From Anaerolineae bacterium (GTDB lineage Bacteria > Chloroflexota > Anaerolineae > UBA4142 > SHND01): DNA of 64,000 nucleotides. Below the pieces are notes generated by a model that saw only the letters and a program-made list of their open reading frames with translations, was not told the DNA's origin and made no database searches. Positions 1 to 64,000 of this stretch are shown one piece after another. The stretch is taken from contig JAJTXZ010000008.1 in assembly GCA_021463195.1 (NCBI GenBank), positions 1 to 64,000 on the forward strand, written 5' to 3'. Each line of letters begins with the position of its first letter. Position 1 is the first letter of the stretch. Position numbers and translations under genes: made by a program.

Positions 1-2
1 AT

Positions 3-260
3 TTGATTTGCGGCGACAATAGTGACTCCTACTTGGTTGGGATAGGTGTGTTTGGCAACCCCTATTCTACCAAGTAGGAATATTCAAATGCGCTCTAAGC
101 GGTGAGCGGCGTACCGTTGACAGACGCAAACAATTATGCGTCGCCTCTACTACGGCACGCCACGGGCATCAACATCAAGAAGGAAAAATATGGAAACATG
201 AATTACCTCAGAAAAATTCAGATGGAGATTGAGAACAGCAAAGAGCTGATAGCCACGTAA
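3..260 (+). pseudogene. Possible decayed gene fragment at window edge
   Basis: One plus-strand frame reads through from base 3 with only two in-frame stops (75-77 and 96-98) and then stays open for about 50 codons to a TAA near 260. The last stretch (from a GTG at 102) has an ordinary mixed composition ending in IQMEIENSKELIAT. This could be the 3' end of a decayed gene that began outside the window, or chance. No family was recognised. Confidence 0.2.
29..77. repeat. Imperfect inverted repeat
   Basis: The arms CTACTTGGT (29-37) and ACCAAGTAG (69-77) are exact inverted copies, and the pairing continues imperfectly inward (TGGGATAGG against CCCCTATTCT). No U-run follows, so it is not a convincing intrinsic terminator. 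Confidence 0.35.
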
Positions 261-612
261 CTATTTTTTCGCTGACTCTGCTTTTACCGCTTGGATGAAG
301 GCATTCGGTGAGATCTTATCAGTAAACTTGATAGGAGTGTGTGCTCGATCTGGAAATGTGACAACATCTCCCTCAATGTTGAGGGACCACCAGGATCCGT
401 GTGTACCCCAAGTCCCATCGGGGTTCCGATGTATTCCATAGAGTTTCTGGTCTCCTATTTCGTAATATGGTGGATCCCAGTATGTTTCCGCTCTTGTGCT
501 GTAAAGCCCGCCATGCCTGATTGAAACCGCACTCGGAAGTGGGATTTCATGTGGATTCGCAATCACTTGAACGATTTCAAGGTCAAAGTAACTAAACGGA
601 TGTAAAGGCATC
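261..612 (-). pseudogene. 3' part of a gene split by the IS element
   Basis: This minus-strand segment encodes about 116 residues beginning MPLHPFSYFDLEIVQVI and ending VKAESAKK. An upstream extension of the same frame (MIFVSSFRGTVQ) is read from the IS end and is artefactual. If the IS at 613-1870 and one copy of the ATC duplication are removed, the frame joins exactly to the fragment at 1871-2175 through a rebuilt ATG codon. The restored protein would be about 217 residues. Its internal pattern (VIVIGRISRF, then FDLEIVQVI) resembles secreted bacterial proteins of unknown function, but no family is certain. The base composition is less GC-rich than most of the window. As it stands the gene is broken. 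Confidence 0.75.
610..612. repeat. Target site duplication, left copy (ATC)
   Basis: ATC directly abuts the left IS end that begins TGTACTGTACCCC at 613. The matching copy is at 1871-1873. A 3-bp duplication fits the IS3 family. Confidence 0.75.
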
Positions 613-643
613 TGTACTGTACCCCTGAAACTGGACACAAAAA

Positions 644-1576
644 TCATGTTTTTTGTATGACGGTTAGGTTTAAATTATTCGCGCGCGCGCGATATTTATT
701 TTCATACTCGGCAGGCGTAAGATAGCCCAGCGCAGAGTGAATGCGCTTGTGCTGATAGACCTCGTCGAGAAACTTGCCAATGCGTTTGCGCGCGTCGTGG
801 TAATCGCGATACTCGGAAAGATTCACCTCCTCTTCTTTGATCGTTCGCATCAGACGTTCTGCATGAGCATTTTGGGTCGCCTCACCGACTTCCGCCATGC
901 TGATTTGAACGTGCTGCGCTTCGAGGACTTGGACATATTTGGGCGAAGCATATTGCACGCCTTGATCCGAATGATGAATTTCGGGACAACCCGTCGTGAG
1001 CGCGCGCTGCAACGCGTTGAGGGTGAGGACTTGTTCCAACGAACGCCCCACTTCCCAGCCCCGAATGCTACGCGTGTACAAGTCCATGATTACGGCGAGA
1101 TAGACATCTTCGTGCGCCAGATGAATATAGGTGATGTCACACACCCAGACTTGATCCGGGCGCACAAGGTCCAAGTCCGTAAGCAAATTCGGATAGCGCG
1201 GAAATTCATGTCGACTTTGCGTGGTTTTACGCTTTTTACGCCTTTTTTTGCGGCTGAGCCCCATTTCGCGCATCACGCGCGCTACGCGTTTATGATTTAT
1301 CTTGATTTTGTAATCGCGCCGCACTTGGGCGGTCACGCGGCGCACCCCATATGTTGGATACGTTCCGGTCACCGTGCGAATTTGCTCTTGCAACCTTGCG
1401 TCCGCCGTGGCACGCGCGCGATAATATTTCGTGCTGCGCCGCAAGTCCAGCACCTTGCAAAGCCGTTGGACGGGAATCTGGGTTGCCAAGCGGCTCACGA
1501 GCGCCCGTTTCTGCGTAACGCTGAGGGCAAGAGCCGCGAGACTTTTTTTGAAGCTTCGAGATCCAACGTCAAGCAC
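644..1576 (-). CDS. IS3-family transposase OrfB (DDE integrase domain)
   Basis: The 310-residue product is the catalytic half of an IS3-type transposase. An HTH_21-like region lies around residues 60-115 (TYPTYGVRRVTAQVRR, then the basic RKKRRKKRK). An rve integrase core follows with the expected triad: D147 in WVCDITYI, D204 in HHSDQGVQYAS and E240 in NAHAERLMRTIK. The D-to-E spacing of 35 residues is typical. It overlaps orfA (1495-1803) by about 80 bases and is in the -1 frame relative to it. It is therefore probably made mainly as an OrfAB fusion after frameshifting at the A-run near 1543-1549, rather than from its own start. Confidence 0.95.
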   Translation of the reverse strand: MLDVGSRSFKKSLAALALSVTQKRALVSRLATQIPVQRLCKVLDLRRSTKYYRARATADARLQEQIRTVTGTYPTYGVRRVTAQVRRDYKIKINHKRVARVMREMGLSRKKRRKKRKTTQSRHEFPRYPNLLTDLDLVRPDQVWVCDITYIHLAHEDVYLAVIMDLYTRSIRGWEVGRSLEQVLTLNALQRALTTGCPEIHHSDQGVQYASPKYVQVLEAQHVQISMAEVGEATQNAHAERLMRTIKEEEVNLSEYRDYHDARKRIGKFLDEVYQHKRIHSALGYLTPAEYENKYRARANNLNLTVIQKT

Positions 1577-1803
1577 CCGACATGCCGTTCGAGTTCGGCG
1601 ACGCGCGCGGCGAGGAGTTCACTTTCCGCCTCGCGCTGAAAGACCAACGCGGCATGGGTGATGAATTCGGTTTTCCATTCCGAAAGTTGTTGGGGCTGCA
1701 ATAAATATTCGCGACAGATTTCTGCCGGGGTGAATTTACCCGTGAGCGCGTCCAAGACGCGCTCCGCTTTGAACTCGGCGGTGAAGGTTCGTCGTTTCTT
1801 CAT
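1495..1803 (-). CDS. IS3-family transposase OrfA (HTH)
   Basis: This is the small DNA-binding protein of the IS, about 102 residues, starting MKKRRTFTAEFKAERVLDAL at 1803. The N-terminal segment is a transposase_8/HTH type (FTPAEICREYLLQPQQLSEWK as the recognition region). A leucine-rich helix follows (AARVAELERHVGCLTLDLE) that probably mediates dimerisation. The frame is open upstream into the interrupted host gene, but the start inside the IS is the meaningful one. The seven-A run within KKV near the 3' end is the frameshift site that gives OrfAB. Confidence 0.88.
   Translation of the reverse strand: MKKRRTFTAEFKAERVLDALTGKFTPAEICREYLLQPQQLSEWKTEFITHAALVFQREAESELLAARVAELERHVGCLTLDLEASKKVSRLLPSALRRNGRS
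1543..1549 (-). promoter_or_regulatory. Programmed -1 frameshift slippery site
   Basis: On the minus strand the overlap of orfA and orfB contains TTC AAAAAAA GTC. OrfA reads TCA AAA AAA GTC and orfB reads TTC AAA AAA AGT, so a -1 slip on the A-run moves ribosomes from orfA into orfB. This is the standard arrangement in IS3 elements. Confidence 0.7.
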
Positions 1804-1870
1804 GTGTGCTGTACTCCTTGACTGGATTATATTCATTATCCAGTCTGTCCAGATTTCGGGGTACAGTACA

Positions 1871-1873
1871 ATC
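1871..1873. repeat. Target site duplication, right copy (ATC)
   Basis: This is the second ATC, directly adjoining the right IS end (TACAGTACA, 1862-1870). It matches 610-612. Confidence 0.75.
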
Positions 1874-2175
1874 TTTGGCACATTACGATTGTCTTGGATG
1901 TCTGTGGACCAATAAGGACCTTCAAATCCTTCTTTTGTAAAACGTGAGATGCGACCAATTACTATTACTTCTGATTTCTGTACAAATTCCTCTAAACTTT
2001 GCGGCGGTCCCTGCATGAGTGCAATTGAATTTTGTGGCTTAACCACGGAATTTGGCGCGACACGATTGGTTTCTATAGTCATTGATTTAACAATTTTAGC
2101 GGCGAAAATTCCTAAAATAGCTGTGGCGCCGAAAATGATTATGCTGAGAATATGCTTTGAGGTAATTTTTCGCAT
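1871..2175 (-). pseudogene. 5' part of the gene split by the IS element
   Basis: This fragment encodes 101 residues from ATG at 2175 (MRKITSKHILSIIIFGATAI), preceded by a weak GGA ribosome site. Residues 8-29 are a hydrophobic anchor or uncleaved signal. The remainder is probably extracytoplasmic and contains EEFVQKSEVIVIGRISRF. The frame then runs into the IS. Its continuation lies at 261-612 and rejoins exactly in frame. The intact ancestral product would be an anchored or secreted protein of about 217 residues and unknown function. A longer reading from TTG at 2199 is possible but less likely. Confidence 0.75.
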
Positions 2176-2302
2176 TTTATTTCCATTCAACTTCGGCAAA
2201 TTGTCGTAATCCTATGTACGTTGGGAGAATTGTACAACTATCCGTGACTCTTCAGATATAACCCACTTGGAAACGTGTAATCTAGTTTGAACGTTTTAAC
2301 GC

Positions 2303-2899
2303 CTAGTACCAAACATTAATGTCCGCTTTGTCATGGGCTTTGAGCTTGACCGGCAACTGTGGGCAACTGGACAGCATAACACTCAGTATTGAACAGTCCG
2401 GTAGGTGGTTGAGCCCGAAAGAATGTCCTGCCTCGTGTTTAGTACTCCATCTAACCGGCGAAACCACTCCATAGTAGTTATTGAAATAAATATATCCAAA
2501 ATCGACCCTATGATTGCTCGTATTGCAGTAACCTGTCGAGTTGTATGGGGGAGCAAAAACATGGCATGGGTTGCTATGGCTGTAATTGAATGACAGCCCT
2601 GCAAAAGTACCCGGTTCTCCTCCATAGTAAGCCTCTATGAAAATCACAGTCCCACAATCCCCATTGTATGGGCATTGCGTAACCGACAAATCCGTTTGAT
2701 TATTATACTGTTGGGCGGCATGAGCTACGCCATCAGCATAATTTGCCGTTCTATCCTCGAACACGATGGGAGCACTCGGAAACTCCCATCTGTAACCATT
2801 ATCATGTGCACTAACTGTCTGTTGTCCAAAGAGAGTTAGAACAAATGATGCCGCAAAGATAATGAAGCAAAGCTTTATTTGAACCCCAGTTGGTGAAAT
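2303..2899 (-). CDS. Secreted matrixin-like zinc metalloprotease, start codon missing
   Basis: The C-terminal part carries the full metzincin zinc-binding motif HEAGHSFGLNH (about 2405-2437), three zinc histidines plus the catalytic glutamate. A methionine-turn candidate (SVMLSSC) follows 10 residues later. The first GTG in frame (2764) would give only 153 residues, but the frame stays open upstream to about 2899. That upstream part reads as a good signal peptide: IKLCFIIFAASFVLTLFG, then QQTVSA, then the mature region. No ATG, GTG or TTG precedes this signal, only ATT (2899) and ATA (2878). The gene may therefore use a rare start, or have lost its start by a small mutation, or contain a sequencing error. 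Several cysteines suggest an extracellular enzyme. It is probably a single-domain peptidase of the M10/M12-like metzincin group; the substrate is unknown. Confidence 0.7.
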   Translation of the reverse strand: MSPTGVQIKLCFIIFAASFVLTLFGQQTVSAHDNGYRWEFPSAPIVFEDRTANYADGVAHAAQQYNNQTDLSVTQCPYNGDCGTVIFIEAYYGGEPGTFAGLSFNYSHSNPCHVFAPPYNSTGYCNTSNHRVDFGYIYFNNYYGVVSPVRWSTKHEAGHSFGLNHLPDCSILSVMLSSCPQLPVKLKAHDKADINVWY

Positions 2900-3052
2900 T
2901 CAAAAATGTGGTGCAAGATGCGTTCCAATCACAGACAAACCCGCATTAAGTGGGGCATGCAACGCACTCAATCTGTCATCTGACAGTCTGCGTGGGGAAT
3001 TTTCAAATCATCACCAAAGATTGAAGAGTCACGCGCGCCGCCGCAAACACAG
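2900..3052. other. Intergenic, nothing recognised
   Basis: No convincing reading frame is seen. A small stem (CTGTCATCTGACAG near 2977-2990) is the only structure noted. This marks the boundary between the lower-GCGC left patch and the GCGC-rich remainder of the window. Confidence 0.4.
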
Positions 3053-3172
3053 CTACTGCAAAGTCGCGAGCGTGTCCCACGCGTCATTGCGAATCGTCTT
3101 GCGCCCAATGCAATTCATCGGCGCAATCTCATTCAACTCATCAACTTGACCAAGACGGGCGCGATCCGCCAT
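3053..3172 (-). CDS. Possible 39-residue small protein
   Basis: An ATG at 3172, preceded by AAAGAGCGA, opens a 39-codon frame ending in TAG at 3053. The product begins MADRARLGQVDELNEIAP, ends NDAWDTLATLQ and has a balanced, protein-like composition. It lies 32 bases downstream of the alpha/beta hydrolase gene on the same strand, so it could be the last cistron of that unit. It may instead be the surviving end of an older gene. No family was recognised. Confidence 0.3.
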   Translation of the reverse strand: MADRARLGQVDELNEIAPMNCIGRKTIRNDAWDTLATLQ

Positions 3173-3204
3173 TCGCTCTTTGTGGCGTCAAAAGCGCGCG
3201 CGCG

Positions 3205-4047
3205 TCACGCGGATTCCGCCGTTGTCGTCAAGATAAACTCGCGCACCAAAGCGTTGAATTCCGCGGCATGTTCGATTTGCGGCGCGTGTCCGCATTCATC
3301 AAAGACATGCGTTTGCGCGTGCGGAATTTCTCGCTGCGCGACCGCCAGCTGTCGCAGCGGCACCACACGATCCTGTTTTCCCCAAAGCAAGAGTGTCGGC
3401 GCGTGAATCCGATGCGCTTGATCGCGCACCTCGCGCAACATCGTGTCGCGCAAACCGCGCAAATCTACGCCGACGCGCAGCACGCGATGATAAGATTCAA
3501 ACAAACCCGGCTCGGCATTCAGCGCCTCCATCGCCTCAATCAGCGCGGGTGGCACGCGGTCCGGATTGTAAAACAATTGCCGCAAAGCGAAACGCCGCGC
3601 GCGCGGCGGCAGTTTCCCGCGCGGACGCAAATCTATCAACGTCCGCAAACGCAGCCACCAGACCAACTCGCGCCCAAAGCCGGCAGGGTCAGCCAAGATT
3701 AAACGCTCCACGCGTTCCGGCGCCGTAATTGTCATCTGCGTCGCAATCGCGCCGCCCATCGAATTGCCGACCAATGTCGCGCGCGGAATATTTAACGTGT
3801 CCATAAACGCCGCGACGAACGCGGTAAAATCGGCGTGCGATGGCGCGTGTTTCGGTTTCGCGCTCTTGCCAAAATAAAGCACGTCGGGCGCAAATACACG
3901 GAACATTTTCCCCAACGCTTCAAGATTCAAACTCCACGAATCAAGCGATGCGCCCAAGCCGTGCAACAGAATGAGCGCCGGCCCTTGCTCGCCCGCGCGC
4001 GCATAACGCGTCCGCCAGCCGTTCACATCCAAATAATTTTCGTTCAT
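3205..4047 (-). CDS. Alpha/beta hydrolase
   Basis: A 280-residue cytoplasmic hydrolase of the alpha/beta fold. The oxyanion motif HGLGAS is at residues 29-34. The nucleophile elbow GNSMGG places Ser96. The acid is probably Asp226 in LWGKQDRVVP and the base His254 in CGHAPQIEH. The cap region (residues 125-200) is rich in Arg and Leu. The order and spacing match the MhpC/haloperoxidase-like branch that cleaves C-C or ester bonds. The substrate cannot be told from sequence. It is followed on the same strand by a possible 39-residue frame and preceded by a macro-domain gene. Confidence 0.9.
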   Translation of the reverse strand: MNENYLDVNGWRTRYARAGEQGPALILLHGLGASLDSWSLNLEALGKMFRVFAPDVLYFGKSAKPKHAPSHADFTAFVAAFMDTLNIPRATLVGNSMGGAIATQMTITAPERVERLILADPAGFGRELVWWLRLRTLIDLRPRGKLPPRARRFALRQLFYNPDRVPPALIEAMEALNAEPGLFESYHRVLRVGVDLRGLRDTMLREVRDQAHRIHAPTLLLWGKQDRVVPLRQLAVAQREIPHAQTHVFDECGHAPQIEHAAEFNALVREFILTTTAESA

Positions 4048-4080
4048 ACATCAAACTACGACGCGCCACCCTCAAATGTT

Positions 4081-4629
4081 TCAATTCTCTGCCGACATGG
4101 CAAAAAATTCCCGCATACTATTTTCATGCGTCTGCAGCGCGCGCGCGTCATACAATACCATGCGAACCAGTTGCGGCGTATCGTGTCGCGTCAAAAAATC
4201 GCGTATCGTCGCGAACGCCACGCGCGCGGCATCCGCCATCGGATACCCATACACGCCAGTCGAAATCGCGGGAAACGCGAGACTGCGCCAAGCATGCGCG
4301 TTGGCGATTTCCAATGCGCGCCGATAACACGCCGCCAATAATTCCGCCTCGCCCTGCGTGCCATCGCGATACACCGGACCCACCGCGTGAATAATATAAC
4401 GCGCGGGCAAATTATAACCGCGCGTGATTTTAGCGTCGCCCGTCGCGCAGCCGCCGAGCGTCCGACATTCTGCCAACAGCTGCGGTCCCGCCGCGCGATG
4501 AATCGCTCCGTCCACGCCGCCGCCGCCCAACAGCGACGAATTCGCCGCGTTCACAATCGCGTCTGTGTCTTGTTTCGTGATATCGCCTTGCGCGAGTTCG
4601 AGGACCGCGTTCTGGATTTTGATTTGCAT
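4081..4629 (-). CDS. Macro-domain protein (O-acetyl-ADP-ribose deacetylase-like)
   Basis: This single-domain macro protein of about 182 residues probably binds or hydrolyses ADP-ribose derivatives. Typical motifs are [20 protein letters not shown], then the glycine-rich loop [14 protein letters not shown], and [13 protein letters not shown] in the C-terminal half, which forms the phosphate-binding loop. The set matches the MacroD/YmdB class of O-acetyl-ADP-ribose deacetylases. I prefer the ATG at 4629 ([17 protein letters not shown]) over a GTG at 4659, because the conserved domain starts there. No good Shine-Dalgarno site precedes either. Confidence 0.9.
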
Positions 4630-4690
4630 AGCGAGTCTGTAAATAAATAAACGGATCACTGGTGATTACTCACATCTCGAAAACGTAGCG

Positions 4691-4738
4691 AATTTCCAGA
4701 CCCCAAGGGTTTTCAAAAACTCTTGGGGTCTGGAAATT
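4691..4738. terminator. Perfect inverted repeat, PAL-A family copy 1
   Basis: The arms AATTTCCAGACCCCAAG (4691-4707) and CTTGGGGTCTGGAAATT (4722-4738) are perfectly complementary over 17 bp, and the loop (GGTTTTCAAAAACT) extends the stem. It sits downstream of the RpiB-family gene on the minus strand and may stop transcription. The core AGACCCCAAGGGTTTT recurs at 12629-12694 and, as a variant, at 15535-15568, so it is a dispersed palindrome family. Confidence 0.7.
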
Positions 4739-4771
4739 CAGGTAATCGCCAGACGGATAAATCTTGACTAT

Positions 4772-5242
4772 CTATTTCCCCGCGTACTTGAATTCGATTT
4801 CTCTCACTTGCGCCACCGCCAACACATCGTCGGGGTCGGTTCCCAACGGCGTGCTGAACCACGCCTCAAGAATTTCGCGCGCCACAATCTCGGTTGTCGC
4901 GCGCAGACTCAAACACAACACATTCGCGCGATTCCACAAACGCGCGCCGCGCGCCGTTTCCGCGTCGTGACACAATGCCGCGCGAATGTCCGGAATTTTG
5001 TTGGCGGCAAGCGCGACTCCCGTGCCGGTCCAACAAAATAAAATGCCTTCGTCCGCGCGGTTGGCGACAATCGCTTCTGCCACCGCTTGCGCCACCTGAA
5101 CCCAATTCAGCGCGTCGCTTTTGTTTTCATTCTCCGCGCGCAGCGGCCCAAACAATTCGACCGCATGGCCGCGCTTTTCCAATTCCATAACCACACGGTC
5201 GGTCAAATAGGTCTTGGCGTCAGAGCCCACAGCCAATTTCAT
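4772..5242 (-). CDS. rpiB: RpiB/LacA/LacB-family sugar-phosphate isomerase
   Basis: A 156-residue protein of the RpiB family, which interconverts ribose 5-phosphate and ribulose 5-phosphate in the pentose phosphate pathway. The family signature is clear: GILFCWTGTGVALAANK contains the catalytic cysteine (Cys70) and the anion-hole GTG. It is followed by IRAALCHDAETARGARLWNRANVL. The start KLAVGSDAKTYLTDRVV matches the usual N-terminus. A good ribosome site (AGAGGTG) lies 7 bases before the ATG at 5242. The usual CGTG is CWTG here, so activity on a related sugar phosphate is possible. It is transcribed divergently from the DUF1893 gene. Confidence 0.88.
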   Translation of the reverse strand: MKLAVGSDAKTYLTDRVVMELEKRGHAVELFGPLRAENENKSDALNWVQVAQAVAEAIVANRADEGILFCWTGTGVALAANKIPDIRAALCHDAETARGARLWNRANVLCLSLRATTEIVAREILEAWFSTPLGTDPDDVLAVAQVREIEFKYAGK

Positions 5243-5301
5243 GCGTCACCTCTTGCGTCCATTATAGCGCCGCGCCGCGTTTTGCGTTTGAAATTCTTGC
5301 A

Positions 5302-5316
5302 TGATACACTTATAGT
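5302..5316 (+). promoter_or_regulatory. Candidate promoter, probably leaderless
   Basis: An extended -10 box (TGATACACT, 5302-5310) ends seven bases before the ATG at 5317, so the transcript may begin at or next to the start codon. No ribosome-binding site is present. An alternative TTGAAA-17-TATAGT pair would start inside the gene. Confidence 0.4.
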
Positions 5317-5757
5317 ATGACAGATGGCGAGCGCGCGCTAGAAATCTTGGAGAGCGAGTCTCTCGCGTTTGTATTGGTTAAAAAGGGGAACGTCATCGCC
5401 AGCGGTTCCCGCGCGGGAATCAGCGAACTATTGGAGACGATCAAGCAATCGCCGGACGCGGCGCGCGGCGCAAGTTTAGCGGACAAATTCGTCGGCAAAG
5501 CCGTCGCCATGCTTGCGGCGCACGCGGGGATTGTGGAAATTTATGCGTCAATAGGCAGCGAAACCGCTGTCGCCGTTTTAGAAAAACACAACATTCCTTT
5601 TTATCCTGCGCGTCGCGTGCCCTTTATTCACAACAAATACAATAGCGGCATGTGTCCGCTAGAACGTTTAATCTTGCCGCTCGACGATCCCGCCGTCGCC
5701 GCGCAAACGCTAGAAATATTTATCGCGCAACGCCGCGTATCAATGCCCACGCTCTAA
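5317..5757 (+). CDS. DUF1893 family protein
   Basis: This 146-residue protein resembles the DUF1893 family (TM1506-like), which has a cytidine-deaminase-like fold but no assigned reaction. Recognisable segments are LAFVLVKKGNVIASGSRAGISELL near the N-terminus, the central SLADKFVGKAVAMLAAHAG, and NSGMCPLERLILPL near the C-terminus, which is the conserved cysteine-containing segment. Length and order match the family. It stands alone, with no ribosome-binding site and a promoter that suggests leaderless translation. Confidence 0.8.
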   Translation: MTDGERALEILESESLAFVLVKKGNVIASGSRAGISELLETIKQSPDAARGASLADKFVGKAVAMLAAHAGIVEIYASIGSETAVAVLEKHNIPFYPARRVPFIHNKYNSGMCPLERLILPLDDPAVAAQTLEIFIAQRRVSMPTL

Positions 5758-5831
5758 AATAGATTTCAACGTTTGACGCAATACCGCGACAAAAAATCAT
5801 CCCGCGCGCTATAACGCGCGCGGCGCAAGCA

Positions 5832-7364
5832 ATGCAAGCTATGATAAAACAATTATTTAGCATCGGAATTTTCGGCGCGTTGATCATTGCGCTCATTTCA
5901 TTTAATTCGCCAATGCCCGCCAAACTATTGGCGCAAGGCGCGCCAACCGCGCGCGCGACGCGCGTACGTCAACCCAAAAGCACGGTCACGCCTGAACCCG
6001 CCGCGACCTCACAGCCGCAAGAATCGGACGACGCGGCGGACGCCGAAGCGGACGCGGAACTCGCGCCTGTCGCGCCGGGCGCCATGACTTCGCAAATCTT
6101 GATATTCAATCCCGACCCCTCGGGCAGCGCGACAGCGCAGCTTGATATTTATGACAGCGCGGGCGTGGTCGCGTACACGACGACGGAATTCATCAGCTCG
6201 AATGGCGCGAAACTCATCACCTTGCCCAATACACTCGGTTCCAATTTTCAAGGCAGCGCGGTCATTTCATCCGACAAAAATATCCAAGCCATCGCGCTCG
6301 CGGCGAACAAGAATAAAAATTCGCGCGACGCGTACGAAAGCGCGAGCGCGCCCGCGCCCAAGCTAGTGATTCCGTTCGCGCGGCATTTGATGGATAATAC
6401 GCAAAACAGCATTCTGGCAATCTACAACGCGACCGGCGCGAATGCCGATGTGACAATCACCTTTTATAACGCCGACGGTTCGCAAGCGCATCAACAAACA
6501 ACTTCCCTCGCCGCGCATCAGCCATTCTATCTCAACACCAACGCAATTTTTCCCAGTGCGACCTTTACGGGCAGCGTCACGCTAGACGCGACGCAAAATA
6601 TTGTCGCGGCGCTGCAAACGCGCTATGTCCGAGACACCGCCGCCGTACGCGCGCTGGCGATGGATGAGCTAGACACGCTGGTGTACCTGAATCAAGTGGA
6701 GCGCAAAAGCAACGCCAAGGGCGTCGCGCAAAATTGGTCCGAAATTTTCGCGCGCAACAATGGCGCGAACGCGGCAGATATTACCATTGAATTTTTCTCG
6801 ACGGCTGGCGCGTCGCTCGGCATTCACACCGCCAGCGGAGTCCCCGCGAACGGCAGCGCGCAATTTCTATTGAATGATGCGGCGTTCAATTTTCTCGGCG
6901 CCGGTTTTATCGGTTGGGCAAAAATCACCGCGAGCGAACCGCTCGGCGTCAGCGCGTTGAGCGTCAGCGCCAAAGCCAAGCGCTTGACCGGCGCGGATGG
7001 TCTGCCGAATGCGCAACTGAACTCGCGGTATGTGTGCGGCGACACTGCGCGCTCCGCCACTGAAAACAGTCAGCTCACATTGTTGAATACCGAAGCGCGC
7101 AACGCCAAAGTGATTGTGCGCCTCTTTGACCCGAACACGGGCGCGAAATTGGCGCAGACGCGCGTCAAGCTCGCGCCGCATGCGACGACCACTGTAAAAT
7201 TTTCCGACAGTTTATTCGCCGCCGTCGGAACGAATTTTCACGGCATCGCAATCGTCCAAACGCGCGGCGCGACTCCGCCCAAAATTAGCGCGTCAGTCAG
7301 CAATCCCTACGGCAGCAATAAATTGACCGGCACAACCGGATATCTTTGCGCGCCCATTCCGTAA
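5832..7364 (+). CDS. Secreted or anchored surface protein of unknown function
   Basis: The 510-residue product has an N-terminal hydrophobic segment (LFSIGIFGALIIALISF) that serves as signal peptide or anchor. A proline/threonine/alanine linker with acidic residues follows (residues 30-85). The rest consists of about four similar beta-rich modules of some 100 residues. Recurring features are a hydrophobic strand near ILIFNPD/LAIYNAT/EIFARNN/LTLLNTE, an aliphatic pair such as VTITFYN, and LITLPNT-type turns. These suggest tandem Ig- or fibronectin-like domains exposed outside the cell. ATG codons at 5832 and 5841 are both possible starts. A terminator follows at 7384-7422. No enzyme motif is seen. 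Confidence 0.75.
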   Translation: MQAMIKQLFSIGIFGALIIALISFNSPMPAKLLAQGAPTARATRVRQPKSTVTPEPAATSQPQESDDAADAEADAELAPVAPGAMTSQILIFNPDPSGSATAQLDIYDSAGVVAYTTTEFISSNGAKLITLPNTLGSNFQGSAVISSDKNIQAIALAANKNKNSRDAYESASAPAPKLVIPFARHLMDNTQNSILAIYNATGANADVTITFYNADGSQAHQQTTSLAAHQPFYLNTNAIFPSATFTGSVTLDATQNIVAALQTRYVRDTAAVRALAMDELDTLVYLNQVERKSNAKGVAQNWSEIFARNNGANAADITIEFFSTAGASLGIHTASGVPANGSAQFLLNDAAFNFLGAGFIGWAKITASEPLGVSALSVSAKAKRLTGADGLPNAQLNSRYVCGDTARSATENSQLTLLNTEARNAKVIVRLFDPNTGAKLAQTRVKLAPHATTTVKFSDSLFAAVGTNFHGIAIVQTRGATPPKISASVSNPYGSNKLTGTTGYLCAPIP

Positions 7365-7383
7365 AGACGCTCGAACCGAATGA

Positions 7384-7422
7384 AAACGCGCAAGGCCTTT
7401 CAGCCCGGCGCGTTTTTTTATT
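7384..7422 (+). terminator. Intrinsic terminator
   Basis: AACGCGC is followed by a short loop region and then GGCGCGTTTTTTTA, giving a GC stem and a U-run directly downstream of the surface-protein gene. Confidence 0.6.
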
Positions 7423-7462
7423 TGCGCAGCTTGCAAAATACGACGCGATTTATTTTATATTT

Positions 7463-7472
7463 GTGCTACAAT
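7463..7472 (+). promoter_or_regulatory. Extended -10 promoter for trmD
   Basis: GTGCTACAAT (7463-7472) contains a TACAAT -10 preceded by TGTGC. The distance to the ATG at 7481 is only 8 bases and there is no ribosome-binding site, so the mRNA is probably leaderless. A nearly identical motif (TGTGATACAAT) lies before the paaN-like gene at 33321-33331. Confidence 0.45.
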
Positions 7473-7480
7473 AACGCGCG

Positions 7481-8227
7481 ATGCGTTTCGACGTGTTTAC
7501 CCTTTTCCCCGGCATGTTCGCGGGCGTGTTTGACGACAGTATCTTGCAGCGCGCGCGCGCGGCGGGCTTGGTGGAAATTTTTACGCACAATATCCGCGCG
7601 TTTACGCGCGACAAACATCATGTCTGCGATGATACGCCCTACGGCGGCGGCGGCGGCATGGTGATGAAAGTGGAACCGATTTTTGAAGCGGTCGAAAATA
7701 TCTTGGGCGTCGAAGCGCAGGCGCGCCCGCCGTTAATTTTAATGACGCCGCAGGGACGCGTGTTAGACACCGCCATCGCGCGCGCGTACGCGCGGCAGCC
7801 GCGCGTGGCGCTTTTGTGCGGACATTACGAAGGCATTGACGAACGCGTGCGCGCGCTCGTGAACGACGAAATTTCGATTGGCGATTATGTTTTGACCGGC
7901 GGCGAAATTCCCGCGATGGCGTTAATTGACGCGATTGCGCGCTTTATTCCCGGCGTCGTCGGCGACCCGGGCGCGCCGCATCAAGATTCGCACGCGACCG
8001 GCTTGTTGGAATATCCGCAGTACACGCGTCCGCTCGAATTTCGCGACATGCGCGTGCCGGACATTTTATTGTCGGGACACCACGCGCAAATCGAACAGTG
8101 GCGGCGCAACCAAGCGCTCGGGCGCACCTTGGAACGCCGCCCCGATTTGTTGGCGCAGGCGAATTTGAGCGAAACCGATAAAAAAGTTTTGCGCGAATTG
8201 GGTTGGCAGGACAATCAAACCCGCTAA
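7481..8227 (+). CDS. trmD: tRNA (guanine-N1-)-methyltransferase TrmD
   Basis: A 248-residue SPOUT methyltransferase that makes m1G37 in tRNAs with a G at position 36 and so prevents frameshifting. Characteristic segments are [12 protein letters not shown] at the start, [14 protein letters not shown], and the knot region [13 protein letters not shown]. These are followed by [27 protein letters not shown] and a family-typical C-terminus. Length matches the family. It is not in the usual rpsP-rimM-trmD-rplS operon here. The gene stands alone and seems to have its own leaderless promoter. Confidence 0.97.
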
Positions 8228-8270
8228 ATTAAAAATCAAAGTCACAATCAAAAATTCAAGGAGGGACACT

Positions 8271-9071
8271 ATGGCAAAAAGCAAGAAACCCGGCAAAGCC
8301 AAAGCGGGCAAAGCGGTGAGTAAACAACAAAAATTGGCGGCGGAAAAAGCGTACGCGGGCGCGGCGCAAATGTCGCGCGGCGAAGATACGTTGATGGCGG
8401 CGAGTGAATGGAATCGCGCATCCCAAGCCGCCGCCGAATCAGGCGCCGTAAACGTAGCCACCGGAATAGGCGCGCTCACCACGTCCGACCACATGTCGTT
8501 GCTCAGCGACGTCGCCGCCAATAACGCGCTGCGCGACATGTCGCAAGGCGCGGACATGCTCGCCATTTCGCAAAGCATTACCTCCATGAGCGCGATTGTG
8601 CGCGCGATGAGCGCGGGCGATTTGGCGCGCGGCATGGAGCTCGCCGGCATGGCGGGCCAAATCAGCGTCGTCAGCGAAGTGACGCTCGCGATGGATATGC
8701 CGGCGCTCGCGCAATTTTTGAGTGAAATGGGGCTGCGAATGAAAGCGTTTGCGGTGGGCGATATCGGACGCTCGCACGGCACCGTGCAGCTCGCGCAATC
8801 TATCAGCGCCAGCGGACAACGCGTCGCCGATTTCGGCGCCGACGAAGTGCAAGACGGCATGGATGCGTTAGCCGCCGCGCAGGTCGCCGCCGCGCTCAGC
8901 GCGGAACAAGCGGAACACGGCCAAGAAAAAATCGCGGAAGGTTTGGCGGACCTCGCCGCCGCCCAAGCCGCGCGCGATGTCGGACGCGCGATGGCGTTGG
9001 ACGGTTTGGACGATTTAACGCAAGGCGCAGGCGCATTGAATCAAGCGGAAGAGATGGAATTGGGAAGTTGA
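8271..9071 (+). CDS. Alanine-rich helical protein of unknown function
   Basis: A 266-residue protein with a strong ribosome site (AAGGAGGGA) 6-8 bases before the ATG, so probably well expressed. The N-terminus is basic (AKSKKPGKAKAGKAVSKQQK). The rest is almost entirely predicted amphipathic helix, rich in Ala, Met, Ser, Gly and Asp, with no cysteine and no transmembrane segment. Similar blocks recur, for example ASEWNRASQAAAESGAVNVATG, DMSQGADMLAISQSITSM, AGDLARGMELAGMAGQ and EGLADLAAAQAARDVGRAM. This gives the look of a repeated-helix or apolipoprotein-like coat protein. No family was recognised. It follows trmD by 43 bases and ends before a terminator pair. Confidence 0.75.
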   Translation: MAKSKKPGKAKAGKAVSKQQKLAAEKAYAGAAQMSRGEDTLMAASEWNRASQAAAESGAVNVATGIGALTTSDHMSLLSDVAANNALRDMSQGADMLAISQSITSMSAIVRAMSAGDLARGMELAGMAGQISVVSEVTLAMDMPALAQFLSEMGLRMKAFAVGDIGRSHGTVQLAQSISASGQRVADFGADEVQDGMDALAAAQVAAALSAEQAEHGQEKIAEGLADLAAAQAARDVGRAMALDGLDDLTQGAGALNQAEEMELGS

Positions 9072-9151
9072 ATCTTTGCGTTAGATCGAATTCCCATCTG
9101 GTCCGAGATATGAGACCTTTCATCAAATCGGAATTTGCTCTAGATCAATCC

Positions 9152-9191
9152 ACGCGGCGCGGCGCAAAAGCATAGCTGCGCCGCGTTTGTT
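9152..9191 (+). terminator. Probable terminator of the alanine-rich protein gene
   Basis: ACGCGGCGC (9152-9160) pairs with GCGCCGCGT (9178-9186), followed by TTTGTTT. It lies downstream of the gene ending at 9071. Confidence 0.5.
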
Positions 9192-9270
9192 TGGTGACGC
9201 GTGCGGCAATCACAAACCGCGCGCAGCCGCCGCAAATTCCAAACTTTAGCCCTCACAGAAAACGGACATA

Positions 9271-9314
9271 AAAAAGCGGTCTCGTCTCTGCTCAAGACGA
9301 AACCGCTTTTTATT
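9271..9314. terminator. Bidirectional terminator
   Basis: AAAAAGCGGTCTCGTCT and AGACGAAACCGCTTTTTA form a 13-bp stem with one mismatch, flanked by A-run and T-run. It lies between the convergent genes ending at 9071 (plus) and 9353 (minus) and would work both ways. Confidence 0.8.
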
Positions 9315-9352
9315 ATTTCAACTGACACCGCGCCAAAAAGCGCTGCCCTCAT

Positions 9353-9898
9353 TTAGGCGTTTTGCAATTTCTTGATTTTGAACGCCTGCCAAACTCCAAC
9401 CGCGCCGCCGACGAGCGCAAAAGCGCCAATCAAAAGCCACAAACCAATTCCCGCGGCGAGTTGATTATTCAAAAGCAAAATACCGATGAGAATGCTGACG
9501 ATGCCAAAAACCGCCGACACCCATCCGCCGCCTTTGAATGCGCCAATGATGCCCATGATACCCTGCAAGATGCCGAGAATACCCAAAATGAGGACGAGCA
9601 TGCTCGTCACGATGATGGGCGACCAGAACGGATGTTGGAGAATCACAATACCCGCGATAATTCCGACAATGCCGCTAAACAATTTCCAGCCCCACGCGGT
9701 GCGGTCAATGAACATACTCACAATGTCTAAAATCCCGTCCACCAACCACCAAATGCCGAGAAACTGAATCAATACAATGACCGTAGCCGCCGGGTTCGTC
9801 AAGAGCAGCAAACCGACGATAAACGTCGCGATCCCTTCAATCAAAAACAACCACCACGGCACAGTCACTTTGCTCATGGATGCGGTCATAGATGCCAT
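9353..9898 (-). CDS. HdeD-like (DUF308) membrane protein
   Basis: A 181-residue integral membrane protein with about six hydrophobic spans. Typical DUF308/HdeD features include VPWWLFLIEGIATFIVGLLLL, FLGIWWLVDGILDIVSMF, GIVGIIAGIVILQHP and GILGILQGIMGIIGAF. HdeD proteins are linked to acid stress in enterobacteria, but most family members have no proven function. The ATG at 9898 has a clear AAGGAGTG ribosome site. The C-terminus is basic (FKIKKLQNA), probably cytoplasmic. It appears monocistronic. Confidence 0.88.
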   Translation of the reverse strand: MASMTASMSKVTVPWWLFLIEGIATFIVGLLLLTNPAATVIVLIQFLGIWWLVDGILDIVSMFIDRTAWGWKLFSGIVGIIAGIVILQHPFWSPIIVTSMLVLILGILGILQGIMGIIGAFKGGGWVSAVFGIVSILIGILLLNNQLAAGIGLWLLIGAFALVGGAVGVWQAFKIKKLQNA

Positions 9899-9998
9899 AC
9901 GACACTCCTTTCAGTCACCGACTGAAGATAAAAAGATATAGTACGCGGCGCGTCCAGCGCGCCGCAAGAACGATTATAGCAAGAATCACAATGCGCGT

Positions 9999-12900
9999 CT
10001 ATGGGGGTGTGCGTGTCCAGCGCTCCATCCCTTTTGGCGTTCGATAAAAATCGAGCGTTTGCAATAACGTCTCGCCGCGACTGCCCAAAATATTTTCGCC
10101 GTTCCACTCTGTCACGACAATGTGTCGCGGCGCGTTCGCGCGCGCAAAAAAAGTTTGCAGCGCATCGCGCACAAGCTCTGTCTTTACATCCGCCGCCGTC
10201 GTCAAACGTTCGCCATTCTCTTGCGCAATCAACACGGGCTGCCCGCGCCACAGCGCCACATACGTCGAAGGCACACGCGCGAATTTCCACGCGCGCTCTG
10301 CGCCGCCAAATAAATTCGCGGGGTCAACCGCATTCAACAAGCACAGCGCTTCGCCCGGCGCGTCTGATGTCGCGCGTAACTGTTCCACCGCTTCGGGCAA
10401 CGCGTATTGCGCGCCCGGCATATCCGCTACAAAAATTCCACGCCGCGCCTGCCCGCGCCATTCCATCCGCTGCCATTCGGCGTATACCAAATTCAAATTT
10501 GGAATTTCTTCGCGTTCTAGAATTTCGCGTGTGACGACGCCGTAGCGTTCCAACAATACGCGCGCCCATTTTGCCGCGCGCGCTTCCTCCGAAAGCGGCG
10601 CGCCCAAAATCGCCGCGCGCCGCGCAAGCGTCCAACGTCCGCGCCACGACGGCGCTTGCTGTGAAATCGTATGCGCCGTCTTTGCCATCGCGCGCTTTTT
10701 CATTTCGCGATAATACGTTGTTTTCAAAGGGCGCGGTCCCAAGCGCGCGTTCAATTCTTGTTCGAACGCGGAAATCGGTTGGCGCGGCGCGCGCGCTTGA
10801 ATCCGCGCCGAACGAAACACCGCGCCATATTCGATGAGCTTTCGCAAGGTCGCGAGCTCGTCATTCGTAACAAGGCCGCGCAGCGCGAGTTCTGTCAGCG
10901 CGTTCGCCAATTCATCCGCTTTTAAACTTGTCCCGCTTTGAATATCCGCGCCAAATGACGCGCCTTCTTGTTTTAAAAATTCGTACGCCGTTTGCGCGGG
11001 CGCGCTCAGGTCCGCCAAATTCGGTTCGGGCAAAAACAGCGCGCCCTCGCCGCGCGCGAAAAATTTCACCTTGATGCGCTTGGCATCATTGCCCTCTGCC
11101 ACCCAAATCCACGCGCCATTTTTCGCAAGCGCGTCCAAAGCGTTTTCGGAATAATTTTCGATGCGCGCGCGCAGCGCATCGCGTTCCCATGCGACTCCCG
11201 CGAGCGAGACGCCGCGCAGTTGTTTCAAAACGATTTCCGCCGCGTCAGCTTGGCGCAAACGCGTTTCGGGATGCACGCGCTGCCAACGCGCCAAAAAATC
11301 GGCGTACGCGAAAATCGAAACGGGCTGCGCTTCGGCGCGCAGCGCCGTTAACGTGCGCCGATGAATTTGTTCGAGCAGCGCCGCGTCAATATATTCATCC
11401 GCCGCGCGCGCGGTGAAATGTCCGCGCGCGCTTGCGCCATTTTGCGCCCACTGCGCCAGCGTCGCGTCCAGCCACGTTTCGTCAAACGCGTAACGTTCCA
11501 AAATTCGCGCGCGCGTGATGGGCCCGCCGACCGCGAGCAAACGTTTCAATAACTTGGCATTCTGCGCGAACGTTTGATATTCATTGGCGTTCTCGACGCT
11601 TACCCAACGCGTTTCAACGCCGCGCCGCGTTGGAATTTCAATCTCGCTGATTCGCTTTGCCGCCGCCAATTCGCGCAGCCACGCGTCCGTATCGCCCGCG
11701 CTGCGCGCGTACAGCTCTTGCGCCGTCAAATCGCCCAACTCGCGCAAATAGAAATACAATTCCTCGCGCGTGCGCGCTTGAGCGCCCGGCGCTGTATACC
11801 GCAGCTGGCCTAATGTTTGCGCGAGAATATCCGGCTTGAGCAGTTCGCTCCAATCAACGTCCTGCATCACCTCTTGGAGCGATTGATGCGGCGCCGACAA
11901 TAATTGCAGCTTGCGCTCCGCTTTCGGCGCATCCCATTCGTACAAAAACGCGCTGACAAAATTAAACAACAAGCCCGACGCGACGGGCGACGGCGTAACA
12001 GCTTGACGCGTAACGATTTGGATTTCACCCGAAGCGATGCGGTCCAAGACAAGTTCCAAATGCGCCAAATCAAAAACGTCGCTCAACACATCGCGATACG
12101 TCTCAACCAAAATCGGAAATTCAGGCGCGCGTTTTGTCAACGCGAGCAAATCTTTCGCTTTTAACCGCTGCAACCAAAATGGGGCGCGTTTGCCTGCGCG
12201 CGGTTTAGTGAGCAATAACGCGCGCGCCGCGTTCATCCGAAAGCGCGCGCCAAACACGGCGGATTCGGGCAGTTCGCGCAAGATGCGTTCGCGCGCTTCG
12301 GGCGCGGCGAGCTGGGTCACCCATTCGAGCGGCGTCGGCGGAGCGTCGGCATTGAAACGAAAAATGATGCCATCGTCATTCGTCAGCGTTTCGGGAAGGA
12401 TGCCCGCGCGTTCGCTAAACAAGCTGGTCAACGCGACCGCCCACGCGCCATTGACGCGTCCGCCGAACGGCGAATGAATCACCATATACGGGTCGCCCGC
12501 CGCGTTTTGAAACGTTTCGATAATAATTGTTTTATCCGAAGAAATCGCGCCGAATGATTTGATTTGCGATTCGACATAAGCAATGAGATTGCGCGCGGAT
12601 TTTTCGTCGAGCGCGTATTCACGTTGCAAGACCCCAAGGGTTTTTGTACGACGTTGTTCGGATGAAGCATCCGCGTCGAAAACCCTTGGGGTCTCTAGCA
12701 TCACGAAAATGTCGCGCCGAAATTTTCCAATGCGCTCGCCCAACGCAAACGGGCGCCACGCCGCATCGCCGCGCCAGAATGGCATACGCGGCGTCGCGCC
12801 CGGCGCCTTTTCCACCAACACGCGGTCATCCTTGATTTCCAACACGCGCCACACCTGCGAACCGAACAAGAACGTATCGCCGGGGCGCGTTTCAAAAACA

Positions 12901-14702
12901 AATTCTTCGTCCAATTCGCCGAGCCGCGTTTTATTGTCGTCCAAATAAATTTTATATTGTCCCGTATCGGGAATCGTGCCGACATTCGAGAGCGCGAGCA
13001 GACGCGAGCCCGGCAGCGCGCGCAAACGATTGTTCACCTTGTCCCACGCGATTTTGGGACGCAGCATTTCGGCGGCGCGCACGCCCGGCGCATCGAGATA
13101 ATATTTTCCCGCGAGCATATCCAACGCCGATTCATACGCGCGGCGCGTGAGCTGACGGTACGGATACGCGCCGCGCGCGAGTTGATACAATTCGTCCGCG
13201 TCCCACTCCTCCATCGCCACGCACGCGACGATTTGCTGCGCCAGCACATCGAGCGCGTTCTGCGGCGTATGCGTCGGCTCCACCGCGCCTTCCAACATGC
13301 CGCGCGCAATCGCCGCCGCTTCCGCCAAATCTTCGCGGAACGTCGCGTAAATTTTACCGTGACTTGTTTGTCCGACGAGATGGCCCGAGCGTCCGACGCG
13401 CTGCAGTCCCTGCGCCACGCTCTTGGGCGATTGCAACTGCACGACCAAATCCACTGAACCAATATCAATGCCCAATTCGAGCGAACTCGTGCCGATGAGC
13501 GCGGGTAACTTGCCCGCTTTCAAATCTTCTTCCAAAGCGCGTCGCGTTTCTTTGGACATGCTGCCATGATGCGCGCGAATGGGTCCCTGCGCCCCAATCG
13601 CAAAAATGCCGCGACCGCGCATCACACCGTCGGGCGCGAGCGCAGCAGAACTGCCCGGTTCGATTTCTTCGGATTGTTCCGCTTCCAACTGCGCGTTCAA
13701 ACGGTCGGCTGTGCGCTCCGCCAGGCGACGGCTGTTGGAAAAAATCAGCGTGGTCTGATGTTGGCGAATATCGTTCAACACATTGGGAATGATGTGCGCC
13801 CAAATAGAATCCGCGCCGCCGAGCTGCCGAAAATCATCCACGACGGTGACGACTTCCAGCTCGAGTTTTTTTTCATAGCGCGCGTCAACGATGGTGATGG
13901 GACGAGAGTGGAGAGCGGAGAGTGGGGACTGGAGACTAGAGACTGGAGATTGCGAGTCTCTAGTCTCTGGTCTCTTTTCTTGGCCTCCCAAAAAGTTTGC
14001 GACCTCTTCCAACGGTTGAATCGTCGCGGAAAGCCCGATGCGTTGGATGGGCTGATTGGCGATGCGCTGCAAGCGCTCAAGCGAGAGCGCGAGATGGACG
14101 CCGCGTTTATCGCCTGCGAGCATGTGAATTTCGTCCACGATGACGACGCGCGTTGTCCGAAATAATTCACGCGCGCGCGGACTCGTGAGCATCAAATACA
14201 ACGATTCGGGCGTCGTAATCAAAATATGCGGCGGATGTTTGAGCATGTCCGCGCGATTTTTCGCGGGCGTATCGCCTGTGCGGACCGCGGCGCGAATGTG
14301 CGGCAAATGAATTTTTCGCTGCGCGGCAAATTCGCGAATGCCTTTAAGCGGCGCTTGCAAATTGCGTTCGACATCGTTGTTCAATGCTTTGAGCGGCGAG
14401 ACGTAGAGGAGGTGAATGCCTTCTGACGGCGGACGACGGACGGCAGACGACGAGCGACGCTGTTTCGCGGTCTGCGGTCTGTCGTCTGTCTCCTGTGAGC
14501 TCTCTAGCGTGCGAAACAATTCATCAATACCCCACAAAAACGCGGCGAGCGTTTTACCCGAACCGGTGGGCGCGAGAATGAGCGTATGTTCGCCGCGTTG
14601 AATCGGCAGCCAACCTTGCGCTTGCGGCGGCGTCGGTTTGCCATACGTTTGGCGAAACCAGGCGCGCGTGATAGCGGAAAAGCGCGCGAGAGCTTGGGTC
14701 AT
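9999..14702 (-). CDS. lhr: Lhr-type ATP-dependent helicase
   Basis: A large helicase (about 1567 residues) matching full-length Lhr, a superfamily 2 enzyme that unwinds DNA and RNA:DNA hybrids in repair. Helicase motifs appear in order: APTGSGKT (Walker A, residues 43-50), VIVDEIH (motif II), LSATIQP (III), TLIFSNSRR, then GTSSLELGIDIG (V) and QRVGRSGH (VI). The long C-terminal part contains the Lhr-core winged-helix and DUF4145-like regions. I prefer ATG at 14702 (MTQALARFSAITRAW) over an upstream in-frame start at 14756. Unusually, the gene carries three in-frame repeat insertions: heptamer-type arrays at 14423-14508 (SSQETDDRPQTAKQRR) and 13902-13978 ([17 protein letters not shown]), and a palindrome at 12629-12694. 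Confidence 0.93.
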   Translation of the reverse strand: MTQALARFSAITRAWFRQTYGKPTPPQAQGWLPIQRGEHTLILAPTGSGKTLAAFLWGIDELFRTLESSQETDDRPQTAKQRRSSSAVRRPPSEGIHLLYVSPLKALNNDVERNLQAPLKGIREFAAQRKIHLPHIRAAVRTGDTPAKNRADMLKHPPHILITTPESLYLMLTSPRARELFRTTRVVIVDEIHMLAGDKRGVHLALSLERLQRIANQPIQRIGLSATIQPLEEVANFLGGQEKRPETRDSQSPVSSLQSPLSALHSRPITIVDARYEKKLELEVVTVVDDFRQLGGADSIWAHIIPNVLNDIRQHQTTLIFSNSRRLAERTADRLNAQLEAEQSEEIEPGSSAALAPDGVMRGRGIFAIGAQGPIRAHHGSMSKETRRALEEDLKAGKLPALIGTSSLELGIDIGSVDLVVQLQSPKSVAQGLQRVGRSGHLVGQTSHGKIYATFREDLAEAAAIARGMLEGAVEPTHTPQNALDVLAQQIVACVAMEEWDADELYQLARGAYPYRQLTRRAYESALDMLAGKYYLDAPGVRAAEMLRPKIAWDKVNNRLRALPGSRLLALSNVGTIPDTGQYKIYLDDNKTRLGELDEEFVFETRPGDTFLFGSQVWRVLEIKDDRVLVEKAPGATPRMPFWRGDAAWRPFALGERIGKFRRDIFVMLETPRVFDADASSEQRRTKTLGVLQREYALDEKSARNLIAYVESQIKSFGAISSDKTIIIETFQNAAGDPYMVIHSPFGGRVNGAWAVALTSLFSERAGILPETLTNDDGIIFRFNADAPPTPLEWVTQLAAPEARERILRELPESAVFGARFRMNAARALLLTKPRAGKRAPFWLQRLKAKDLLALTKRAPEFPILVETYRDVLSDVFDLAHLELVLDRIASGEIQIVTRQAVTPSPVASGLLFNFVSAFLYEWDAPKAERKLQLLSAPHQSLQEVMQDVDWSELLKPDILAQTLGQLRYTAPGAQARTREELYFYLRELGDLTAQELYARSAGDTDAWLRELAAAKRISEIEIPTRRGVETRWVSVENANEYQTFAQNAKLLKRLLAVGGPITRARILERYAFDETWLDATLAQWAQNGASARGHFTARAADEYIDAALLEQIHRRTLTALRAEAQPVSIFAYADFLARWQRVHPETRLRQADAAEIVLKQLRGVSLAGVAWERDALRARIENYSENALDALAKNGAWIWVAEGNDAKRIKVKFFARGEGALFLPEPNLADLSAPAQTAYEFLKQEGASFGADIQSGTSLKADELANALTELALRGLVTNDELATLRKLIEYGAVFRSARIQARAPRQPISAFEQELNARLGPRPLKTTYYREMKKRAMAKTAHTISQQAPSWRGRWTLARRAAILGAPLSEEARAAKWARVLLERYGVVTREILEREEIPNLNLVYAEWQRMEWRGQARRGIFVADMPGAQYALPEAVEQLRATSDAPGEALCLLNAVDPANLFGGAERAWKFARVPSTYVALWRGQPVLIAQENGERLTTAADVKTELVRDALQTFFARANAPRHIVVTEWNGENILGSRGETLLQTLDFYRTPKGMERWTRTPP
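12629..12694. repeat. PAL-A palindrome inside lhr, copy 2
   Basis: AGACCCCAAGGGTTTT (12629-12644) and AAAACCCTTGGGGTCT (12679-12694) are perfect inverted copies. The 34-base centre forms its own hairpin (GGATGAAGCATCC). It shares its core with 4691-4738. It is read in frame by lhr, adding roughly TPRVFDADASSEQRRTKTLG. Confidence 0.8.
13902..13978. repeat. Heptamer array within lhr
   Basis: Units of GGAGACT/AGAGACT/GGAGATT in one direction meet the inverted form GTCTCTA/GTCTCTG. Read on the minus strand it encodes [21 protein letters not shown] between helicase motif III and the next conserved block, without breaking the frame. Confidence 0.85.
14423..14508. repeat. GC-rich heptamer array within lhr
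   Basis: Units such as GGCGGAC, GACGGAC, GGCAGAC (7-bp period) run into an inverted group CGGTCTG, CGGTCTG, TCGTCTG, TCTCCTG. Read by lhr as SSQETDDRPQTAKQRRSSSA, just before motif Ia (LLYVSPLKAL). Its sequence differs from the GGAGACT type but the period and head-to-head layout are the same. Confidence 0.7.
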
Positions 14703-14821
14703 AAACCAGAGCTTACAGGACCCACCCGCGCCTGTCAAGCCGCGCGCGCGACCCAAACGCGATTTTGACCGCGTTCAGACTCGGATATGTTTTTATAAAA
14801 AGGATTTAAAATTCGCCAAGG

Positions 14822-14989
14822 TTGTCTACGAGCCGTTAGCTCGCCTACAGCCGATTAGAAGGGGCAGCGGGTCTGACAAATTTGAAATTTGTCAGACATT
14901 TTTAGAGTTGTCCATGAACCGCCGGCTCGCCAACAGCCGATGAAAATGTGGGCAACGTACGGCAAATTTGAAATTTGCCGTACATTTTC
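14822..14989. repeat. Two tandem ~82-bp palindrome-bearing repeats
   Basis: Unit 1 (14822-14903) and unit 2 (14908-14989) both begin TTGTC, share a ...GCTCGCC-ACAGCCGAT... block and end with a palindrome around AAATTTGAAATTT. The palindromes are GTCTGACAAATTT/AAATTTGTCAGAC (14871-14897) and GTACGGCAAATTT/AAATTTGCCGTAC (14957-14983). Unit 2 runs directly into the AAGGAGG site of the next gene. A related palindrome recurs at 17698-17724. Confidence 0.75.
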
Positions 14990-15007
14990 AAAGGAGGTAG
15001 TTTACCC

Positions 15008-15478
15008 ATGCTTTCGATTAAACAACTTTATGCCGAATCGTTTTTCGCCGATTTAGACGAGGCGCAGTTAAATATCATCGCCCATTTGACGACAGAAAAA
15101 CATTTCGAGCCGAACGTCACTTTGTTTCAAGAAGGCGACGCGGCGGACAAATTGTATTTGCCGCTGCAGGGCCATGTGGATTTGTATTTCAATATAAAGG
15201 GACAGCCCAAACAGCGCGTCTTGGCGGGTGAACTCAATGCCGGCATTCCGGTCGGCATTTCCGCGTTGATTGAACCGCATCATTATCAAATGACGGCGCG
15301 CACGGCGACGCGCTGCGTAATGTTGGAACTGGACGGCGCGTTGCTGCGCGCGCTTTTTGAGCTGGACCCCGCGATGGGCTATGTGTTCATGCGCGAAATC
15401 GCCAAAGCGTCGTTGACGCGTTTGCATCTGGCGCGCGTGCAGTTGGCGCGCGAGATCGAACCGGACCTGGTGATTTGA
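15008..15478 (+). CDS. Cyclic-nucleotide-binding-domain protein
   Basis: A 156-residue protein consisting of a single cNMP-binding (CRP-like) beta-barrel domain. It begins LSIKQLYAESFFADLDEAQLNIIAHL and continues with the typical EPNVTLFQEGDAADKLYLPLQGHVDLYF, then GIPVGISALIEPHHYQMTARTATRCVMLEL. It ends with a helix and has no C-terminal HTH, so it is not a full CRP/FNR regulator. It may sense a ligand or act by protein contact. ATG at 15008 has an excellent AAAGGAGG site. An upstream in-frame ATG (14975) lies inside the repeat and is unlikely. Confidence 0.85.
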   Translation: MLSIKQLYAESFFADLDEAQLNIIAHLTTEKHFEPNVTLFQEGDAADKLYLPLQGHVDLYFNIKGQPKQRVLAGELNAGIPVGISALIEPHHYQMTARTATRCVMLELDGALLRALFELDPAMGYVFMREIAKASLTRLHLARVQLAREIEPDLVI

Positions 15479-15534
15479 AATGCGCGGCGCGTGCGGCGCC
15501 CACTACAGAGGCTCAGAAAAGATTTTGGCCTGTC

Positions 15535-15568
15535 AGACCCTTCGGGTTTTCGGAAACCCGAAGGGTCT
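15535..15568. repeat. Palindrome, PAL-A variant copy 3
   Basis: AGACCCTTCGGGTTT (15535-15549) and AAACCCGAAGGGTCT (15554-15568) are exact inverted copies with a short loop. It resembles the core at 4691 and 12629, with TTC in place of CAA. It lies after the cNMP-binding gene and may also terminate transcription. Confidence 0.75.
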
Positions 15569-15606
15569 TGGCATGGCTTTCCAAAATTAAATCTAAAGAT
15601 CTATAG

Positions 15607-15644
15607 AATGCGGCGGCGAAAAAATTTTCGCCGCCGCATTTTTT
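15607..15644. terminator. Bidirectional terminator
   Basis: AATGCGGCGGCGAAAA and TTTTCGCCGCCGCATT form a perfect 16-bp inverted repeat followed by a T-run (and preceded by GAA on the other strand). It lies between convergent genes ending at 15478 and 15670. Confidence 0.8.
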
Positions 15645-15669
15645 GCTTGCGAGACAGTTAGCGTTTGTC

Positions 15670-15888
15670 TCAATCTTCGTCCACGTGATATTTGAACGAG
15701 AGTCGCACGCGCGCGCGATATGCCACAATTTTATCGTCCTCGATTTGCATATCCAATTTATCCACCTCGGCGATACGCAAATCGCGCAAACTCTTTTGCG
15801 CGGTTTCGATTGCGCTGAGCGCGGCTTTTTCCCACGACTCGGCGCTGGTGCCAACTAACTCGATGATTTTGTAAACACTGTCTGCCAT
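15670..15888 (-). CDS. Dodecin family flavin-binding protein
   Basis: A 72-residue protein matching the dodecin family. These form dodecameric hollow spheres that bind FMN, riboflavin or related molecules and buffer free flavin. Family features are VYKIIELVGTSAESWEKAALSAIETAQKSLRDLRIAEV, with the flavin-stacking tryptophan in ESWEKAA, and the closing strand YRARVRLSFKYHV. The start at 15888 has a clear AAAGGAGT ribosome site; an upstream in-frame start at 16035 lacks one and adds non-conserved sequence. Its length equals typical dodecins. Confidence 0.92.
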   Translation of the reverse strand: MADSVYKIIELVGTSAESWEKAALSAIETAQKSLRDLRIAEVDKLDMQIEDDKIVAYRARVRLSFKYHVDED

Positions 15889-16021
15889 ACGACTCCTTTC
15901 GACATTGAAATTTGTCCGACAGGTCGCAAAGTGTTTTACGCGCGGCTGCCGGCGCTTGCATTGTCGCGCCAACGCGCCGAACGCGCAAACTTTTTTTCCG
16001 CGCGCGTTCGACGCCGCGCGC

Positions 16022-16051
16022 TTGTCGCGCGCCAAGAATTTATGTTAGACT
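16022..16051 (+). promoter_or_regulatory. Candidate sigma-70-type promoter for HMG-CoA reductase
   Basis: TTGTCG (16022-16027) and TAGACT (16046-16051) are separated by 18 bases, with a TG before the -10. The HMG-CoA reductase start lies at 16087 with an AAGGAGT site between. Confidence 0.45.
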
Positions 16052-16086
16052 GTGCGCGTTTGTATTTCACCGAAGGAGTCTCGCCC

Positions 16087-17627
16087 ATGATTATTCCCAG
16101 TATGTTGTTGAAAAAATTGTACACGTTAGGCAGTTTGAAAAACACGCCCGACGGAGTGCAGTTCGCGGTCAAGAATCGGTTAAGCGATGTAGAGTTGGTC
16201 GGCATCCGCAAAATCGCCGTAAATGGCAAAGAGGCGCCGCTCAACACGGTCAAACTCATTCTCGCCGACGGGCGCGCGTTGGAACCTTCGCAAATCTCGA
16301 ACGTCGCGCCGCTGTCGTTTCCGCTGCGAATGCCGCTGCTGGTGCAGACCGCTTTGCCGGCGCTGCCCAAAGGCAAGCACGAAATCGAACTTGGTTTTGA
16401 AGCGAAAAATTTTGGCAAGTTGCAATTCAAGGTGGACGATGCCATCAGCGACGCGGTGGCGCAGGGCATCAAAATTCCGCGCGATGAAAATGACGATTAC
16501 GCGCCCGCGATTATCAAACAACGTCAAGCGCTGCTCGAACAGGTCAGCGGCGTCAAACTCCAACACATTAATCAATATTCTTTCGATCCGCATCTCTTGA
16601 AAGGCAACATCGAACATTTCATCGGCGTAGCGCAAATTCCCATCGGCCTAGCGGGGCCATTAAAAATCAATGGCGAACACGCCGTCGGCGATTTTTTGAT
16701 TCCGCTCGCCACCACCGAAGGCACGTTGGTGGCGTCGTACAATCGCGGCATCAAAATTTTGAATTTATCCGGCGGAGTCATGACGACGGTTTTGGACGAC
16801 GCGATGCAGCGCGCGCCGGTCTTTGTGTTTAGCAACGCGCGCGCGGCGCGCGATTTCGTCAAATGGGTCGAAAACAATTTCGCCGCGATCAAAGAACAAG
16901 CCGAAGCCACTTCCTCGGTGGCGAAATTGCAAGACATTGACCCGTATCTCGCCAACAAATTCGCGTTCTTGCGTTTCAATTATTCAACCGGCGACGCGGC
17001 GGGACAAAACATGGTCGGACGCGCCACCTTTGCCGCGTGCAGTTGGATGATTGACAATTATGCGGGCATCACGAATTTTTATCTCGAATCGAATTTCGCG
17101 ACGGACAAAAAAGCGTCGTGGATTAATATCGCGCGCACGCGCGGCAAGCGCGTCGTCGCCGAAGCGGTGGTCAAACGCGATGTATTGATTGAAAATATGC
17201 GCGTCGAGCCGGAAAAACTTTTTTATCATTACAACGTCGCGAACGTCGGCGGTTTCATGTCGGGCGTCAACAATAACGGCGCGCATTCCGCGAACGGCAT
17301 TACGGCGATGTTTATCGCGACGGGCCAAGATGTGGCGAATGTGTCCGAATCATCGGCGGGCATCATTTATTGCGAAATGACGCCGAACAATGATTTGTAT
17401 ATTTCGATAACAATTCCCTCGTTGATTGTGGCGACGCATGGGGGGGGGTGAAACTCGCCACGCAAAACGAAAGTCTGCAGATTCTCGGCTGCGTGGGCAA
17501 AGGCAAAGTGAACAAGCTCGCCGAGATTGTGGCGGGCGTCGTCTTGGCGGGAGAAATTTCGCTCGCCAGCGCGATTTCGTCGAGCGATTGGGTGAGCAGT
17601 CACGAAAAATATGGGCGCAATCGTTGA
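16087..17627 (+). pseudogene. HMG-CoA reductase with a frameshift in a G-run
   Basis: The product reduces HMG-CoA to mevalonate, feeding isoprenoid synthesis. Residues 1-115 are an N-terminal extension before the core. Catalytic features are TTEG (Glu211), GDAAGQN (Asp303) and a lysine in DKKASW (341/342). The reading frame as given stops at 17451 right after THGGG. The next frame (+1) continues with GVKLATQNESLQILG...SHEKYGRNR to TGA at 17627, exactly the missing C-terminus including the catalytic-type histidine. The break lies in a run of nine G (17440-17448); ten would restore the frame. This may be a sequencing error or a variable tract. Start ATG 16087 has GAAGGAGT upstream. Confidence 0.88.
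17440..17448 (+). repeat. Homopolymer G9 at the frameshift
   Basis: Nine consecutive G separate GCGACGCAT from TGAAACTC. Ten G would encode HGGGVKLATQ as in the rest of the family, so a one-base length difference alone explains the break. Confidence 0.9.
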
Positions 17628-17697
17628 GCCGAAAATAGCGCTTTTGTCGAATTATTAACTCACGTTACGCACGTTCACTAAAAAATAGCGCGCAAAT

Positions 17698-17724
17698 GTA
17701 CGGCAAATTTCAAATTTGCCCTAC
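17698..17724. repeat. GGCAAATTT palindrome (PAL-B copy 3)
   Basis: GTACGGCAAATTT and AAATTTGCCCTAC are near-perfect inverted copies separated by C. The motif matches the palindromes at 14871-14897 and 14957-14983. Confidence 0.7.
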
Positions 17725-17751
17725 CAATGCGTAACATCAGTTGTTAAAACA

Positions 17752-17791
17752 AAAGCGCGGCGCCATCTCGAATGGCGTCTCGCTTTTTTAT
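17752..17791 (+). terminator. Probable terminator
   Basis: AAAGCGCGGCGCCAT and ATGGCGTCTCGCTTTTTTA form an imperfect GC-rich stem followed by a T-run. It is downstream of HMG-CoA reductase. Confidence 0.45.
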
Positions 17792-18051
17792 TTTCCACAT
17801 GACACGCGCTTGCGCGCGCGAACAGCTTTAATGCTTGAAACAAACGTCCCGCGCGAAAAACAAGCGCGCGGCAAACCGCCAATGGGCAGCGCGCTCGAAC
17901 GAAACCAAAAGCGCGCAAGAAATCAACAACTCGACAATTCCAAAACTTTAGCGGTCTTGTTCGCCATCCTTTACCTCATAGCTCTCACACCCGAAAAGCT
18001 CAATCACTTGCGTAACATTGCAACGTCCGCATAAAAAAAGATCCACGCGGC

Positions 18052-19536
18052 TCATCCCGCCCGCGCCTGATAATTCGGCGCCTCGCGCGTAATCGTCACA
18101 TCGTGCGGATGCGATTCAATCAAGCCCGCGTTCGTGATACGGCGCAATTTTGTTTTCGTGTGCAAATCTTTTAAGGTTGCGGCTCCCGCGTAACCCATTC
18201 CCGAACGCAAACCGCCAACGAGTTGGTAAATGTAATCGTGCGTGGTGCCGCGATAGGGCACCATGCCTTCGATGCCTTCGGGAACGAGTTTGCCCGAACC
18301 CGTTTGTCCCGACGCGTAACGGTCGGCGGCGAAACGGCTTGACATTGCGCCGAGCGAACCCATGCCGCGATACATTTTGAATTGACGCCCTTCGTACAAA
18401 ACCAATTCGCCCGGCGATTCCTCCAAGCCCGCGAGCAAACTGCCGAGCATCACCGCGTCCGCACCCGCCACAATCGCTTTCACAATATCGCCGCTGTATT
18501 TGATTCCGCCGTCGGCAATAATCGTCGCGCCGCGTTGATGCGCCGCGCGGGCGCATTCCCAAATCGCCGTCATTTGTGGCATCCCCGCGCCCGAAATCAC
18601 GCGCGTCGTGCAAATCGAACCCGCGCCGACGCCCACTTTTAAAACATCCGCGCCCGCGTCGAGCAAAAGATTCACCCCTTCTTCTGTCACCACGTTGCCC
18701 GCAATCACCGTCGCGTCGCGCCAATTTTGTTTGATGCGTTTAATCGCATTGACGACGCCCGCCGAATGGCCGTGCGCGGTATCCACGACAAGCACGTCAA
18801 CGCCTTTGTCAAGCAACAACTCGACGCGCGTTTCCAAATCCGCGCCGACGCCCACCGCCGCGCCCGCGAGCAACCGTCCGCGCGCATCCACCGCCGCGTT
18901 CGGATAATCGCGTTTCTTTTGAATGTCCTTGACGGTGATGAGTCCTTTTAACACCCCCCCCTCATCCACGAGCGGCAGTTTTTCGATGCGATGTTTTTGC
19001 AAAATTGTTTTCGCCTCGTCGAGCGTCGTGCCGACGTGACTTGTAATCAATTTTTCGCGCGTCATGAAATCGCTGACGGGGCGCGCCATATCGGACGGCT
19101 CGACAAAACGCGTATCGCGATTCGTCAAGATGCCAACCAATTTATTTCCCGCTTCCGTAATCGGCACGCCGCTGATGCGATAGCGCGCCATCAATTCTTC
19201 CGCTTGGCTCAACGTAGCGTCCGGCGCAAGGGTTATCGGGTCCACTATCATGCCCGATTCAGAGCGTTTCACTTTTTCTACCTCATCGGCTTGCGCGTGC
19301 GGCGAAAGGTTGCGATGCAAAATTCCTAGTCCGCCTTCGCGCGCCAACGCAATCGCCATACGCGCTTCGGTCACAGTATCCATCGCGGCAGACAATAATG
19401 GAATGTTCAAACACAGCGTCTCGGTCAAACGCGTTTGCACATTCGTCGCATCGGGCAGCACTTGCGTATAACCCGGCACAATCAGCAAATCATCAAACGT
19501 CAACGCGTCGAGGTGTTGAAAAATTTGGTCGTTCAT
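18052..19536 (-). CDS. guaB: IMP dehydrogenase
   Basis: A 494-residue enzyme that oxidises IMP to XMP with NAD, the first committed step of GMP synthesis. The TIM-barrel catalytic core is interrupted by a pair of CBS domains at about residues 95-205. The catalytic loop [20 protein letters not shown] places Cys309, and the flap segment [12 protein letters not shown] follows. Start ATG 19536 has an AAGAGG ribosome site. A run of eight C (G on the coding strand, 18954-18961) occurs within EGGV but keeps the frame. It is the last gene of the purine cluster on this strand and lies 38 bases after purH. Confidence 0.97.
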
Positions 19537-19574
19537 GTTGCCTCTTTACCTGTCCCCTTGTCTACTTGTTCCCT

Positions 19575-21143
19575 TCAATGCCTAAAATGTCTCGCGCCCG
19601 TCACCACCATCGCGATATTGTTGGCGTCCGCGACAGCAAGCGAATCCGCATCGCGCACGCTGCCGCCGGGATGAATAATCGCGGTGATGCCCGCGCGCGC
19701 GGCAACCTCCACCGAATCGGGGAATGGAAAAAACGCGTCGCTCGCCATCACCGCGCCGCGCGCTTGTTCGCCCGCGCGTTCGGCGGCGATTTTTACACAG
19801 TCCACGCGATTCGGTTGTCCGCCGCCAATGCCGACGGTGGCGATGCCATTTTCAAAATTCCGCGCGAAAACAATCGCGTTTGATTTTACGTGTTGACATA
19901 CCTTCCACGCGAATTTCAATGCGCGCAATTCGTCCTCGCTCGGCGCGCGTTTGGAAATTATTTTCCATTCCGTATTTTCAGGATCGCCGAAATCTACATC
20001 CTGTTTCAAAATGCCGCGCGTAATCGTTCGCAATTCATAACGCGGCTCGATGTCCAAATCAGGCATTTCGACGAGCCGTAAATTTTTTCGTTTCGCCAAA
20101 ATTTCGCGCGCGTCGTCCGTGAACGCGGGCGCGGCGATACATTCCACAAACAATTCGCCCAACGCGTTGGCGGTCTCGGCATCGAACGCGCGATTTGCCG
20201 CAATCACGCCGCCGAACGCCGAAATCGGGTCCGACGCGCGCGCCTGTTCAAACGCCGCGCGCAAGCTTTTCGCGCTCGCGATTCCGCACGGTGAAAGATG
20301 TTTCACAATGACAACGCTCGTGTCGTCCCGAGCGTCAGAGAAACTCACTACGCCGCGCCACGCGGCATCGAGGTCAAGCAGATTGTTGTACGACAATTCC
20401 TTGCCCTGCAACACGCGCCCGCCCAACGCGCCGCCGTTCGGCTCAAACGAATACAATGTCGCGCGCTGATGCGGATTTTCGCCGTAACGGAGTTGTTGGA
20501 CGGGAAACGCAGTGAGGCGGAGGGGAGATTGGAGATTAGAGATTGGAGATTGGGGATTGGAGATTGGAGATTGGAGATTGGCGAGATACGAGTGAATGGT
20601 TGTGTCGTAATGCGCGGTGAGCGAAAAACCTTTCACCGCCAAATTTTTTCTTGTCGCGTCCTTCACCCCCCCCTCGCGCAGTTCGTTCAGCACATTTTCG
20701 TAATCGTTCGGGTCACATACAAGCGTCACGCGTTGGAAATTTTTCGCCGCCGCGCGAATGAGCGTGACGCCGCCAATGTCAATGTTTTCAATCGCGTCGT
20801 CGAGCGTGACATTTTCTTGCGCGATAGTTTTCTCGAACGGATACAAATTCACCGCAACCAAATCAATATAATCCCAATTCAACTGTTGCAATTCCTTAAG
20901 GTCATTGTCATTGCTGCGCGCGAGCAAGCCGCCGTGAATCGCAGGATGCAATGTTTTTACGCGTCCGCCGAGAATTTCGGGCGATTGTGTATACTCTGCA
21001 ACCTCTGTCACGGGAATTTGATTTTCGCGCAGCGCGCGCGCCGTGCCGCCGGACGCAATCAACGTCCAGCCCAATTCGCGCAAACCGCGCGCAAAGGGAA
21101 TGAGATTTGTTTTGTCGTGAACGGAAAGAATCGCTTTGGGCAT
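19575..21143 (-). CDS. purH: Bifunctional AICAR transformylase / IMP cyclohydrolase
   Basis: This enzyme carries out the last two steps of IMP synthesis. The N-terminal MGS-like cyclohydrolase domain begins MPKAILSVHDKTNLIPFARG and includes SGGTARALRE and HPAIHGGLLARS. The C-terminal transformylase has KHLSPCGIAS and a conserved AFGGVIAANR segment. I use ATG 21143, because upstream codons come from the repeat (ETRDWTFVSSLQSP). An in-frame heptamer insertion (20521-20581) encodes about 20 residues (LQSPISNPQSPISNLQSP) between the two domains. A run of eight C within EGGVKDA keeps the frame. Total about 522 residues. Confidence 0.96.
   Translation of the reverse strand: MPKAILSVHDKTNLIPFARGLRELGWTLIASGGTARALRENQIPVTEVAEYTQSPEILGGRVKTLHPAIHGGLLARSNDNDLKELQQLNWDYIDLVAVNLYPFEKTIAQENVTLDDAIENIDIGGVTLIRAAAKNFQRVTLVCDPNDYENVLNELREGGVKDATRKNLAVKGFSLTAHYDTTIHSYLANLQSPISNPQSPISNLQSPLRLTAFPVQQLRYGENPHQRATLYSFEPNGGALGGRVLQGKELSYNNLLDLDAAWRGVVSFSDARDDTSVVIVKHLSPCGIASAKSLRAAFEQARASDPISAFGGVIAANRAFDAETANALGELFVECIAAPAFTDDAREILAKRKNLRLVEMPDLDIEPRYELRTITRGILKQDVDFGDPENTEWKIISKRAPSEDELRALKFAWKVCQHVKSNAIVFARNFENGIATVGIGGGQPNRVDCVKIAAERAGEQARGAVMASDAFFPFPDSVEVAARAGITAIIHPGGSVRDADSLAVADANNIAMVVTGARHFRH
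20521..20581. repeat. Heptamer array within purH
   Basis: Repeated GGAGATT/AGAGATT/GGGGATT units with a 7-bp period (about eight units), read on the coding strand as LQSPISN-type heptapeptides. Confidence 0.9.
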
Positions 21144-21146
21144 GTT

Positions 21147-21233
21147 AAAAAACGAGATTGGAGATTGGAGACTGGAGACGAATGTCCAATCTCTAGTCTC
21201 CAATCTCTAGTCTCCAGTCTCCAGTCTCTTTAT
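21147..21233. repeat. Inverted heptamer array, purN-purH junction
   Basis: About four GGAGATT/GGAGACT units face about six inverted GTCTCCA/ATCTCTA units around GAATGTCC, so the transcript could form a long hairpin. The purN 3' codons (RLETGD) lie in the array. Confidence 0.88.
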
Positions 21234-21791
21234 TGTTTCAACCAACAACCGATGTTCGACTTGATGTATTCGCGTTTCTAACGTTTCGAGCGTGTCATTT
21301 TTTTCAATCGGCACAATCTCTTGCGCGAGAACGGGACCGCTGTCAACGCCTTCGTCGGGAACGAGATGCACCATGACGCCCGTGTGTGAAATTTCACCGC
21401 GCTGATAAGCATTAAACGCGCGTTCAATCGCGTGCGTGCCGGGAAAGGTGTCGGGCAGCGCGGGATGCAAGTTCACAACGCGATTGGGAAATTTGTCGAG
21501 AAACGCGGACGATAAAATTCGCATCCAACCCGCGAGAATTACAAAATCGGGTTCGTATTGCGAAACAAGTTCCGCGAGTTCGGCATCATACGCGCGACGG
21601 TCTTGAGATTTATCTTTCGCTTTCAAAAGCGCGTGAACATTCGCGCGCCGCGCCCGCGTCAACCCGAACGCGTCTGCATTGTTGGAAATCACCGCAATGA
21701 CGCGCGCGTTCAATTCGCCGTTCGCGCACGCGTCGAGAATGGCTTGCAAGTTCGAGCCGTTGCCGGAGATGAGGACGACTAAACGTTTCAT
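21207..21791 (-). CDS. purN: Phosphoribosylglycinamide formyltransferase
   Basis: A 194-residue enzyme that transfers a formyl group from 10-formyl-THF to GAR. The N-terminus RLVVLISGNGSNLQAILDA is standard. The catalytic segments DFVILAGWMRILS and NLHPALPDTFPGTHAI (with the conserved HPA-type histidine) and GVMVHLVPDEGVDSGPVLAQ are present. It ends with a tail (RLETGD) coded by the heptamer array, so the natural stop may have been displaced. It lies in the minus-strand purine run between purM and purH. Confidence 0.96.
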   Translation of the reverse strand: MKRLVVLISGNGSNLQAILDACANGELNARVIAVISNNADAFGLTRARRANVHALLKAKDKSQDRRAYDAELAELVSQYEPDFVILAGWMRILSSAFLDKFPNRVVNLHPALPDTFPGTHAIERAFNAYQRGEISHTGVMVHLVPDEGVDSGPVLAQEIVPIEKNDTLETLETRIHQVEHRLLVETIKRLETGD

Positions 21792-21800
21792 TGCAAGAAT

Positions 21801-21866
21801 CGAGACTAGAGATTGGAGATTAGAGATTAGAGATTCGTAATCTCCAGTCTCCAGTCTCTAATTCTC
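21801..21866. repeat. Inverted heptamer array, purM-purN junction
   Basis: Units GAGACTA, GAGATTG, GAGATTA face TAATCTC, CAGTCTC units. The C-terminal purM codons ([14 protein letters not shown]) are read from it. Confidence 0.85.
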
Positions 21867-22842
21867 CGATTAGGAACGATTCTTCACTCAAGTCTTTTTG
21901 AAATTCGCGCGCATCTTCCTTTGCCACAATCGCAAGCATGCCGATGCCCATGTTGAACACGCGGAACATTTCGGCTGTAGGAATTTCGCCGCGCTGTTGA
22001 ATCAGTTGGAACAAGGGTGGAATTTGCCAAGAGCCGAGTTCAATGTGCGCGGAAAGATTTTCAGGCAAGACGCGCGGCAGATTTTCCACGATGCCGCCGC
22101 CGGTGATGTGCGCGAGCGCTTTGATGGGCGATGATTGCGCGATAAACTTTTCCAACGCGCGCAAATACGAGCGATGCGGCGCGAGCAAAATATTTTGCAA
22201 TGGTTCACCGAGTTCAGGAAAAACTGTATCCAACGGAACATCCTGAAAAATTTTGCGCGCTAACGAATAACCGTTCGTGTGCAAGCCGTTTGATTTCAAA
22301 CCAATCAACACATCGCCCGCGCGTAAATTATTTTTCGGCAAGATGTTTTCGCGCTCGACAATTCCCACAATCGTTCCCGCGACATCAAATTCATTTTCCA
22401 AATAGACGCCGGGCATTTCCGCCGTCTCGCCGCCCAATAACGCGATGTTCGCCTCACGACACGCCTCCGCCATGCTCGTCACAATTGCGGCAACATTTTC
22501 GGGAATCAGTTTTGAACTCGCAATGTAATCCATGAAAAACAATGGCTGCGCGCCTTGCACCAAAATATCGTTGATGCAGTGATTCACGAGGTCACGCCCG
22601 ATATTTTCCAAATGTCTTGCTTGCGCGGCGATTTTGACTTTGGTGCCCACGCCATCGGTTGACGCGACGAGAACGGGCGCGCGCATGTTTTTCAATTCAC
22701 TCGCGTCAAACAATCCGCCGAACGCGCCGATGCCCGCGAGAATGTTTTTGTTGTACGTCGCGCGCACCGCGTCGCGCATCAATTCCACCGCGCGATTGCC
22801 CGCGTCAATGTTCACCCCGCTTTCGGAATATGCCGAGCTCAT
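21820..22842 (-). CDS. purM: Phosphoribosylformylglycinamidine cyclo-ligase (AIR synthetase)
   Basis: A 340-residue ATP-dependent enzyme that closes the imidazole ring to give AIR. Signature segments are YSESGVNIDAGNRAVELM at the start, VLVASTDGVGTKVKIA, DILVQGAQPLFFMDYIA and GGETAEMPGVY, followed by LKSNGLHTNGYSLAR and HITGGGIVENLPRVLPE. The last about 14 residues (ETGDWRLRISNL) are translated heptamer repeat and not family sequence. It lies between purD and purN with repeat arrays on both sides. Confidence 0.97.
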   Translation of the reverse strand: MSSAYSESGVNIDAGNRAVELMRDAVRATYNKNILAGIGAFGGLFDASELKNMRAPVLVASTDGVGTKVKIAAQARHLENIGRDLVNHCINDILVQGAQPLFFMDYIASSKLIPENVAAIVTSMAEACREANIALLGGETAEMPGVYLENEFDVAGTIVGIVERENILPKNNLRAGDVLIGLKSNGLHTNGYSLARKIFQDVPLDTVFPELGEPLQNILLAPHRSYLRALEKFIAQSSPIKALAHITGGGIVENLPRVLPENLSAHIELGSWQIPPLFQLIQQRGEIPTAEMFRVFNMGIGMLAIVAKEDAREFQKDLSEESFLIGELETGDWRLRISNL

Positions 22843-22845
22843 GTT

Positions 22846-22921
22846 AGAGATTGGAGATTGGAGATTGGAGACTTGTCATTTTGCGTGGAGCGCAAAATCT
22901 CTAGTCTCTAGTCTCCAGTCC
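22846..22921. repeat. Inverted heptamer array, purD-purM junction
   Basis: GAGATTG/GAGACTT units face ATCTCTA/GTCTCTA/GTCTCCA units around a further palindrome (TTTTGCG-TGGAG-CGCAAAA). The last purD codons (DWRLETRDFALHAK) are read from it. Confidence 0.87.
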
Positions 22922-24189
22922 TTTTTGCCAATATCGCGTCGAAATTGCATTCCTTCAAAATGAATGGGGCGAATTGCCGCGTAGGCGGTATCCAACGCGT
23001 CACCTAAATTTTTTCCGACGCCGGTCACGCACAACACGCGCCCGCCGTTCGTCACCACTTGCGCGTCTTGCAGTTTCGTTCCCGCGTGAAAAATCAGCGC
23101 GTTGCGATTCTGCATCGCGTCGAGTCCATGAATCGGAATACCCGTCGCGTATTGATTCGGATAACCGCCCGACGCGAGAACCACGCACGCCGCCGCGCCG
23201 CGTTTCCATTTCACCTCACACTGCGCGAGGTTGCCATTCACGCACGCCTCCAACACATCGAGCAAATCACTTTCCAACAACGGCAATAGCGCTTGCGCTT
23301 CGGGGTCCCCAAAACGACAATTAAATTCCAACACCCGCGCGCCGTCGTTTGTCAACATCAAGCCCGCGTACAACACGCCCACAAACATTCGTCCTTCCGC
23401 GCGCAAACCATCAATCGTCGGCTGTAAAATCTCGCGCGTGATTTCATCCAAAAAATTTTCTGAAACGTTCACCGGCGCATAGGCGCCCATGCCGCCCGTG
23501 TTCGGGCCCAAATCGCCATCCAACAATCGTTTGTGGTCTTGCGCGGGCGGCATCGCTTTAACTGTAAAGCCATCGCTGAACGCCAAAACCGAAATCTCTT
23601 CGCCCTGCAAGCGTTCTTCAATCACCACCGCATCGCCCGCCGCGCCGAACGCGCGTTTGAGCATAATTTGACGCAGCGCGTCACGCGCCTCGTCCAACGT
23701 TTCGGGAATGATTACGCCTTTGCCCGCCGCAAGCCCCGACGCTTTAATTACCATCGGATAATCAATTGTTTCGACATGACGCAGCGCGTCATCAAAATCT
23801 GTGAACGTCTCGTATCGCGCCGTCGGAATGTTGTTACGCCGCATAAAATCTTTGGCGAATGTTTTTGACGATTCGATTTCCGCCGCGTTTTGATTGGGAC
23901 CAAAGACGCGAATGTTTTGCGCGCGCAACGCGTCGGCGAGTCCGTCGGCGAGCGGGGTTTCGGGACCGATGACGACAAACGTAATATGGAGACTGGAGAT
24001 TAGAGATTGGAGACTAGAGATTGGGGATTGGAGACTAGAGCCCGGAGACTGGAGATTAACGTTTGTAGCAAGGTGCGCGGTTCCCGCGTTACCGGGCGCG
24101 ACGAAAATTTTTTCCACGCGAGGAGATTGTTGTAGTTTCCATGCCAGCGCATGTTCGCGCGCGCCAGCGCCAATGATGAGTGTGTTCAT
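22876..24189 (-). CDS. purD: Phosphoribosylamine-glycine ligase (GAR synthetase)
   Basis: A 437-residue ATP-grasp enzyme joining glycine to phosphoribosylamine. It starts MNTLIIGAGAREHALAWKLQ, with DGDLGPNTGGMGAYAP and FVGVLYAGLMLT in the ATP-grasp core and LEFNCRFGDPEAQALLPLLES as metal-binding site. An insertion of about 28 residues (NLQSPGSSLQSPISS, then LQSLISSL) comes from a heptamer array (23986-24057), between two strands of the N-terminal domain where a surface loop is expected. The tail (KKDWRLETRDFALHAK) is also repeat-derived. It overlaps the preceding gene's end by 4 bases. Confidence 0.96.
   Translation of the reverse strand: MNTLIIGAGAREHALAWKLQQSPRVEKIFVAPGNAGTAHLATNVNLQSPGSSLQSPISSLQSLISSLHITFVVIGPETPLADGLADALRAQNIRVFGPNQNAAEIESSKTFAKDFMRRNNIPTARYETFTDFDDALRHVETIDYPMVIKASGLAAGKGVIIPETLDEARDALRQIMLKRAFGAAGDAVVIEERLQGEEISVLAFSDGFTVKAMPPAQDHKRLLDGDLGPNTGGMGAYAPVNVSENFLDEITREILQPTIDGLRAEGRMFVGVLYAGLMLTNDGARVLEFNCRFGDPEAQALLPLLESDLLDVLEACVNGNLAQCEVKWKRGAAACVVLASGGYPNQYATGIPIHGLDAMQNRNALIFHAGTKLQDAQVVTNGGRVLCVTGVGKNLGDALDTAYAAIRPIHFEGMQFRRDIGKKDWRLETRDFALHAK
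23986..24057. repeat. Heptamer array within purD
   Basis: About ten 7-bp units (GGAGACT, GGAGATT, AGAGATT, GGGGATT), all in one direction, read as [17 protein letters not shown] in purD. A one-direction array inside the gene differs from the inverted junction arrays. Confidence 0.9.
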
Positions 24190-24716
24190 TGTAAATCGAG
24201 AGTGGAGATTAGAGATTGGAGACTGAGCGGTGGTTCAAGATTCGGATTGTTGGACGCGAGCCATTCCACTTCCAACATGGTGATGATTTCGCCATCCTCA
24301 TCATTCACAAGATAGGCGCTGTTTGATTCACGTAAAGATTTTTCACTTTTTTCGCGGCGCTGGGTTTTGAGATTGGCGACGAACGCGTTGATTTGGCGCG
24401 CACTTTCCGTGAGGCGTATTGTCCAATCACTCGCATTGTCATTTGAAATCAATGCGCGCGTCTTGCAGCGATTGAGCCAGTATTTTGTTTCAAACAAACT
24501 GCCGCGCGCGTAATACAACAAATTTATTTTTTCGCCGAAATGAAATCGTCCGTACGCTTCCGCGATATTCGCGCCAATCGAATCCGCCGCGCGCGCAATC
24601 TGCTTGCCCACCGTATCGCGCGCAAATTCATTCCACGTATTCACCTCGCGCCAAATCAAATCCGCCAACATTTCTGCCTCGCGCAACACGCGCAGCTCTT
24701 CGAGTTCAGTTGCCAT
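24186..24716 (-). CDS. Four-helix-bundle protein (S23/IVP-like)
   Basis: This 176-residue protein resembles the four-helix-bundle family once described from intervening sequences of 23S rRNA genes. The core (residues 1-125) has ARDTVGKQIARAADSIGANIAEAYGR, GEKINLLYYARGSLFETKYWLNRC and LTESARQINAFVANLK. The remainder is acidic (NDEDGEIITMLEVEWLASNNPNL) and ends with repeat-derived SLQSLISTLDLQ. Family members usually stand alone or lie in variable regions, so a place between purF and purD is odd. Function unknown; probably a structural or RNA-binding protein. It overlaps purD by 4 bases. Confidence 0.85.
   Translation of the reverse strand: MATELEELRVLREAEMLADLIWREVNTWNEFARDTVGKQIARAADSIGANIAEAYGRFHFGEKINLLYYARGSLFETKYWLNRCKTRALISNDNASDWTIRLTESARQINAFVANLKTQRREKSEKSLRESNSAYLVNDEDGEIITMLEVEWLASNNPNLEPPLSLQSLISTLDLQ
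24198..24227. repeat. Short heptamer array, 3' end of the four-helix-bundle gene
   Basis: About four units (GAGAGTG, GAGATTA, GAGATTG, GAGACTG). They are read as the final residues of the four-helix-bundle protein. Confidence 0.75.
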
Positions 24717-24730
24717 TTTGACTCCAAAAA

Positions 24731-24801
24731 GGAGACTGGAGATTAGAGACTAGAGATTCAGTCTCCAGTCTCCAATCTCTAATCTCCAGTCTCCAACCTC
24801 T
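24731..24801. repeat. Inverted heptamer array after purF
   Basis: GGAGACT/GGAGATT/AGAGACT/AGAGATT units are followed by inverted GTCTCCA/ATCTCTA units (five or more each), making a potential long hairpin between purF and the four-helix-bundle gene. Confidence 0.9.
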
Positions 24802-26215
24802 ACCCCGCCAACGCCTTCTCAAACCCCGTCTTGACATGCGCGTTATCAATTTCCAACGGATACACGCCCGTAAAACACGCGTTGCAATATCCTTCGCGGC
24901 GTCCTACCGCGCGCATCATGCCTTCGACGGATAAAAAGTGCAGCGAGTCTGCGCCGATGTAATCGCAAATTTCTTGAACCGTATGTTTGTGCGCGATCAT
25001 TTCATCATACGTTCCCATGTCAACGCCCATGTAACACGGATGCGCGATCGGCGGACAGGTGATACACACATGCACTTCGCGCGCGCCCGCGCTGCGTAAA
25101 AGTTTTACGAGCGGTCCCGACGTGTTGCCGCGCACGATGCTGTCATCAATCATCACCACGCGCTGCCCGCGCAAATTTTCTTCGAGCGCATTAAATTTTA
25201 ACGCGATGCCTTGTTTGCGTAACGAGTCCGTTGGTTGAATGAACGTGCGCGCAATGTAACGATTTTTGGTGAAACCTTCATTGTACGGAATTTTCGATTC
25301 ACGCGCGTAACCAATCGCGGCGGGCATCGAAGAATCGGGAACGGGCACGACAACATCCGCTTCCAATGGCGCCTCGCGCGCGAGTTCTTCGCCCAATCGC
25401 TGCCGCACATTGTGCACGCGCTGTCCATCCCAAAACGAATCGGGACGCGAAAAATAAATGTGTTCAAAAATACAGCGCGCGAGTTGCGGCATCGGCGCCA
25501 TGCCTTGACGAAAACGCAAAACAGTATTGCTCAACGTCACAATTTCGCCCGGTTTCACTTCACGAATTTCATCGCAGCCCAATGTTTTCAACGCGCCCGT
25601 TTCCGACGCCGCCGCGTGTCCGCCGCTTGGCAAACGTCCCACGCTCAACGGACGAAAGCCCCATGGGTCACGCACCGCGAAGACATGATTGCGCGTGAGA
25701 ATCACCAGCGAATACGCGCCGTGCCACTGCGGCATCATGTTGGCGATGCGTTCTTCCCACGTATCGCCTTCCGCGCCCGCGAGCATGAGCAGCATCACCT
25801 CGCTGTCCGACGACGACGAAAGTCCAACGCCGCGCTGCAAAACATTTTGACGCAATTCGGACGCGTTCACCAAATTGCCATTGTGCGCGACGGCGAGCGG
25901 TCCGTGAAACGTTTCCACCATGAACGGCTGCGCGTTACGGCGATGCGATGAACCGGTGGTGGAATAACGCGTATGTCCAATCGCGTAATGCCCTTCGAGT
26001 TGCGCGAGATTTTCGGAATGGAAAACTTGCGCGACGAGGCCCGCGTCTTTGTGCAAACGCATCGCGTTGCCATCCGAAACCGCGATGCCCGCCGCCTCTT
26101 GCCCGCGATGCTGCAACGCGTACAGCCCAAAAAAAATCATTCGCGCCACATCTTCGTTCGGCGCAAACACGCCAATCACGCCGCATTCTTCTAGAGGTTT
26201 GTCGGATTGAATCAT
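24800..26215 (-). CDS. purF: Amidophosphoribosyltransferase
   Basis: A 471-residue enzyme that commits PRPP to purine synthesis by adding the amide of glutamine. A class II glutaminase domain begins after a short propeptide, with the nucleophilic Cys11 in EECGVIGVF. The glutaminase pocket includes ALQHRGQEAAGIAVS and IGHTRYSTTGSS. The PRPP loop is VVMIDDSIVRGNTSGPLV. Spacing fits the Bacillus-type, often iron-sulfur-containing enzymes. The cysteines in the tail (GYCNACFTGVYP) are consistent with a metal-cluster type. The array at 24731-24801 follows its 3' end. Confidence 0.97.
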   Translation of the reverse strand: MIQSDKPLEECGVIGVFAPNEDVARMIFFGLYALQHRGQEAAGIAVSDGNAMRLHKDAGLVAQVFHSENLAQLEGHYAIGHTRYSTTGSSHRRNAQPFMVETFHGPLAVAHNGNLVNASELRQNVLQRGVGLSSSSDSEVMLLMLAGAEGDTWEERIANMMPQWHGAYSLVILTRNHVFAVRDPWGFRPLSVGRLPSGGHAAASETGALKTLGCDEIREVKPGEIVTLSNTVLRFRQGMAPMPQLARCIFEHIYFSRPDSFWDGQRVHNVRQRLGEELAREAPLEADVVVPVPDSSMPAAIGYARESKIPYNEGFTKNRYIARTFIQPTDSLRKQGIALKFNALEENLRGQRVVMIDDSIVRGNTSGPLVKLLRSAGAREVHVCITCPPIAHPCYMGVDMGTYDEMIAHKHTVQEICDYIGADSLHFLSVEGMMRAVGRREGYCNACFTGVYPLEIDNAHVKTGFEKALAG

Positions 26216-26224
26216 TTTGAAAAT

Positions 26225-26288
26225 AGAGAATGGAGATTAGAGACTGGAGACTAGAGACTGAATCTCCAGTCTCCAGTCTCTAGTCTCT
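26225..26288. repeat. Inverted heptamer array, purK-purF junction
   Basis: GAGAATG/GAGATTA/GAGACTG/GAGACTA units face ATCTCCA/GTCTCCA/GTCTCTA. It provides the purK C-terminus ([13 protein letters not shown]). Confidence 0.88.
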
Positions 26289-27336
26289 TTTCTCGCGTCT
26301 TGTCATCCTTTGCCACCATCGTCACATGCCCCAATTTGCGCCCGGCGCGCGGGGTTTTGTCGTACAAATGAACATGCGCGTCGGGAATTTGCAGCAGCGC
26401 GTCAACATCGGGCAACGCGCCGATGAAATTCACCATCACGCTGTAACCGCGTGTTTGTGTTGAACCGAGCGGCAATCCTAAAATCGCGCGCGCGTGATTT
26501 TCAAATTGACTCGTCACCGCGCCTTCGATGGTCCAATGTCCTGAATTGTGAACGCGCGGCGCCATTTCGTTCGCCAACAATTCATCGCCCACTTGAAAAA
26601 ATTCAATCGCCAACACGCCGACATAGTTTAATGCGTCAAGAACACGCTGGGCGTACGTTTGCGCCAAGTTTTGTAACCCTGTATCCAAAAATGGCGCGAG
26701 CGACAACCTTAAAATTCCGTCGCGGTGAAAATTTTCGACGAGCGGATAATAAACGCACTCGCCGTTTTGTCCGCGCGCGGCGAGAATCGAAACCTCGCGT
26801 GTGAAATTTACAAATTGTTCCAGAACCAATTCCGCGCTTTGCATTTCACTCCACGCGCGTTCCGCGTCCGCGCGTGTGGAAATCAACGCTTGGCCCTTGC
26901 CGTCGTACCCGAGTGTTCGCGTTTTCAAAAGCGCGGGCAACCCAATTTCATCCACCGCGTTTTCTAAATCATTCAAAGAATCTATGCGCGCAAATTTCGG
27001 CGTCGGAATTTCTAGCGTGTTAAAAAAACTCTTTTCAACAACGCGGTCTTGCGAAACGCGCAGCGCGTCGGGCGGCGGAAAAATTTTTGTGAATTGCGAA
27101 ATGAATTGCGCGGACGCGACAGGCACATTTTCAAATTCGTATGTCACGACATCCGCTTCACGCGCGAGTTGTTCCAACGCGCGTTCGTCATCATACGCGC
27201 CGCATATTTGTTTTGCGATATGCGACATCGGCGCATCGGGCGCAGGGTCAAGAAACGTCACACGCGCGCCCAACGGAATAGCCGCCAACGCAATCATCCG
27301 CCCAAGTTGCCCACCGCCGAGAATGCCGATTCTCAA
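26251..27336 (-). CDS. purK: N5-carboxyaminoimidazole ribonucleotide synthase
   Basis: A 361-residue ATP-grasp enzyme that makes N5-CAIR from AIR, ATP and bicarbonate. It starts MRIGILGGGQLGRMIALAA. ATP-grasp segments LLKTRTLGYDGKGQALIST and VLEQFVNFTREVSILAARG are followed by EMAPRVHNSGHWTIEGAVTSQFENHARAI, the diagnostic PurK block. The extreme C-terminus is translated repeat. Together with purE it gives the bacterial two-enzyme route to CAIR. Confidence 0.97.
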   Translation of the reverse strand: MRIGILGGGQLGRMIALAAIPLGARVTFLDPAPDAPMSHIAKQICGAYDDERALEQLAREADVVTYEFENVPVASAQFISQFTKIFPPPDALRVSQDRVVEKSFFNTLEIPTPKFARIDSLNDLENAVDEIGLPALLKTRTLGYDGKGQALISTRADAERAWSEMQSAELVLEQFVNFTREVSILAARGQNGECVYYPLVENFHRDGILRLSLAPFLDTGLQNLAQTYAQRVLDALNYVGVLAIEFFQVGDELLANEMAPRVHNSGHWTIEGAVTSQFENHARAILGLPLGSTQTRGYSVMVNFIGALPDVDALLQIPDAHVHLYDKTPRAGRKLGHVTMVAKDDKTREKRLETGDWRFSL

Positions 27337-27340
27337 AATA

Positions 27341-27450
27341 GTCTCCAGTCAACAGTCGTCAGTCAACAGTAATCAGTAATCAGTTAGCAGTAATCAGTCT
27401 CCAGTCTCCAGTCTCCAATCTCCAGTCTCCAATCTCCAGTCTCTATTCTC
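27341..27450. repeat. Mixed CAGTNNN heptamer array, purE-purK junction
   Basis: An unbroken 7-bp series holds the CAGT core while the other three bases change: CAGTCAA, CAGTCGT, CAGTAAT, CAGTTAG, CAGTAAT, then CAGTCTC and CAATCTC many times. It shows that the GGAGACT and CAGTAAT subtypes belong to one family sharing phase. Confidence 0.9.
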
Positions 27451-27976
27451 TCGGATTCGGATTCTCCAACACACTTTGTGTTTGTTGTTCTCGATACGCG
27501 AGTAACGCTTTGCGAATTTCTGCGAGTTGGATGCCCAACAATTCCGCCGCGAACAATGCCGCGTTCACTGCGCCCGCGCGTCCGATAGCGAACGTGGCGA
27601 CGGGAACGCCCGCCGGCATCTGCACCATCGAAAGCAGCGAATCTATTCCGTGCAATGCTTTGGATTCGATGGGGACGCCCAACACAGGCAAAAGCGTTTT
27701 CGCCGCCAACATTCCGGGCAAATGCGCCGCGCCGCCCGCGCCCGCGATGATTACGCGCAAGCCGCGCGCTTCCGCGCTCGACGCGTATTCAAACAACAAA
27801 TCGGGCGTGCGATGCGCGGACACGACGCGCGTTTCGTACGGAATGTTCAGCGTGTCCAGCGTTTGCGCCGCGTGCTGCATCGTCTCCCAATCGGAACGCG
27901 AGCCCATCACTAGACCAATAACTGGAGACTGGAGAGTGGAGACTGGAGACTGGAGACTGGAGACTGAATCACTCAT
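27443..27976 (-). CDS. purE: N5-CAIR mutase
   Basis: A 177-residue enzyme that moves the carboxylate of N5-CAIR to give CAIR. The core is standard: [68 protein letters not shown]. The first about 18 residues ([18 protein letters not shown]) are encoded by the heptamer array at 27921-27966, so the start codon lies upstream of the repeat. I see no better start between the array and the conserved core, which suggests the repeat is translated. It ends just past the next array. Confidence 0.95.
27921..27966. repeat. Heptamer array forming the purE N-terminus
   Basis: About six GGAGACT units in one direction (27921-27966). The minus strand reads them as [16 protein letters not shown] right after the purE start codon. 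Confidence 0.88.
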
Positions 27977-27998
27977 CTGTTTATCCGTTCATCCGTTT

Positions 27999-28976
27999 TC
28001 AATCCGTTGGCAATATCCCCCGCAAATTTTCCATCAAGCGCGGTTCAATCGGATATTCGCCTGCGTCAAAATTTTTTCCCGTGAGCATTTCGTAAATCGC
28101 GAGATAACGCTCGCTCGCTTGAATCCACAACTCGTCGGGCATGGTTGGCGGTTCGCCGTCGCCGCGATAATTTTTTTGCGCGTACGCGAGGCGCACAAAT
28201 TCCTTGTCAAAATTTTCGGGTTCGGCGCCATTCTCAAAATGCGCGGCGTATGAATCTGCTTTCCAAAACCGCGACGAATCGGGTGTGTGAATTTCATCAA
28301 TCAACAAAAGCGTCCCATCGCGCGCGCGTCCAAATTCGTATTTCGTATCCACCAAAATCAAGCCCGCGCGTTTTGCGATTTTTTGTCCGCGTTGAAATAA
28401 TTCGAGCGCGACATCCACGATGCGATACCACGTCGGCGCGTCCAAATAACCTTCGCTCACGACTTGAGCAGAGGTCAAGCGTTCATCGTGCGCGCCGGCG
28501 CCGCCTTTTGTCGTCGGCGTAACAATCGGCTGCGGCAGCGCTTGATTTTTTTTCAAACCGTCGGGAAAACAATAGCCGTAAATTTCGCGTTCGCCCAACG
28601 CGTAGCGATGCCATAACGCCGTCGTCGTCACGCCGGTAATGTAACCGCGCACGACAACCTCAACGCGAAATGGTTCCGCCGCGCGCGCCACCAGCGCGTT
28701 CGGGTCCGGAATCGAGAGCGCGTGATTCGGCACAATCTCGCGCGTCTGCTCAAACCACCACGCCGCGAGCTGATTCAGCACCTGCCCTTTGTACGGCACG
28801 CACGCGAGGATTCGATCGAACGCGGACAAACGGTCAGTGGTGACAAACAAAATTTTGTCATCATCTAACGGATACGCGTCGCGCACCTTGCCCGCGCGTT
28901 TGTGCGGCAGCGGCAGGTGTGTTTCATTTAGCGCGTAGGGCAAAATCGTTTTTAACTGTTGAGTAGGGATAGGCAT
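27999..28976 (-). CDS. purC: SAICAR synthetase
   Basis: A 325-residue enzyme that joins aspartate to CAIR using ATP. Family segments are LPHKRAGKVRDAY, LFVTTDRLSAFDRIL, GYITGVTTTALWHRYA (an insertion-rich type), GLILVDTKYEFGR and LIDEIHTPDSSRFW. The length is longer than the short bacterial PurC and fits the longer type with the extra loop. ATG 28976 is preceded by the repeat region 28981-29026, and no strong ribosome site is visible. It precedes purE in the same direction. Confidence 0.97.
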   Translation of the reverse strand: MPIPTQQLKTILPYALNETHLPLPHKRAGKVRDAYPLDDDKILFVTTDRLSAFDRILACVPYKGQVLNQLAAWWFEQTREIVPNHALSIPDPNALVARAAEPFRVEVVVRGYITGVTTTALWHRYALGEREIYGYCFPDGLKKNQALPQPIVTPTTKGGAGAHDERLTSAQVVSEGYLDAPTWYRIVDVALELFQRGQKIAKRAGLILVDTKYEFGRARDGTLLLIDEIHTPDSSRFWKADSYAAHFENGAEPENFDKEFVRLAYAQKNYRGDGEPPTMPDELWIQASERYLAIYEMLTGKNFDAGEYPIEPRLMENLRGILPTD

Positions 28977-28980
28977 GGGA

Positions 28981-29026
28981 GTAGAGATTGGAGATTGGAG
29001 ACTAGAGATTGGAGACTAGAGACTGG
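28981..29026. repeat. Heptamer array, upstream of purC
   Basis: AGAGATT/GGAGATT/GGAGACT/AGAGACT units lie directly before the purC start, in one direction. Confidence 0.85.
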
Positions 29027-29135
29027 GTGATTGGGTGATTGAGTGATTGGGTGATTGAGTGATTGGGTGATTGGGTGATTGGGTGATTGGGTGATTGGGT
29101 GATTGGGTGATTGAGTGATTGGGTGATTGGGTAAA
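29026..29135. repeat. 8-bp tandem array (TGATTGGG/TGATTGAG)
   Basis: About 13 copies of an 8-bp unit, GGTGATTG with a G/A difference, run from the last heptamer units to 29135. This is the only array here with an 8-bp rather than 7-bp period. A few inverted copies (CCAATCAC) lie at 55555-55575. Confidence 0.9.
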
Positions 29136-29137
29136 TT

Positions 29138-29200
29138 TTGAATTACGAATTACGAATTACGAATTACGAATTTCGAATTTCTAATTTCAAACTTCAAATT
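29138..29200. repeat. AATTACG heptamer array
   Basis: Four AATTACG units are followed by degenerate AATTTCG, AATTTCT, AATTTCA, AACTTCA units, all at 7 bp. It adjoins the 8-bp array and reaches the 3' end of purQ. Confidence 0.8.
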
Positions 29201-29982
29201 CCTCCCGCGTATTTCACCCCATTCTCAAACAAGCGCAATCCCAAATTTCCGCGTTCGCCGCGCGTGTGACGCGGATGTTGATAAGCGAAAATATGATTTT
29301 CGGGATGCGGCATCAAACCCAACACATTGCCGCGTTCATTGCAAACGCCCGCAATATCGTCGCGCGAACCGTTCGGATTGAACGGATACGCGCCGTTCGC
29401 TGGCTCACCATTTTCGCAAACGTAACGCAGCGCGATTTGTTCCCGCGCGCGCAGTGTCGCCAAATCGTTTTCGTCCGCCAACTGAAAATTTCCTTCGCCA
29501 TGCGCGATGGGACAATAAATCATTTCCTCCAACCCGCGCGTCCACACACATTTTTGCGAAACTGGTTTCAATGTCACCCAACGACATTCAAAGTGACCGC
29601 GTCTGTTAAATGTGAGGGTTGCTTGGGATTGGAGACTGGAAACTGGAGACTGGAGACTGGGCAAAATCCGCGCTTTCACCAACGCTTGAAACCCGTTGCA
29701 AATTCCAATCACCGGTTTTTCGTTTGCGATAAATTCATTCACCGCGTCGGCGAAATATAAAATCAAATCGAGCGCGAGCAATTTTCCCGCGCCCAACGCG
29801 TCCGCATACGCGAATCCCCCGGGCAGCGCGAGTATTTGAAAATCGCGCAAATGTTTTTCGCCCGCGCGCAGTTGCGTCAAGGGAACAATTTCCGCACGCG
29901 CGCCCGCGTGTTCGAGCGCCAGCGCGGCTTCATTGTCGCGGTTCGTGCCGGGAGCGTGGAGAATCAATCCGCGTGGTTTCAT
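29194..29982 (-). CDS. purQ: Phosphoribosylformylglycinamidine synthase, glutaminase subunit
   Basis: A 262-residue class I glutaminase that supplies ammonia to PurL. It starts RGLILHAPGTNRDNEAALALEHAGA and has ILALPGGFAYADALGAGK and the nucleophile elbow GICNGFQAL with the catalytic cysteine. The His-Glu pair is in LGLMPHPENHIFAYQHP. An in-frame heptamer insertion ([14 protein letters not shown], 29625-29661) lies after the nucleophile helix. ATG 29982 is flanked by the array at 29989-30040. It lies 33 bases from the stop of purL in the same direction. Confidence 0.95.
   Translation of the reverse strand: MKPRGLILHAPGTNRDNEAALALEHAGARAEIVPLTQLRAGEKHLRDFQILALPGGFAYADALGAGKLLALDLILYFADAVNEFIANEKPVIGICNGFQALVKARILPSLQSPVSSLQSQATLTFNRRGHFECRWVTLKPVSQKCVWTRGLEEMIYCPIAHGEGNFQLADENDLATLRAREQIALRYVCENGEPANGAYPFNPNGSRDDIAGVCNERGNVLGLMPHPENHIFAYQHPRHTRGERGNLGLRLFENGVKYAGGI
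29625..29661. repeat. Heptamer array within purQ
   Basis: Five 7-bp units (GGGATTG, GAGACTG, GAAACTG, GAGACTG, GAGACTG). Read as [11 protein letters not shown] in PurQ. Confidence 0.88.
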
Positions 29983-29988
29983 GGTAAT

Positions 29989-30040
29989 TGGAAATTAGAG
30001 ACGAGAGATTAGAGACTAGAGATTGGAGACTGGAGACTGA
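29989..30040. repeat. Heptamer array, purL-purQ junction
   Basis: Seven units from GAAATTA to GAGACTG in one direction. The purL C-terminus (NQSPVSNL) is read from it. Confidence 0.85.
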
Positions 30041-32970
30041 TTGAACGCATCCGCAAGTTCATCAACATTCAACGAAATCAATTTTTCGTTCGCGCAAAAA
30101 ATTTCCAACTTCTGGTTTTCCGTCACGCGTCCGATGCGTTCAAACGCGCGCGGCATTTCTTTAAGGTAATTTTCAAATATGTCGCGATCGTTCGGCGCGA
30201 CTTCAACGAGCAAACATCCATTCGTTTCCCTGAACAACTCTTCCGAATCTCCAATCTCCAGTCTCACTCCCAATCTTCCGCCGATGCACATTTCCGCCGC
30301 GCTCACCGCAAGCCCGCCTTCGCTCAAATCGTGACACGCGCGCACGAATCCCGCGCGCATTGCCTGATGCAGTGCGCGATAAATGCGCGGCGTTTCGGGC
30401 GATAATGGCGGCACAAAATTTTCCGCGCGCGCAAAAATTCCGACGCGATAAATAAAATTTCCAGCGCGTTTCAAATCCATCGTCACCGCGCCATTTACGT
30501 CGTCAATAATTCCAAGCGCAGAAATCAAAAGTGTTGGTGGAATCGCGTGGCGTTGTCCGTCCGCGCCGAGATATTCATTGTTCAAAGAATCTTTGCCCGA
30601 AATGAACGGCGTTTGGAACAACATCGCGCCTTCGTAGCAGCCGCGCGCCGCTTCTACCAACGCGCCCAATGTTTCAGGACGTTTTGGGTCGCCCCAACAA
30701 AAATTGTCGAGCAGCGCGATGCGTTCGGGGTCCGCGCCAACGGCAACCGCGTTGCGAATCGCTTCGTCAATCGCGCTCAATGCCATCGCATACGCGTCGT
30801 GTTTACCGTATTCGGGATTCAAACCGCATGACAAAACAATGCCGCGCGTTCCTTTTGTGCCAAGCGGTTTCAAAACAACCGCGTCCGATGGCGCATCGTT
30901 CATCAATCCCGTCAACGGTTTCACCACCGTTCCGCCTTGAACTTCATGGTCATACAAACGAATGACATCCGCTTTGGACGCGATGTTGGGATGCGCGAGG
31001 AACGCGAGGAGCTGGAGATTGGAGATTGGGGATTGGAGACTGGAGACTGGAGACTGTTCACTGATGACTGGAGACTGTTCACTGATGACTGATGGCTGTT
31101 CACTGTTCACTGATGACTGTTCACTGATGACTGATGACTGTTCACTGATGACTGATGGCTGTTCACTGATGACTGCCTTCAACTCTCGCTGCGGAATTCC
31201 ATTGTGCAAAAAATTATTTTCCAAATCCAACACCACGCGCCCCGCGTATTTCACCACAATGCGTCCACTGTCGTTGAACGCGCCAATGTCGGTGAGTTCA
31301 ACGTTGTACGTGTCGCATAATTTTCGCAACGGCGCGCGATTTTTTTCGGGAACGGCGAGAACCATTCTTTCTTGCGCTTCGGACAACCAAATTTCCCACG
31401 GCGCGAGTCCGGGATATTTCAAGCGCACATTTTGCAATTCAATCTCCGCGCCCGTCTCGCTCGCCATTTCGCCCACCGCCGAGGAAAGTCCGCCCGCGCC
31501 GCAATCTGTTATCGCGTTGTATAAATTTTCATCGCGCGCGCGAACAATCACTTCAATCAAACCCTTTTCCGTTATCGGGTCGCCGATTTGCACCGACGCG
31601 CCCGCCACCTCGCCCGTTTGCGCGTCCATCGTCATTGACGAAAACGTCGCGCCGCGCAAACCATCGCGTCCTGTGCGTCCGCCCAAAACAATCACGCGGT
31701 CATTTTTTTGCGGCGCGCGCGGATGTTTATTTTTTGGCGCGATGCCGACGCAGCCGCAAAACACGAGCGGATTCGCCGTGTAATCTTCATCATAATAAAT
31801 CGCGCCGCTGACGGTGGGGATGCCAATTTTATTGCCGTAATCTTGCACGCCCGCGACGACGCCCGAACGAATCACGCGCGGATGCAAAACGCCTTCAGGC
31901 AAATTTTGCGCGTCCAAATTTTGCGGACCGAAACACAACACATCTGTCGCCGCAATCGGCTTTGCGCTCACGCCCAACACATCGCGTATCACGCCGCCGA
32001 CGCCCGTATTCGCGCCGCCGAACGGTTCAATCGCGGACGGATGATTGTGCGTTTCCACCTTGAACGAAATTTCAAACTCGTCGTCAAAATCAATAATCCC
32101 CGCATTGTCCACAAACGCCGACCGCACAAACGGCGCGTTGATTTTTTCCGTCGCGGCGCGGAGAAATGTTTTGAGAATCCCGTCAATGACAGAGACTGGA
32201 GACTGGAGACTGGAGATTGAGTCTCTAGTCTCTAGTCTCCAATCCTCAATCTCTATTTTCGCCTTGAACGTTTTATGCACACAATGCTCGCTCCACGTTT
32301 GCGCGAGCATTTCAAATTCAACGTCGGTGGCTTTGCGTTCGATGGAACGATAATAATTTTGAATCGCGCGCATTTCGTTCAAATCGAGCGCGGCGCGGCG
32401 CGCGTTCGAGAGTTGCAATAATTCGTCGTCGGACAATTCGGTGAGCGAAATCGTTTCGACAATGCCCGATGCGCGCGCGTCTTGCGGAAACGTCGGTTGA
32501 ATTTCGCCGAGCGCGTAATGTTGAATCACGTCGTTGGCGAGGAGACGACGCGCGAGCAAATGCAATTCGTTCGGGGTGAGCGGCTGCGCGGTGTTGCCGT
32601 GAACGGTAAAACGCTGCCCCGTCGCGGCTTGTTCAACATTCGTGATGCCCAACGCGCGCGCGGCGCGGACGATTTCTTGCGCGACGGAATCGGTGACGCC
32701 GGGACGCAACGCGACTTCAATCGTTTGCGCGTCATTTTTTTCAACGCCATTGCGCCACGCAAATTTTTGTGTGACGACATCGGTGAGCAGCTCCTTCGCC
32801 AATCGCCGCAATTCGTTTTCACTCAACGCGCCTTGCAAAAAATACAAATCGTGTTTTTCAATCTGCGCGATATTTTCCAAACCGAGCGCGTGCGCGTCGG
32901 CGACCAGCGCGCGCGTGTTGGCGGGAACGCGTGATGAAACGATGAGGCAGTGAATCAATGGCGGTGACAC
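30016..32970 (-). CDS. purL: Phosphoribosylformylglycinamidine synthase with N-terminal PurS-like domains
   Basis: A product of about 985 residues that makes FGAM from FGAR, ATP and ammonia from PurQ. Residues 1-70 (LIVSSRVPANTRALVADAHALGLENIAQIEKHDLYFL) and 80-160 (TIEVALRPGVTDSVAQEIVRAARALGITNVEQAATG) look like two PurS-type modules; the remainder is PurL. PurL signatures are SEHCVHKTFKA, HNHPSAIEPFGGANTGVGG, IVLGGRTGRDGLRGATFSSM and FISGKDSLNNEY. Insertions coded by repeats interrupt it at 31011-31174 (SEQPSVISEQSSV then LQSPISN) and 32190-32254 ([18 protein letters not shown]). The start is uncertain: GTG 32970 and an upstream TTG at 33021 are both in frame, and neither has a good ribosome site. 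Confidence 0.92.
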   Translation of the reverse strand: MSPPLIHCLIVSSRVPANTRALVADAHALGLENIAQIEKHDLYFLQGALSENELRRLAKELLTDVVTQKFAWRNGVEKNDAQTIEVALRPGVTDSVAQEIVRAARALGITNVEQAATGQRFTVHGNTAQPLTPNELHLLARRLLANDVIQHYALGEIQPTFPQDARASGIVETISLTELSDDELLQLSNARRAALDLNEMRAIQNYYRSIERKATDVEFEMLAQTWSEHCVHKTFKAKIEIEDWRLETRDSISSLQSPVSVIDGILKTFLRAATEKINAPFVRSAFVDNAGIIDFDDEFEISFKVETHNHPSAIEPFGGANTGVGGVIRDVLGVSAKPIAATDVLCFGPQNLDAQNLPEGVLHPRVIRSGVVAGVQDYGNKIGIPTVSGAIYYDEDYTANPLVFCGCVGIAPKNKHPRAPQKNDRVIVLGGRTGRDGLRGATFSSMTMDAQTGEVAGASVQIGDPITEKGLIEVIVRARDENLYNAITDCGAGGLSSAVGEMASETGAEIELQNVRLKYPGLAPWEIWLSEAQERMVLAVPEKNRAPLRKLCDTYNVELTDIGAFNDSGRIVVKYAGRVVLDLENNFLHNGIPQRELKAVISEQPSVISEQSSVISEQSSVNSEQPSVISEQSPVISEQSPVSSLQSPISNLQLLAFLAHPNIASKADVIRLYDHEVQGGTVVKPLTGLMNDAPSDAVVLKPLGTKGTRGIVLSCGLNPEYGKHDAYAMALSAIDEAIRNAVAVGADPERIALLDNFCWGDPKRPETLGALVEAARGCYEGAMLFQTPFISGKDSLNNEYLGADGQRHAIPPTLLISALGIIDDVNGAVTMDLKRAGNFIYRVGIFARAENFVPPLSPETPRIYRALHQAMRAGFVRACHDLSEGGLAVSAAEMCIGGRLGVRLEIGDSEELFRETNGCLLVEVAPNDRDIFENYLKEMPRAFERIGRVTENQKLEIFCANEKLISLNVDELADAFNQSPVSNL
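31011..31174. repeat. Long heptamer array within purL (two subtypes)
   Basis: About 23 units. The first part is GGAGATT/GGAGACT and the remainder is ACTGATG, ACTGTTC, GCTGTTC, ACTGATG in changing order, all 7 bp. In PurL it encodes about 55 residues of SEQSSVISEQPSV and LQSPISN type, in frame, between two conserved blocks. Confidence 0.93.
32190..32254. repeat. Second heptamer array within purL, inverted
   Basis: GAGACTG units (three or four) are followed by inverted GTCTCTA/GTCTCCA/ATCCTCA units. Read in frame as [20 protein letters not shown], just after the TFKAKIEI motif. Confidence 0.88.
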
Positions 32971-33012
32971 AATGGTTTGTATGAGCAGCAACGGAACGCG
33001 AGTACGTCGGTC

Positions 33013-33045
33013 GGGTAGCAACGGAACCAGGTTCCGTTGCTACCC
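33013..33045. repeat. Perfect palindrome upstream of purL
   Basis: GGGTAGCAACGGAACC (33013-33028) and GGTTCCGTTGCTACCC (33030-33045) are exact inverted copies with a one-base loop. A partial direct copy (AGCAGCAACGGAACGC) lies just before. It could be an operator, an attenuator or a mobile palindrome. It covers the possible TTG start of purL. Confidence 0.75.
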
Positions 33046-33369
33046 TGCCCAAAGAAAAAAATAGAGAGCCACAGACGATGACTCTCTACAAATTACACAG
33101 GCAAGCGCGCCGCGCCGCGGATGCGGCAGGGCATTTTGATTGACGGCAAGAAAATGGATTGCAGCATGTTCGTTCAAAACGAATTCGTGACATCGAATTG
33201 GAACGCAACGTCATTGTTGCTGCAAAGCAAAGCGGCGTCATTGTATGCGTGAATGATTGCTTGTCAAACGCGCGCCTGCGCGCGCGGCGCAAGCCAAAAT
33301 TCAATTTAAAGCCGACGTTTGTGATACAATCAAACTCCAGTCACCCCAGAAACTTGCAAGGGAGCGATT
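33046..33369. other. Intergenic region between divergent purL and paaN-like genes
   Basis: No credible gene. It contains a weak stem (AGAGAGCC...CTCTCT near 33063-33088) and a promoter candidate on the plus strand. This is the place to look for the purine operon promoter on the minus strand; no purine riboswitch was recognised. Confidence 0.45.
33321..33331 (+). promoter_or_regulatory. Candidate promoter for the paaN-like gene
   Basis: TGTGATACAAT has an extended TG and a TACAAT -10 (33326-33331). It matches the trmD motif. The start codon is 38 bases downstream with a GGGAG ribosome site, so this transcript is leadered. Confidence 0.45.
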
Positions 33370-35046
33370 ATGACCGATTTTTTTGACAAACATCAAGAGC
33401 GCTTGCAACAAGCGTTAGAAGCGGCGCAAACACGCGCGGCATGGAGTCCCTTTAACGATTCGCCTTCGCGCAAAATTCACGGCGACGCGGTAGACCACGG
33501 TCTCGCCGCGTTTCAAGCGCGTCTCCACAAACCATTTGAAATTGACCAACCCGGCGTAATTTCGTATATGGAGGTTGCCGAAATTTCTCCGTACACGCAA
33601 GAACCTCTCGGCATCACATATCCGCAAGTGAATGTGGATGTCTTGCACAAAGGCGCGCGCGAAGCGATACCCGCATGGCGCGACGCGGGCGTCCGCGCGC
33701 GGCTTGGCGCGTGCATGGAGATGGTGGAGCGTTTGAATAAAAATAGTTTTGAAAGCGCGCACGCGTTAATGCACACGACGGGTCAAAGTTTTCCAATGGC
33801 GTTCGCGGGCGGCGGACCCAACGCGCAAGAACGCGGTCTTGAAGCGTTGGCGTACGCGTATCAAGCAATGACATCGGTCGTCACGCGCGCGACATGGGAA
33901 CGCGCGTTTGGCTCAACCCAAATCAAACTGCAAAAAAATTATCGGCTCATGCCGCGCGGCATCGCGCTCGTGATTGCGTGCGCGACCTTTCCGACCTGGA
34001 ACGCGTATCCCGCGATGTTCGCGAATTTGGCGACAGGCAACGCGGTCGTCGTGAAACCGCATCCGCTCACGATTTTGCCGATGGCGCTCGCGGTCGAAAT
34101 TTGCCGCAACACGTTACGCGATGCGGGATTTGACCCGAACCTCGTCACGCTCGTCGTGGATACGCCGGCTGAACCGATTGCCAAAGAATTGGTGACACGT
34201 CACGATATCGCGATTGTGGATTTCACCGGCAGCGCGCATTTTGGCAGGTGGATTGAAGAAAACGCGCGCGGCAAACCGGTGTTCACCGAAACCGCGGGCG
34301 TCAATTCCGTCGTCCTCGATTCGACGAACGATTTGAAAGGTTTGGCGCAAACGCTCGGCATGAGCTTGTGTTTATATTCCAAACAAATGTGCACCAGTCC
34401 GCAAAATGTGTACATCCCGCGCCAAGGTTTTCGGAACGGCGAAACGGAAATGTCGTTTGATGAAACCGCGCAGACGCTGGTCGCAAGCATCAACGGATTA
34501 TTGAGCGACAACGCGCGCGCGGGCGGCGTGCTGGGCGCGATTCAAAACGAAAACATTTTGAATCTCGTCGCGCGCGCGCAAGAACTCGCGCCGTCGCGCG
34601 CGAAACTTTTACGCGCGGCGGAACCGTACGCGCATCCCGATTTTCCAAACGCGCGCACGCGCACGCCGGTCATACTCGGTCTCGACATTTCAGACAATGA
34701 TCTTTACGCGCGCGAATGGTTTGGGCCCGTCATCCATTTCATTGCCGCCGATTCGCCTGAACAAGCATTGCAGCAAGCGGCGAGCGACGCCAAACAATTT
34801 GGCGCAATCAATTCCTATGCGTATTCGACGGATGAAAAATTCATCGAACGCGCGCAAGACGCGTTCGGCGACGCGGGCGCGAATCTGTCCATCAATCTAA
34901 TTGGCCTCATGCCGCTTACGTATGCCGCCGCGTTCAGCGATTATCACGTCAGCGGTTTAAATCCCGCGGGCAACGCGACTTTGACCGACGCGTCATTCGT
35001 GAGTGGGCGTTTTCGGATTACGCAGAGCCGCATTCTCGCAATATAG
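33370..35046 (+). CDS. paaN: PaaN-type aldehyde dehydrogenase family protein
   Basis: A 558-residue aldehyde dehydrogenase-fold enzyme resembling PaaN, which is linked to phenylacetate degradation in some bacteria. The glutamate lies in VFTETAGVNSVV (Glu307) and the nucleophile in YSKQMCTSPQNVY (Cys341). The NAD-binding segments are VIACATFPTWNAYPAM and VVVKPHPLT. An ATG with GGGAGCG upstream starts it. The natural substrate is unknown here, since no other paa gene is seen in this window. A terminator follows at 35065-35104. Confidence 0.88.
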   Translation: MTDFFDKHQERLQQALEAAQTRAAWSPFNDSPSRKIHGDAVDHGLAAFQARLHKPFEIDQPGVISYMEVAEISPYTQEPLGITYPQVNVDVLHKGAREAIPAWRDAGVRARLGACMEMVERLNKNSFESAHALMHTTGQSFPMAFAGGGPNAQERGLEALAYAYQAMTSVVTRATWERAFGSTQIKLQKNYRLMPRGIALVIACATFPTWNAYPAMFANLATGNAVVVKPHPLTILPMALAVEICRNTLRDAGFDPNLVTLVVDTPAEPIAKELVTRHDIAIVDFTGSAHFGRWIEENARGKPVFTETAGVNSVVLDSTNDLKGLAQTLGMSLCLYSKQMCTSPQNVYIPRQGFRNGETEMSFDETAQTLVASINGLLSDNARAGGVLGAIQNENILNLVARAQELAPSRAKLLRAAEPYAHPDFPNARTRTPVILGLDISDNDLYAREWFGPVIHFIAADSPEQALQQAASDAKQFGAINSYAYSTDEKFIERAQDAFGDAGANLSINLIGLMPLTYAAAFSDYHVSGLNPAGNATLTDASFVSGRFRITQSRILAI

Positions 35047-35064
35047 CGCGCCCTCTTTCAAAAA

Positions 35065-35104
35065 TAAAAAAACGAGACGCGTTTAGCGCGCCTCGTTTTT
35101 TTAT
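35065..35104. terminator. Bidirectional terminator
   Basis: AAAAAAACGAGACGCG and CGCGCCTCGTTTTTTT form a near-perfect stem with A- and T-runs at both ends, between two convergent genes. Confidence 0.8.
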
Positions 35105-35159
35105 TTTAGAAATTTTGCCCGTGTGCTTTTGCGACTAAAAAAGGTCTCGGCGGTTCGAA

Positions 35160-35576
35160 TCAATAACGTCTGCCGCCGCCGCCGCTGCCGCCGCGTCGGT
35201 CGCGTCCGCCACCGCGTCCACCACCGCCGCCGCGTCCACCGCCGCCGCCGCGTCCACCGCCGCCGCCATAGCCGCCACCACCGCCGCCATAACCGCCGCC
35301 GCCGCCGCGTCCGCCGCCGCCACGTTCTTCACGCGGTCGCGCCACATTCACGGTCAAACGACGACCTTGCACTTCTTGGTCGTGAAACATTTCAATCGCC
35401 TTTTGGGCATCGGCTTCGTTCACAAATTCCACAAACCCGAACCCTTTGGAACGATGCGTTTCGCGTTCCACAATCAGCATCACGTCTTGCAATTCGCCCG
35501 CCTGGCTGAACAAATCGCGCAGGTCCTGCTCCGTGACTTGATACGAAAGATTGCCGACGTACAACTTGTTATCCAC
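35160..35576 (-). CDS. RRM-domain RNA-binding protein with glycine-rich tail
   Basis: A 138-residue protein with one RNA-recognition motif, like the cold-inducible Rbp proteins of bacteria. RNP2 is KLYVGNLSY and RNP1 is RSKGFGFVEF. The acidic/neutral core ends about residue 85. The last 50 residues are almost pure Gly-Gly-Gly with Tyr, Arg and Asp (GGRGGGGGYGGGG type), a low-complexity tail that could promote RNA binding or condensation. The ribosome site GGAGGAAA lies near the ATG at 35576. Probably an RNA chaperone with a temperature-linked role; that role is an inference. Confidence 0.93.
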   Translation of the reverse strand: MDNKLYVGNLSYQVTEQDLRDLFSQAGELQDVMLIVERETHRSKGFGFVEFVNEADAQKAIEMFHDQEVQGRRLTVNVARPREERGGGGRGGGGGYGGGGGGYGGGGGRGGGGGRGGGGGRGGGRDRRGGSGGGGRRY

Positions 35577-35715
35577 TTGATTTCCTCCGCAGCCTTAATC
35601 GCTGCTTCACGGAACACCCTCTGCGCGCTAAACTCGCGCACTGGCGCCGTATAAAAATTTGGCGCATCCCAACTTGCTGTATGCGCCCATACTTTACTTG
35701 AGAATACGTTTCAGG

Positions 35716-35895
35716 TCAAACAGCATCATCTTTTTCTTTTGACTTGGCTGTGGCGCGCCAGTTGACGATTCCGAACGCGACTCCGCTTGCGACCGCGATG
35801 ACCATACCCGCCATCAGCGCATCGCCCACCACCGCAATCGCCCATAACGAGCCAATCGCCCACACCACCAAACCGTGCCAACGTCTAATTTTCAT
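35716..35895 (-). CDS. Small two-span membrane protein
   Basis: A 59-residue protein (MKIRRWHGLVVWAIGSLWAI, then AVVGDALMAGMVIAVASGVAFGIVNWRATAKSKEKDDAV) with two hydrophobic segments and a charged tail. The ATG (35895) overlaps the stop of the upstream polymerase gene (GATGAAAATTAG), so translation is coupled. Its function is unknown. It is the last gene of the polysaccharide run on this strand. Confidence 0.65.
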   Translation of the reverse strand: MKIRRWHGLVVWAIGSLWAIAVVGDALMAGMVIAVASGVAFGIVNWRATAKSKEKDDAV

Positions 35896-37237
35896 CCACT
35901 GTACTCGCGTCATTTGCCGCAATATTTCCCGCCGCAAGCAAGCCAAGATAAACCCAATTCCATCCCAGCCAGAAAACGCTCGTCGCCAAATAACACACCA
36001 ACAAAGACACGTACGCAATCGTCAGCGCCAATAAGAACGGTCGCAACGAGCCCGACCGTTTCAACGCGCGTCCGGTTGCCACGCCCAAACTCGCCAGCCA
36101 GCCGCCCAACAGCGCCAGCCCCGTAATCCCCGTATCATGCAGCGTCAGCAAAACCAAATTGCTAACCCAATCGCGTGTGCCCGCCGCCGTCGTGTATTTT
36201 TGAGCGAACACATTCGCGCCATTGCCAAACAGCGGTTGCGCCGCGAAACCTTGCCACGCGCGCGCGTACGATTCAAGCCGAAAGAAAACCGATTGACTCG
36301 TCAACAAACGCGCCGCGCTAAAATCCGCCAACGCGCCCCCCCCTCCTGCCAGCGCGCTACTCGCCACCAGCGCGCCTGCCACCAGCGCCAATGCCGCGCC
36401 GCCAAACACCAACGCCCAACGTCGGCGCGGACTGAATAGAAAAATCAAAAGCAAACCGACCGCCAAACCAATCCACGCCGTGCGCGTCAAACTCAACGCC
36501 ACCGCCAACAACGTCACTGCAATGCCCACGCCCAACGCGACGCGCCACCGCGCAAATTGCGCGTCGAGCAGCAGCGTCATTTGCAAGAGCGCCGTCGCCA
36601 TCGCAAACATGCCAAGCGTATTGGAATCGAACAAGGTGCCGTACGCCGAAAACGTTTCAAACGTTTCCAACGAATACGTCTGCGCGCCGAGATTAATACC
36701 CAACGGAAACAACAGCCACGCCAAAATACCGAACGCGGACGCGGCGACCCCCACGCCAATCAACGCCCATACCGCGCGCGTGAAATCTTTGGCGTGCGCC
36801 CCCGCCGCGCGAAAAAATCCAAACATCAATACGCCAAAACACATCAAGCCGAAAAATTTCAAACTCTCGGACAATCGCGGCGCGTGCAGCCAAGATGTCG
36901 TTACCGCCACACCCAAAAACGCCGCGAGCCACGCATCCGCGCGCGCAAAATGAAATTGTTTGAGCCCGGGGCGCGTACGCAACAGCCACGCCAACGCAAT
37001 GCCCACAAACGCGAAATGCTCAATGCGCCATCCCGCGCCCGCCATCTCCAAACGATATCGGTCCAACGCCGTCGCCGCGATTAACAACGGCAGCGCCCAC
37101 GCGACGCGCCACCACGTCAGCGTAAATGCGCCCCCCGCCAACAGCGCCGGCGCATACCACGGCGTCGGCACCGTCTGCTCCAATTGCGCTTGCATGACGC
37201 GCTGCGTCAAACGCGTCCAGATGCTAAAAAAAATCAT
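35885..37237 (-). CDS. O-antigen ligase/Wzy-like membrane protein (first copy)
   Basis: A 450-residue polytopic protein with about 11-12 hydrophobic spans. The large extracytoplasmic loop after the central spans contains RLESYARAWQGFAAQPLFGNGANVF, the Wzy_C-like block with conserved arginine and glycine. This fits a polymerase or ligase of a surface polysaccharide. A run of eight C (36336-36343) codes AGGGGA without breaking the frame. It overlaps the preceding sugar transferase by 4 bases and the following small protein by 11. Confidence 0.85.
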   Translation of the reverse strand: MIFFSIWTRLTQRVMQAQLEQTVPTPWYAPALLAGGAFTLTWWRVAWALPLLIAATALDRYRLEMAGAGWRIEHFAFVGIALAWLLRTRPGLKQFHFARADAWLAAFLGVAVTTSWLHAPRLSESLKFFGLMCFGVLMFGFFRAAGAHAKDFTRAVWALIGVGVAASAFGILAWLLFPLGINLGAQTYSLETFETFSAYGTLFDSNTLGMFAMATALLQMTLLLDAQFARWRVALGVGIAVTLLAVALSLTRTAWIGLAVGLLLIFLFSPRRRWALVFGGAALALVAGALVASSALAGGGGALADFSAARLLTSQSVFFRLESYARAWQGFAAQPLFGNGANVFAQKYTTAAGTRDWVSNLVLLTLHDTGITGLALLGGWLASLGVATGRALKRSGSLRPFLLALTIAYVSLLVCYLATSVFWLGWNWVYLGLLAAGNIAANDASTVDEN

Positions 37238-38655
37238 TCCGCTCGCGGCGGCGCAATCACTGCGCCCAACGTCTTGAATAAAATCAGCGCGTCCAACGAT
37301 AACGTCTGATGTTTGAGATAATACAAATCGTATTGCAGTTTTATCAACGCGTCATTCACCGAACGCCCGTACGGATAACGAATCGCCGCCCACCCCGTCA
37401 ATCCGGGTCGCGCCACATGCCGCAGCCGATAAAATGGAATCTCGCGCTGCAACTGTTCGACAATCTCTGGCCGTTCAGGACGCGGACCCACCAACGCCAT
37501 TTCGCCGCGCAGCACATTCCAAAATTGCGGCGCTTCGTCCAACTTGAACCGACGCAAAAATTTTCCCACGCGCGTCACGCGCGGATCATCTTCTTCCGCC
37601 CACTGCGGCGCGCCCGGCGCTTCCGCATGTTCAATCATCGAACGAAATTTATACAACCAAAACACGCGTCCATTTTGGCCGACGCGCGTCTGCCGCAATA
37701 AAATCGCGCCGCGCGAATCGAGCCGCACCGCCAACACCAACAGCGGCAAAAACGGCGCCAGCGCCAACAGCGCCAACGCCGAAAAAATTATATCGCACGC
37801 GCGTTTCACCAAACCATTCAAGCCGCGCGTCGCATCCTGTTCCAACGGCAGCAGGACGCTCCACGTTTTACCAACATGTTCCACCGGCACGCGCCCCGTC
37901 AATTCTTCATACACCGCCGCCAAATTGCTCACCGGCGCGCCCTGCTCGCGCCACTGTACCAACAACGCTAGCCAAGCATCATTCAAATCCGCCGCCGCGC
38001 TGACCAACACTTCATCCACTTTTGACATGGGTAGCGCGCGCGCCGTTTCAGGCGTCGCCTTGGGGTCAAATTGCGCGACCACGCGATAATAATTCGGCGC
38101 ATGTTCGCGCAGCGCCTGTGACAATACCCGCGCGCTTTCGTCCCCCGCTACAATCACGACGCGCCGCGCCAAAGGGCCCGCTCCCATTGCCAGCGCCACC
38201 GCGCCGCGCCACAGCGTCAAACTCGCCGCCGCGAGCAGCGCAAAAAAAACAATCAAATGACGCGGCAGCGTTTGCGGCGCCGCAATGAAATATAATGCCA
38301 AATACACGGCGAAAACGCCCGCCACCGCGCCCCACGTCGCGCGCACCGCGCGGCGCGGCAGTCCCGCCACGCGCAAATCGTACAAATCCAAGAGCTGCGC
38401 CATCACAAACCATAACGCCGACAAAAAAATAAACCAGCCCAAATACGTATCCCACGACGCCACCGCCAACCACCAGGTGGAGCGCTGCACACCCAACCAC
38501 AACGCGCCGAGCGCGGCGAGATTAACCCCGACGAGATCGCCAAAAAGCAGCAGCCACCGCACCTGCGAACGCTGCCACGAATGCCGCGCCGCGCGCGTGT
38601 CAGAACGCGCGCGGGCAGTTGAATCCAAACGCTTGCGCGATTGCATAATTCTCAA
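37234..38655 (-). CDS. Polyprenyl-phosphate sugar-1-phosphate transferase (first copy)
   Basis: A 473-residue WbaP/WcaJ-type enzyme that starts a polysaccharide by loading a sugar phosphate onto undecaprenyl phosphate. An N-terminal group of four or five membrane spans and a CoA-binding-like segment (VVIVAGDESARVLSQAL) precede the C-terminal catalytic domain: LYKFRSMIEHAE, DPRVTRVGKFLRRFKLDEAPQFWNVLRGEMALVGPRPERPE. The final block RPGLTGWAAIRYPYGRSVNDALIKLQYDLYYLKH is typical. Start is ATG 38655; it overlaps the GT2 gene by 4 bases. Confidence 0.93.
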   Translation of the reverse strand: MRIMQSRKRLDSTARARSDTRAARHSWQRSQVRWLLLFGDLVGVNLAALGALWLGVQRSTWWLAVASWDTYLGWFIFLSALWFVMAQLLDLYDLRVAGLPRRAVRATWGAVAGVFAVYLALYFIAAPQTLPRHLIVFFALLAAASLTLWRGAVALAMGAGPLARRVVIVAGDESARVLSQALREHAPNYYRVVAQFDPKATPETARALPMSKVDEVLVSAAADLNDAWLALLVQWREQGAPVSNLAAVYEELTGRVPVEHVGKTWSVLLPLEQDATRGLNGLVKRACDIIFSALALLALAPFLPLLVLAVRLDSRGAILLRQTRVGQNGRVFWLYKFRSMIEHAEAPGAPQWAEEDDPRVTRVGKFLRRFKLDEAPQFWNVLRGEMALVGPRPERPEIVEQLQREIPFYRLRHVARPGLTGWAAIRYPYGRSVNDALIKLQYDLYYLKHQTLSLDALILFKTLGAVIAPPRAE

Positions 38656-39500
38656 ACGCGCGGCGCCGCCATCCGTTCAGAATCCGGCGCGCCGCGCGCG
38701 TCTTGGATGCGCGGCCGAGTGAACAAATATTTATGCTTCCAAAAATAACGCGCCAAATCGCGCGCGTGCAGCAACGCCAATTTTGAAAACGGGCGCTGCC
38801 GCGTCACGCGCTGTTCGATATGCGTCACCACCGCGTGCGGCACATACATTACGCGCCAACCCTGTCGCCACAACCGAATACAATAATCCACGTCTTCCGG
38901 TCCGTAAAAAAAACACGCGTCCAACGCGCCGACCTCTTGATACGCCGCGCGGCGAATAATTTGACACGCGCCAATGACATAATCCACCGCGCGCGGCGCG
39001 CGATGGTCATAGCCGACGAGCATCTCATCCGCCAGCGCCGCTTGCGCCCGACGCATTGGAAGACGGCGCAACAGTTTGCTCCACACTGTCGGCAGTTTGC
39101 GGCACGTCAACTGCAAATTGCCTTGCGCGTCCTGCAAACGCGGCCCCGCCAAACCGACGCGCGCGTTCGCCTCCATAAAACGCGTTAGATTCACCAACGC
39201 ATCTTGGGTAACAAGAGTGTCCGTATCCAACAACATCAAATAACGTCCGCGCGCCGCCGTCAATCCTTGATTGCGCGCAGGCGCGACGCCGCGATTTTTC
39301 GCGTTATGAATTTTTCGCAGCGTAATCGTTTTGTCCGCGCGTTCTGGCAGCGCGTATTCCGCCGCATTTAACGTGATGCCATTTTCCACCAAAATAATTT
39401 CCATCGTCAGCTCTTGCTGCGCGCGCGCCAACGCCGCAAGACACGCCGACAAATACGCGCGGTCTTGCCAAACTAACAAAATAATAGAAAGATCGCACAT
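38652..39500 (-). CDS. Family 2 glycosyltransferase
   Basis: A 282-residue GT-A enzyme. It starts with CDLSIILLVWQDRAYLSACLAAL, has the nucleotide-sugar segment MEIILVENG, the DxD site LMLLDTDTLV and the family block FFYGPEDVDYCIRLWRQGWRVMYVPHAVVTHIEQR. This is typical of WsaF/rhamnosyl-type GT2 enzymes. It likely adds a sugar to the lipid-linked repeat unit. Product unknown. Confidence 0.9.
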   Translation of the reverse strand: MCDLSIILLVWQDRAYLSACLAALARAQQELTMEIILVENGITLNAAEYALPERADKTITLRKIHNAKNRGVAPARNQGLTAARGRYLMLLDTDTLVTQDALVNLTRFMEANARVGLAGPRLQDAQGNLQLTCRKLPTVWSKLLRRLPMRRAQAALADEMLVGYDHRAPRAVDYVIGACQIIRRAAYQEVGALDACFFYGPEDVDYCIRLWRQGWRVMYVPHAVVTHIEQRVTRQRPFSKLALLHARDLARYFWKHKYLFTRPRIQDARGAPDSERMAAPRV

Positions 39501-39538
39501 GAGACAGCTTGCTCAAGCTGCCGCGCGCTGTCTATCGG

Positions 39539-40681
39539 CTAGCGCACGGCATGCAATACTTGGGAAATTCGCCGCGCGCTCGCTGTCCATGAAAATTCTT
39601 GCGCGCGCTGCCAACCTTGCGCGCGCAAACGCGCCGCTAGCGCGTCATCGGTCAATACGCGCGCCATCGCATCCGCCCACGCCCGCTCATCCAGCGGATC
39701 CACCGCAATGCCCGCGCGCTGCCCTGACCACACTTTGCCCAACACTTCGGGCAGCGCGGACACATTCGAAACCAACGTCGGCGCGCCACATGCCATCGCT
39801 TCAAGCGGCGGCATGCCAAAACCTTCATACAACGACGGATACACAAATAGATCCGCCAGCGAATACAACGCCGCGCGGTCTTGGTCCTCCACAAATCCAA
39901 TCAAGTGAAAGCCCGTCGCGGCGCTGCGTTGAATTTCGTTTTCAATTTCGCGCACACCCCATCCGCGCGCCCCCGCCAACACGAGCTGCTGCGGCAAATC
40001 AGGCCGCGCGCGTTTCATTTGACTGTAGGCGCGAATCAAGCGCGGCAAATTTTTTCCCGGTTCGAGCGTGCCGAGATACAAAATAAAACGTTCGGGCAAG
40101 CTGTACGCGTCGCGCACGCGCGCTAATTCCGCCGCGTCCGTTACGCGCGTCAAGCCCGGTTCGACGGCAGGTTCGGCGATAAAAATTTTTTCCGGCGGCA
40201 CGCGCGCCGCGCGCGCGATTTCGCGCCGCGAGTTCTCCGAGATTGTAACGATCGCGCGCGCGCGCCGCGCGGCGTACCGCGACATCCATCGCACATACGC
40301 ATTGCGCGCGCGCGGATATTTCGTCACGTCCGCGTGTTCGGCAATCATATCATAAATCACCGTGACCTCTGCGCCGCGCCACGCCAGCGGCACGGCCACG
40401 GATGGCGTAAACAACACATCAATCTCGCGTTGATACAACTGCAGCGGCAAAACAATTTGCTCGTACGCAATGCGCGCGCCGCGCGCGGCAGGCAGCTCGA
40501 CGCGCGCGCGCGTCACATTCGCCGCGTCAGATTCAAAATGCGGCGCGGCGCGCGACGACACAAAAAAAACATATTCCGCGCGCGCGTCGAGCCGCGTCAA
40601 TTCGCGCAAAATATTTTTGGTATAACGTCCCGCGCCCGCGAGCTGCGCGCGAAATGGCAAAAGATTTACGGCAATCCGCAT
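39539..40681 (-). CDS. Family 1/4 glycosyltransferase
   Basis: A 380-residue GT-B enzyme. The N-terminus is MRIAVNLLPFRAQLAGAGRYTKNILREL and the nucleotide-binding half has FILYLGTLEPGKNLPRLIRAY and the donor site LADLFVYPSLYEGFGMPPLEAMACGAPTLVSNVSALPEVLG. The conserved EGFGMPPLEAM segment supports a GT4 retaining enzyme. ATG 40681 is preferred over ATG 40687. It belongs to the minus-strand polysaccharide run, ahead of the GT2 gene. Confidence 0.9.
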   Translation of the reverse strand: MRIAVNLLPFRAQLAGAGRYTKNILRELTRLDARAEYVFFVSSRAAPHFESDAANVTRARVELPAARGARIAYEQIVLPLQLYQREIDVLFTPSVAVPLAWRGAEVTVIYDMIAEHADVTKYPRARNAYVRWMSRYAARRARAIVTISENSRREIARAARVPPEKIFIAEPAVEPGLTRVTDAAELARVRDAYSLPERFILYLGTLEPGKNLPRLIRAYSQMKRARPDLPQQLVLAGARGWGVREIENEIQRSAATGFHLIGFVEDQDRAALYSLADLFVYPSLYEGFGMPPLEAMACGAPTLVSNVSALPEVLGKVWSGQRAGIAVDPLDERAWADAMARVLTDDALAARLRAQGWQRAQEFSWTASARRISQVLHAVR

Positions 40682-40759
40682 ACACAATCCTGCGCGCGCG
40701 GCGCCGCGTCATTGTTTATTCCAAAGCTTATTCGCATATCTTGCGATTCCTATAACGTC

Positions 40760-40789
40760 TTGACTATGCGATCACAACGGATGTACACT
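40760..40789 (+). promoter_or_regulatory. Candidate sigma-70 promoter
   Basis: TTGACT (40760-40765) and TACACT (40784-40789) are spaced by 18 bases and lie about 40 bases before the start of the secreted propeller-like gene. Confidence 0.5.
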
Positions 40790-40827
40790 GTTATACGAGA
40801 GTGAGAGCTTGGTTTTAGATTGGAGTT

Positions 40828-42210
40828 ATGATGAATATATTTATACGTCTCGCCAGCATAACGCTTGGCGTGGCATATCTTTTGTTTGGCTTGGGACGCG
40901 GTCCGTTCCCCGTCTCCTCTGCGCACGCGGCGTCAGATTCTTGTCAACTCACCTGGACCTCTATCAGTGTCCCGCAAGCCAGCGCGCGCGATGAATTGAA
41001 CGATGTATACGCGCCAAGCGCCAACGACGTTTGGGCGGTCGGCACGGCGGACGGCGCGACGTTGACCGAACATTGGGACGGCGCGACATGGAATATTGTG
41101 CCAAGTCCCAACGCGCCAAGCGGCGCCAATGTTTTATTCGGCGTCTATGGCAGCGCGTCGGATAATGTGTGGGCAGTCGGGCGCAATCAGATTTCAGACA
41201 CTGAAACGCGCGCGCTGTTACTCCATTGGGACGGCAGCGCGTGGAATATGCTCCCTGAACCTTTGCCCAACGTCAATTATTGGCTCGCCGATGTAAGCGG
41301 TTCAAGCGCGAACGATGTGTGGGCTGTCGGAACCTATTTCGAGAACGCGGACATTAAAAATCTCGTCTTGCATTGGGACGGCAGCGCGTGGTCCCAAAAA
41401 CCGATTTCAGCTCCTCCCACACAATCTCTATATACTTTGAATGCCCTCGCCATCATCGCGCCCAATGATATTTGGGCGGCTGGCGCGGGACTGTATCATT
41501 GGGACGGCGCGGCGTGGCAACTAAAAAAGAACAGTAACGCGCGAGCCGTGACTGCCTTTGCGGCAAACGATGTTTGGTTTACCGGCGCGGGCATTAACGG
41601 TTTTTTGCATTGGAATGGCGCGCGGTGGCAGACATTTGCGCCGGACAACTCGATGTACGTCGGCGAGTTTGTCGCGCTCGACGGCGCGGCGGCTAATAAT
41701 ATCTATGCGGTTGGCAGCGCGGTCGCGCACGGTTCGCTCGGCGTGAGCCAACATTTTAACGGCACGCGCTGGCGCGAGGTCGCGATTCCCGCGGCAAATC
41801 GCAACACAAATTTGAACGGCATCAGCGTCGTCTCCGCCACTGACGTATGGGTGGTCGGTTCATTTGACAGTTTTTTGCCGCCGTCCGCCGCGCGCAGTCT
41901 AGTTTTGCGCGGCACATTACCTTGCGCCAACCCGCCATCCAGAACCCCCACGTTATTGTCACCGCCGAATCGCGGCGTTATCAAAATCGCGCGCCCGACG
42001 CTCGATTGGCGCGACATGAAACAAGCTACCTCTTATCGCGTGCAGCTTCGCGCCGTATTCGGCACATGGCAGAACACCGCGAACGTTACTGAATCGCAAT
42101 ATAAAACGCCAAAACTCGCGCGCGGCATGACGTATCGCTGGCGCGTGCGCGCGTGCAATGTTAACGGCTGCGGCAAATGGAGCGAATATTTTACATTCAC
42201 ATTAAATTAG
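40828..42210 (+). CDS. Secreted beta-propeller-like protein with C-terminal Fn3-like domain
   Basis: A 460-residue protein with a signal peptide (MNIFIRLASITLGVAYLLFGLG, mature near ASDSCQL). Residues 50-350 contain about seven related repeats of 40-50 residues, each with an (A/S)NDVWAVG-like strand and an HWDG-AW segment, suggesting a seven-bladed beta-propeller. The last 85 residues (TPTLLSPPNRGVIKIARPTLDWR, ATSYRVQLRA, MTYRWRVRACNVNGCGKWSEYFTF) look like an Fn3-type module. It is on the plus strand, embedded between polysaccharide genes of the other strand. Function unknown, probably outside the cell. The repeats are degenerate, so the number of blades is approximate. Confidence 0.75.
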   Translation: MMNIFIRLASITLGVAYLLFGLGRGPFPVSSAHAASDSCQLTWTSISVPQASARDELNDVYAPSANDVWAVGTADGATLTEHWDGATWNIVPSPNAPSGANVLFGVYGSASDNVWAVGRNQISDTETRALLLHWDGSAWNMLPEPLPNVNYWLADVSGSSANDVWAVGTYFENADIKNLVLHWDGSAWSQKPISAPPTQSLYTLNALAIIAPNDIWAAGAGLYHWDGAAWQLKKNSNARAVTAFAANDVWFTGAGINGFLHWNGARWQTFAPDNSMYVGEFVALDGAAANNIYAVGSAVAHGSLGVSQHFNGTRWREVAIPAANRNTNLNGISVVSATDVWVVGSFDSFLPPSAARSLVLRGTLPCANPPSRTPTLLSPPNRGVIKIARPTLDWRDMKQATSYRVQLRAVFGTWQNTANVTESQYKTPKLARGMTYRWRVRACNVNGCGKWSEYFTFTLN

Positions 42211-43310
42211 CGCGCGTGTTCTAAAATCGTTTGCATCTTGCGCGCCTGCTGCGCGCGCGTGAAATAGCGCGTCGCGCGCGCGCAGGCGCGTTCGCCCAAA
42301 ACGCGCCGCGCGTCATCATCGCGTAACAATCTCGACACGGCATGGGTCAATGCGTCGCTATCACGCGGCGGAATCAATATCCCGCATTCGCCATCCGACA
42401 ACGCTTCGCGCACGCCGCCCACATCCGTCGCCACAATCGCGCGCGCCGCTGCCATCGCTTCCACTACCGCCACAGGAAAACCTTCCGTGTCCGAGGACAG
42501 CGCAAAAACATCCATCGCCTGCAACAAATGCGATACATCCTCGCGCTGTCCTGTAAACACGATGCTTTCATTTTGAAAACGCGTTTGCAGCGCGTCGCGC
42601 TCCGGTCCGTCGCCGACGACCAGAAATTTCACCTCCGACATCACGCGCGCGATATTTTGCGCGGCGGTCAAAAACAGCGCGACATTTTTTTCCGGCGCCA
42701 ATCGGCTGACCGTCCCCACCACCCGCGTTGTTTCGCTCCAGCCAAAAGATAGCTTTACCGCGCGCGCCACCGCCGCATCCGCGCGAAAATTTTCCACGGC
42801 AACGCCATTATAGACAACATGAATTTTTTCCGTCGCGTTGGGAACAAGCTTGGAAAATTGTTTTTGAATCGTCGCGCTCACGACAATGAGCGCGCGCGCG
42901 TCTCGAATCAGACGCCGCAACATCCGCCCATTCGGCAAAACGCTATTGTGTTCGTACCACACCGCCGGCACACCCGCGAGTTTTGCCGCAGCCAGACACG
43001 CCAAAAACGAATACGCGCCGTTGGCGAGCGTCACCTGCGGTCGAAATTCGCGCATGATGGCGCATAGCGCGCGCGTGGGCGCGACGCGCCGCGCCATATT
43101 CCACAGCATCCCACGCGTCTTGTCAATCGCGCCCAAATCCATTTCGATGCACGGAACGTAGGGGCGCGCGCGCGACGCAAACGCCGCGCCGCGCGAACAT
43201 ACGACCAACGGTTCGATAGCCGCTTGCTGCGCTTGCCATTCTGTCAGCGCGTTCAACAGCGCGACCTGACCCCCGCCAAAAATAGTTTTATGTTCAACGC
43301 ACAGCAAACG
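42207..43310 (-). CDS. Family 4 glycosyltransferase
   Basis: A 367-residue GT-B enzyme starting MRLLCVEHKTIFGGGQVALLNALTEW. The frame stays open further upstream to 43511 but that part is non-conserved and basic (KMRKTRM-type), so I use ATG 43310. The donor site is LSSDTEGFPVAVVEAMAAARAIVATDVGGVREALSDGECGILIPPRD. It overlaps the next gene (43294) by 17 bases. Confidence 0.88.
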   Translation of the reverse strand, partial: RLLCVEHKTIFGGGQVALLNALTEWQAQQAAIEPLVVCSRGAAFASRARPYVPCIEMDLGAIDKTRGMLWNMARRVAPTRALCAIMREFRPQVTLANGAYSFLACLAAAKLAGVPAVWYEHNSVLPNGRMLRRLIRDARALIVVSATIQKQFSKLVPNATEKIHVVYNGVAVENFRADAAVARAVKLSFGWSETTRVVGTVSRLAPEKNVALFLTAAQNIARVMSEVKFLVVGDGPERDALQTRFQNESIVFTGQREDVSHLLQAMDVFALSSDTEGFPVAVVEAMAAARAIVATDVGGVREALSDGECGILIPPRDSDALTHAVSRLLRDDDARRVLGERACARATRYFTRAQQARKMQTILEHAR

Positions 43311-44478
43311 CATCACGCGCCTCTTGATACAACGCTTCATATTGCGCGACCGTATTTGTCCAGTCGTGACGCAGCGCCCACGCGCGCGCGTTTTTTTCCA
43401 ACGCGCGCCGTCGAGTTTCATCGCGCAAAATTTCCACGCACGTCTTGGTGAATTCATTCGCGTCTTGCGCCACCAACAACTCAATGCCATCGCGCGCGGC
43501 GATACCTTCAAGCGCCGCTGGCGTCGCCACCAAGACTTTTGCCAATGCCAATATCTCCAACGTCTTGAATTTCATGCCGCCCGCATCCAACATCGGCGCG
43601 ACCATGATGCTGTGCGCCGCCACCAGCGGACGAACATCGTCCACCGTGCCGCTCACCCGAATCCGCGAGTCGCGCGTCAGCGCGCGAACTTCGACGGATG
43701 GATTGCGCCCAATCACTGTAAAACGCGCGTTCGGCTGCTCGCGCGCGATGCGCGGCAAAATTGTTTTGGCAAAATACAACGCCGCCGCCTGATTAGGCGC
43801 GTAATCCATCGCGCCCAAAAAACCGATGCTGTCCGACAAAACGGGTGTCGCCTGCGGCGCAAAATAAACTGTATCCACGCCATTGGGAATCACGCGCGCG
43901 GACAATGCCGCATCGAACGCTTGCAACGCTGCGCGCTCGCGTTCGGTTACGACGCATACGCGGGTAGCGCGCGCGTAAAAACGCGTTTCATACTCGCGCA
44001 TTTTTGGCATCTGCGCGCGCAGCAGCAGCCGCAGGCGCCAATCCGACGCTCGGCGCGCGCGCGCTTGCAGCTGCGGCGTCAACGCGTCGTGCGCCGCTAA
44101 CGCCGTCGGCGTCCGCGCCAGCGCGTCCGCGTATTGCGCCATGATACCCGTATCGAGATGCGCGACGTGAATATTTTCGCGCGCGGCGATTTCAGACAGC
44201 GCCGCGCGCAGTTCCGCCGACGCGCCCACACGCGCCCACAATGGCAGCGCGTCAAAAAAACTATACGCCCATTTGCGCCAACGCGGCGCGACGGATTGCG
44301 CGAAAAAATACGCTTTTTGAAAATAGGGCTGCGGCGTTTTAACGACGGGCGGCGCGGTCAACGTCGCCAGCGTCAGCGTATGGCGCGACGCCAAGCCGCG
44401 CGCGAGATTCGCCACCATCAATTCGGCGCCATTGCGCGGCGGAAACGGCGGCGTGGGCGTGACAAACAAAAGATTCAT
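43294..44478 (-). CDS. Family 4 glycosyltransferase, PEP-CTERM/exosortase style
   Basis: A 394-residue GT-B enzyme starting MNLLFVTPTPPFPPRNGAELM. The donor domain has SDSIGFLGAMDYAPNQAAALYFAKTILPRI and VRPLVAAHSIMVAPMLDAGGMKFKTLEILALAKVLVATPAALEGIAA. The layout resembles the TIGR03087-type stp1/WreA glycosyltransferases, but that is only a resemblance. It lies between two GT4 genes in the same direction. Confidence 0.85.
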   Translation of the reverse strand: MNLLFVTPTPPFPPRNGAELMVANLARGLASRHTLTLATLTAPPVVKTPQPYFQKAYFFAQSVAPRWRKWAYSFFDALPLWARVGASAELRAALSEIAARENIHVAHLDTGIMAQYADALARTPTALAAHDALTPQLQARARRASDWRLRLLLRAQMPKMREYETRFYARATRVCVVTERERAALQAFDAALSARVIPNGVDTVYFAPQATPVLSDSIGFLGAMDYAPNQAAALYFAKTILPRIAREQPNARFTVIGRNPSVEVRALTRDSRIRVSGTVDDVRPLVAAHSIMVAPMLDAGGMKFKTLEILALAKVLVATPAALEGIAARDGIELLVAQDANEFTKTCVEILRDETRRRALEKNARAWALRHDWTNTVAQYEALYQEARDAFAVR

Positions 44479-45620
44479 TTCAAAAGCGCGCGATAAATTT
44501 CTTGCAAACGCGCGACGCTGTCACGCAGCGCAAAAGCTTGGTCCACGCGCGCGCGCGCGTGGACGCCCATCCGCGCGCGCAACGCGGCATCGCCCAACAG
44601 TTGATTTACGCGCGCGGCGAGCGCGTCCGCATCGCGCGGCGGCACAAGAAAACCGGTCGCGCCGTCTATAATCGTTTCGGAAGGGCCGCCGACATTCGTG
44701 CTTATGACGGGAATGCCGCATGCCATCGCTTCGAGATTAGCCATGCCATAGGTTTCAAAATCGGACGGACACACGAGCAAAGAGCTTGCGCGCAAAATGC
44801 GCGGAATGTCGCGGCGAAAACCGCAAAAAATCACGGCGGCGCGCAGACGCGCGTCGCCCAGCACGCGTTCGCGCGTCATCCGCCGCGTTTCGTTCGCGTC
44901 ATCCGTTTCAAACGCGGTATCGCCGACAAATAAAAAACGCGCGTTCGAAAAAGCGTCCAAAATTTTCGGCGCGGCATTCAAAAAATTTTCGTGACCCTTG
45001 ACCGATTGAAAACGCGCGAGCAGCGTGACAAGCGGCGCGGACGCGTCAATTTGAAATTCGCGCAAAAAAGTTTCATCGCGCGCGCCCGGCGAAAAAAGAT
45101 GGGTGTCCACGCCAAAAGGCAGCACGCTGATTTTTTTTTCGAGGCGCGCATTCGTCGTCGTCAAACATTTTTTCAAATATCGCGTCGGCGTAATAATGCG
45201 CGTTAAAAGTTTTTCATAGAACACGCTCTTCCAGCCGCGCTCCGCCTGCCACCAACTCCAACATGTCCACACCACCGGAATGCGGCGCAGTTTGGCAAGC
45301 GGCGCGACATAGTACGCCGATTCGGGGTCGTTGCAATGAATCAAGCTTGGCGCGAACGCATTCAGGTACGCATTGAGACGCGGAAAAAAATCGAACGACG
45401 CCACCGGCGCGATGCCGCGAAAATGCGGCAGACGAAAGGGCATCACCTCTGCGGCGATTCCGCGCGCGCGCAATTCATCCACAAACGCGCCCGGGGTCCC
45501 GCAGATTACGCGCGGTTGAAATTCCGCGCGGTCGAGCGCGTCTAAATTCGAGAGCAGACTGCTTTCGCCGCCGCCCAAACCGCCGAGATACGAGAGGTAT
45601 AAAATAGTCCGCGCGGACAT
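44475..45620 (-). CDS. Family 4 glycosyltransferase
   Basis: A 381-residue GT-B enzyme starting MSARTILYLSYLGGLGGGESSLLSNLDAL at ATG 45620, which overlaps the stop of the flippase by one base. A longer open frame upstream is a shadow of that flippase gene and was not used. The donor region LLVCPSDFETYGMANLEAMACGIPVISTNVGGPSETIIDGATGFLVPPRDADALAAR is classic for GT4. It ends 4 bases into the start of the next gene. Confidence 0.92.
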   Translation of the reverse strand: MSARTILYLSYLGGLGGGESSLLSNLDALDRAEFQPRVICGTPGAFVDELRARGIAAEVMPFRLPHFRGIAPVASFDFFPRLNAYLNAFAPSLIHCNDPESAYYVAPLAKLRRIPVVWTCWSWWQAERGWKSVFYEKLLTRIITPTRYLKKCLTTTNARLEKKISVLPFGVDTHLFSPGARDETFLREFQIDASAPLVTLLARFQSVKGHENFLNAAPKILDAFSNARFLFVGDTAFETDDANETRRMTRERVLGDARLRAAVIFCGFRRDIPRILRASSLLVCPSDFETYGMANLEAMACGIPVISTNVGGPSETIIDGATGFLVPPRDADALAARVNQLLGDAALRARMGVHARARVDQAFALRDSVARLQEIYRALLK

Positions 45621-47182
45621 TAGCAAAAAGGAGCGCGCGCGGCGATATGCCGCCAGGCGGCGCGCAAGCTCGCCACACGCAATAAAAACCCTGCGGCGCA
45701 AAATAGCGCCAAGCCCATTAGCCCGCCGCCCAGCGTTTGCAGCAGCCACAACGCGATTTCGTTGTTTGTAATCATCGTCTGCAGCCATAAAGCGCACCCC
45801 AGACTGCCGCCGCCCGCCAGCGCCGCCGCCAACAGGATTTTGAAAAATTCTTGACGCGTCGCGCGCGCGTCTGTCGCGCGCAGCCGCCGCCAAAACTCGC
45901 GCGCGCCAACGCCGGCAAATACAAGGTCGCCCAAGGATGCCGCCAACGCAACGCCGAACACACCCCATACGCCGAGCAGCGCGAAAGCCAATGCGATGCT
46001 CACGCCCGACGCGATCGCGCTCAATAGCAACGGCAAACGACGCGATTTGAACGCGGGCAAGCCGCGCGCAATCAAACCGCCTACGCCGCGCCACGGCAAT
46101 CCCAGCGCCAATCCCGCCAACACGAACGCGCTGCGCTGTGTCGCTGCCGCATCGAACGCGCCGCGCTGAAACAAGAGCGCAATCAACGGCGCGCCGAGCG
46201 TCGCCAAGAGCGCGGCGATGGGCGCCAACCACAACGTTACGCGCAGCGCGGCGCGATTCCACTGCGCGCTCGCTTGCGTATGTTGGTCTTGCGCGACTTG
46301 GGTCGCGAAATCGGGCAAATACGTCGCGCCAATCGCGCCGCCTAACACCGCGAGCGGAATTTCGGCGAGACGTTGTCCATAACCCCACGCCGCCACGCTG
46401 CCCGCGCCGAGCGTCGAAATCAACGCGCGATTCACAATCAATTCCAGCTGTCCACTCAACGCGCCAAACATGTACGGCGGCAGATAGGTCATCAGATTCC
46501 ACACGCGCGGTTGACGCAGCGCGATTTTCGCCGTCACGCGTTTCCAACGCAGCGTGCGCGCCAGCAGAAAAACTTCCAAAATTAGCAAAACCAACAGACG
46601 CCCAAACATCATCCCGCGCACGCCCTGCTCCCACCACAACACGAAAATAAAAAAGGCGCCGAGATTCAACAGCGCGACCAGAAAAGTATTTAACGCCGCC
46701 GTCGCAAAATCGCGATAGGCGAAACAAATGCCCAACAGCAAACCAGCTGTCGCGTAATAAAACAAGCTCGGCAAAATCAAACGCGCCAATTCCACCGCGA
46801 GCGCGCGCGTGTCGGGCGCAAAGCCGGGCGCCAACCATGCCATCAGCCACGGCATTGCCCACGCCAAAAGGGGCAGCGCGATCATTACCGCGCCCAAAAC
46901 CCATCCGAGCAGCGAGAGCGCCATGCTCCACGCGGCGCTTTCGCCATGCTGCGCGCGCGCCTCGATAAACATCGGCGTAAACACAATACTCAACGTGGCA
47001 AGCATCAATACATATTGCAATGATTCGGGAATCGAAATGGCGAGCGTGTACGCGTCCATTTGCGCGGTGGCGCCAAACGCGCGCGCGATGAGGATGGTGG
47101 TAAAGAATTGCAAAATCATCGCGCTAGCATTCGCCAACGCGAGGAGCGGCGTAGCGCGTCGCAGCCAACTCAGCGGGTTCAA
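45620..47182 (-). CDS. MurJ/Wzx-type lipid-linked oligosaccharide flippase
   Basis: A 520-residue protein with about 14 membrane spans of the MOP superfamily. It starts MNPLSWLRRATPLLALANASAMILQFFTTILIARAFGA and keeps MviN/MurJ-like blocks (YTLAISIPESLQYVLMLATLSIVFTPMFIEARAQHGESAAW, then GLALGLPWRGVGGLIARGLPAF). It probably moves undecaprenyl-linked repeat units across the membrane. Its place next to several glycosyltransferases points to polysaccharide export rather than peptidoglycan synthesis, though a lipid II role cannot be excluded. Confidence 0.88.
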   Translation of the reverse strand: MNPLSWLRRATPLLALANASAMILQFFTTILIARAFGATAQMDAYTLAISIPESLQYVLMLATLSIVFTPMFIEARAQHGESAAWSMALSLLGWVLGAVMIALPLLAWAMPWLMAWLAPGFAPDTRALAVELARLILPSLFYYATAGLLLGICFAYRDFATAALNTFLVALLNLGAFFIFVLWWEQGVRGMMFGRLLVLLILEVFLLARTLRWKRVTAKIALRQPRVWNLMTYLPPYMFGALSGQLELIVNRALISTLGAGSVAAWGYGQRLAEIPLAVLGGAIGATYLPDFATQVAQDQHTQASAQWNRAALRVTLWLAPIAALLATLGAPLIALLFQRGAFDAAATQRSAFVLAGLALGLPWRGVGGLIARGLPAFKSRRLPLLLSAIASGVSIALAFALLGVWGVFGVALAASLGDLVFAGVGAREFWRRLRATDARATRQEFFKILLAAALAGGGSLGCALWLQTMITNNEIALWLLQTLGGGLMGLALFCAAGFLLRVASLRAAWRHIAARAPFC

Positions 47183-48294
47183 TGAATCAACTGCCGCGCG
47201 GCAAGTTCGGCATTGGCTTGCGCCACGCGGTCATCCGCCAATTCACGCTCCGCCCACGCCCACCATTCGCGCACGCCATCATCGAACGCGCAGCGCGCGG
47301 TAAAACCGTAGGTCGCGTGGAAACGCGTCATGTCCGCGAAACAATGCCGAATATCGCCGGCGCGAAATTGCCGCGTCACTTGCGGCGCCAGCTCGACCGC
47401 CATGACGCGCGCCAGCGTTTCCGCCACTTGATAAATCGAACGCGGTTGTCCGGCGCCGACGTTGAACGCTTGCCCGTCGCCCGCGTCGCTTTCCAATGCC
47501 AAAATAAGCGCGCGCGCGATATCGCTGACGTGAATAAAATCGCGCAGCTGCGCGCCATCTTCGTACACTAAGGGGGCTTGGCCATTTTTCAAGCGCGCGC
47601 CGAAAATCGCGATCGCGCCCGTGTACGGATTCGACAACGCTTGCCGCGAACCGTACACATTAAAAAAACGCAGCGCGACGGTCGGAATCGCGTACGCGCG
47701 TCCCAGCACAAGCGACAATTCTTCTTGGTCGCGTTTGGTGATGGCATACGTCGAGGTCGGCGCCAACGGTTTCGCTTCGGGCGTCGCGAGGGGCGTGAGG
47801 AGCGTCGCGCATTGCGGGCAATACAGTTCCCAAGCGCGCGCGCGCAGTTGCGCTTCGCTGCGAGGGGGGGGGGCGACGCGCCCGTGATGCGGACACTGAT
47901 ACGCGCCTTCGCCGTAAATGGACATGGACGATGCGACGACGACTTTGGCGACGCGCGCGCGCGCTTGCGCCAAGCGCTGCCACAGCAACGCGGTGCCGCG
48001 CGTATTGACATCCACATAGCGCGTGATTTCATACATGGATTGCCCCACGCCCACTTCGGCGGCGAGATGAATCACGGCATCGGCGCGCGGCAGCGCGCGC
48101 GCCCAAACATTTTCATCGCGCACGTCGCCGTGAATAAATTCCACGTCACGCGTCACGCGCGCGGCGGTTGCGTTCGCGCCATGCACCTGCGGCGTCAGCG
48201 CGTCCAACACAATGACATGCTGTCCGCGCGCGAGCAGCGCCGCGACCACATGCGAGCCGATAAAACCCGCGCCGCCAGTCACCAGAATATTCAT
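47179..48294 (-). CDS. NAD-dependent epimerase, dTDP-L-rhamnose 4-epimerase-like
   Basis: A 371-residue short-chain dehydrogenase/epimerase. The NAD site is NILVTGGAGFIGSHVVAALLARG and the catalytic Tyr/Lys pair is in STYAITKRDQEELSLVLG. A cysteine/histidine-rich insertion (CPHHGRVAPPP then WELYCPQCATLL) forms a likely zinc ribbon, typical of the dTDP-L-rhamnose 4-epimerase group. The product could be dTDP-6-deoxy-L-talose. A run of ten G on the plus strand (47864-47873) codes APPP in frame. It overlaps the flippase by 4 bases. Confidence 0.85.
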   Translation of the reverse strand: MNILVTGGAGFIGSHVVAALLARGQHVIVLDALTPQVHGANATAARVTRDVEFIHGDVRDENVWARALPRADAVIHLAAEVGVGQSMYEITRYVDVNTRGTALLWQRLAQARARVAKVVVASSMSIYGEGAYQCPHHGRVAPPPRSEAQLRARAWELYCPQCATLLTPLATPEAKPLAPTSTYAITKRDQEELSLVLGRAYAIPTVALRFFNVYGSRQALSNPYTGAIAIFGARLKNGQAPLVYEDGAQLRDFIHVSDIARALILALESDAGDGQAFNVGAGQPRSIYQVAETLARVMAVELAPQVTRQFRAGDIRHCFADMTRFHATYGFTARCAFDDGVREWWAWAERELADDRVAQANAELAARQLIH

Positions 48295-49190
48295 TGGACC
48301 GTCGTCCGACGCGCGCGCGTCAAATTATTTTTCATTCGATGCAAGCTCATGCGTGTTTCAAAACAAGCGCGCACCAGCCAGTACGCCGATGCGCCAAAAT
48401 GTTTGCGATAGTAATACAAAAAACTATCCCAATAAATTTGATGAAATTTTTCGGACGCGCGCGTCACCGTGCTAGCGCCGCCATAATGAATCAACTGCGC
48501 GTCAGCGACATGAAAAATTTTCCAGCCGCGCTGATGCAGACGCAAACACCAATCCACCTCTTCGCTATAAATGAAAAAGCGCGGGTCGAGCAAGCCCGTC
48601 TGCTCCACTGCCGCGCGTCGCGCCAACAACGCCGCGCCGGAAACGGCATCCACCGCGCGCGTCGTTGTTCGGTCCCAGTCGGCATAGATATTGTGCCGCA
48701 AAATGAAATTATGCGGGAACAGCCGATTGAGCGCGAGCGCTTCAAAAACGCCAAACCATAACGTTGGAAAACGGTTCGCGGTGCGCTGCAGCGAGCCGTC
48801 GCCATTCCACAAACGCGGGCCGCACGCGCCCGCTTCGGGTTGCGCGTCCATGAACGCAATCAAGGTATCGAGGCAATGCGGCAAAAGGCGCGTGTCTTCG
48901 TTGAGGATGCACAGGTAACGCCCCACGCCGCGCGCTAACGCGCGATTGTGATTCGCCGCGAAACCGGCGCGCGTTTCGTTTTGCAGCAGCGTGACTTGCG
49001 GAAATGCGCGCGCCACCATCGCCGCGCTGCCGTCGGCGGAGGCATTGTCCACCACAATCACTTGCAGCCGCGCGCGCGTCGTTTCAAAAAGCGAGCGCAA
49101 ACAGTTTTCGAGCAGCGCGCGATTGTCGGTGTTGACAATCGAAACGGTGAGGTCGGGCGGCGACGCGGCGTTAGCGTTTGACAACGACAT
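48291..49190 (-). CDS. Family 2 glycosyltransferase
   Basis: A 299-residue GT-A enzyme starting MSLSNANAASPPDLTVSIVNTDNRALLENCLRSLF. Donor binding and catalytic segments are QVIVVDNASADGSAAMVARAFPQVTLLQNETRAGFAANHNRAL, the DxD-like ILNEDTRLLP, and FFIYSEEVDWCLRLHQRGWKIFHVADAQLIHYGG. This matches the WsaF/RfbN-like rhamnosyl branch. It starts inside the preceding gene's 3' end (49171) on the same strand. Confidence 0.88.
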   Translation of the reverse strand: MSLSNANAASPPDLTVSIVNTDNRALLENCLRSLFETTRARLQVIVVDNASADGSAAMVARAFPQVTLLQNETRAGFAANHNRALARGVGRYLCILNEDTRLLPHCLDTLIAFMDAQPEAGACGPRLWNGDGSLQRTANRFPTLWFGVFEALALNRLFPHNFILRHNIYADWDRTTTRAVDAVSGAALLARRAAVEQTGLLDPRFFIYSEEVDWCLRLHQRGWKIFHVADAQLIHYGGASTVTRASEKFHQIYWDSFLYYYRKHFGASAYWLVRACFETRMSLHRMKNNLTRARRTTVQ

Positions 49191-50634
49191 ATTGCGGCGA
49201 ACCGATGAGCTCGAGCCGAATGCGCCCGACGCGCGGATTCAGATCGCCGGGATGGTTATCGCGGACAATTTTGACATTGCCGTACAAGTCGGTCACGCTC
49301 AATCGTTTGGCGCGAAAATTCATGCGCGCTTGAGCGCGCGGATACGCGCAGGGCGCTTTGCCGTCCGCGCGCGCGCGATTCGACCACACAACCCATTTGG
49401 TTTTGGCGCCATCGGTAAACTGATATCCTTCCACCGTTTTCGTTTTGGTCCAACGCTTGATATAGGTCCAACCGTTCATTTCGCCAAAGAGCGTTTGAAA
49501 CGCGTGATAGGATGATTTTTTAGTTCCAGCCGTATCCACCAATCCGTAATACCAGCCCTTGCCGGGATTGTCCACCATAGTCCACCAAACAACGGTCTCG
49601 AGCGAAATCGCCATACCGCGCACAAACGAAATGGTCAAGCAGCGACTCTGTCCATCCGCGCCAATCCATCCGTCTTGTGAATCTTCGCCCGTTTCGGTCA
49701 CAAACATCGGAAAGAAAACGCCCGCGTCGTTCATGCGTTTTTGAATCGCGGCGGCTTTGGCTTGAATGCCGCGCTGCCCTTTGCCGCTGGGTTGGCGTTC
49801 CCAATGCGGACCGTAAATATCGTAATAAGTAAACGCAAGCGCATCCGCATAGGGTTGTCCATTCGCGCGCGGATGGGATGCCATATATCCAAAGAGGTTG
49901 GGTAAAAAATTGTAATCGAAATGCGACGCTGGGAGACAACCGTAATTAGGCGGGCAGGTTTTGATATCAAAATCGTCAAAGGCGACCGTCATGTACACGC
50001 GCGCTTCGGGATTGGCTTGAAGCGCCGCGTCGCGCGCGATGCCCAACATTTCGGCGTATTCAGCGTAATCGGGAACGCCGTTATAATTTATATCAGCGGT
50101 TTCATCATCGCCAAAACAGCCGCCGGTGTGAAAAGGCACGCTGCTGCCATCCGATTCATTGTACAAACCCCAGCGTTTGATTTGCGGATAGCGCGCGGCA
50201 ATCGCGCCCATGAATTCGGCAAAATCGGCGCGCCGCGCTGCGTTCGTTGTATCAATGGGACCGCACGGCGTATTCGCCACCCAGCTCGGATTTTCGGCGA
50301 TGTAAACGAGCGGGACCAAACCCGCCTCCAAAAGACGATTAAAGAGCGCGTCAATGGGCTCCCAGTTGTAATTGGCGGATGTGGTGTTGGACGGCTCTAA
50401 TACTTTCCAATACAACGCAATCCGCAAATACGCCGCGCCGGTATCACGCGCCAACGCGGTAACTTGGGGATTCGACGAGGTGACACCGCCGTCATCCATC
50501 GAAAAAAATTCGGATGTGATGGGGCCCTCTGCTAGAGCGGTGGTGAATAATCCGCTCAAGCCCCAGAGCAGCGCGCCGATTATCCACAAGCGGCTCAAGC
50601 GGAATACTTTGATTTTAATTTGTCGCCTGAACAT
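49171..50634 (-). CDS. Secreted glycosidase-like protein, clan GH-A type (copy 1)
   Basis: A product of about 487 residues beginning MFRRQIKIKVFRLSRLWIIGALLWGL (signal peptide; cleavage probably after ALAEG). It resembles the two following paralogues. A TIM-barrel-like fold is suggested by AYLRIALYWKVLEPSN, LVPLVYIAENPSWVAN, and the putative acid/base in KRWGLYNESDG with nucleophile in MFVTETGEDS. It carries an EF-hand-like loop (DINYNGVPDYAEY) after the acid/base and the Cys pair CGP and GGCFG. The family cannot be fixed; GH39/GH5/GH113-like clan A is likely. ATG 50634 is preferred over 50703. Confidence 0.72.
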   Translation of the reverse strand: MFRRQIKIKVFRLSRLWIIGALLWGLSGLFTTALAEGPITSEFFSMDDGGVTSSNPQVTALARDTGAAYLRIALYWKVLEPSNTTSANYNWEPIDALFNRLLEAGLVPLVYIAENPSWVANTPCGPIDTTNAARRADFAEFMGAIAARYPQIKRWGLYNESDGSSVPFHTGGCFGDDETADINYNGVPDYAEYAEMLGIARDAALQANPEARVYMTVAFDDFDIKTCPPNYGCLPASHFDYNFLPNLFGYMASHPRANGQPYADALAFTYYDIYGPHWERQPSGKGQRGIQAKAAAIQKRMNDAGVFFPMFVTETGEDSQDGWIGADGQSRCLTISFVRGMAISLETVVWWTMVDNPGKGWYYGLVDTAGTKKSSYHAFQTLFGEMNGWTYIKRWTKTKTVEGYQFTDGAKTKWVVWSNRARADGKAPCAYPRAQARMNFRAKRLSVTDLYGNVKIVRDNHPGDLNPRVGRIRLELIGSPQYVVVKR

Positions 50635-52228
50635 AGATTGGATTGTGGTCCACCTGCAAGCCAATACTTTGCGCCGCGCTATCTTGATCGTCGGGAGAAC
50701 CATCGGTTATCGCGCGCGCGGCGCCAAACATGTCGGTAATTTGGAGCGCATTGCCCGCGAATGAAACCGTAATCGGCTCGGCGGACGCGGACCATACAAT
50801 CGCTACGCCCGCGCCATGTTTATTGAATAGATATCCTTCGCCGCCATCTATACTCAACACTTGAACAAAACTCGCGTCTCCCAAAATTTGAGTTGCGGCT
50901 TGAAACGCGCTGTACGAAGGTTTCGGCGACGCGTTCTGGTCAATCAGACCGTACTTCCACGTATTGGAAGGGGGGGGGGCGGAATCGGGAAAATCTTGGA
51001 ACGTCCACCAAATCATGCGCGCGATCTTGGCGCTCGCGCCGCGCACAAAAGTTTTGACGAGAAAAGCGCTCTGCGCTTCATTGCCAATCGTCACAGAATC
51101 TTCGCCGGTTTCGCTCACGAGCAGCGGCGCGGCTAAACCGTATTGCCGCATTCGCTGCGTTAACGCGTTGGCTTTGGCAATCACGCCTTGACCATCATAA
51201 TGCGCTTCCCAATAGGGCGCGTAGAGGTTGTAATAGTTAAAACCCAGCAAGTCGAAATATTTTTCGCCGGGCGGCGGCGGATTCGCCTGCATATAGGCGA
51301 ACAAGTTATCGAGAAATTTCGCGTTAAAGATGCCGCCTTTGCCGCCATCGAAATAACCTGAGGGCGCGGACGCCTCATCAAAATTATCGAACGCCACCGC
51401 GCCAATAACCAATTTGGCGTTGGGATTGCCGGCATGAATGGCGCGCCAGGCAAGCTGTAATTGATTGGCATAGTCCACATAATCGGGTTTGCCATTGCCG
51501 TCAATATCATCGCCGCCAAAACAACCGCCAGTCGAAGTCGCTTCGCCGTGCGCGTTGTCCGGCTCGTTATACAATGCCCAGTAGGTAACATTCTGATTGC
51601 GCGCCGCGAGTTGACGCAAGAATTGATCGTACGCCACCAAGTCGGTGACGGGACCGCATTTGGTGGACGCGCCCCATTTTGCGTTGTCCATAATCAAGAC
51701 GAGTGGTTCAAAATGATTGTCGGTCAAGAGCCGAAAACCCGTATCGGGCCAACGCCAATCGAATTTGCCCGGTGTCGGTTCGACTTGCTGCCAGGTTACG
51801 CTTGTGCGCACCATCCGCGCGCCGCTCAAAGTCGCGAGCGCGCGCACATTCTCTTGCGCGTTGACTTCGCCATTTGTGCTAATGCCAAAATAATCGGCGA
51901 GGGACTGCGATGATACGGGCGCGGCGGTTGGCGCCAAGGTTGGCGCCTCTGTCGGCGCAACGGTCGCTTTCGCAGTAGGCGCGTTCGTTGGCGCAACAGT
52001 CGCTTTCACAGTGGGCGCGTTCGTTGGCGCAACAGTCGCTTTCGCAGTAGGCGCGTTCGTCGGCGCGACGGTCGTTTGCGTTGGAACGACTATGACGGTC
52101 GGTGCGCTGTCACCAGTTGTCGGCTGTGTTAAAACAACTGGCGTCGGCGGCGCGCTGCACGCCGCCATGCTTGCAAACAGAATTAAACTTGCGCCAAGAT
52201 CCAAGCGCGTCAATCGTTTCATTTTCAT
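50615..52228 (-). CDS. Glycosidase-like lipoprotein (copy 2)
   Basis: A 537-residue protein. A lipobox near FASMAAC (Cys24) predicts lipid anchoring. Residues 45-105 are a threonine/proline linker with tandem APTNAPTAKATV-type repeats, as in many Chloroflexota surface proteins. The catalytic-like domain has SGARMVRTSVTWQQVEPTPG, the acid/base candidate Glu222 in YWALYNEPDNAHG and the nucleophile candidate Glu373 in LLVSETGEDS. An EF-hand-like loop (DIDGNGKPDYVDY, residues 241-253) follows the acid/base. A run of ten G (50970-50979) keeps the frame. It starts 12 bases before the next gene's end and overlaps copy 1 by 20. Confidence 0.75.
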   Translation of the reverse strand: MKMKRLTRLDLGASLILFASMAACSAPPTPVVLTQPTTGDSAPTVIVVPTQTTVAPTNAPTAKATVAPTNAPTVKATVAPTNAPTAKATVAPTEAPTLAPTAAPVSSQSLADYFGISTNGEVNAQENVRALATLSGARMVRTSVTWQQVEPTPGKFDWRWPDTGFRLLTDNHFEPLVLIMDNAKWGASTKCGPVTDLVAYDQFLRQLAARNQNVTYWALYNEPDNAHGEATSTGGCFGGDDIDGNGKPDYVDYANQLQLAWRAIHAGNPNAKLVIGAVAFDNFDEASAPSGYFDGGKGGIFNAKFLDNLFAYMQANPPPPGEKYFDLLGFNYYNLYAPYWEAHYDGQGVIAKANALTQRMRQYGLAAPLLVSETGEDSVTIGNEAQSAFLVKTFVRGASAKIARMIWWTFQDFPDSAPPPSNTWKYGLIDQNASPKPSYSAFQAATQILGDASFVQVLSIDGGEGYLFNKHGAGVAIVWSASAEPITVSFAGNALQITDMFGAARAITDGSPDDQDSAAQSIGLQVDHNPIYVQATN

Positions 52229-52239
52229 TCGACGCTGCC

Positions 52240-53781
52240 TTACGGATTGATTTGGACAATCATCGGACTCGCGCCGACATTAATGCCAATGACGCCCACG
52301 GCAGGATTTTTATCTTTTTTGGAACCATCCTGAATGGTTTTGACTTTGATCACATCCGCCTTGTTCAAAACGCCCGCGCCATTAACCACGCGCAGCGTCT
52401 GGGCTTGAAATGAGGCAAGCTTGGTTGAACGAGACCATGAACATTCCACATTCGCGCCGCGTGTTGCGCTCGCCGACCACACAACATATTTCTTGCCGCT
52501 TATGCCGCCAAAACGATACGCTTCGACGCCGGTGAAACCGCTTTTGTTGGTCAACGTCTTTTCAAAGTTATAGCCGTTCAACTCGGCGGCAAGCGTTTGT
52601 AACGCGGCGTACGAGGGTTTTTTGGACAAATCCATTCGGACGACGCCATAATCCCAATTCGGATGCGGCTCGGCATGGTCGCGGAATGTCCACCAGATGA
52701 TGCCTTCCAATTTATTCGCGGCGCCGCGCGTCAGCGTCATGGTCAAGCAGCGCGCCTGACCTTTTTCGCTCACGCCATCGTCAGATACGGGAGATGAATC
52801 TTCGCCCGTTTCGGTGACGAATAATGGCACGACGGGAATGCCAGCTTGGGTCATGAGTTTTCGCAACGCTTTGACTTTGGAGCGAAAACCGAGCGCCGGA
52901 TTCGATTTGTTCCAATAATAGGTGCCGAACAGATTATAGTAATTGAACAACGCCAGGTCCATGTATTTCTGATTATTGGGCAGCGGATTATTTTTCATGT
53001 ACTGGAACAAGTCGGGGGCAAATTTATAGTTAAACAACCCGCCACTACCGCCGCCGGGGTAACCGCTGGGCGCGGTGCTAGCATTGAAATTATCGTACGC
53101 CAGCGCGCCCATAGCAAAGCGCGCGTCATTGTCGGTCGCTGTATTCGCATCATGCACCGCTTTCCATCCAGCCGCAAGCAGCTCGGCATAATCCATATAA
53201 TCTTTGTTGCCGTTATTGTCCACATCGCCATTGTACGCCGAGCGCGCGCCGAAACAACCGCCCGTGTTGAGAGTAATGTTGCTATTGTCGAAATCCACTT
53301 CATTGTACGCCGCCCAGACACGCACGCCCGGATACCGTTCGACAAGTTTGTACAAGAGATTGGCAAACGCTTGCGTTTTGCCCGGTTTGAGAGGTCCGCA
53401 CGTTGTATTGGACGCCCATGTCGGATTTTGGTCAATATATACAACTAACGAAAAACCCGCGTCGAGCAAACGATTCAGCGTATTATCGGCGCTCGAAAAA
53501 TTATAATTGCCCTCAGTAGGTTCGAGCGAGCTCCAATAGAGCGCAATGCGTTCCCAATTTACGCCGGTCGCCGCCGCCAAGTCTGTGGTGACTTGACTCC
53601 CCGACACGACACCGCCATCGTCAATGCCAAACACGCTTGCCGCGCCGGTTGGCGCTGCGGACGAGCGCGCGGGCGTTTGCGCCCACACAGGCGTTGCCAC
53701 CTGAATAAGCGCCGCGAGAGCCAATAACGCGGCTAGCGTCAAACCGCGCGCCGCCAATTTTCGCGTTGTCCAATGTATCAT
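52240..53781 (-). CDS. Secreted glycosidase-like protein (copy 3)
   Basis: A 513-residue protein with a signal peptide (residues 1-34, cleavage after VWA) and no lipobox. The domain layout repeats the other two copies: NWERIALYWSSLEPTEG, acid/base candidate Glu161 in WAAYNEVDF, nucleophile candidate Glu324 in LFVTETGEDS, and an aromatic WWTFRDHAEP. An EF-hand-like loop (DVDNNGNKDYMDY, about 186-198) and the Cys pair CGP (about 128) and GGCFG (176) are shared. Sequence similarity over the whole length suggests recent tandem duplication. AAGGAGTG precedes the ATG. Confidence 0.75.
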   Translation of the reverse strand: MIHWTTRKLAARGLTLAALLALAALIQVATPVWAQTPARSSAAPTGAASVFGIDDGGVVSGSQVTTDLAAATGVNWERIALYWSSLEPTEGNYNFSSADNTLNRLLDAGFSLVVYIDQNPTWASNTTCGPLKPGKTQAFANLLYKLVERYPGVRVWAAYNEVDFDNSNITLNTGGCFGARSAYNGDVDNNGNKDYMDYAELLAAGWKAVHDANTATDNDARFAMGALAYDNFNASTAPSGYPGGGSGGLFNYKFAPDLFQYMKNNPLPNNQKYMDLALFNYYNLFGTYYWNKSNPALGFRSKVKALRKLMTQAGIPVVPLFVTETGEDSSPVSDDGVSEKGQARCLTMTLTRGAANKLEGIIWWTFRDHAEPHPNWDYGVVRMDLSKKPSYAALQTLAAELNGYNFEKTLTNKSGFTGVEAYRFGGISGKKYVVWSASATRGANVECSWSRSTKLASFQAQTLRVVNGAGVLNKADVIKVKTIQDGSKKDKNPAVGVIGINVGASPMIVQINP

Positions 53782-53789
53782 TTATTCAC

Positions 53790-53994
53790 TCCTTGCCGAT
53801 CGGACGAGAATTGCAGCAGCGCAATGCCGCGTCTCACGCCATCCGCCTGTCAAAAGCGCCCTGCTCGACAACAAAAATACGCAATTCGCCCACGATACCA
53901 AACAAAAATGAAATCAAGATTAAAATCAACGCGCGGCGCAAAACCAAAATTAGGCCGAGCGAAAATTCTGGCGCGCGACTCAGCGCGCCATTTT
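53790..53994. other. Intergenic region after the glycosidase cluster
   Basis: About 200 bases without a supported gene. A stem GGCGCGC-GACTCA-GCGCGCC followed by ATTTTTT (53970-53996) lies beside the stop of the gene ending at 53995. Confidence 0.45.
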
Positions 53995-53996
53995 TT
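53970..53996 (+). terminator. Possible terminator
   Basis: GGCGCGC and GCGCGCC with a six-base spacer and a T-run on the plus strand. On the minus strand the U-run is weak, so the direction is unclear. Confidence 0.4.
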
Positions 53997-55470
53997 ACGC
54001 GCGATAAAAGGGCACGATGAAAATAAATAACGCCGCCAAATTATACAAAGCTAACGCTATCGTTATAATGGCGAACCACCACACATAACGCGCCCGCGGA
54101 ATAAAACCGCGCAAGCCCAGCAAGAATAACGTCGCCAGTGGAATCAACACCGAAAACAAATAACGTCCTTGCGGATCGCCGCCCCAACCCAAATCCCAAA
54201 AGCGCACTTCTAAAGCGATGATTGTGCCGAGCGCGATGAGAACGCTCGCGCCAAACACAAACAAGACCGCGCGCCGCCACGCTTCCCACTGCGGCAGCGT
54301 CTTGAACGCGAACCACACCAGCCCGACGAACGCAAAGATCGAGAGCGCGGCAAATAGCCAGTATGCCTGCACGCCCAACGTGATATTCATCCAACCGAAA
54401 TGGCCCCACGTGCTGATAAAGAGATATTTTAAATAGCTCGCATACAATGGCAGCGCGGCGGGCGAGAGAATGCGTTCATACGATTCAAAGGGAAATTGTT
54501 CGGTGGGCAAAAACAAAAAGAGCCGCACAATATAATCATACAGTTGCGGTTGATTCACCTGCGTCCAATTCCACGCATAGAGCAAACCCACCGCGCCGAG
54601 CGTAAGCATTATGACCGTCAGCGCGAGACGCATACTTTTTTGCGATGTCGAAAGGCGCGCGCCGCCCCAATGCGTAAAACTATACGCTAAAAACGCGAGA
54701 CCGAGAATGGGCAGCGCGTACATGCCGCTGCGTTTCGCGCCCAACCCAATCGCCACGCACAACAGCAAGCCCACTGCGCGCGGCAGCGATAAACCGAGAC
54801 GGAATACGCGAGCGAGGAGAACAAACATCCATGCTAGCGCCGCTTCGACCAAATGGTCATTCATTACCGTGCTGTGCAAAAATAAATGCTGCGGCAGCAA
54901 CATCACAAATATCGGCAGAGCCAACGCCAGCGTTGGGTCATCGCGAAACAATTCGCGCCCGGCATAGTACGCCGCCAGCACAACCGCCACATTCAACGCA
55001 ATCGAAAGCAGCCGCATCGCGTACAATTGGGCGGTGATGCTGCGCCCGCTCGTCAATTCCAACGGAATCAAATATGCCAAATACGCAAGCGGCGGCTGAT
55101 GGAGTTGGTGCGCGTTTTGCGGATAGATTTTCGCGAAATCGTCGGGTAGCGGCGACACGCCGTCGGGCTTCCATGCCGAAACGCCCCATTTCCAATAACC
55201 CACCGCGTCCATCGAACGCACAATTTCCGTCATAATCTTTTTATCGGCATCACTCCAACTGACTAGGCGTCCTTTTTCGTACAACAGCCGCGCATATTCA
55301 TAATGGCGCGGCTCATCCGGGCCGCCCCAGGGCGGAATCACAGCCAGATAAATCAACCCCAACGCAAACGTAATAATCGCAAACAAAAGAGGCAGCGCGC
55401 GAAGATTCAATAGAGCTTGTTCTTGCGGGGAAAGCGGCGCCGACGCAGCCGTCACATTTAGCGAATTCAT
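53995..55470 (-). CDS. Multi-span membrane protein, DUF2142/GT-C glycosyltransferase-like
   Basis: A 491-residue protein with about 11-12 hydrophobic spans. The first extracytoplasmic loop reads AVIPPWGGPDEPRHYEYARLL, with a DE motif as in GT-C glycosyltransferases and DUF2142 members, followed by QNAHQLHQPPLAYLAYLIPLEL. These proteins use polyprenyl-linked sugars at the outer face of the membrane. The exact reaction is unknown. It lies in the polysaccharide region on the minus strand, separated by a repeat array (55525-55610) from the second sugar transferase. Confidence 0.75.
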   Translation of the reverse strand: MNSLNVTAASAPLSPQEQALLNLRALPLLFAIITFALGLIYLAVIPPWGGPDEPRHYEYARLLYEKGRLVSWSDADKKIMTEIVRSMDAVGYWKWGVSAWKPDGVSPLPDDFAKIYPQNAHQLHQPPLAYLAYLIPLELTSGRSITAQLYAMRLLSIALNVAVVLAAYYAGRELFRDDPTLALALPIFVMLLPQHLFLHSTVMNDHLVEAALAWMFVLLARVFRLGLSLPRAVGLLLCVAIGLGAKRSGMYALPILGLAFLAYSFTHWGGARLSTSQKSMRLALTVIMLTLGAVGLLYAWNWTQVNQPQLYDYIVRLFLFLPTEQFPFESYERILSPAALPLYASYLKYLFISTWGHFGWMNITLGVQAYWLFAALSIFAFVGLVWFAFKTLPQWEAWRRAVLFVFGASVLIALGTIIALEVRFWDLGWGGDPQGRYLFSVLIPLATLFLLGLRGFIPRARYVWWFAIITIALALYNLAALFIFIVPFYRA

Positions 55471-55524
55471 AACGCAGCAAGTATATCCGACACGGCGCGT
55501 ATCGCCAATCGCGTATCGTCAAGC

Positions 55525-55610
55525 GTAAATCAACAATCAGAAATCAAAAATCACCCAATCACCCAATCACCCAATTTTCAATTTCCAAGCTCTATTCTCC
55601 ATTCTCCACT
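55525..55610. repeat. Mixed heptamer/octamer array
   Basis: AAATCAA/CAATCAG/AAATCAA units at 7 bp, then three CCAATCAC units at 8 bp, then CTATTCT/CCATTCT units at 7 bp. It links the 8-bp array of 29026-29135 with the heptamer family. Confidence 0.8.
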
Positions 55611-57031
55611 CAATACGCCCCTCGCCCGCTTAACACCACCGGCACTGTTTTCGCCAAAATAACCAAATCGCGCCAAATCGAGTAATTTTCAATATAGTCC
55701 AATTCCAACTTCATCCATTCGTCAAACGACAAATCGCCGCGCCCGCTAATTTGCATCGCGCCCGTGATTCCCGGTTTCACCAACAAACGCTGGCGCTGCA
55801 ACGGCGAGTATTGTGACGCCAAGCGCATCATTTCGGGGCGCGGCCCGACGAGCGACATATTGCCCCACAACACATTGAAAAATTGCGGCAATTCATCCAG
55901 CGACGCGCGCCGCAGCCATTTACCTACGCGCGTCACGCGCGGGTCATTGCGTAATTTAAAATGCGGCTCGGACAATTCGTTCACATTCACCACTTGATCG
56001 AGCAGCGCCTCGGCATTCGCCACCATCGTGCGGAATTTGTAAATGCGAAACGGTTTGCCATATTGGCCCGCGCGCTCTTGCGTAAACAAAATCGGTCCTG
56101 GCGAATCGAGCCGAATCAGCGCCGCTAACGCCAGCATCACAGGACTGCACACAATCAAACTCAACGTCGCGCCGACCACATCCAACGCGCGTTTCAGCGC
56201 GCCATTGATGCCCGTAATCGCCGGCTCGCGCAGCGTAATCATCGGCAATCCGCGCAGCGTTTCGATGCCCGTCCGTACCGTCACCACTTCGAGCAAATCG
56301 GGCATCAGTCGCACGCGCACATGCTGCTCGCGCAGCGCCAAAATCAATTCCGCCAATTCCGCGCGCCCGCGCGTCGTCTGCGACAAAAACACATCGTCCA
56401 CATCCAAACGGGTCACCAAGCGCGCCGCGTCTTGCAGCTTGCCCAACACCGGCGCGTTAGGCAATAGATCTTCCGCCGCTGCCGCGTCACGGTCGGCGAC
56501 AAAACCGAGCAGCGTAAATTCTGGCCACGTTTTTAGATGCGTCGCCAACTCTTGCGCCGCCGTGTCCACGCCGACAATAATGGCGCGACGCGCGGACACA
56601 GGCGCGCCGCGCCGCGTGCGCCATGCGCGCGCCCCTGCGCGCCACAGCAGCGTCAATGCCACATCCAACCCAAAGAAATACGCGAACAGCGCGCGCGAAA
56701 ATAATTCCACCTTGAAAAAATAAAACGACGCCGCGAGCGCGCACACCGCAAACACGCACGCCAACAAAACCGCGCGCGCCTCGTCGCGCCATTCTTCGCG
56801 ATTGCGCCGTTCGTACGCGCCGAGAAAATAAAACACGACGCTCCACACCAACGCGACGAGCAGCAAAACACCCGCCGTCACATATTCGCGGTCCGGCACA
56901 ACGCCGAACGGCAAAATGACGCGCGCGCCCGCCGCCAATAGCATCGCCAAGACCGCGCCCGCGACATCACCCACCCACAACACAACGCCGGCGTGATGAC
57001 GCCGCGATGGCGCGCGTTCAATCCAATTCAT
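55610..57031 (-). CDS. Polyprenyl-phosphate sugar-1-phosphate transferase (second copy)
   Basis: A 473-residue WbaP/WcaJ-type enzyme. Membrane spans and a CoA-binding-like domain (AIIVGVDTAAQELATHLK) precede the catalytic domain with IYKFRTMVANAEALLDQ, LRNDPRVTRVGKWLRRASLDELPQFFNVLWGNMSLVGPRPEMM and KPGITGAMQISGRGDLSFDEWMKLELDYIENYSIW. It differs from the first copy, so it probably starts another polysaccharide or loads another sugar. ATG 57031 overlaps the next gene's stop by 4 bases. Confidence 0.93.
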   Translation of the reverse strand: MNWIERAPSRRHHAGVVLWVGDVAGAVLAMLLAAGARVILPFGVVPDREYVTAGVLLLVALVWSVVFYFLGAYERRNREEWRDEARAVLLACVFAVCALAASFYFFKVELFSRALFAYFFGLDVALTLLWRAGARAWRTRRGAPVSARRAIIVGVDTAAQELATHLKTWPEFTLLGFVADRDAAAAEDLLPNAPVLGKLQDAARLVTRLDVDDVFLSQTTRGRAELAELILALREQHVRVRLMPDLLEVVTVRTGIETLRGLPMITLREPAITGINGALKRALDVVGATLSLIVCSPVMLALAALIRLDSPGPILFTQERAGQYGKPFRIYKFRTMVANAEALLDQVVNVNELSEPHFKLRNDPRVTRVGKWLRRASLDELPQFFNVLWGNMSLVGPRPEMMRLASQYSPLQRQRLLVKPGITGAMQISGRGDLSFDEWMKLELDYIENYSIWRDLVILAKTVPVVLSGRGAY

Positions 57032-58122
57032 CGCGCATCCCAATATTGTTGAATCATTTCGCGCAACCGCGTCTTGAAATGCGGAATCGAAAACTGCTGC
57101 GCGTGCGCGCGCATCCGCTCCGCGTCAAAACAAAGCGTCGCCGCGCGCGCGATCGCGTCGGCGACCGCCGCCGCGTCCTGAACCTGAAACAAAATGCCCG
57201 TTTCGCCGTCGCGCACGCTTTCCAGCGCGCCGCCCGCCGCATACGCAATCACCGGACAGCCCATCGCTTGCGCCTCGACCAACGTGATGCCAAAATCTTC
57301 GATGCCGGGGAAAAGCAGCGCGCGCGCGCCTGCCAGTTGTTCGCGAATCACCGCCTGCGGTTGAAAACCCAAAAACTCTACGCGCGCGCCCGCGATTTTT
57401 TCCAACGCCTTGCGCTCGGTGCCATCGCCAATCACGCGCAGCGGCACATCCAATTTCTTGCACGCTTCAATCGCCAAATCAAAACGTTTGTACCGCACGA
57501 GTCGGCCCACAATCACATAATACGCGCGCGCCCGTTTTTCAAGCGGCGTGAATAAATCCAGATCAGCCGGCGGATACAACACCGCCGCGTCGCGATGATA
57601 CAGTTGACGCAGGCGGCGCGCGACAAAACGCGAATTGGCGATGAAATGGTCCACGCGCTGCGCGGCGGCGACATCCCACAGCCGCAAATGGTGCATATAG
57701 CTTGCCGCGAACGGACGCAGAAAAAATGGCAGCGCGCGAATATATTCGTACGACAAATCCCACGCGACGCGCTGACGCGATTGCGTGTACGAAATGTGCA
57801 ACGCGTCCGGCGGCGGAATCAAACCTTTGGCAATCAAACTCGACGACGACAAAATCAAATCATAGCCGGAAAAATCAAACTGTTCGATCGCGTATGGCAG
57901 CAGCGGCAAAAACATTTCATGCGTGCGCCCGGCGAATGGCAACCGCTGCACGAACGAAGTTCGCAAATCTATTTCGCGCAGCCACGCCGCGCCGCGATGG
58001 CGGTCATAAATCTGCAGCGTGTACACGGGCGCGTCGGGAAACATTTCATGCAGCACGCGCGCCACCATTTCGGCGCCGCCCATGTTGCAAAAATATTCAT
58101 GCGCCAACGCTATCCGCATCAT
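57028..58122 (-). CDS. Family 4 glycosyltransferase (mannosyl-type)
   Basis: A 364-residue GT-B enzyme starting MMRIALAHEYFCNMGGAEMVARVLHEMFPDAPVYTL. The donor half has YYVIVGRLVRYKRFDLAIEACKKLDVPLRVIGDG and GARALLFPGIEDFGITLVEAQAMGCPVIAYAAGGALESVRDG. This is close to the GT4 mannosyl/galactosyl type. ATG 58122, with the following AUG also possible. It overlaps the neighbour by 4 bases at each end. Confidence 0.9.
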   Translation of the reverse strand: MMRIALAHEYFCNMGGAEMVARVLHEMFPDAPVYTLQIYDRHRGAAWLREIDLRTSFVQRLPFAGRTHEMFLPLLPYAIEQFDFSGYDLILSSSSLIAKGLIPPPDALHISYTQSRQRVAWDLSYEYIRALPFFLRPFAASYMHHLRLWDVAAAQRVDHFIANSRFVARRLRQLYHRDAAVLYPPADLDLFTPLEKRARAYYVIVGRLVRYKRFDLAIEACKKLDVPLRVIGDGTERKALEKIAGARVEFLGFQPQAVIREQLAGARALLFPGIEDFGITLVEAQAMGCPVIAYAAGGALESVRDGETGILFQVQDAAAVADAIARAATLCFDAERMRAHAQQFSIPHFKTRLREMIQQYWDAR

Positions 58123-59291
58123 TGACCTTTTTCTCGCAACCGCTGCGCGATGAGTTCATTCAGCGTTTCAAAGCGCGCGGCCCAGGTATTTGTTTGCGCC
58201 CGCGCGCGACGCGCGGCGCTTTGCGCCGCGTCATTTTTTTCCGCCAGCGCGCGCTGAATGCTTTCGGCATAACCCAGCGCGTCAGACGCCACATACATTA
58301 CATCCCGATATTCCTCAAACACCGGCAAACCCAGCGCCGCGAGCGGTTTACCCGTCGCGAGGCATTCAAAAATTTTCGCGGGTTGAATATATTGCGAAAA
58401 CAGCGTCCGCGCGTACGGCAGCAGCAGCGCGTTCGCATGCCGCAAATACGCGGGCAATGCGGCATGCGTAATGTGTCCGAGAAAATGAACGTTGGGCGCT
58501 TTTCGCAACGCCGCGACATTCGTCCGCACAATGCCCAAAAAGACAAATTGCCACACGGGATATTCTCGCGCGAGCCGCGTCAACAATTCTAAATCCACGC
58601 GTTCGTCAATCCCGCCGAAAAAAACGAGCCGCGGCGACGGAATATTTTCGTACGCCGCCGGTTCAGGCAGCGCATCGTCCGCGAATTTTTCAAACGCGAC
58701 GCCCGGCGGAATGTAATACAGGCGCGGATTCGCGGACTGATGTTGTTCATACAAACGCGGCGAAGTGGTCAACACCAAATCCGCGTCGCGCACCAACGCG
58801 CGTTCCGATTCGGCGTAAAATGAAAAAACGCCTTTGGGATTTTCGCTGTACGCATCCACGCAATCGTAAATAACCAAACGCGGTTGCAGCTGCGCCGTCA
58901 CTTGGCGCGCCAGCGGCGTCGGCGCATAGAGCCACGCTAACGGCGCCTCCCCCTCCACCTGCGCGAGCGCGTTTCGCAGCTGGCTGGTCAGCGCGGACAC
59001 ATTGCGACGATGCGCGAAACCGATTTGTTGAAATGGATTCACGAATGGATCGAGCGCCCACACATTTTCCATCACTGCGCGCAAGCCCTGTCCGCGCGCG
59101 CGCGAACGATTTCGCAAGCGCGCTAAAATGCGTTCACGGTCTTGCCATTTCGGCATACGGATCCCAATCGGTTCGACAAATAAAACGCGATTGCCCGCGC
59201 GCGCGAAACGCGACATAAATTCCTGATGGCGCTGCCACAAATAATCCCAACTAATTGTCGAAAAGCAGACGATAGTCTGATTGCGAATCAT
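58119..59291 (-). CDS. Glycosyltransferase, GT-B type
   Basis: A product of about 390 residues. I choose ATG 59291 (MIRNQTIVCFSTISWDYLWQRHQEFMSRFARAGNRVLFVEP) because earlier codons overlap the neighbour and are not conserved. This start is typical of the GlfT/TuaH-like glycosyltransferases. The second half has SPRLVFFGGIDERVDLELLTRLAREYP and the end motif FECLATGKPLAALGLPVFEEYRDVMYVASDALGYAESIQRAL. Probably acts on the same repeat unit as its neighbours. Confidence 0.85.
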   Translation of the reverse strand: MIRNQTIVCFSTISWDYLWQRHQEFMSRFARAGNRVLFVEPIGIRMPKWQDRERILARLRNRSRARGQGLRAVMENVWALDPFVNPFQQIGFAHRRNVSALTSQLRNALAQVEGEAPLAWLYAPTPLARQVTAQLQPRLVIYDCVDAYSENPKGVFSFYAESERALVRDADLVLTTSPRLYEQHQSANPRLYYIPPGVAFEKFADDALPEPAAYENIPSPRLVFFGGIDERVDLELLTRLAREYPVWQFVFLGIVRTNVAALRKAPNVHFLGHITHAALPAYLRHANALLLPYARTLFSQYIQPAKIFECLATGKPLAALGLPVFEEYRDVMYVASDALGYAESIQRALAEKNDAAQSAARRARAQTNTWAARFETLNELIAQRLREKGQ

Positions 59292-60301
59292 GAGCGTCGC
59301 AGTTGCGCGGCGACCAAATTGGCCAAGCGTGCGCTCAGCGGCAACGCGCACGCCGCGCCGATGAACGCGGGCAAGATAAAGACGACTAGATGTAACAGAA
59401 TGGCATACGCCAGCGCGGCGCTTTCAGAGACATTATAGACACCGAGCGCCAAAATGACGAGATAGTGAAACACGCCGAGATTCGCGGGCAGCGCCGGCAC
59501 GCGCGTGCCGATTTGCAAAACGACCAGTAAAAATAGCGCCGCGCTCCAGGGCAGCGCGAACCCCAACGCCAGAAACAAAACGTAATTAACCGCGATGCCC
59601 AAGCTCCACATAACGGCGGTCCATAACAATACGGCAAACGCTTCGCGCCGCCCGCGCAAATTTTGCAAGCTCTCCAAGATACCGCGCGCAAAATCGGCGA
59701 ACCGCCGCGCGTGCGTTCCAAATAATTTTGCCTCGCCGCGCGCCAGCGTGTTTAATAACGGTTCGCGCAAACGCGTGACGCTCGCCAACACGATTATACC
59801 AAGCAACCCGCTTAACGCGCTCAAGCCCAATGAATCGCGCGCCCATTCCGGCAGCGGCGCAAAGGGCGCGAGCAGCAGAAACAAACCCAACATCACCAAT
59901 GTATCCAAAACTTTTTCAAGCGCCACCGAACCCAACGTAAATCCAACATTCAGTTTGGCGTGTTCCGCCGCCAGCGGCACGCGCGCCACCGTGCCCAATT
60001 TCGCGGGCAGCAGCGTATTTAATACATGCGCGACAAAAACAATTTGCGCCAAAAATAAATACCGCGTCGGATAGGGTCGCAACAAAATTTGCCACCGCCG
60101 CGTCGAAGCGAACATCGCGCCCAACTGCAGCCAGAACGCAAGCAAGAACCAACCTAGTTGCGCGGAAACTAACGCCGCCGCAGTGGCATCGCGATTGACG
60201 CCGCGCGCAATCACCGCAAACGCGCTAACGCTCAACAGCGCGCCAAACACCGCCGAAAACCATGCGCCGCGCGAACGCTTTTCATTTTGCGAATTACTCA
60301 T
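59288..60301 (-). CDS. Lysylphosphatidylglycerol synthase-like/AglD2 family membrane protein
   Basis: A 337-residue protein with about eight hydrophobic spans, of the UPF0104/LPG synthase TM-domain family (AglD2-like). Features include RWQILLRPYPTRYLFLAQIVFVAHVLNTLLPAKLGTVARVPLAAEHAKLNVGFTLGSVALEKVLDTLVML, typical of the family. Such proteins are thought to act as lipid or lipid-sugar flippases, but proof is limited. It sits between two polysaccharide genes, overlapping each by 4-8 bases. Confidence 0.82.
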   Translation of the reverse strand: MSNSQNEKRSRGAWFSAVFGALLSVSAFAVIARGVNRDATAAALVSAQLGWFLLAFWLQLGAMFASTRRWQILLRPYPTRYLFLAQIVFVAHVLNTLLPAKLGTVARVPLAAEHAKLNVGFTLGSVALEKVLDTLVMLGLFLLLAPFAPLPEWARDSLGLSALSGLLGIIVLASVTRLREPLLNTLARGEAKLFGTHARRFADFARGILESLQNLRGRREAFAVLLWTAVMWSLGIAVNYVLFLALGFALPWSAALFLLVVLQIGTRVPALPANLGVFHYLVILALGVYNVSESAALAYAILLHLVVFILPAFIGAACALPLSARLANLVAAQLRRS

Positions 60302-61586
60302 ATGACGCGTCGAATGACAGAGCGCGATACAGCGCAGTCAAGAGCGCGAGGAGCAGCCAAATTATTACACTCACTTTGGAGCTGACGAACACCGCGTCGA
60401 GCATCCCATGCGCTAGAAACACAATGTATCCGGCGACCAAGCCCAGCGCGAGCAGCGCGTTCGGCGTGCCGCGCGCGCGCTTTATTGTCGTCACGCCGAG
60501 CGCAAGCATTGTCGTCGTCATTCCAATAAAACAAACGAATCCGCCGATGCCATAATCCACCGCCATTTGCAAATACATATTGTGCGCGTGCGGCAGCGGC
60601 GCGTCGGGACTGTTGATAAATAGCGGATACATCACCGGAACGACTTGGGAAAATGCGCCCAAGCCAATTCCCGTAAAAGGAAAATCTTGGGCGATGTAGA
60701 GCGCGCGCGACCATAATTCAAAACGTCCCGCCGCGGTGACGGTGGAATCGTCAAGCGTAGCGAAATCCGCCGCGCGATTCGCTTCTACGCCGAGAAACGC
60801 AATGACCGCGCCAATAAGCAACGCCGCGACGAGCCAACCGACGCGCGGCTTGAGCCACAGCGCGCTAAACGCAACGCTCACGACAATGCCAATCATTGCG
60901 CCGCGCGATTGAGTCAAAACGATGATTGTCAGCAGCGTTAACGAAATGCCGAACAATGTCAAGCGCCGCCGGCGCGTTTGCTGCCAACCCCACAGCCAGC
61001 ACAATGGAACAATCGGCGCGAGCGCGCCCGCGACGATATTGGGCGTAAAGCCGCGCGGATTGAAAATCGAAAAATCAAATTTGGGAAGGTACGCGTAAAT
61101 TGGCGCGGGCAAAAATTTATCGGGCCAGCGCAAACCGAGCGCGCCCGCCAAACCCATCGCGAGCGCGAGCCCAATCAAAAGATAGAGCGTGATTGTAAAG
61201 GGCTTGGAAATTCCGCGCGCCGCGTCGACCTGGGCTGATTCGCGCGCGCGCAAACCATTGACGACGCCAAAATAGAGCGCCGCGCCGCCGACAAGTTCCG
61301 CGTACAAGCGCGCGCTCTGCGGAATATCTATCGAAATGCCGACGGCAACCAAACCCAATAATAATAACAGCGCAAGCGGCAAATCAAGCGGCGTGGCAAT
61401 AGACCAATGTCCGCGCGCGATTCGGCGCGCAATCCAAAAAAACGGAATCGCGCACAGTGTCGCCGCGAAAAACCAGAACGGGAGACTGCTTGAAATCAAA
61501 AGCGGCGCGCCATACAACCACAACAGCCAAAATTCATTATCGGCAATCAGGGTCGCAGCGCGCCGCCAAAACAAAGCACGCGTCAC
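60294..61586 (-). CDS. O-antigen ligase/Wzy-like membrane protein (second copy)
   Basis: A 430-residue polytopic protein with about 10-11 spans. The extracytoplasmic loop contains RFELWSRALYIAQDFPFTGIGLGAFSQVVPVMYPLF and PLPHAHNMYLQMAVDYGIGGFVCFIG, the Wzy_C/O-antigen ligase block with the conserved H. Together with the first copy (35885) it indicates two polymerase/ligase systems in one locus. It lies 1 base after the chain-length protein and overlaps the LPG-family gene by 8. Confidence 0.88.
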   Translation of the reverse strand: MTRALFWRRAATLIADNEFWLLWLYGAPLLISSSLPFWFFAATLCAIPFFWIARRIARGHWSIATPLDLPLALLLLLGLVAVGISIDIPQSARLYAELVGGAALYFGVVNGLRARESAQVDAARGISKPFTITLYLLIGLALAMGLAGALGLRWPDKFLPAPIYAYLPKFDFSIFNPRGFTPNIVAGALAPIVPLCWLWGWQQTRRRRLTLFGISLTLLTIIVLTQSRGAMIGIVVSVAFSALWLKPRVGWLVAALLIGAVIAFLGVEANRAADFATLDDSTVTAAGRFELWSRALYIAQDFPFTGIGLGAFSQVVPVMYPLFINSPDAPLPHAHNMYLQMAVDYGIGGFVCFIGMTTTMLALGVTTIKRARGTPNALLALGLVAGYIVFLAHGMLDAVFVSSKVSVIIWLLLALLTALYRALSFDASYE

Positions 61587-61587
61587 A

Positions 61588-63987
61588 CTAGGTTCCTGAA
61601 CGCGGTCCCACTAAATCAATAAATCGCGTTTGCAAATCCGCCCATCTCGTCCGCGCAGGCGCGGCATCAGCGCTCGACGCGCGCGCGGCTTTGGACGTCA
61701 CACGCCCGATGCGATTCAGAGCCACGCCCAAAATAGGTAAACCGGCAGCGGTCAAGGCGGTTTGAGCTTGAATAACCGCCGCACGCGTTGTATGCGCGCC
61801 ATCCACGACCAACAATGTCCCATCCGCGACGCGCGCGATTTCGACGGCATCAATCGTGCCATGCAATGGCGGCGTATCCAAAATCAGCGCGTCGAATTTT
61901 TCGCGCAAATGCTGAATCAAGAGCGCAAAGGTTTGACGTTGGAAAAGCGCCGCCGGGTCAGCTTGAAGCGCGCCAACAGTCAGCACAGTGAGATTGGGAT
62001 TGACAACCCGCGCATACGACGCCAATTCAACTTTTGTTTCCGCATCCGCGTTCAAGAGATTGGTCAAGCCCGGTTCGAGCTCTAGCTTGAATTGCGAATG
62101 TACGGCAGGTTGGCGCAAATTCGCGTCCAGCAACAGCGTATTCAGTCCACCCTGCGCGGCGACTGCAGCCAAATGCGCGGCAAGCGTGGTGACGCCCTCG
62201 CCTTGCCAAGCGCTTGTGACTGTGATGACGCGCGCCTTGTGTTGGTCGAATACATGATATCGCAGCGCGCGCAGCGCTTCACGAACCGACGCAGGCAATG
62301 TTTCAGGATTGGCATCGCTGTCCCAGCGCGGAAGCGCCGCTAGCGGCGGCGCGCCAAAAACTTGCGCGACTTGGTACATATCCATACGGCTCGCGCCCAG
62401 ATATTCCAACGCAAATGCCGTCGCGCTGCCAATCAACAAGCCCACCATAATCCCCAAGCCAAGCGTCAAGAGCAGGTTGCGCGAAGTGGGCAAAGTCGGC
62501 TCGACGGCATTGGTAGAGATGCGGACGACGCTGCCGGCGGCGCCTTGCGTGACTTGGCTTTCCGCGGCTTTATTGGAAAGCGTTTCGTAGGTGGTTTGCG
62601 CTAGATCGCGCGCAAATTCGAGCTGCGCTTTTTTGGCGCGCTCGACTTCGAGCTGCGCGCTCAAGACATTGATTTCGGACGCGAGTTGTTCGAGCGCGGT
62701 CGAGACCGCGCCATCCGCCGGTTTGTAGGCGACCAGCTCGTCCAAACCTTGTAAATCGAGCAGCGCTTGACGCTGCCGTTGAATCGCGTTTGACAGCGGC
62801 GAAGGTTCGTTCGGCGCGCTAGTTTCCAAATACGCGTAATCCGCATCCGATAATAACGCCTTGGAGGTCGCTTGAATCTCGGTTTGGATTTGGGCGCGCT
62901 GCTTTGCCAATTCAGCAATCAAAACGTCCAGAGCTTGCTGCTGCTCGGCGGGCGTGCGTCCCGAACCAATCTGATTCATTGACACCTGAAGGTCAATCGG
63001 CAAATCCGCCGATGTCGTGAACGCGCTCGTTTCCAATAGATTGAGCGCCAAATCATTGCCCGGTTGAACGCTGGAGGATTGGCTCAGTCGCGCGCGCAGC
63101 GCTTGCGCGTTGGCGCTTAAATGTTGGAGTTTGAGATCGAGCGCGTAAAGGTCACGCAGATTCTGAAGACGCGTTTGAACTTGCTCGGTAAAAACAGTGG
63201 AACGGGTATCGGCGAACGCATCCAGATAATCATTCAGCAAGCGCAGTTGAATCTGCTGCGTCTCGGTGATAACCGACTGGATAGCTTGCTTTTTGCTTTG
63301 CAGTAAATCGGAAACAATTAGCTGTTTCTCGTTCATCTGCTGCCGCAATTTTTCGGTGGGATTGTCGCGCAAATACGCGACCACCGCTTCTTGTTTAGCG
63401 TCGCGGTCGGCGCGCGCGGATTCGATTTGCTGATTTTGCGCTTGGAGCGAGACATAATTATCGCCATAAACTTGATTGGCGCGCTGGACGTATTCTTGCG
63501 CCCAGACATTGGCAAGCAACGTCGCTTGTTCAGGCGAACCGGCGCGCGCGGCGATGCGAATCATATCGCCATCATTCGTAATCTCCATACGCGCTTGCAG
63601 CATTTCCGCGTCTTGAATCGCTGGGTCCAGTTGGGGCTTGAGCGCGGCAAAAACCGTCGTCGCCAAATCGGCGCTATTGGCAATCGTCGTCAACGCTTTG
63701 CGAAAGGAGGCTTGGTCCAACGAAGCGGTCGGATCGGTGTTGGAGACAGTGCGAATTTTGGGGTCAAAATTCACAATCGTCGCGGAACGGACGATGGCAA
63801 CAGTAGCGGTGGAAGCGTACGACCGTTCCCGCATAAAACTAAATAGCAGCGCGGCAGCGGCGCCCAATATAGCGCACAATAAAATCAAACGCCACCACCG
63901 AACAAGCGTTTGGAGATATTGGCGGAGATTGATTTCGTCAGCTGGGGCTTGGTCCTGCGCGAATTGCGCTTTGGTCCCGTCCATCAT
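61588..63987 (-). CDS. Wzz/BY-kinase-like chain-length protein with altered Walker A
   Basis: A 799-residue protein. The N-terminal Wzz domain has two membrane spans (residues 33-53 and about 495-515) with long coiled coils between. The C-terminal ATPase-like domain is of the CpsD/BY-kinase type. The usual GEGKT is GEGVTT (Val599), so the lysine that holds the phosphates is missing, and Walker A' reads LLLDANLRQP. Walker B is ALILDTPPLHG. There is no tyrosine cluster at the C-terminus (ends FIDLVGPRSGT). The kinase activity is therefore doubtful; it may work as a scaffold for chain length. The ATG at 63987 has an AGGAAT site. Confidence 0.88.
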   Translation of the reverse strand: MMDGTKAQFAQDQAPADEINLRQYLQTLVRWWRLILLCAILGAAAALLFSFMRERSYASTATVAIVRSATIVNFDPKIRTVSNTDPTASLDQASFRKALTTIANSADLATTVFAALKPQLDPAIQDAEMLQARMEITNDGDMIRIAARAGSPEQATLLANVWAQEYVQRANQVYGDNYVSLQAQNQQIESARADRDAKQEAVVAYLRDNPTEKLRQQMNEKQLIVSDLLQSKKQAIQSVITETQQIQLRLLNDYLDAFADTRSTVFTEQVQTRLQNLRDLYALDLKLQHLSANAQALRARLSQSSSVQPGNDLALNLLETSAFTTSADLPIDLQVSMNQIGSGRTPAEQQQALDVLIAELAKQRAQIQTEIQATSKALLSDADYAYLETSAPNEPSPLSNAIQRQRQALLDLQGLDELVAYKPADGAVSTALEQLASEINVLSAQLEVERAKKAQLEFARDLAQTTYETLSNKAAESQVTQGAAGSVVRISTNAVEPTLPTSRNLLLTLGLGIMVGLLIGSATAFALEYLGASRMDMYQVAQVFGAPPLAALPRWDSDANPETLPASVREALRALRYHVFDQHKARVITVTSAWQGEGVTTLAAHLAAVAAQGGLNTLLLDANLRQPAVHSQFKLELEPGLTNLLNADAETKVELASYARVVNPNLTVLTVGALQADPAALFQRQTFALLIQHLREKFDALILDTPPLHGTIDAVEIARVADGTLLVVDGAHTTRAAVIQAQTALTAAGLPILGVALNRIGRVTSKAARASSADAAPARTRWADLQTRFIDLVGPRSGT

Positions 63988-64000
63988 AATTCCTGTGAAA

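Follow-up and report, generated by a model that had tools for sequence, protein, structure and literature searches.

Three tandem PslG-like glycosidases with a predicted EF-hand-type calcium loop in an Anaerolineae polysaccharide locus

Glycosidases encoded in polysaccharide loci, such as PslG and PelA, are important yet poorly understood. In Pseudomonas aeruginosa the Psl cluster encodes PslG, an endo-beta-glucosidase (PMC11912335); it associates with the inner membrane, and its activity is involved in Psl synthesis (PMC6813494). In regard to calcium, Rigden and co-workers describe Dx[DN]xDG loops outside the EF-hand fold, glycosidases of other folds included (PMC3123361). Our literature searches on GH39 enzymes with EF-hand and calcium, and on GH13 calcium loops, found nothing. 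Here we analyse a 64,000-nucleotide stretch of an Anaerolineae genome (contig JAJTXZ010000008.1, positions 1 to 64,000; the window) containing three such genes, termed A, B and C. Throughout the genus three diverged glycosidases are kept as neighbours; their export signals differ, and a calcium-type loop recurs close to the predicted catalytic residue. The locus also adds a GH39-like barrel in which an EF-type loop is predicted. This arrangement makes two questions testable: why a single polymer should require three cutting enzymes, and whether the processing of the matrix is tuned by external calcium.

A conserved three-gene cassette in a polysaccharide locus

An earlier note on this DNA, made from the sequence, described three tandem proteins, and their open reading frames were found on the minus strand at the following positions:

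52240..53781, minus strand: paralogue A, predicted PslG-like clan GH-A glycosidase, 513 aa, signal peptide ...PVWA/Q (slash, cleavage)
50615..52228, minus strand: paralogue B, predicted PslG-like glycosidase, 537 aa, lipoprotein signal MAAC and P/T-rich linker
51951..52074, minus strand: P/T linker of B, a 36-base tandem repeat in 3.4 copies
49171..50703, minus strand: paralogue C, predicted PslG-like glycosidase, secreted, 510 aa counted from the first ATG

Both B and C are 39% identical to A. Since the first ATG of C overlaps B by 89 bases, translation of C probably starts at the internal ATG at 50634 (MFRRQIK...). The tree unites these proteins in a single clade of 20 members (100/99) that divides into groups A, B, C and D and is still recovered after removing the loop columns discussed below. 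At least three members are present in each of the six sampled genomes of the genus, and the related genomes read have an A-B-C (or A-B-D) cassette at the equivalent position of the polysaccharide locus, with cassette and neighbours keeping their order in L037-L041. The presence of the same cassette, in orthologous groups, in six genomes rules out a gene-duplication artefact within one assembly. Phage or plasmid origin was also considered, and a search of viral contigs and plasmids found no relative.

Export signals, which were read by eye, follow these groups. The A, C and D groups have signal peptides, and the earlier view of B as a lipoprotein with a P/T linker holds for all six B orthologues. 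For one copy, either an N-terminal anchor or a signal had been suggested; C looks to have a normal signal peptide and not an anchor, with cleavage reading TALA/EG (AAFA/DG, SARA/EG and PVLA/DG in orthologues).

The genes around the trio are as follows:

45620-47182, minus strand: MurJ/Wzx-type flippase, downstream of the trio
47179-48294, minus strand: NDP-sugar epimerase, downstream of the trio
48291-49190, minus strand: GT2 glycosyltransferase, downstream of the trio
53995..55470, minus strand: multi-spanning membrane protein, GT-C-like glycosyltransferase by its homologues, directly upstream and a conserved neighbour
55610..57043, minus strand: polyprenyl-phosphate sugar transferase (Bac_transf), the initiating enzyme of the locus
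60294-61586, minus strand: Wzy/O-antigen-ligase-type protein
61588-63987, minus strand: Wzc-like chain-length/kinase protein, assigned by reading the sequence

Homologues of the 53995..55470 protein match DUF2142 in L046, L098 and L099, and also PMT_2 in L046 and L098. The GT2 and flippase genes are kept in order in related genomes, and the epimerase is present in some. The proposal that the trio belongs to a polysaccharide locus is thus borne out, with the initiating transferase and DUF2142-like protein on one side and the GT2 and flippase on the other.

GH39 and other clan GH-A enzymes frequently degrade plant glycans and Anaerolineae are carbohydrate fermenters, both of which count in favour of the trio degrading environmental beta-glycans as food, with its placement in this locus being accidental. 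However, every related genome read has the trio between these same flanking genes. Elsewhere in the class, too, relatives adjoin a DUF2142-like protein, and a gene for an initiating transferase, Wzy or UPF0104 is often close by. We therefore regard such scavenging as very improbable.

Fold and predicted catalytic residues

Searching solved structures with a profile built from 28 sequences gave two leading matches, PslG at E 1.6e-23 and the GH39 enzyme 5jvk at E 6.8e-23; the next stands at 1e-10. An AlphaFold2 model of the B domain has a mean pLDDT of 94.3; an earlier structure model from the three window sequences alone had a pLDDT of 58 and was set aside. The B-domain model displays a (beta/alpha)8 barrel plus a beta-rich domain as in GH39. 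With this model as query, the top Foldseek match is PslG (E 1e-24); VIA-align scores both PslG and 5jvk at Z 33-34 over 367-374 residues, with the next structure at 27. Family scans were less informative. Specifically, whole-protein Pfam scans gave weak clan GH-A matches that were mostly under the cut-off, no useful family name came from comparing the window proteins with Pfam and NCBIfam, and the Pfam GH39 model matches none of the window proteins and only two of the 28 family members. Based on sequence relation and modelled fold, A, B and C are predicted to be PslG/GH39-like clan GH-A glycosidases.

The residues of interest map as follows:

53293..53304, minus strand: predicted acid/base motif NEVD of A (E161)
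52795..52812, minus strand: predicted nucleophile motif ETGEDS of A (E324)
51557..51568, minus strand: predicted acid/base motif NEPD of B (E222)
51095..51112, minus strand: predicted nucleophile motif ETGEDS of B (E373)
50149..50160, minus strand: predicted acid/base motif NESD of C (E183)
49678..49695, minus strand: predicted nucleophile motif ETGEDS of C (E337)
51647..51658, minus strand: first invariant Cys motif of B, CGPV, putative disulfide partner of GGCFG
51515..51529, minus strand: second invariant Cys motif of B, GGCFG, directly before the EF-type loop

The predicted catalytic residues (N115 and E116, with E267, in model numbering) are invariant across all 28 aligned sequences, and in the B-domain model the Asn-Glu acid/base after beta4 and the Glu nucleophile at beta7 lie at strand ends. 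The earlier note had called the three proteins secreted glycosidases, with these acid/base and nucleophile motifs and with conserved CGP and GGCFG cysteines. The fold and profile relation to PslG together with the export signals support the first of these assignments, and the motifs and cysteines are located as it described.

Retaining clan GH-A enzymes can transglycosylate, which would allow the trio to join or branch polymer chains, or to attach them to an acceptor, with no hydrolysis. The residue following the acid/base Glu differs (V, P or S) among the three conserved paralogues, which suggests different acceptor or subsite chemistry and fits this idea. Against it, the closest solved relative, PslG, is described as a hydrolase (PMC11912335), and we consider a purely transglycosidic role improbable.

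An EF-hand-type loop following the predicted acid/base

Each paralogue carries one loop, located by sequence:

53191..53226, minus strand: EF-hand-type loop of A, DVDNNGNKDYMD (residues 186-197)
51473..51508, minus strand: EF-hand-type loop of B, DIDGNGKPDYVD (residues 241-252)
50059..50094, minus strand: EF-hand-type loop of C, DINYNGVPDYAE (residues 204-215)

The loop reads D-x-[DN]-x-N-G-x-x-D-x-x-[DE] and, given the D/E at position 12, it is a complete 12-position EF-hand type and not merely a DxDxNG fragment, so the earlier suggestion of such a loop within the catalytic barrel is upheld for A, B and C. It starts 18-25 residues past the acid/base in the beta4-alpha4 segment and runs into helix alpha4; judged by barrel topology, it is predicted to sit on the rim of the catalytic face. 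A strict form of the motif (D.[DN].[DN]G..D..[DE]) was matched nowhere in the other ORFs of the compared loci, 233,546 residues in total, which rules out a chance motif, and among 21 window proteins tested it occurs only in A, B and C. When the 34-residue stretch with the loop was compared with the PDB, it matched mainly calmodulins and other EF-hand-type chains with weak E-values from 0.03 up; the top two, 8x39 and 8x3a, have repeated loops that look dockerin-like. In the B-domain model a helix (143-161) leaves the loop, residues 127-142 have no helix, and the motif is single. The absence of an entering helix and the single motif rule out a canonical EF-hand domain, which is helix-loop-helix and usually paired. 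A dockerin is likewise ruled out, as there is a single loop inside the barrel and no duplicated loop-helix in a separate small domain; Pfam gave no dockerin match at E up to 1.

The loop is present in all 20 members of the genus-restricted clade. Positions 3 (D/N), 5 (N), 9 (D) and 12 (D/E) are held in 20/20, position 6 is Gly in 16, and position 1 is Asp in 16 and Gly in four, the latter being four of the six A-type copies, from four sister genomes. Sixteen of the 20 clade members, the window's A, B and C among them, have potential oxygen ligands at positions 1, 3, 5, 9 and 12. Most relatives, like PslG, lack the loop; two relatives belonging to other families have it again.

Position 5 is always Asn, where Asp is commoner, and four A copies lack the first Asp, so that in them the site could be weakened or have disappeared. 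These same features, and a non-Gly residue at position 6 in four of 20 members, could be read as a loop that has lost metal binding or binds none in vivo, serving as a substrate-binding or protein-docking surface that merely resembles an EF loop. We consider this quite unlikely, given the four positions held throughout the clade and the recurrence of the loop in the two other-family relatives, one of which has the textbook form DLDHDGIPDPVE.

Activity of the trio could be calcium-dependent. In such a calcium switch, catalysis would depend on external calcium through the loop, and polymer trimming would follow extracellular calcium. The closeness of the loop to the acid/base in the sequence supports this, as does the peptidase PepX, which lost its activity on double mutation of a comparable calcium loop (PMC10536834); however, in the same study PepX did not respond significantly to EDTA or to added calcium. 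In addition, several A copies that lost position 1 keep their catalytic residues, which suggests that activity needs no perfect site, and most relatives keep the catalytic pair without any loop. We thus regard a calcium switch as unlikely, though less so than a metal-free loop.

Proposed role and comparison with known systems

We think it likely that the trio are PslG/GH39-type retaining endo-glycosidases that process the polymer of their own locus and have a structural calcium site stiffening the cleft rim. The fold, the catalytic conservation, the loop motif, the export signals, the cassette and the locus are computed or read directly; the retaining mechanism, polymer substrate, calcium binding, disulfide and stabilising role are what we infer from them. 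A, B and C would be exported across the membrane, B tethered to it on a flexible P/T stalk and A and C on cleavable signal peptides, and would act on the polysaccharide of the surrounding Wzx/Wzy-type locus by trimming chains, setting their length, releasing polymer or clearing mis-exported material. They would be three ancient, non-interchangeable paralogues working in different places or on different linkages. The beta4-alpha4 segment after the acid/base would hold a single calcium ion in an EF-hand-type loop, with helix alpha4 starting at the last loop residues, and the bound ion and nearby CGP-GGCFG disulfide would most likely stiffen the cleft wall and stabilise the secreted enzyme. Against the own-polymer reading, foreign polymers could be the substrate. 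A more speculative idea, to which we give little chance, is a genus-specific calcium-responsive polymer-processing unit in which the ion sets cleft geometry, cutting or joining shifts with outside calcium, and tethered and untethered paralogues act on different linkages.

The loop resembles the Dx[DN]xDG loops in spacing, in ligands at positions 1, 3, 5 and 7 (carbonyl) and in later acidic residues (PMC3123361). It differs in having Asn at position 5 and a clan GH-A barrel as host, and no such barrel is among the hosts in the part of the published list covered here. Anaerolineae relatives of a GGCWG type (e.g. L043-L050) share the domain, the two Cys and the catalytic residues, and several adjoin a DUF2142-like membrane protein and polysaccharide genes; unlike the trio, they have no EF-type loop, occur as single or dispersed copies and form separate clades. 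The family 39 glycoside hydrolase 5jvk of Bacteroides cellulosilyticus shares the fold (Z 33.8 over 369 residues) with the nucleophile region aligned, but it comes from a gut symbiont, is 20% identical, and has no EF-type loop in the aligned stretch, where NEPNYAD is followed by a helix.

PslG (PDB 5bx9, 4zn2, 9g17) is like the trio in its full-length GH39 fold (Z about 33), in a catalytic Glu pair in the same frame, in a C-terminal beta-rich part, and in having its gene within a polysaccharide biosynthesis cluster, although identity is about 17-18%. Between NEP[DN] and helix alpha4 there are about 23 residues in the trio family; PslG has neither the GGCFG Cys nor the EF-type loop because it has only 7 residues before this helix. 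Finally, PslG is one enzyme, whereas here there are three paralogues.

Fold and catalytic residues of the tandem glycosidases

The three tandem glycosidase genes, named A, B and C, are located as follows:

52240-53781, minus strand: A
50615-52228, minus strand: B
49171-50703, minus strand: C

The three open reading frames, along with the catalytic motifs, cysteines and D-x-D-x-N-G-x-x-D-Y loops that an earlier note had described from sequence, were all recovered in place. Both B and C share 39% identity with A. Pfam gave only weak matches, to clan GH-A families, for the trio and their relatives. A profile built from 28 relatives matched the Pseudomonas aeruginosa GH39 enzyme PslG (E 1.6e-23) and the Bacteroides cellulosilyticus family 39 enzyme 5jvk (6.8e-23), followed by a gap to 1e-10. 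An AlphaFold2 model of the B domain built on the same 28-relative alignment (mean pLDDT 94.3) also had PslG as its top Foldseek match, and structure alignment of this model gave Z of 33-34 for PslG and 5jvk versus 27 for the next chain. Furthermore, an Asn-Glu after strand beta4 and a Glu ending strand beta7 are invariant in 28 of 28 sequences. From these profile matches, the model alignment and the invariant catalytic pair, the trio are assigned as PslG-like barrels of the GH39 type that carry a beta-rich region at the C-terminus, and by family analogy catalysis would be retaining. The same genome encodes, at another site (G000:C56, L100:8055-9818), a distantly related GH-A protein that has a membrane anchor and lacks an EF-type loop.

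A calcium-type loop predicted to lie on the catalytic face

The loops of the trio read DVDNNGNKDYMD, DIDGNGKPDYVD and DINYNGVPDYAE, and position 12 of each is Asp or Glu, so that A, B and C all carry the full 12 residues of an EF-hand-type loop. Among 21 window proteins tested the strict motif occurs only in these three, and it has no occurrence in 233,546 residues of other ORFs from the loci analysed. The B model has the last residue of strand beta4 at 115 and the acid/base directly after it, at 116. A conserved Cys follows at 130, the loop covers 135-146 and helix alpha4 covers 143-161. These positions put the calcium-type loop in the final section of the beta4-alpha4 connection, a location that barrel topology predicts to be on the catalytic face. 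Its end begins helix alpha4 in EF-hand fashion, and no helix enters it in the B model.

Across a 20-member clade that includes the trio, the ligand positions have D/N at position 3, N at 5, D at 9 and D/E at 12 in all 20, and position 6 is Gly in 16. Position 1 is D in 16 and G in four, all four being A-type copies in which calcium binding is thus least certain; in the window, A has Asp there. PDB matches to a 34-residue stretch of B were mostly calmodulins and other chains of EF-hand type, with the weak E-values expected for such a length, and the two best matches (8x39 and 8x3a) have repeated loops of dockerin-like appearance. Non-EF-hand folds with Dx[DN]xDG loops, glycosidases included, are documented (PMC3123361). 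Relatives in two genomes from other families of the class (G528 and G515) carry DVNQNGTPDPEE and DLDHDGIPDPVE at the equivalent site. When loop columns are removed from the tree these two cluster together and apart from the genus clade, indicating either two gains of the loop or frequent loss. Ligand conservation, the PDB matches, recurrence in relatives and the published precedent together make calcium binding by the predicted loop likely. The loop's most economical role would be to stabilise the wall of the cleft in these secreted enzymes. The enzymes, locus role and calcium-type loop proposed earlier hold up, whereas calcium-dependent activity is only hypothetical. Relatives L018, L069, L079 and L081 show a second calcium-like motif, RYDGDGxxDxPGSPxVxYWE, just ahead of the acid/base strand.

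A genus-wide cassette within a polysaccharide locus

The tree recovers the 20 proteins as a single clade (support 100/99) composed of A (6), B (6), C (4) and D (3) orthologues, D taking the place of C in some cassettes, plus one single copy. This lone member (L042:2932-5487) has an N-terminal PA14-like stretch, by reading, and a P/T linker, and lies away from the polysaccharide locus. All six genus genomes sampled have at least three clade members at >500 bits; in other genomes the next-best relatives score at most 261 bits, and none of 14 genomes from the order's other family has a match passing 1e-50. Loci L037-L041 share the order DUF2142-like membrane protein, A, B, C or D, GT2 and MurJ/Wzx-type flippase; in the window and L038 an NDP-sugar epimerase separates the last two genes. 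The residue following the acid/base Glu is V in A, P in B, S in C and V in D; the B protein of 6 of 6 genomes is a lipoprotein carrying a P/T-rich linker, and the signal peptides of A, C and D are of the ordinary type, as read by eye. These fixed differences in active-site neighbour, export signal and linker argue that the paralogues do three different jobs.

Genes for an initiating sugar transferase, glycosyltransferases, a flippase and a Wzy-type protein surround the trio. Relatives elsewhere in the class are likewise encoded next to, or close to, a DUF2142-like protein; this DUF2142/PMT_2-like multi-spanning membrane protein is at 53995-55470 in the window and is a recurrent close neighbour in L046, L049, L050, L098 and L099, a recurrence that hints at a functional pair with trio-type glycosidases. 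Between glycosyltransferase genes, 40828-42210 (plus strand) encodes a secreted protein in which W-D-G motifs recur and the C-terminal domain is Fn3-like. Elsewhere in the window, seven-base repeat arrays (GGAGACT/GGAGATT; 13904-32240) lie between and inside purine-synthesis-region genes, and put in-frame stretches such as NLQSPISNPQSPISNLQS into the proteins read as PurH, PurD and PurL; the two-unit pattern has 72 matches versus 0.01 expected, all within 13.9-32.3 kb.

Comparison with PslG

Pseudomonas PslG is an endo-beta-glucosidase encoded within the Psl cluster (PMC11912335), and normal Psl synthesis involves its activity and membrane association (PMC6813494). By this analogy, the trio most likely processes the polymer of its own locus. 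The beta4-alpha4 stretch is ~7 residues in PslG versus ~23 in trio-type proteins, so the Cys and calcium-type loop form an elaboration absent from PslG. PslG-like enzymes of polysaccharide loci are already known; the most unusual feature here is the genus-wide cassette of three paralogues.
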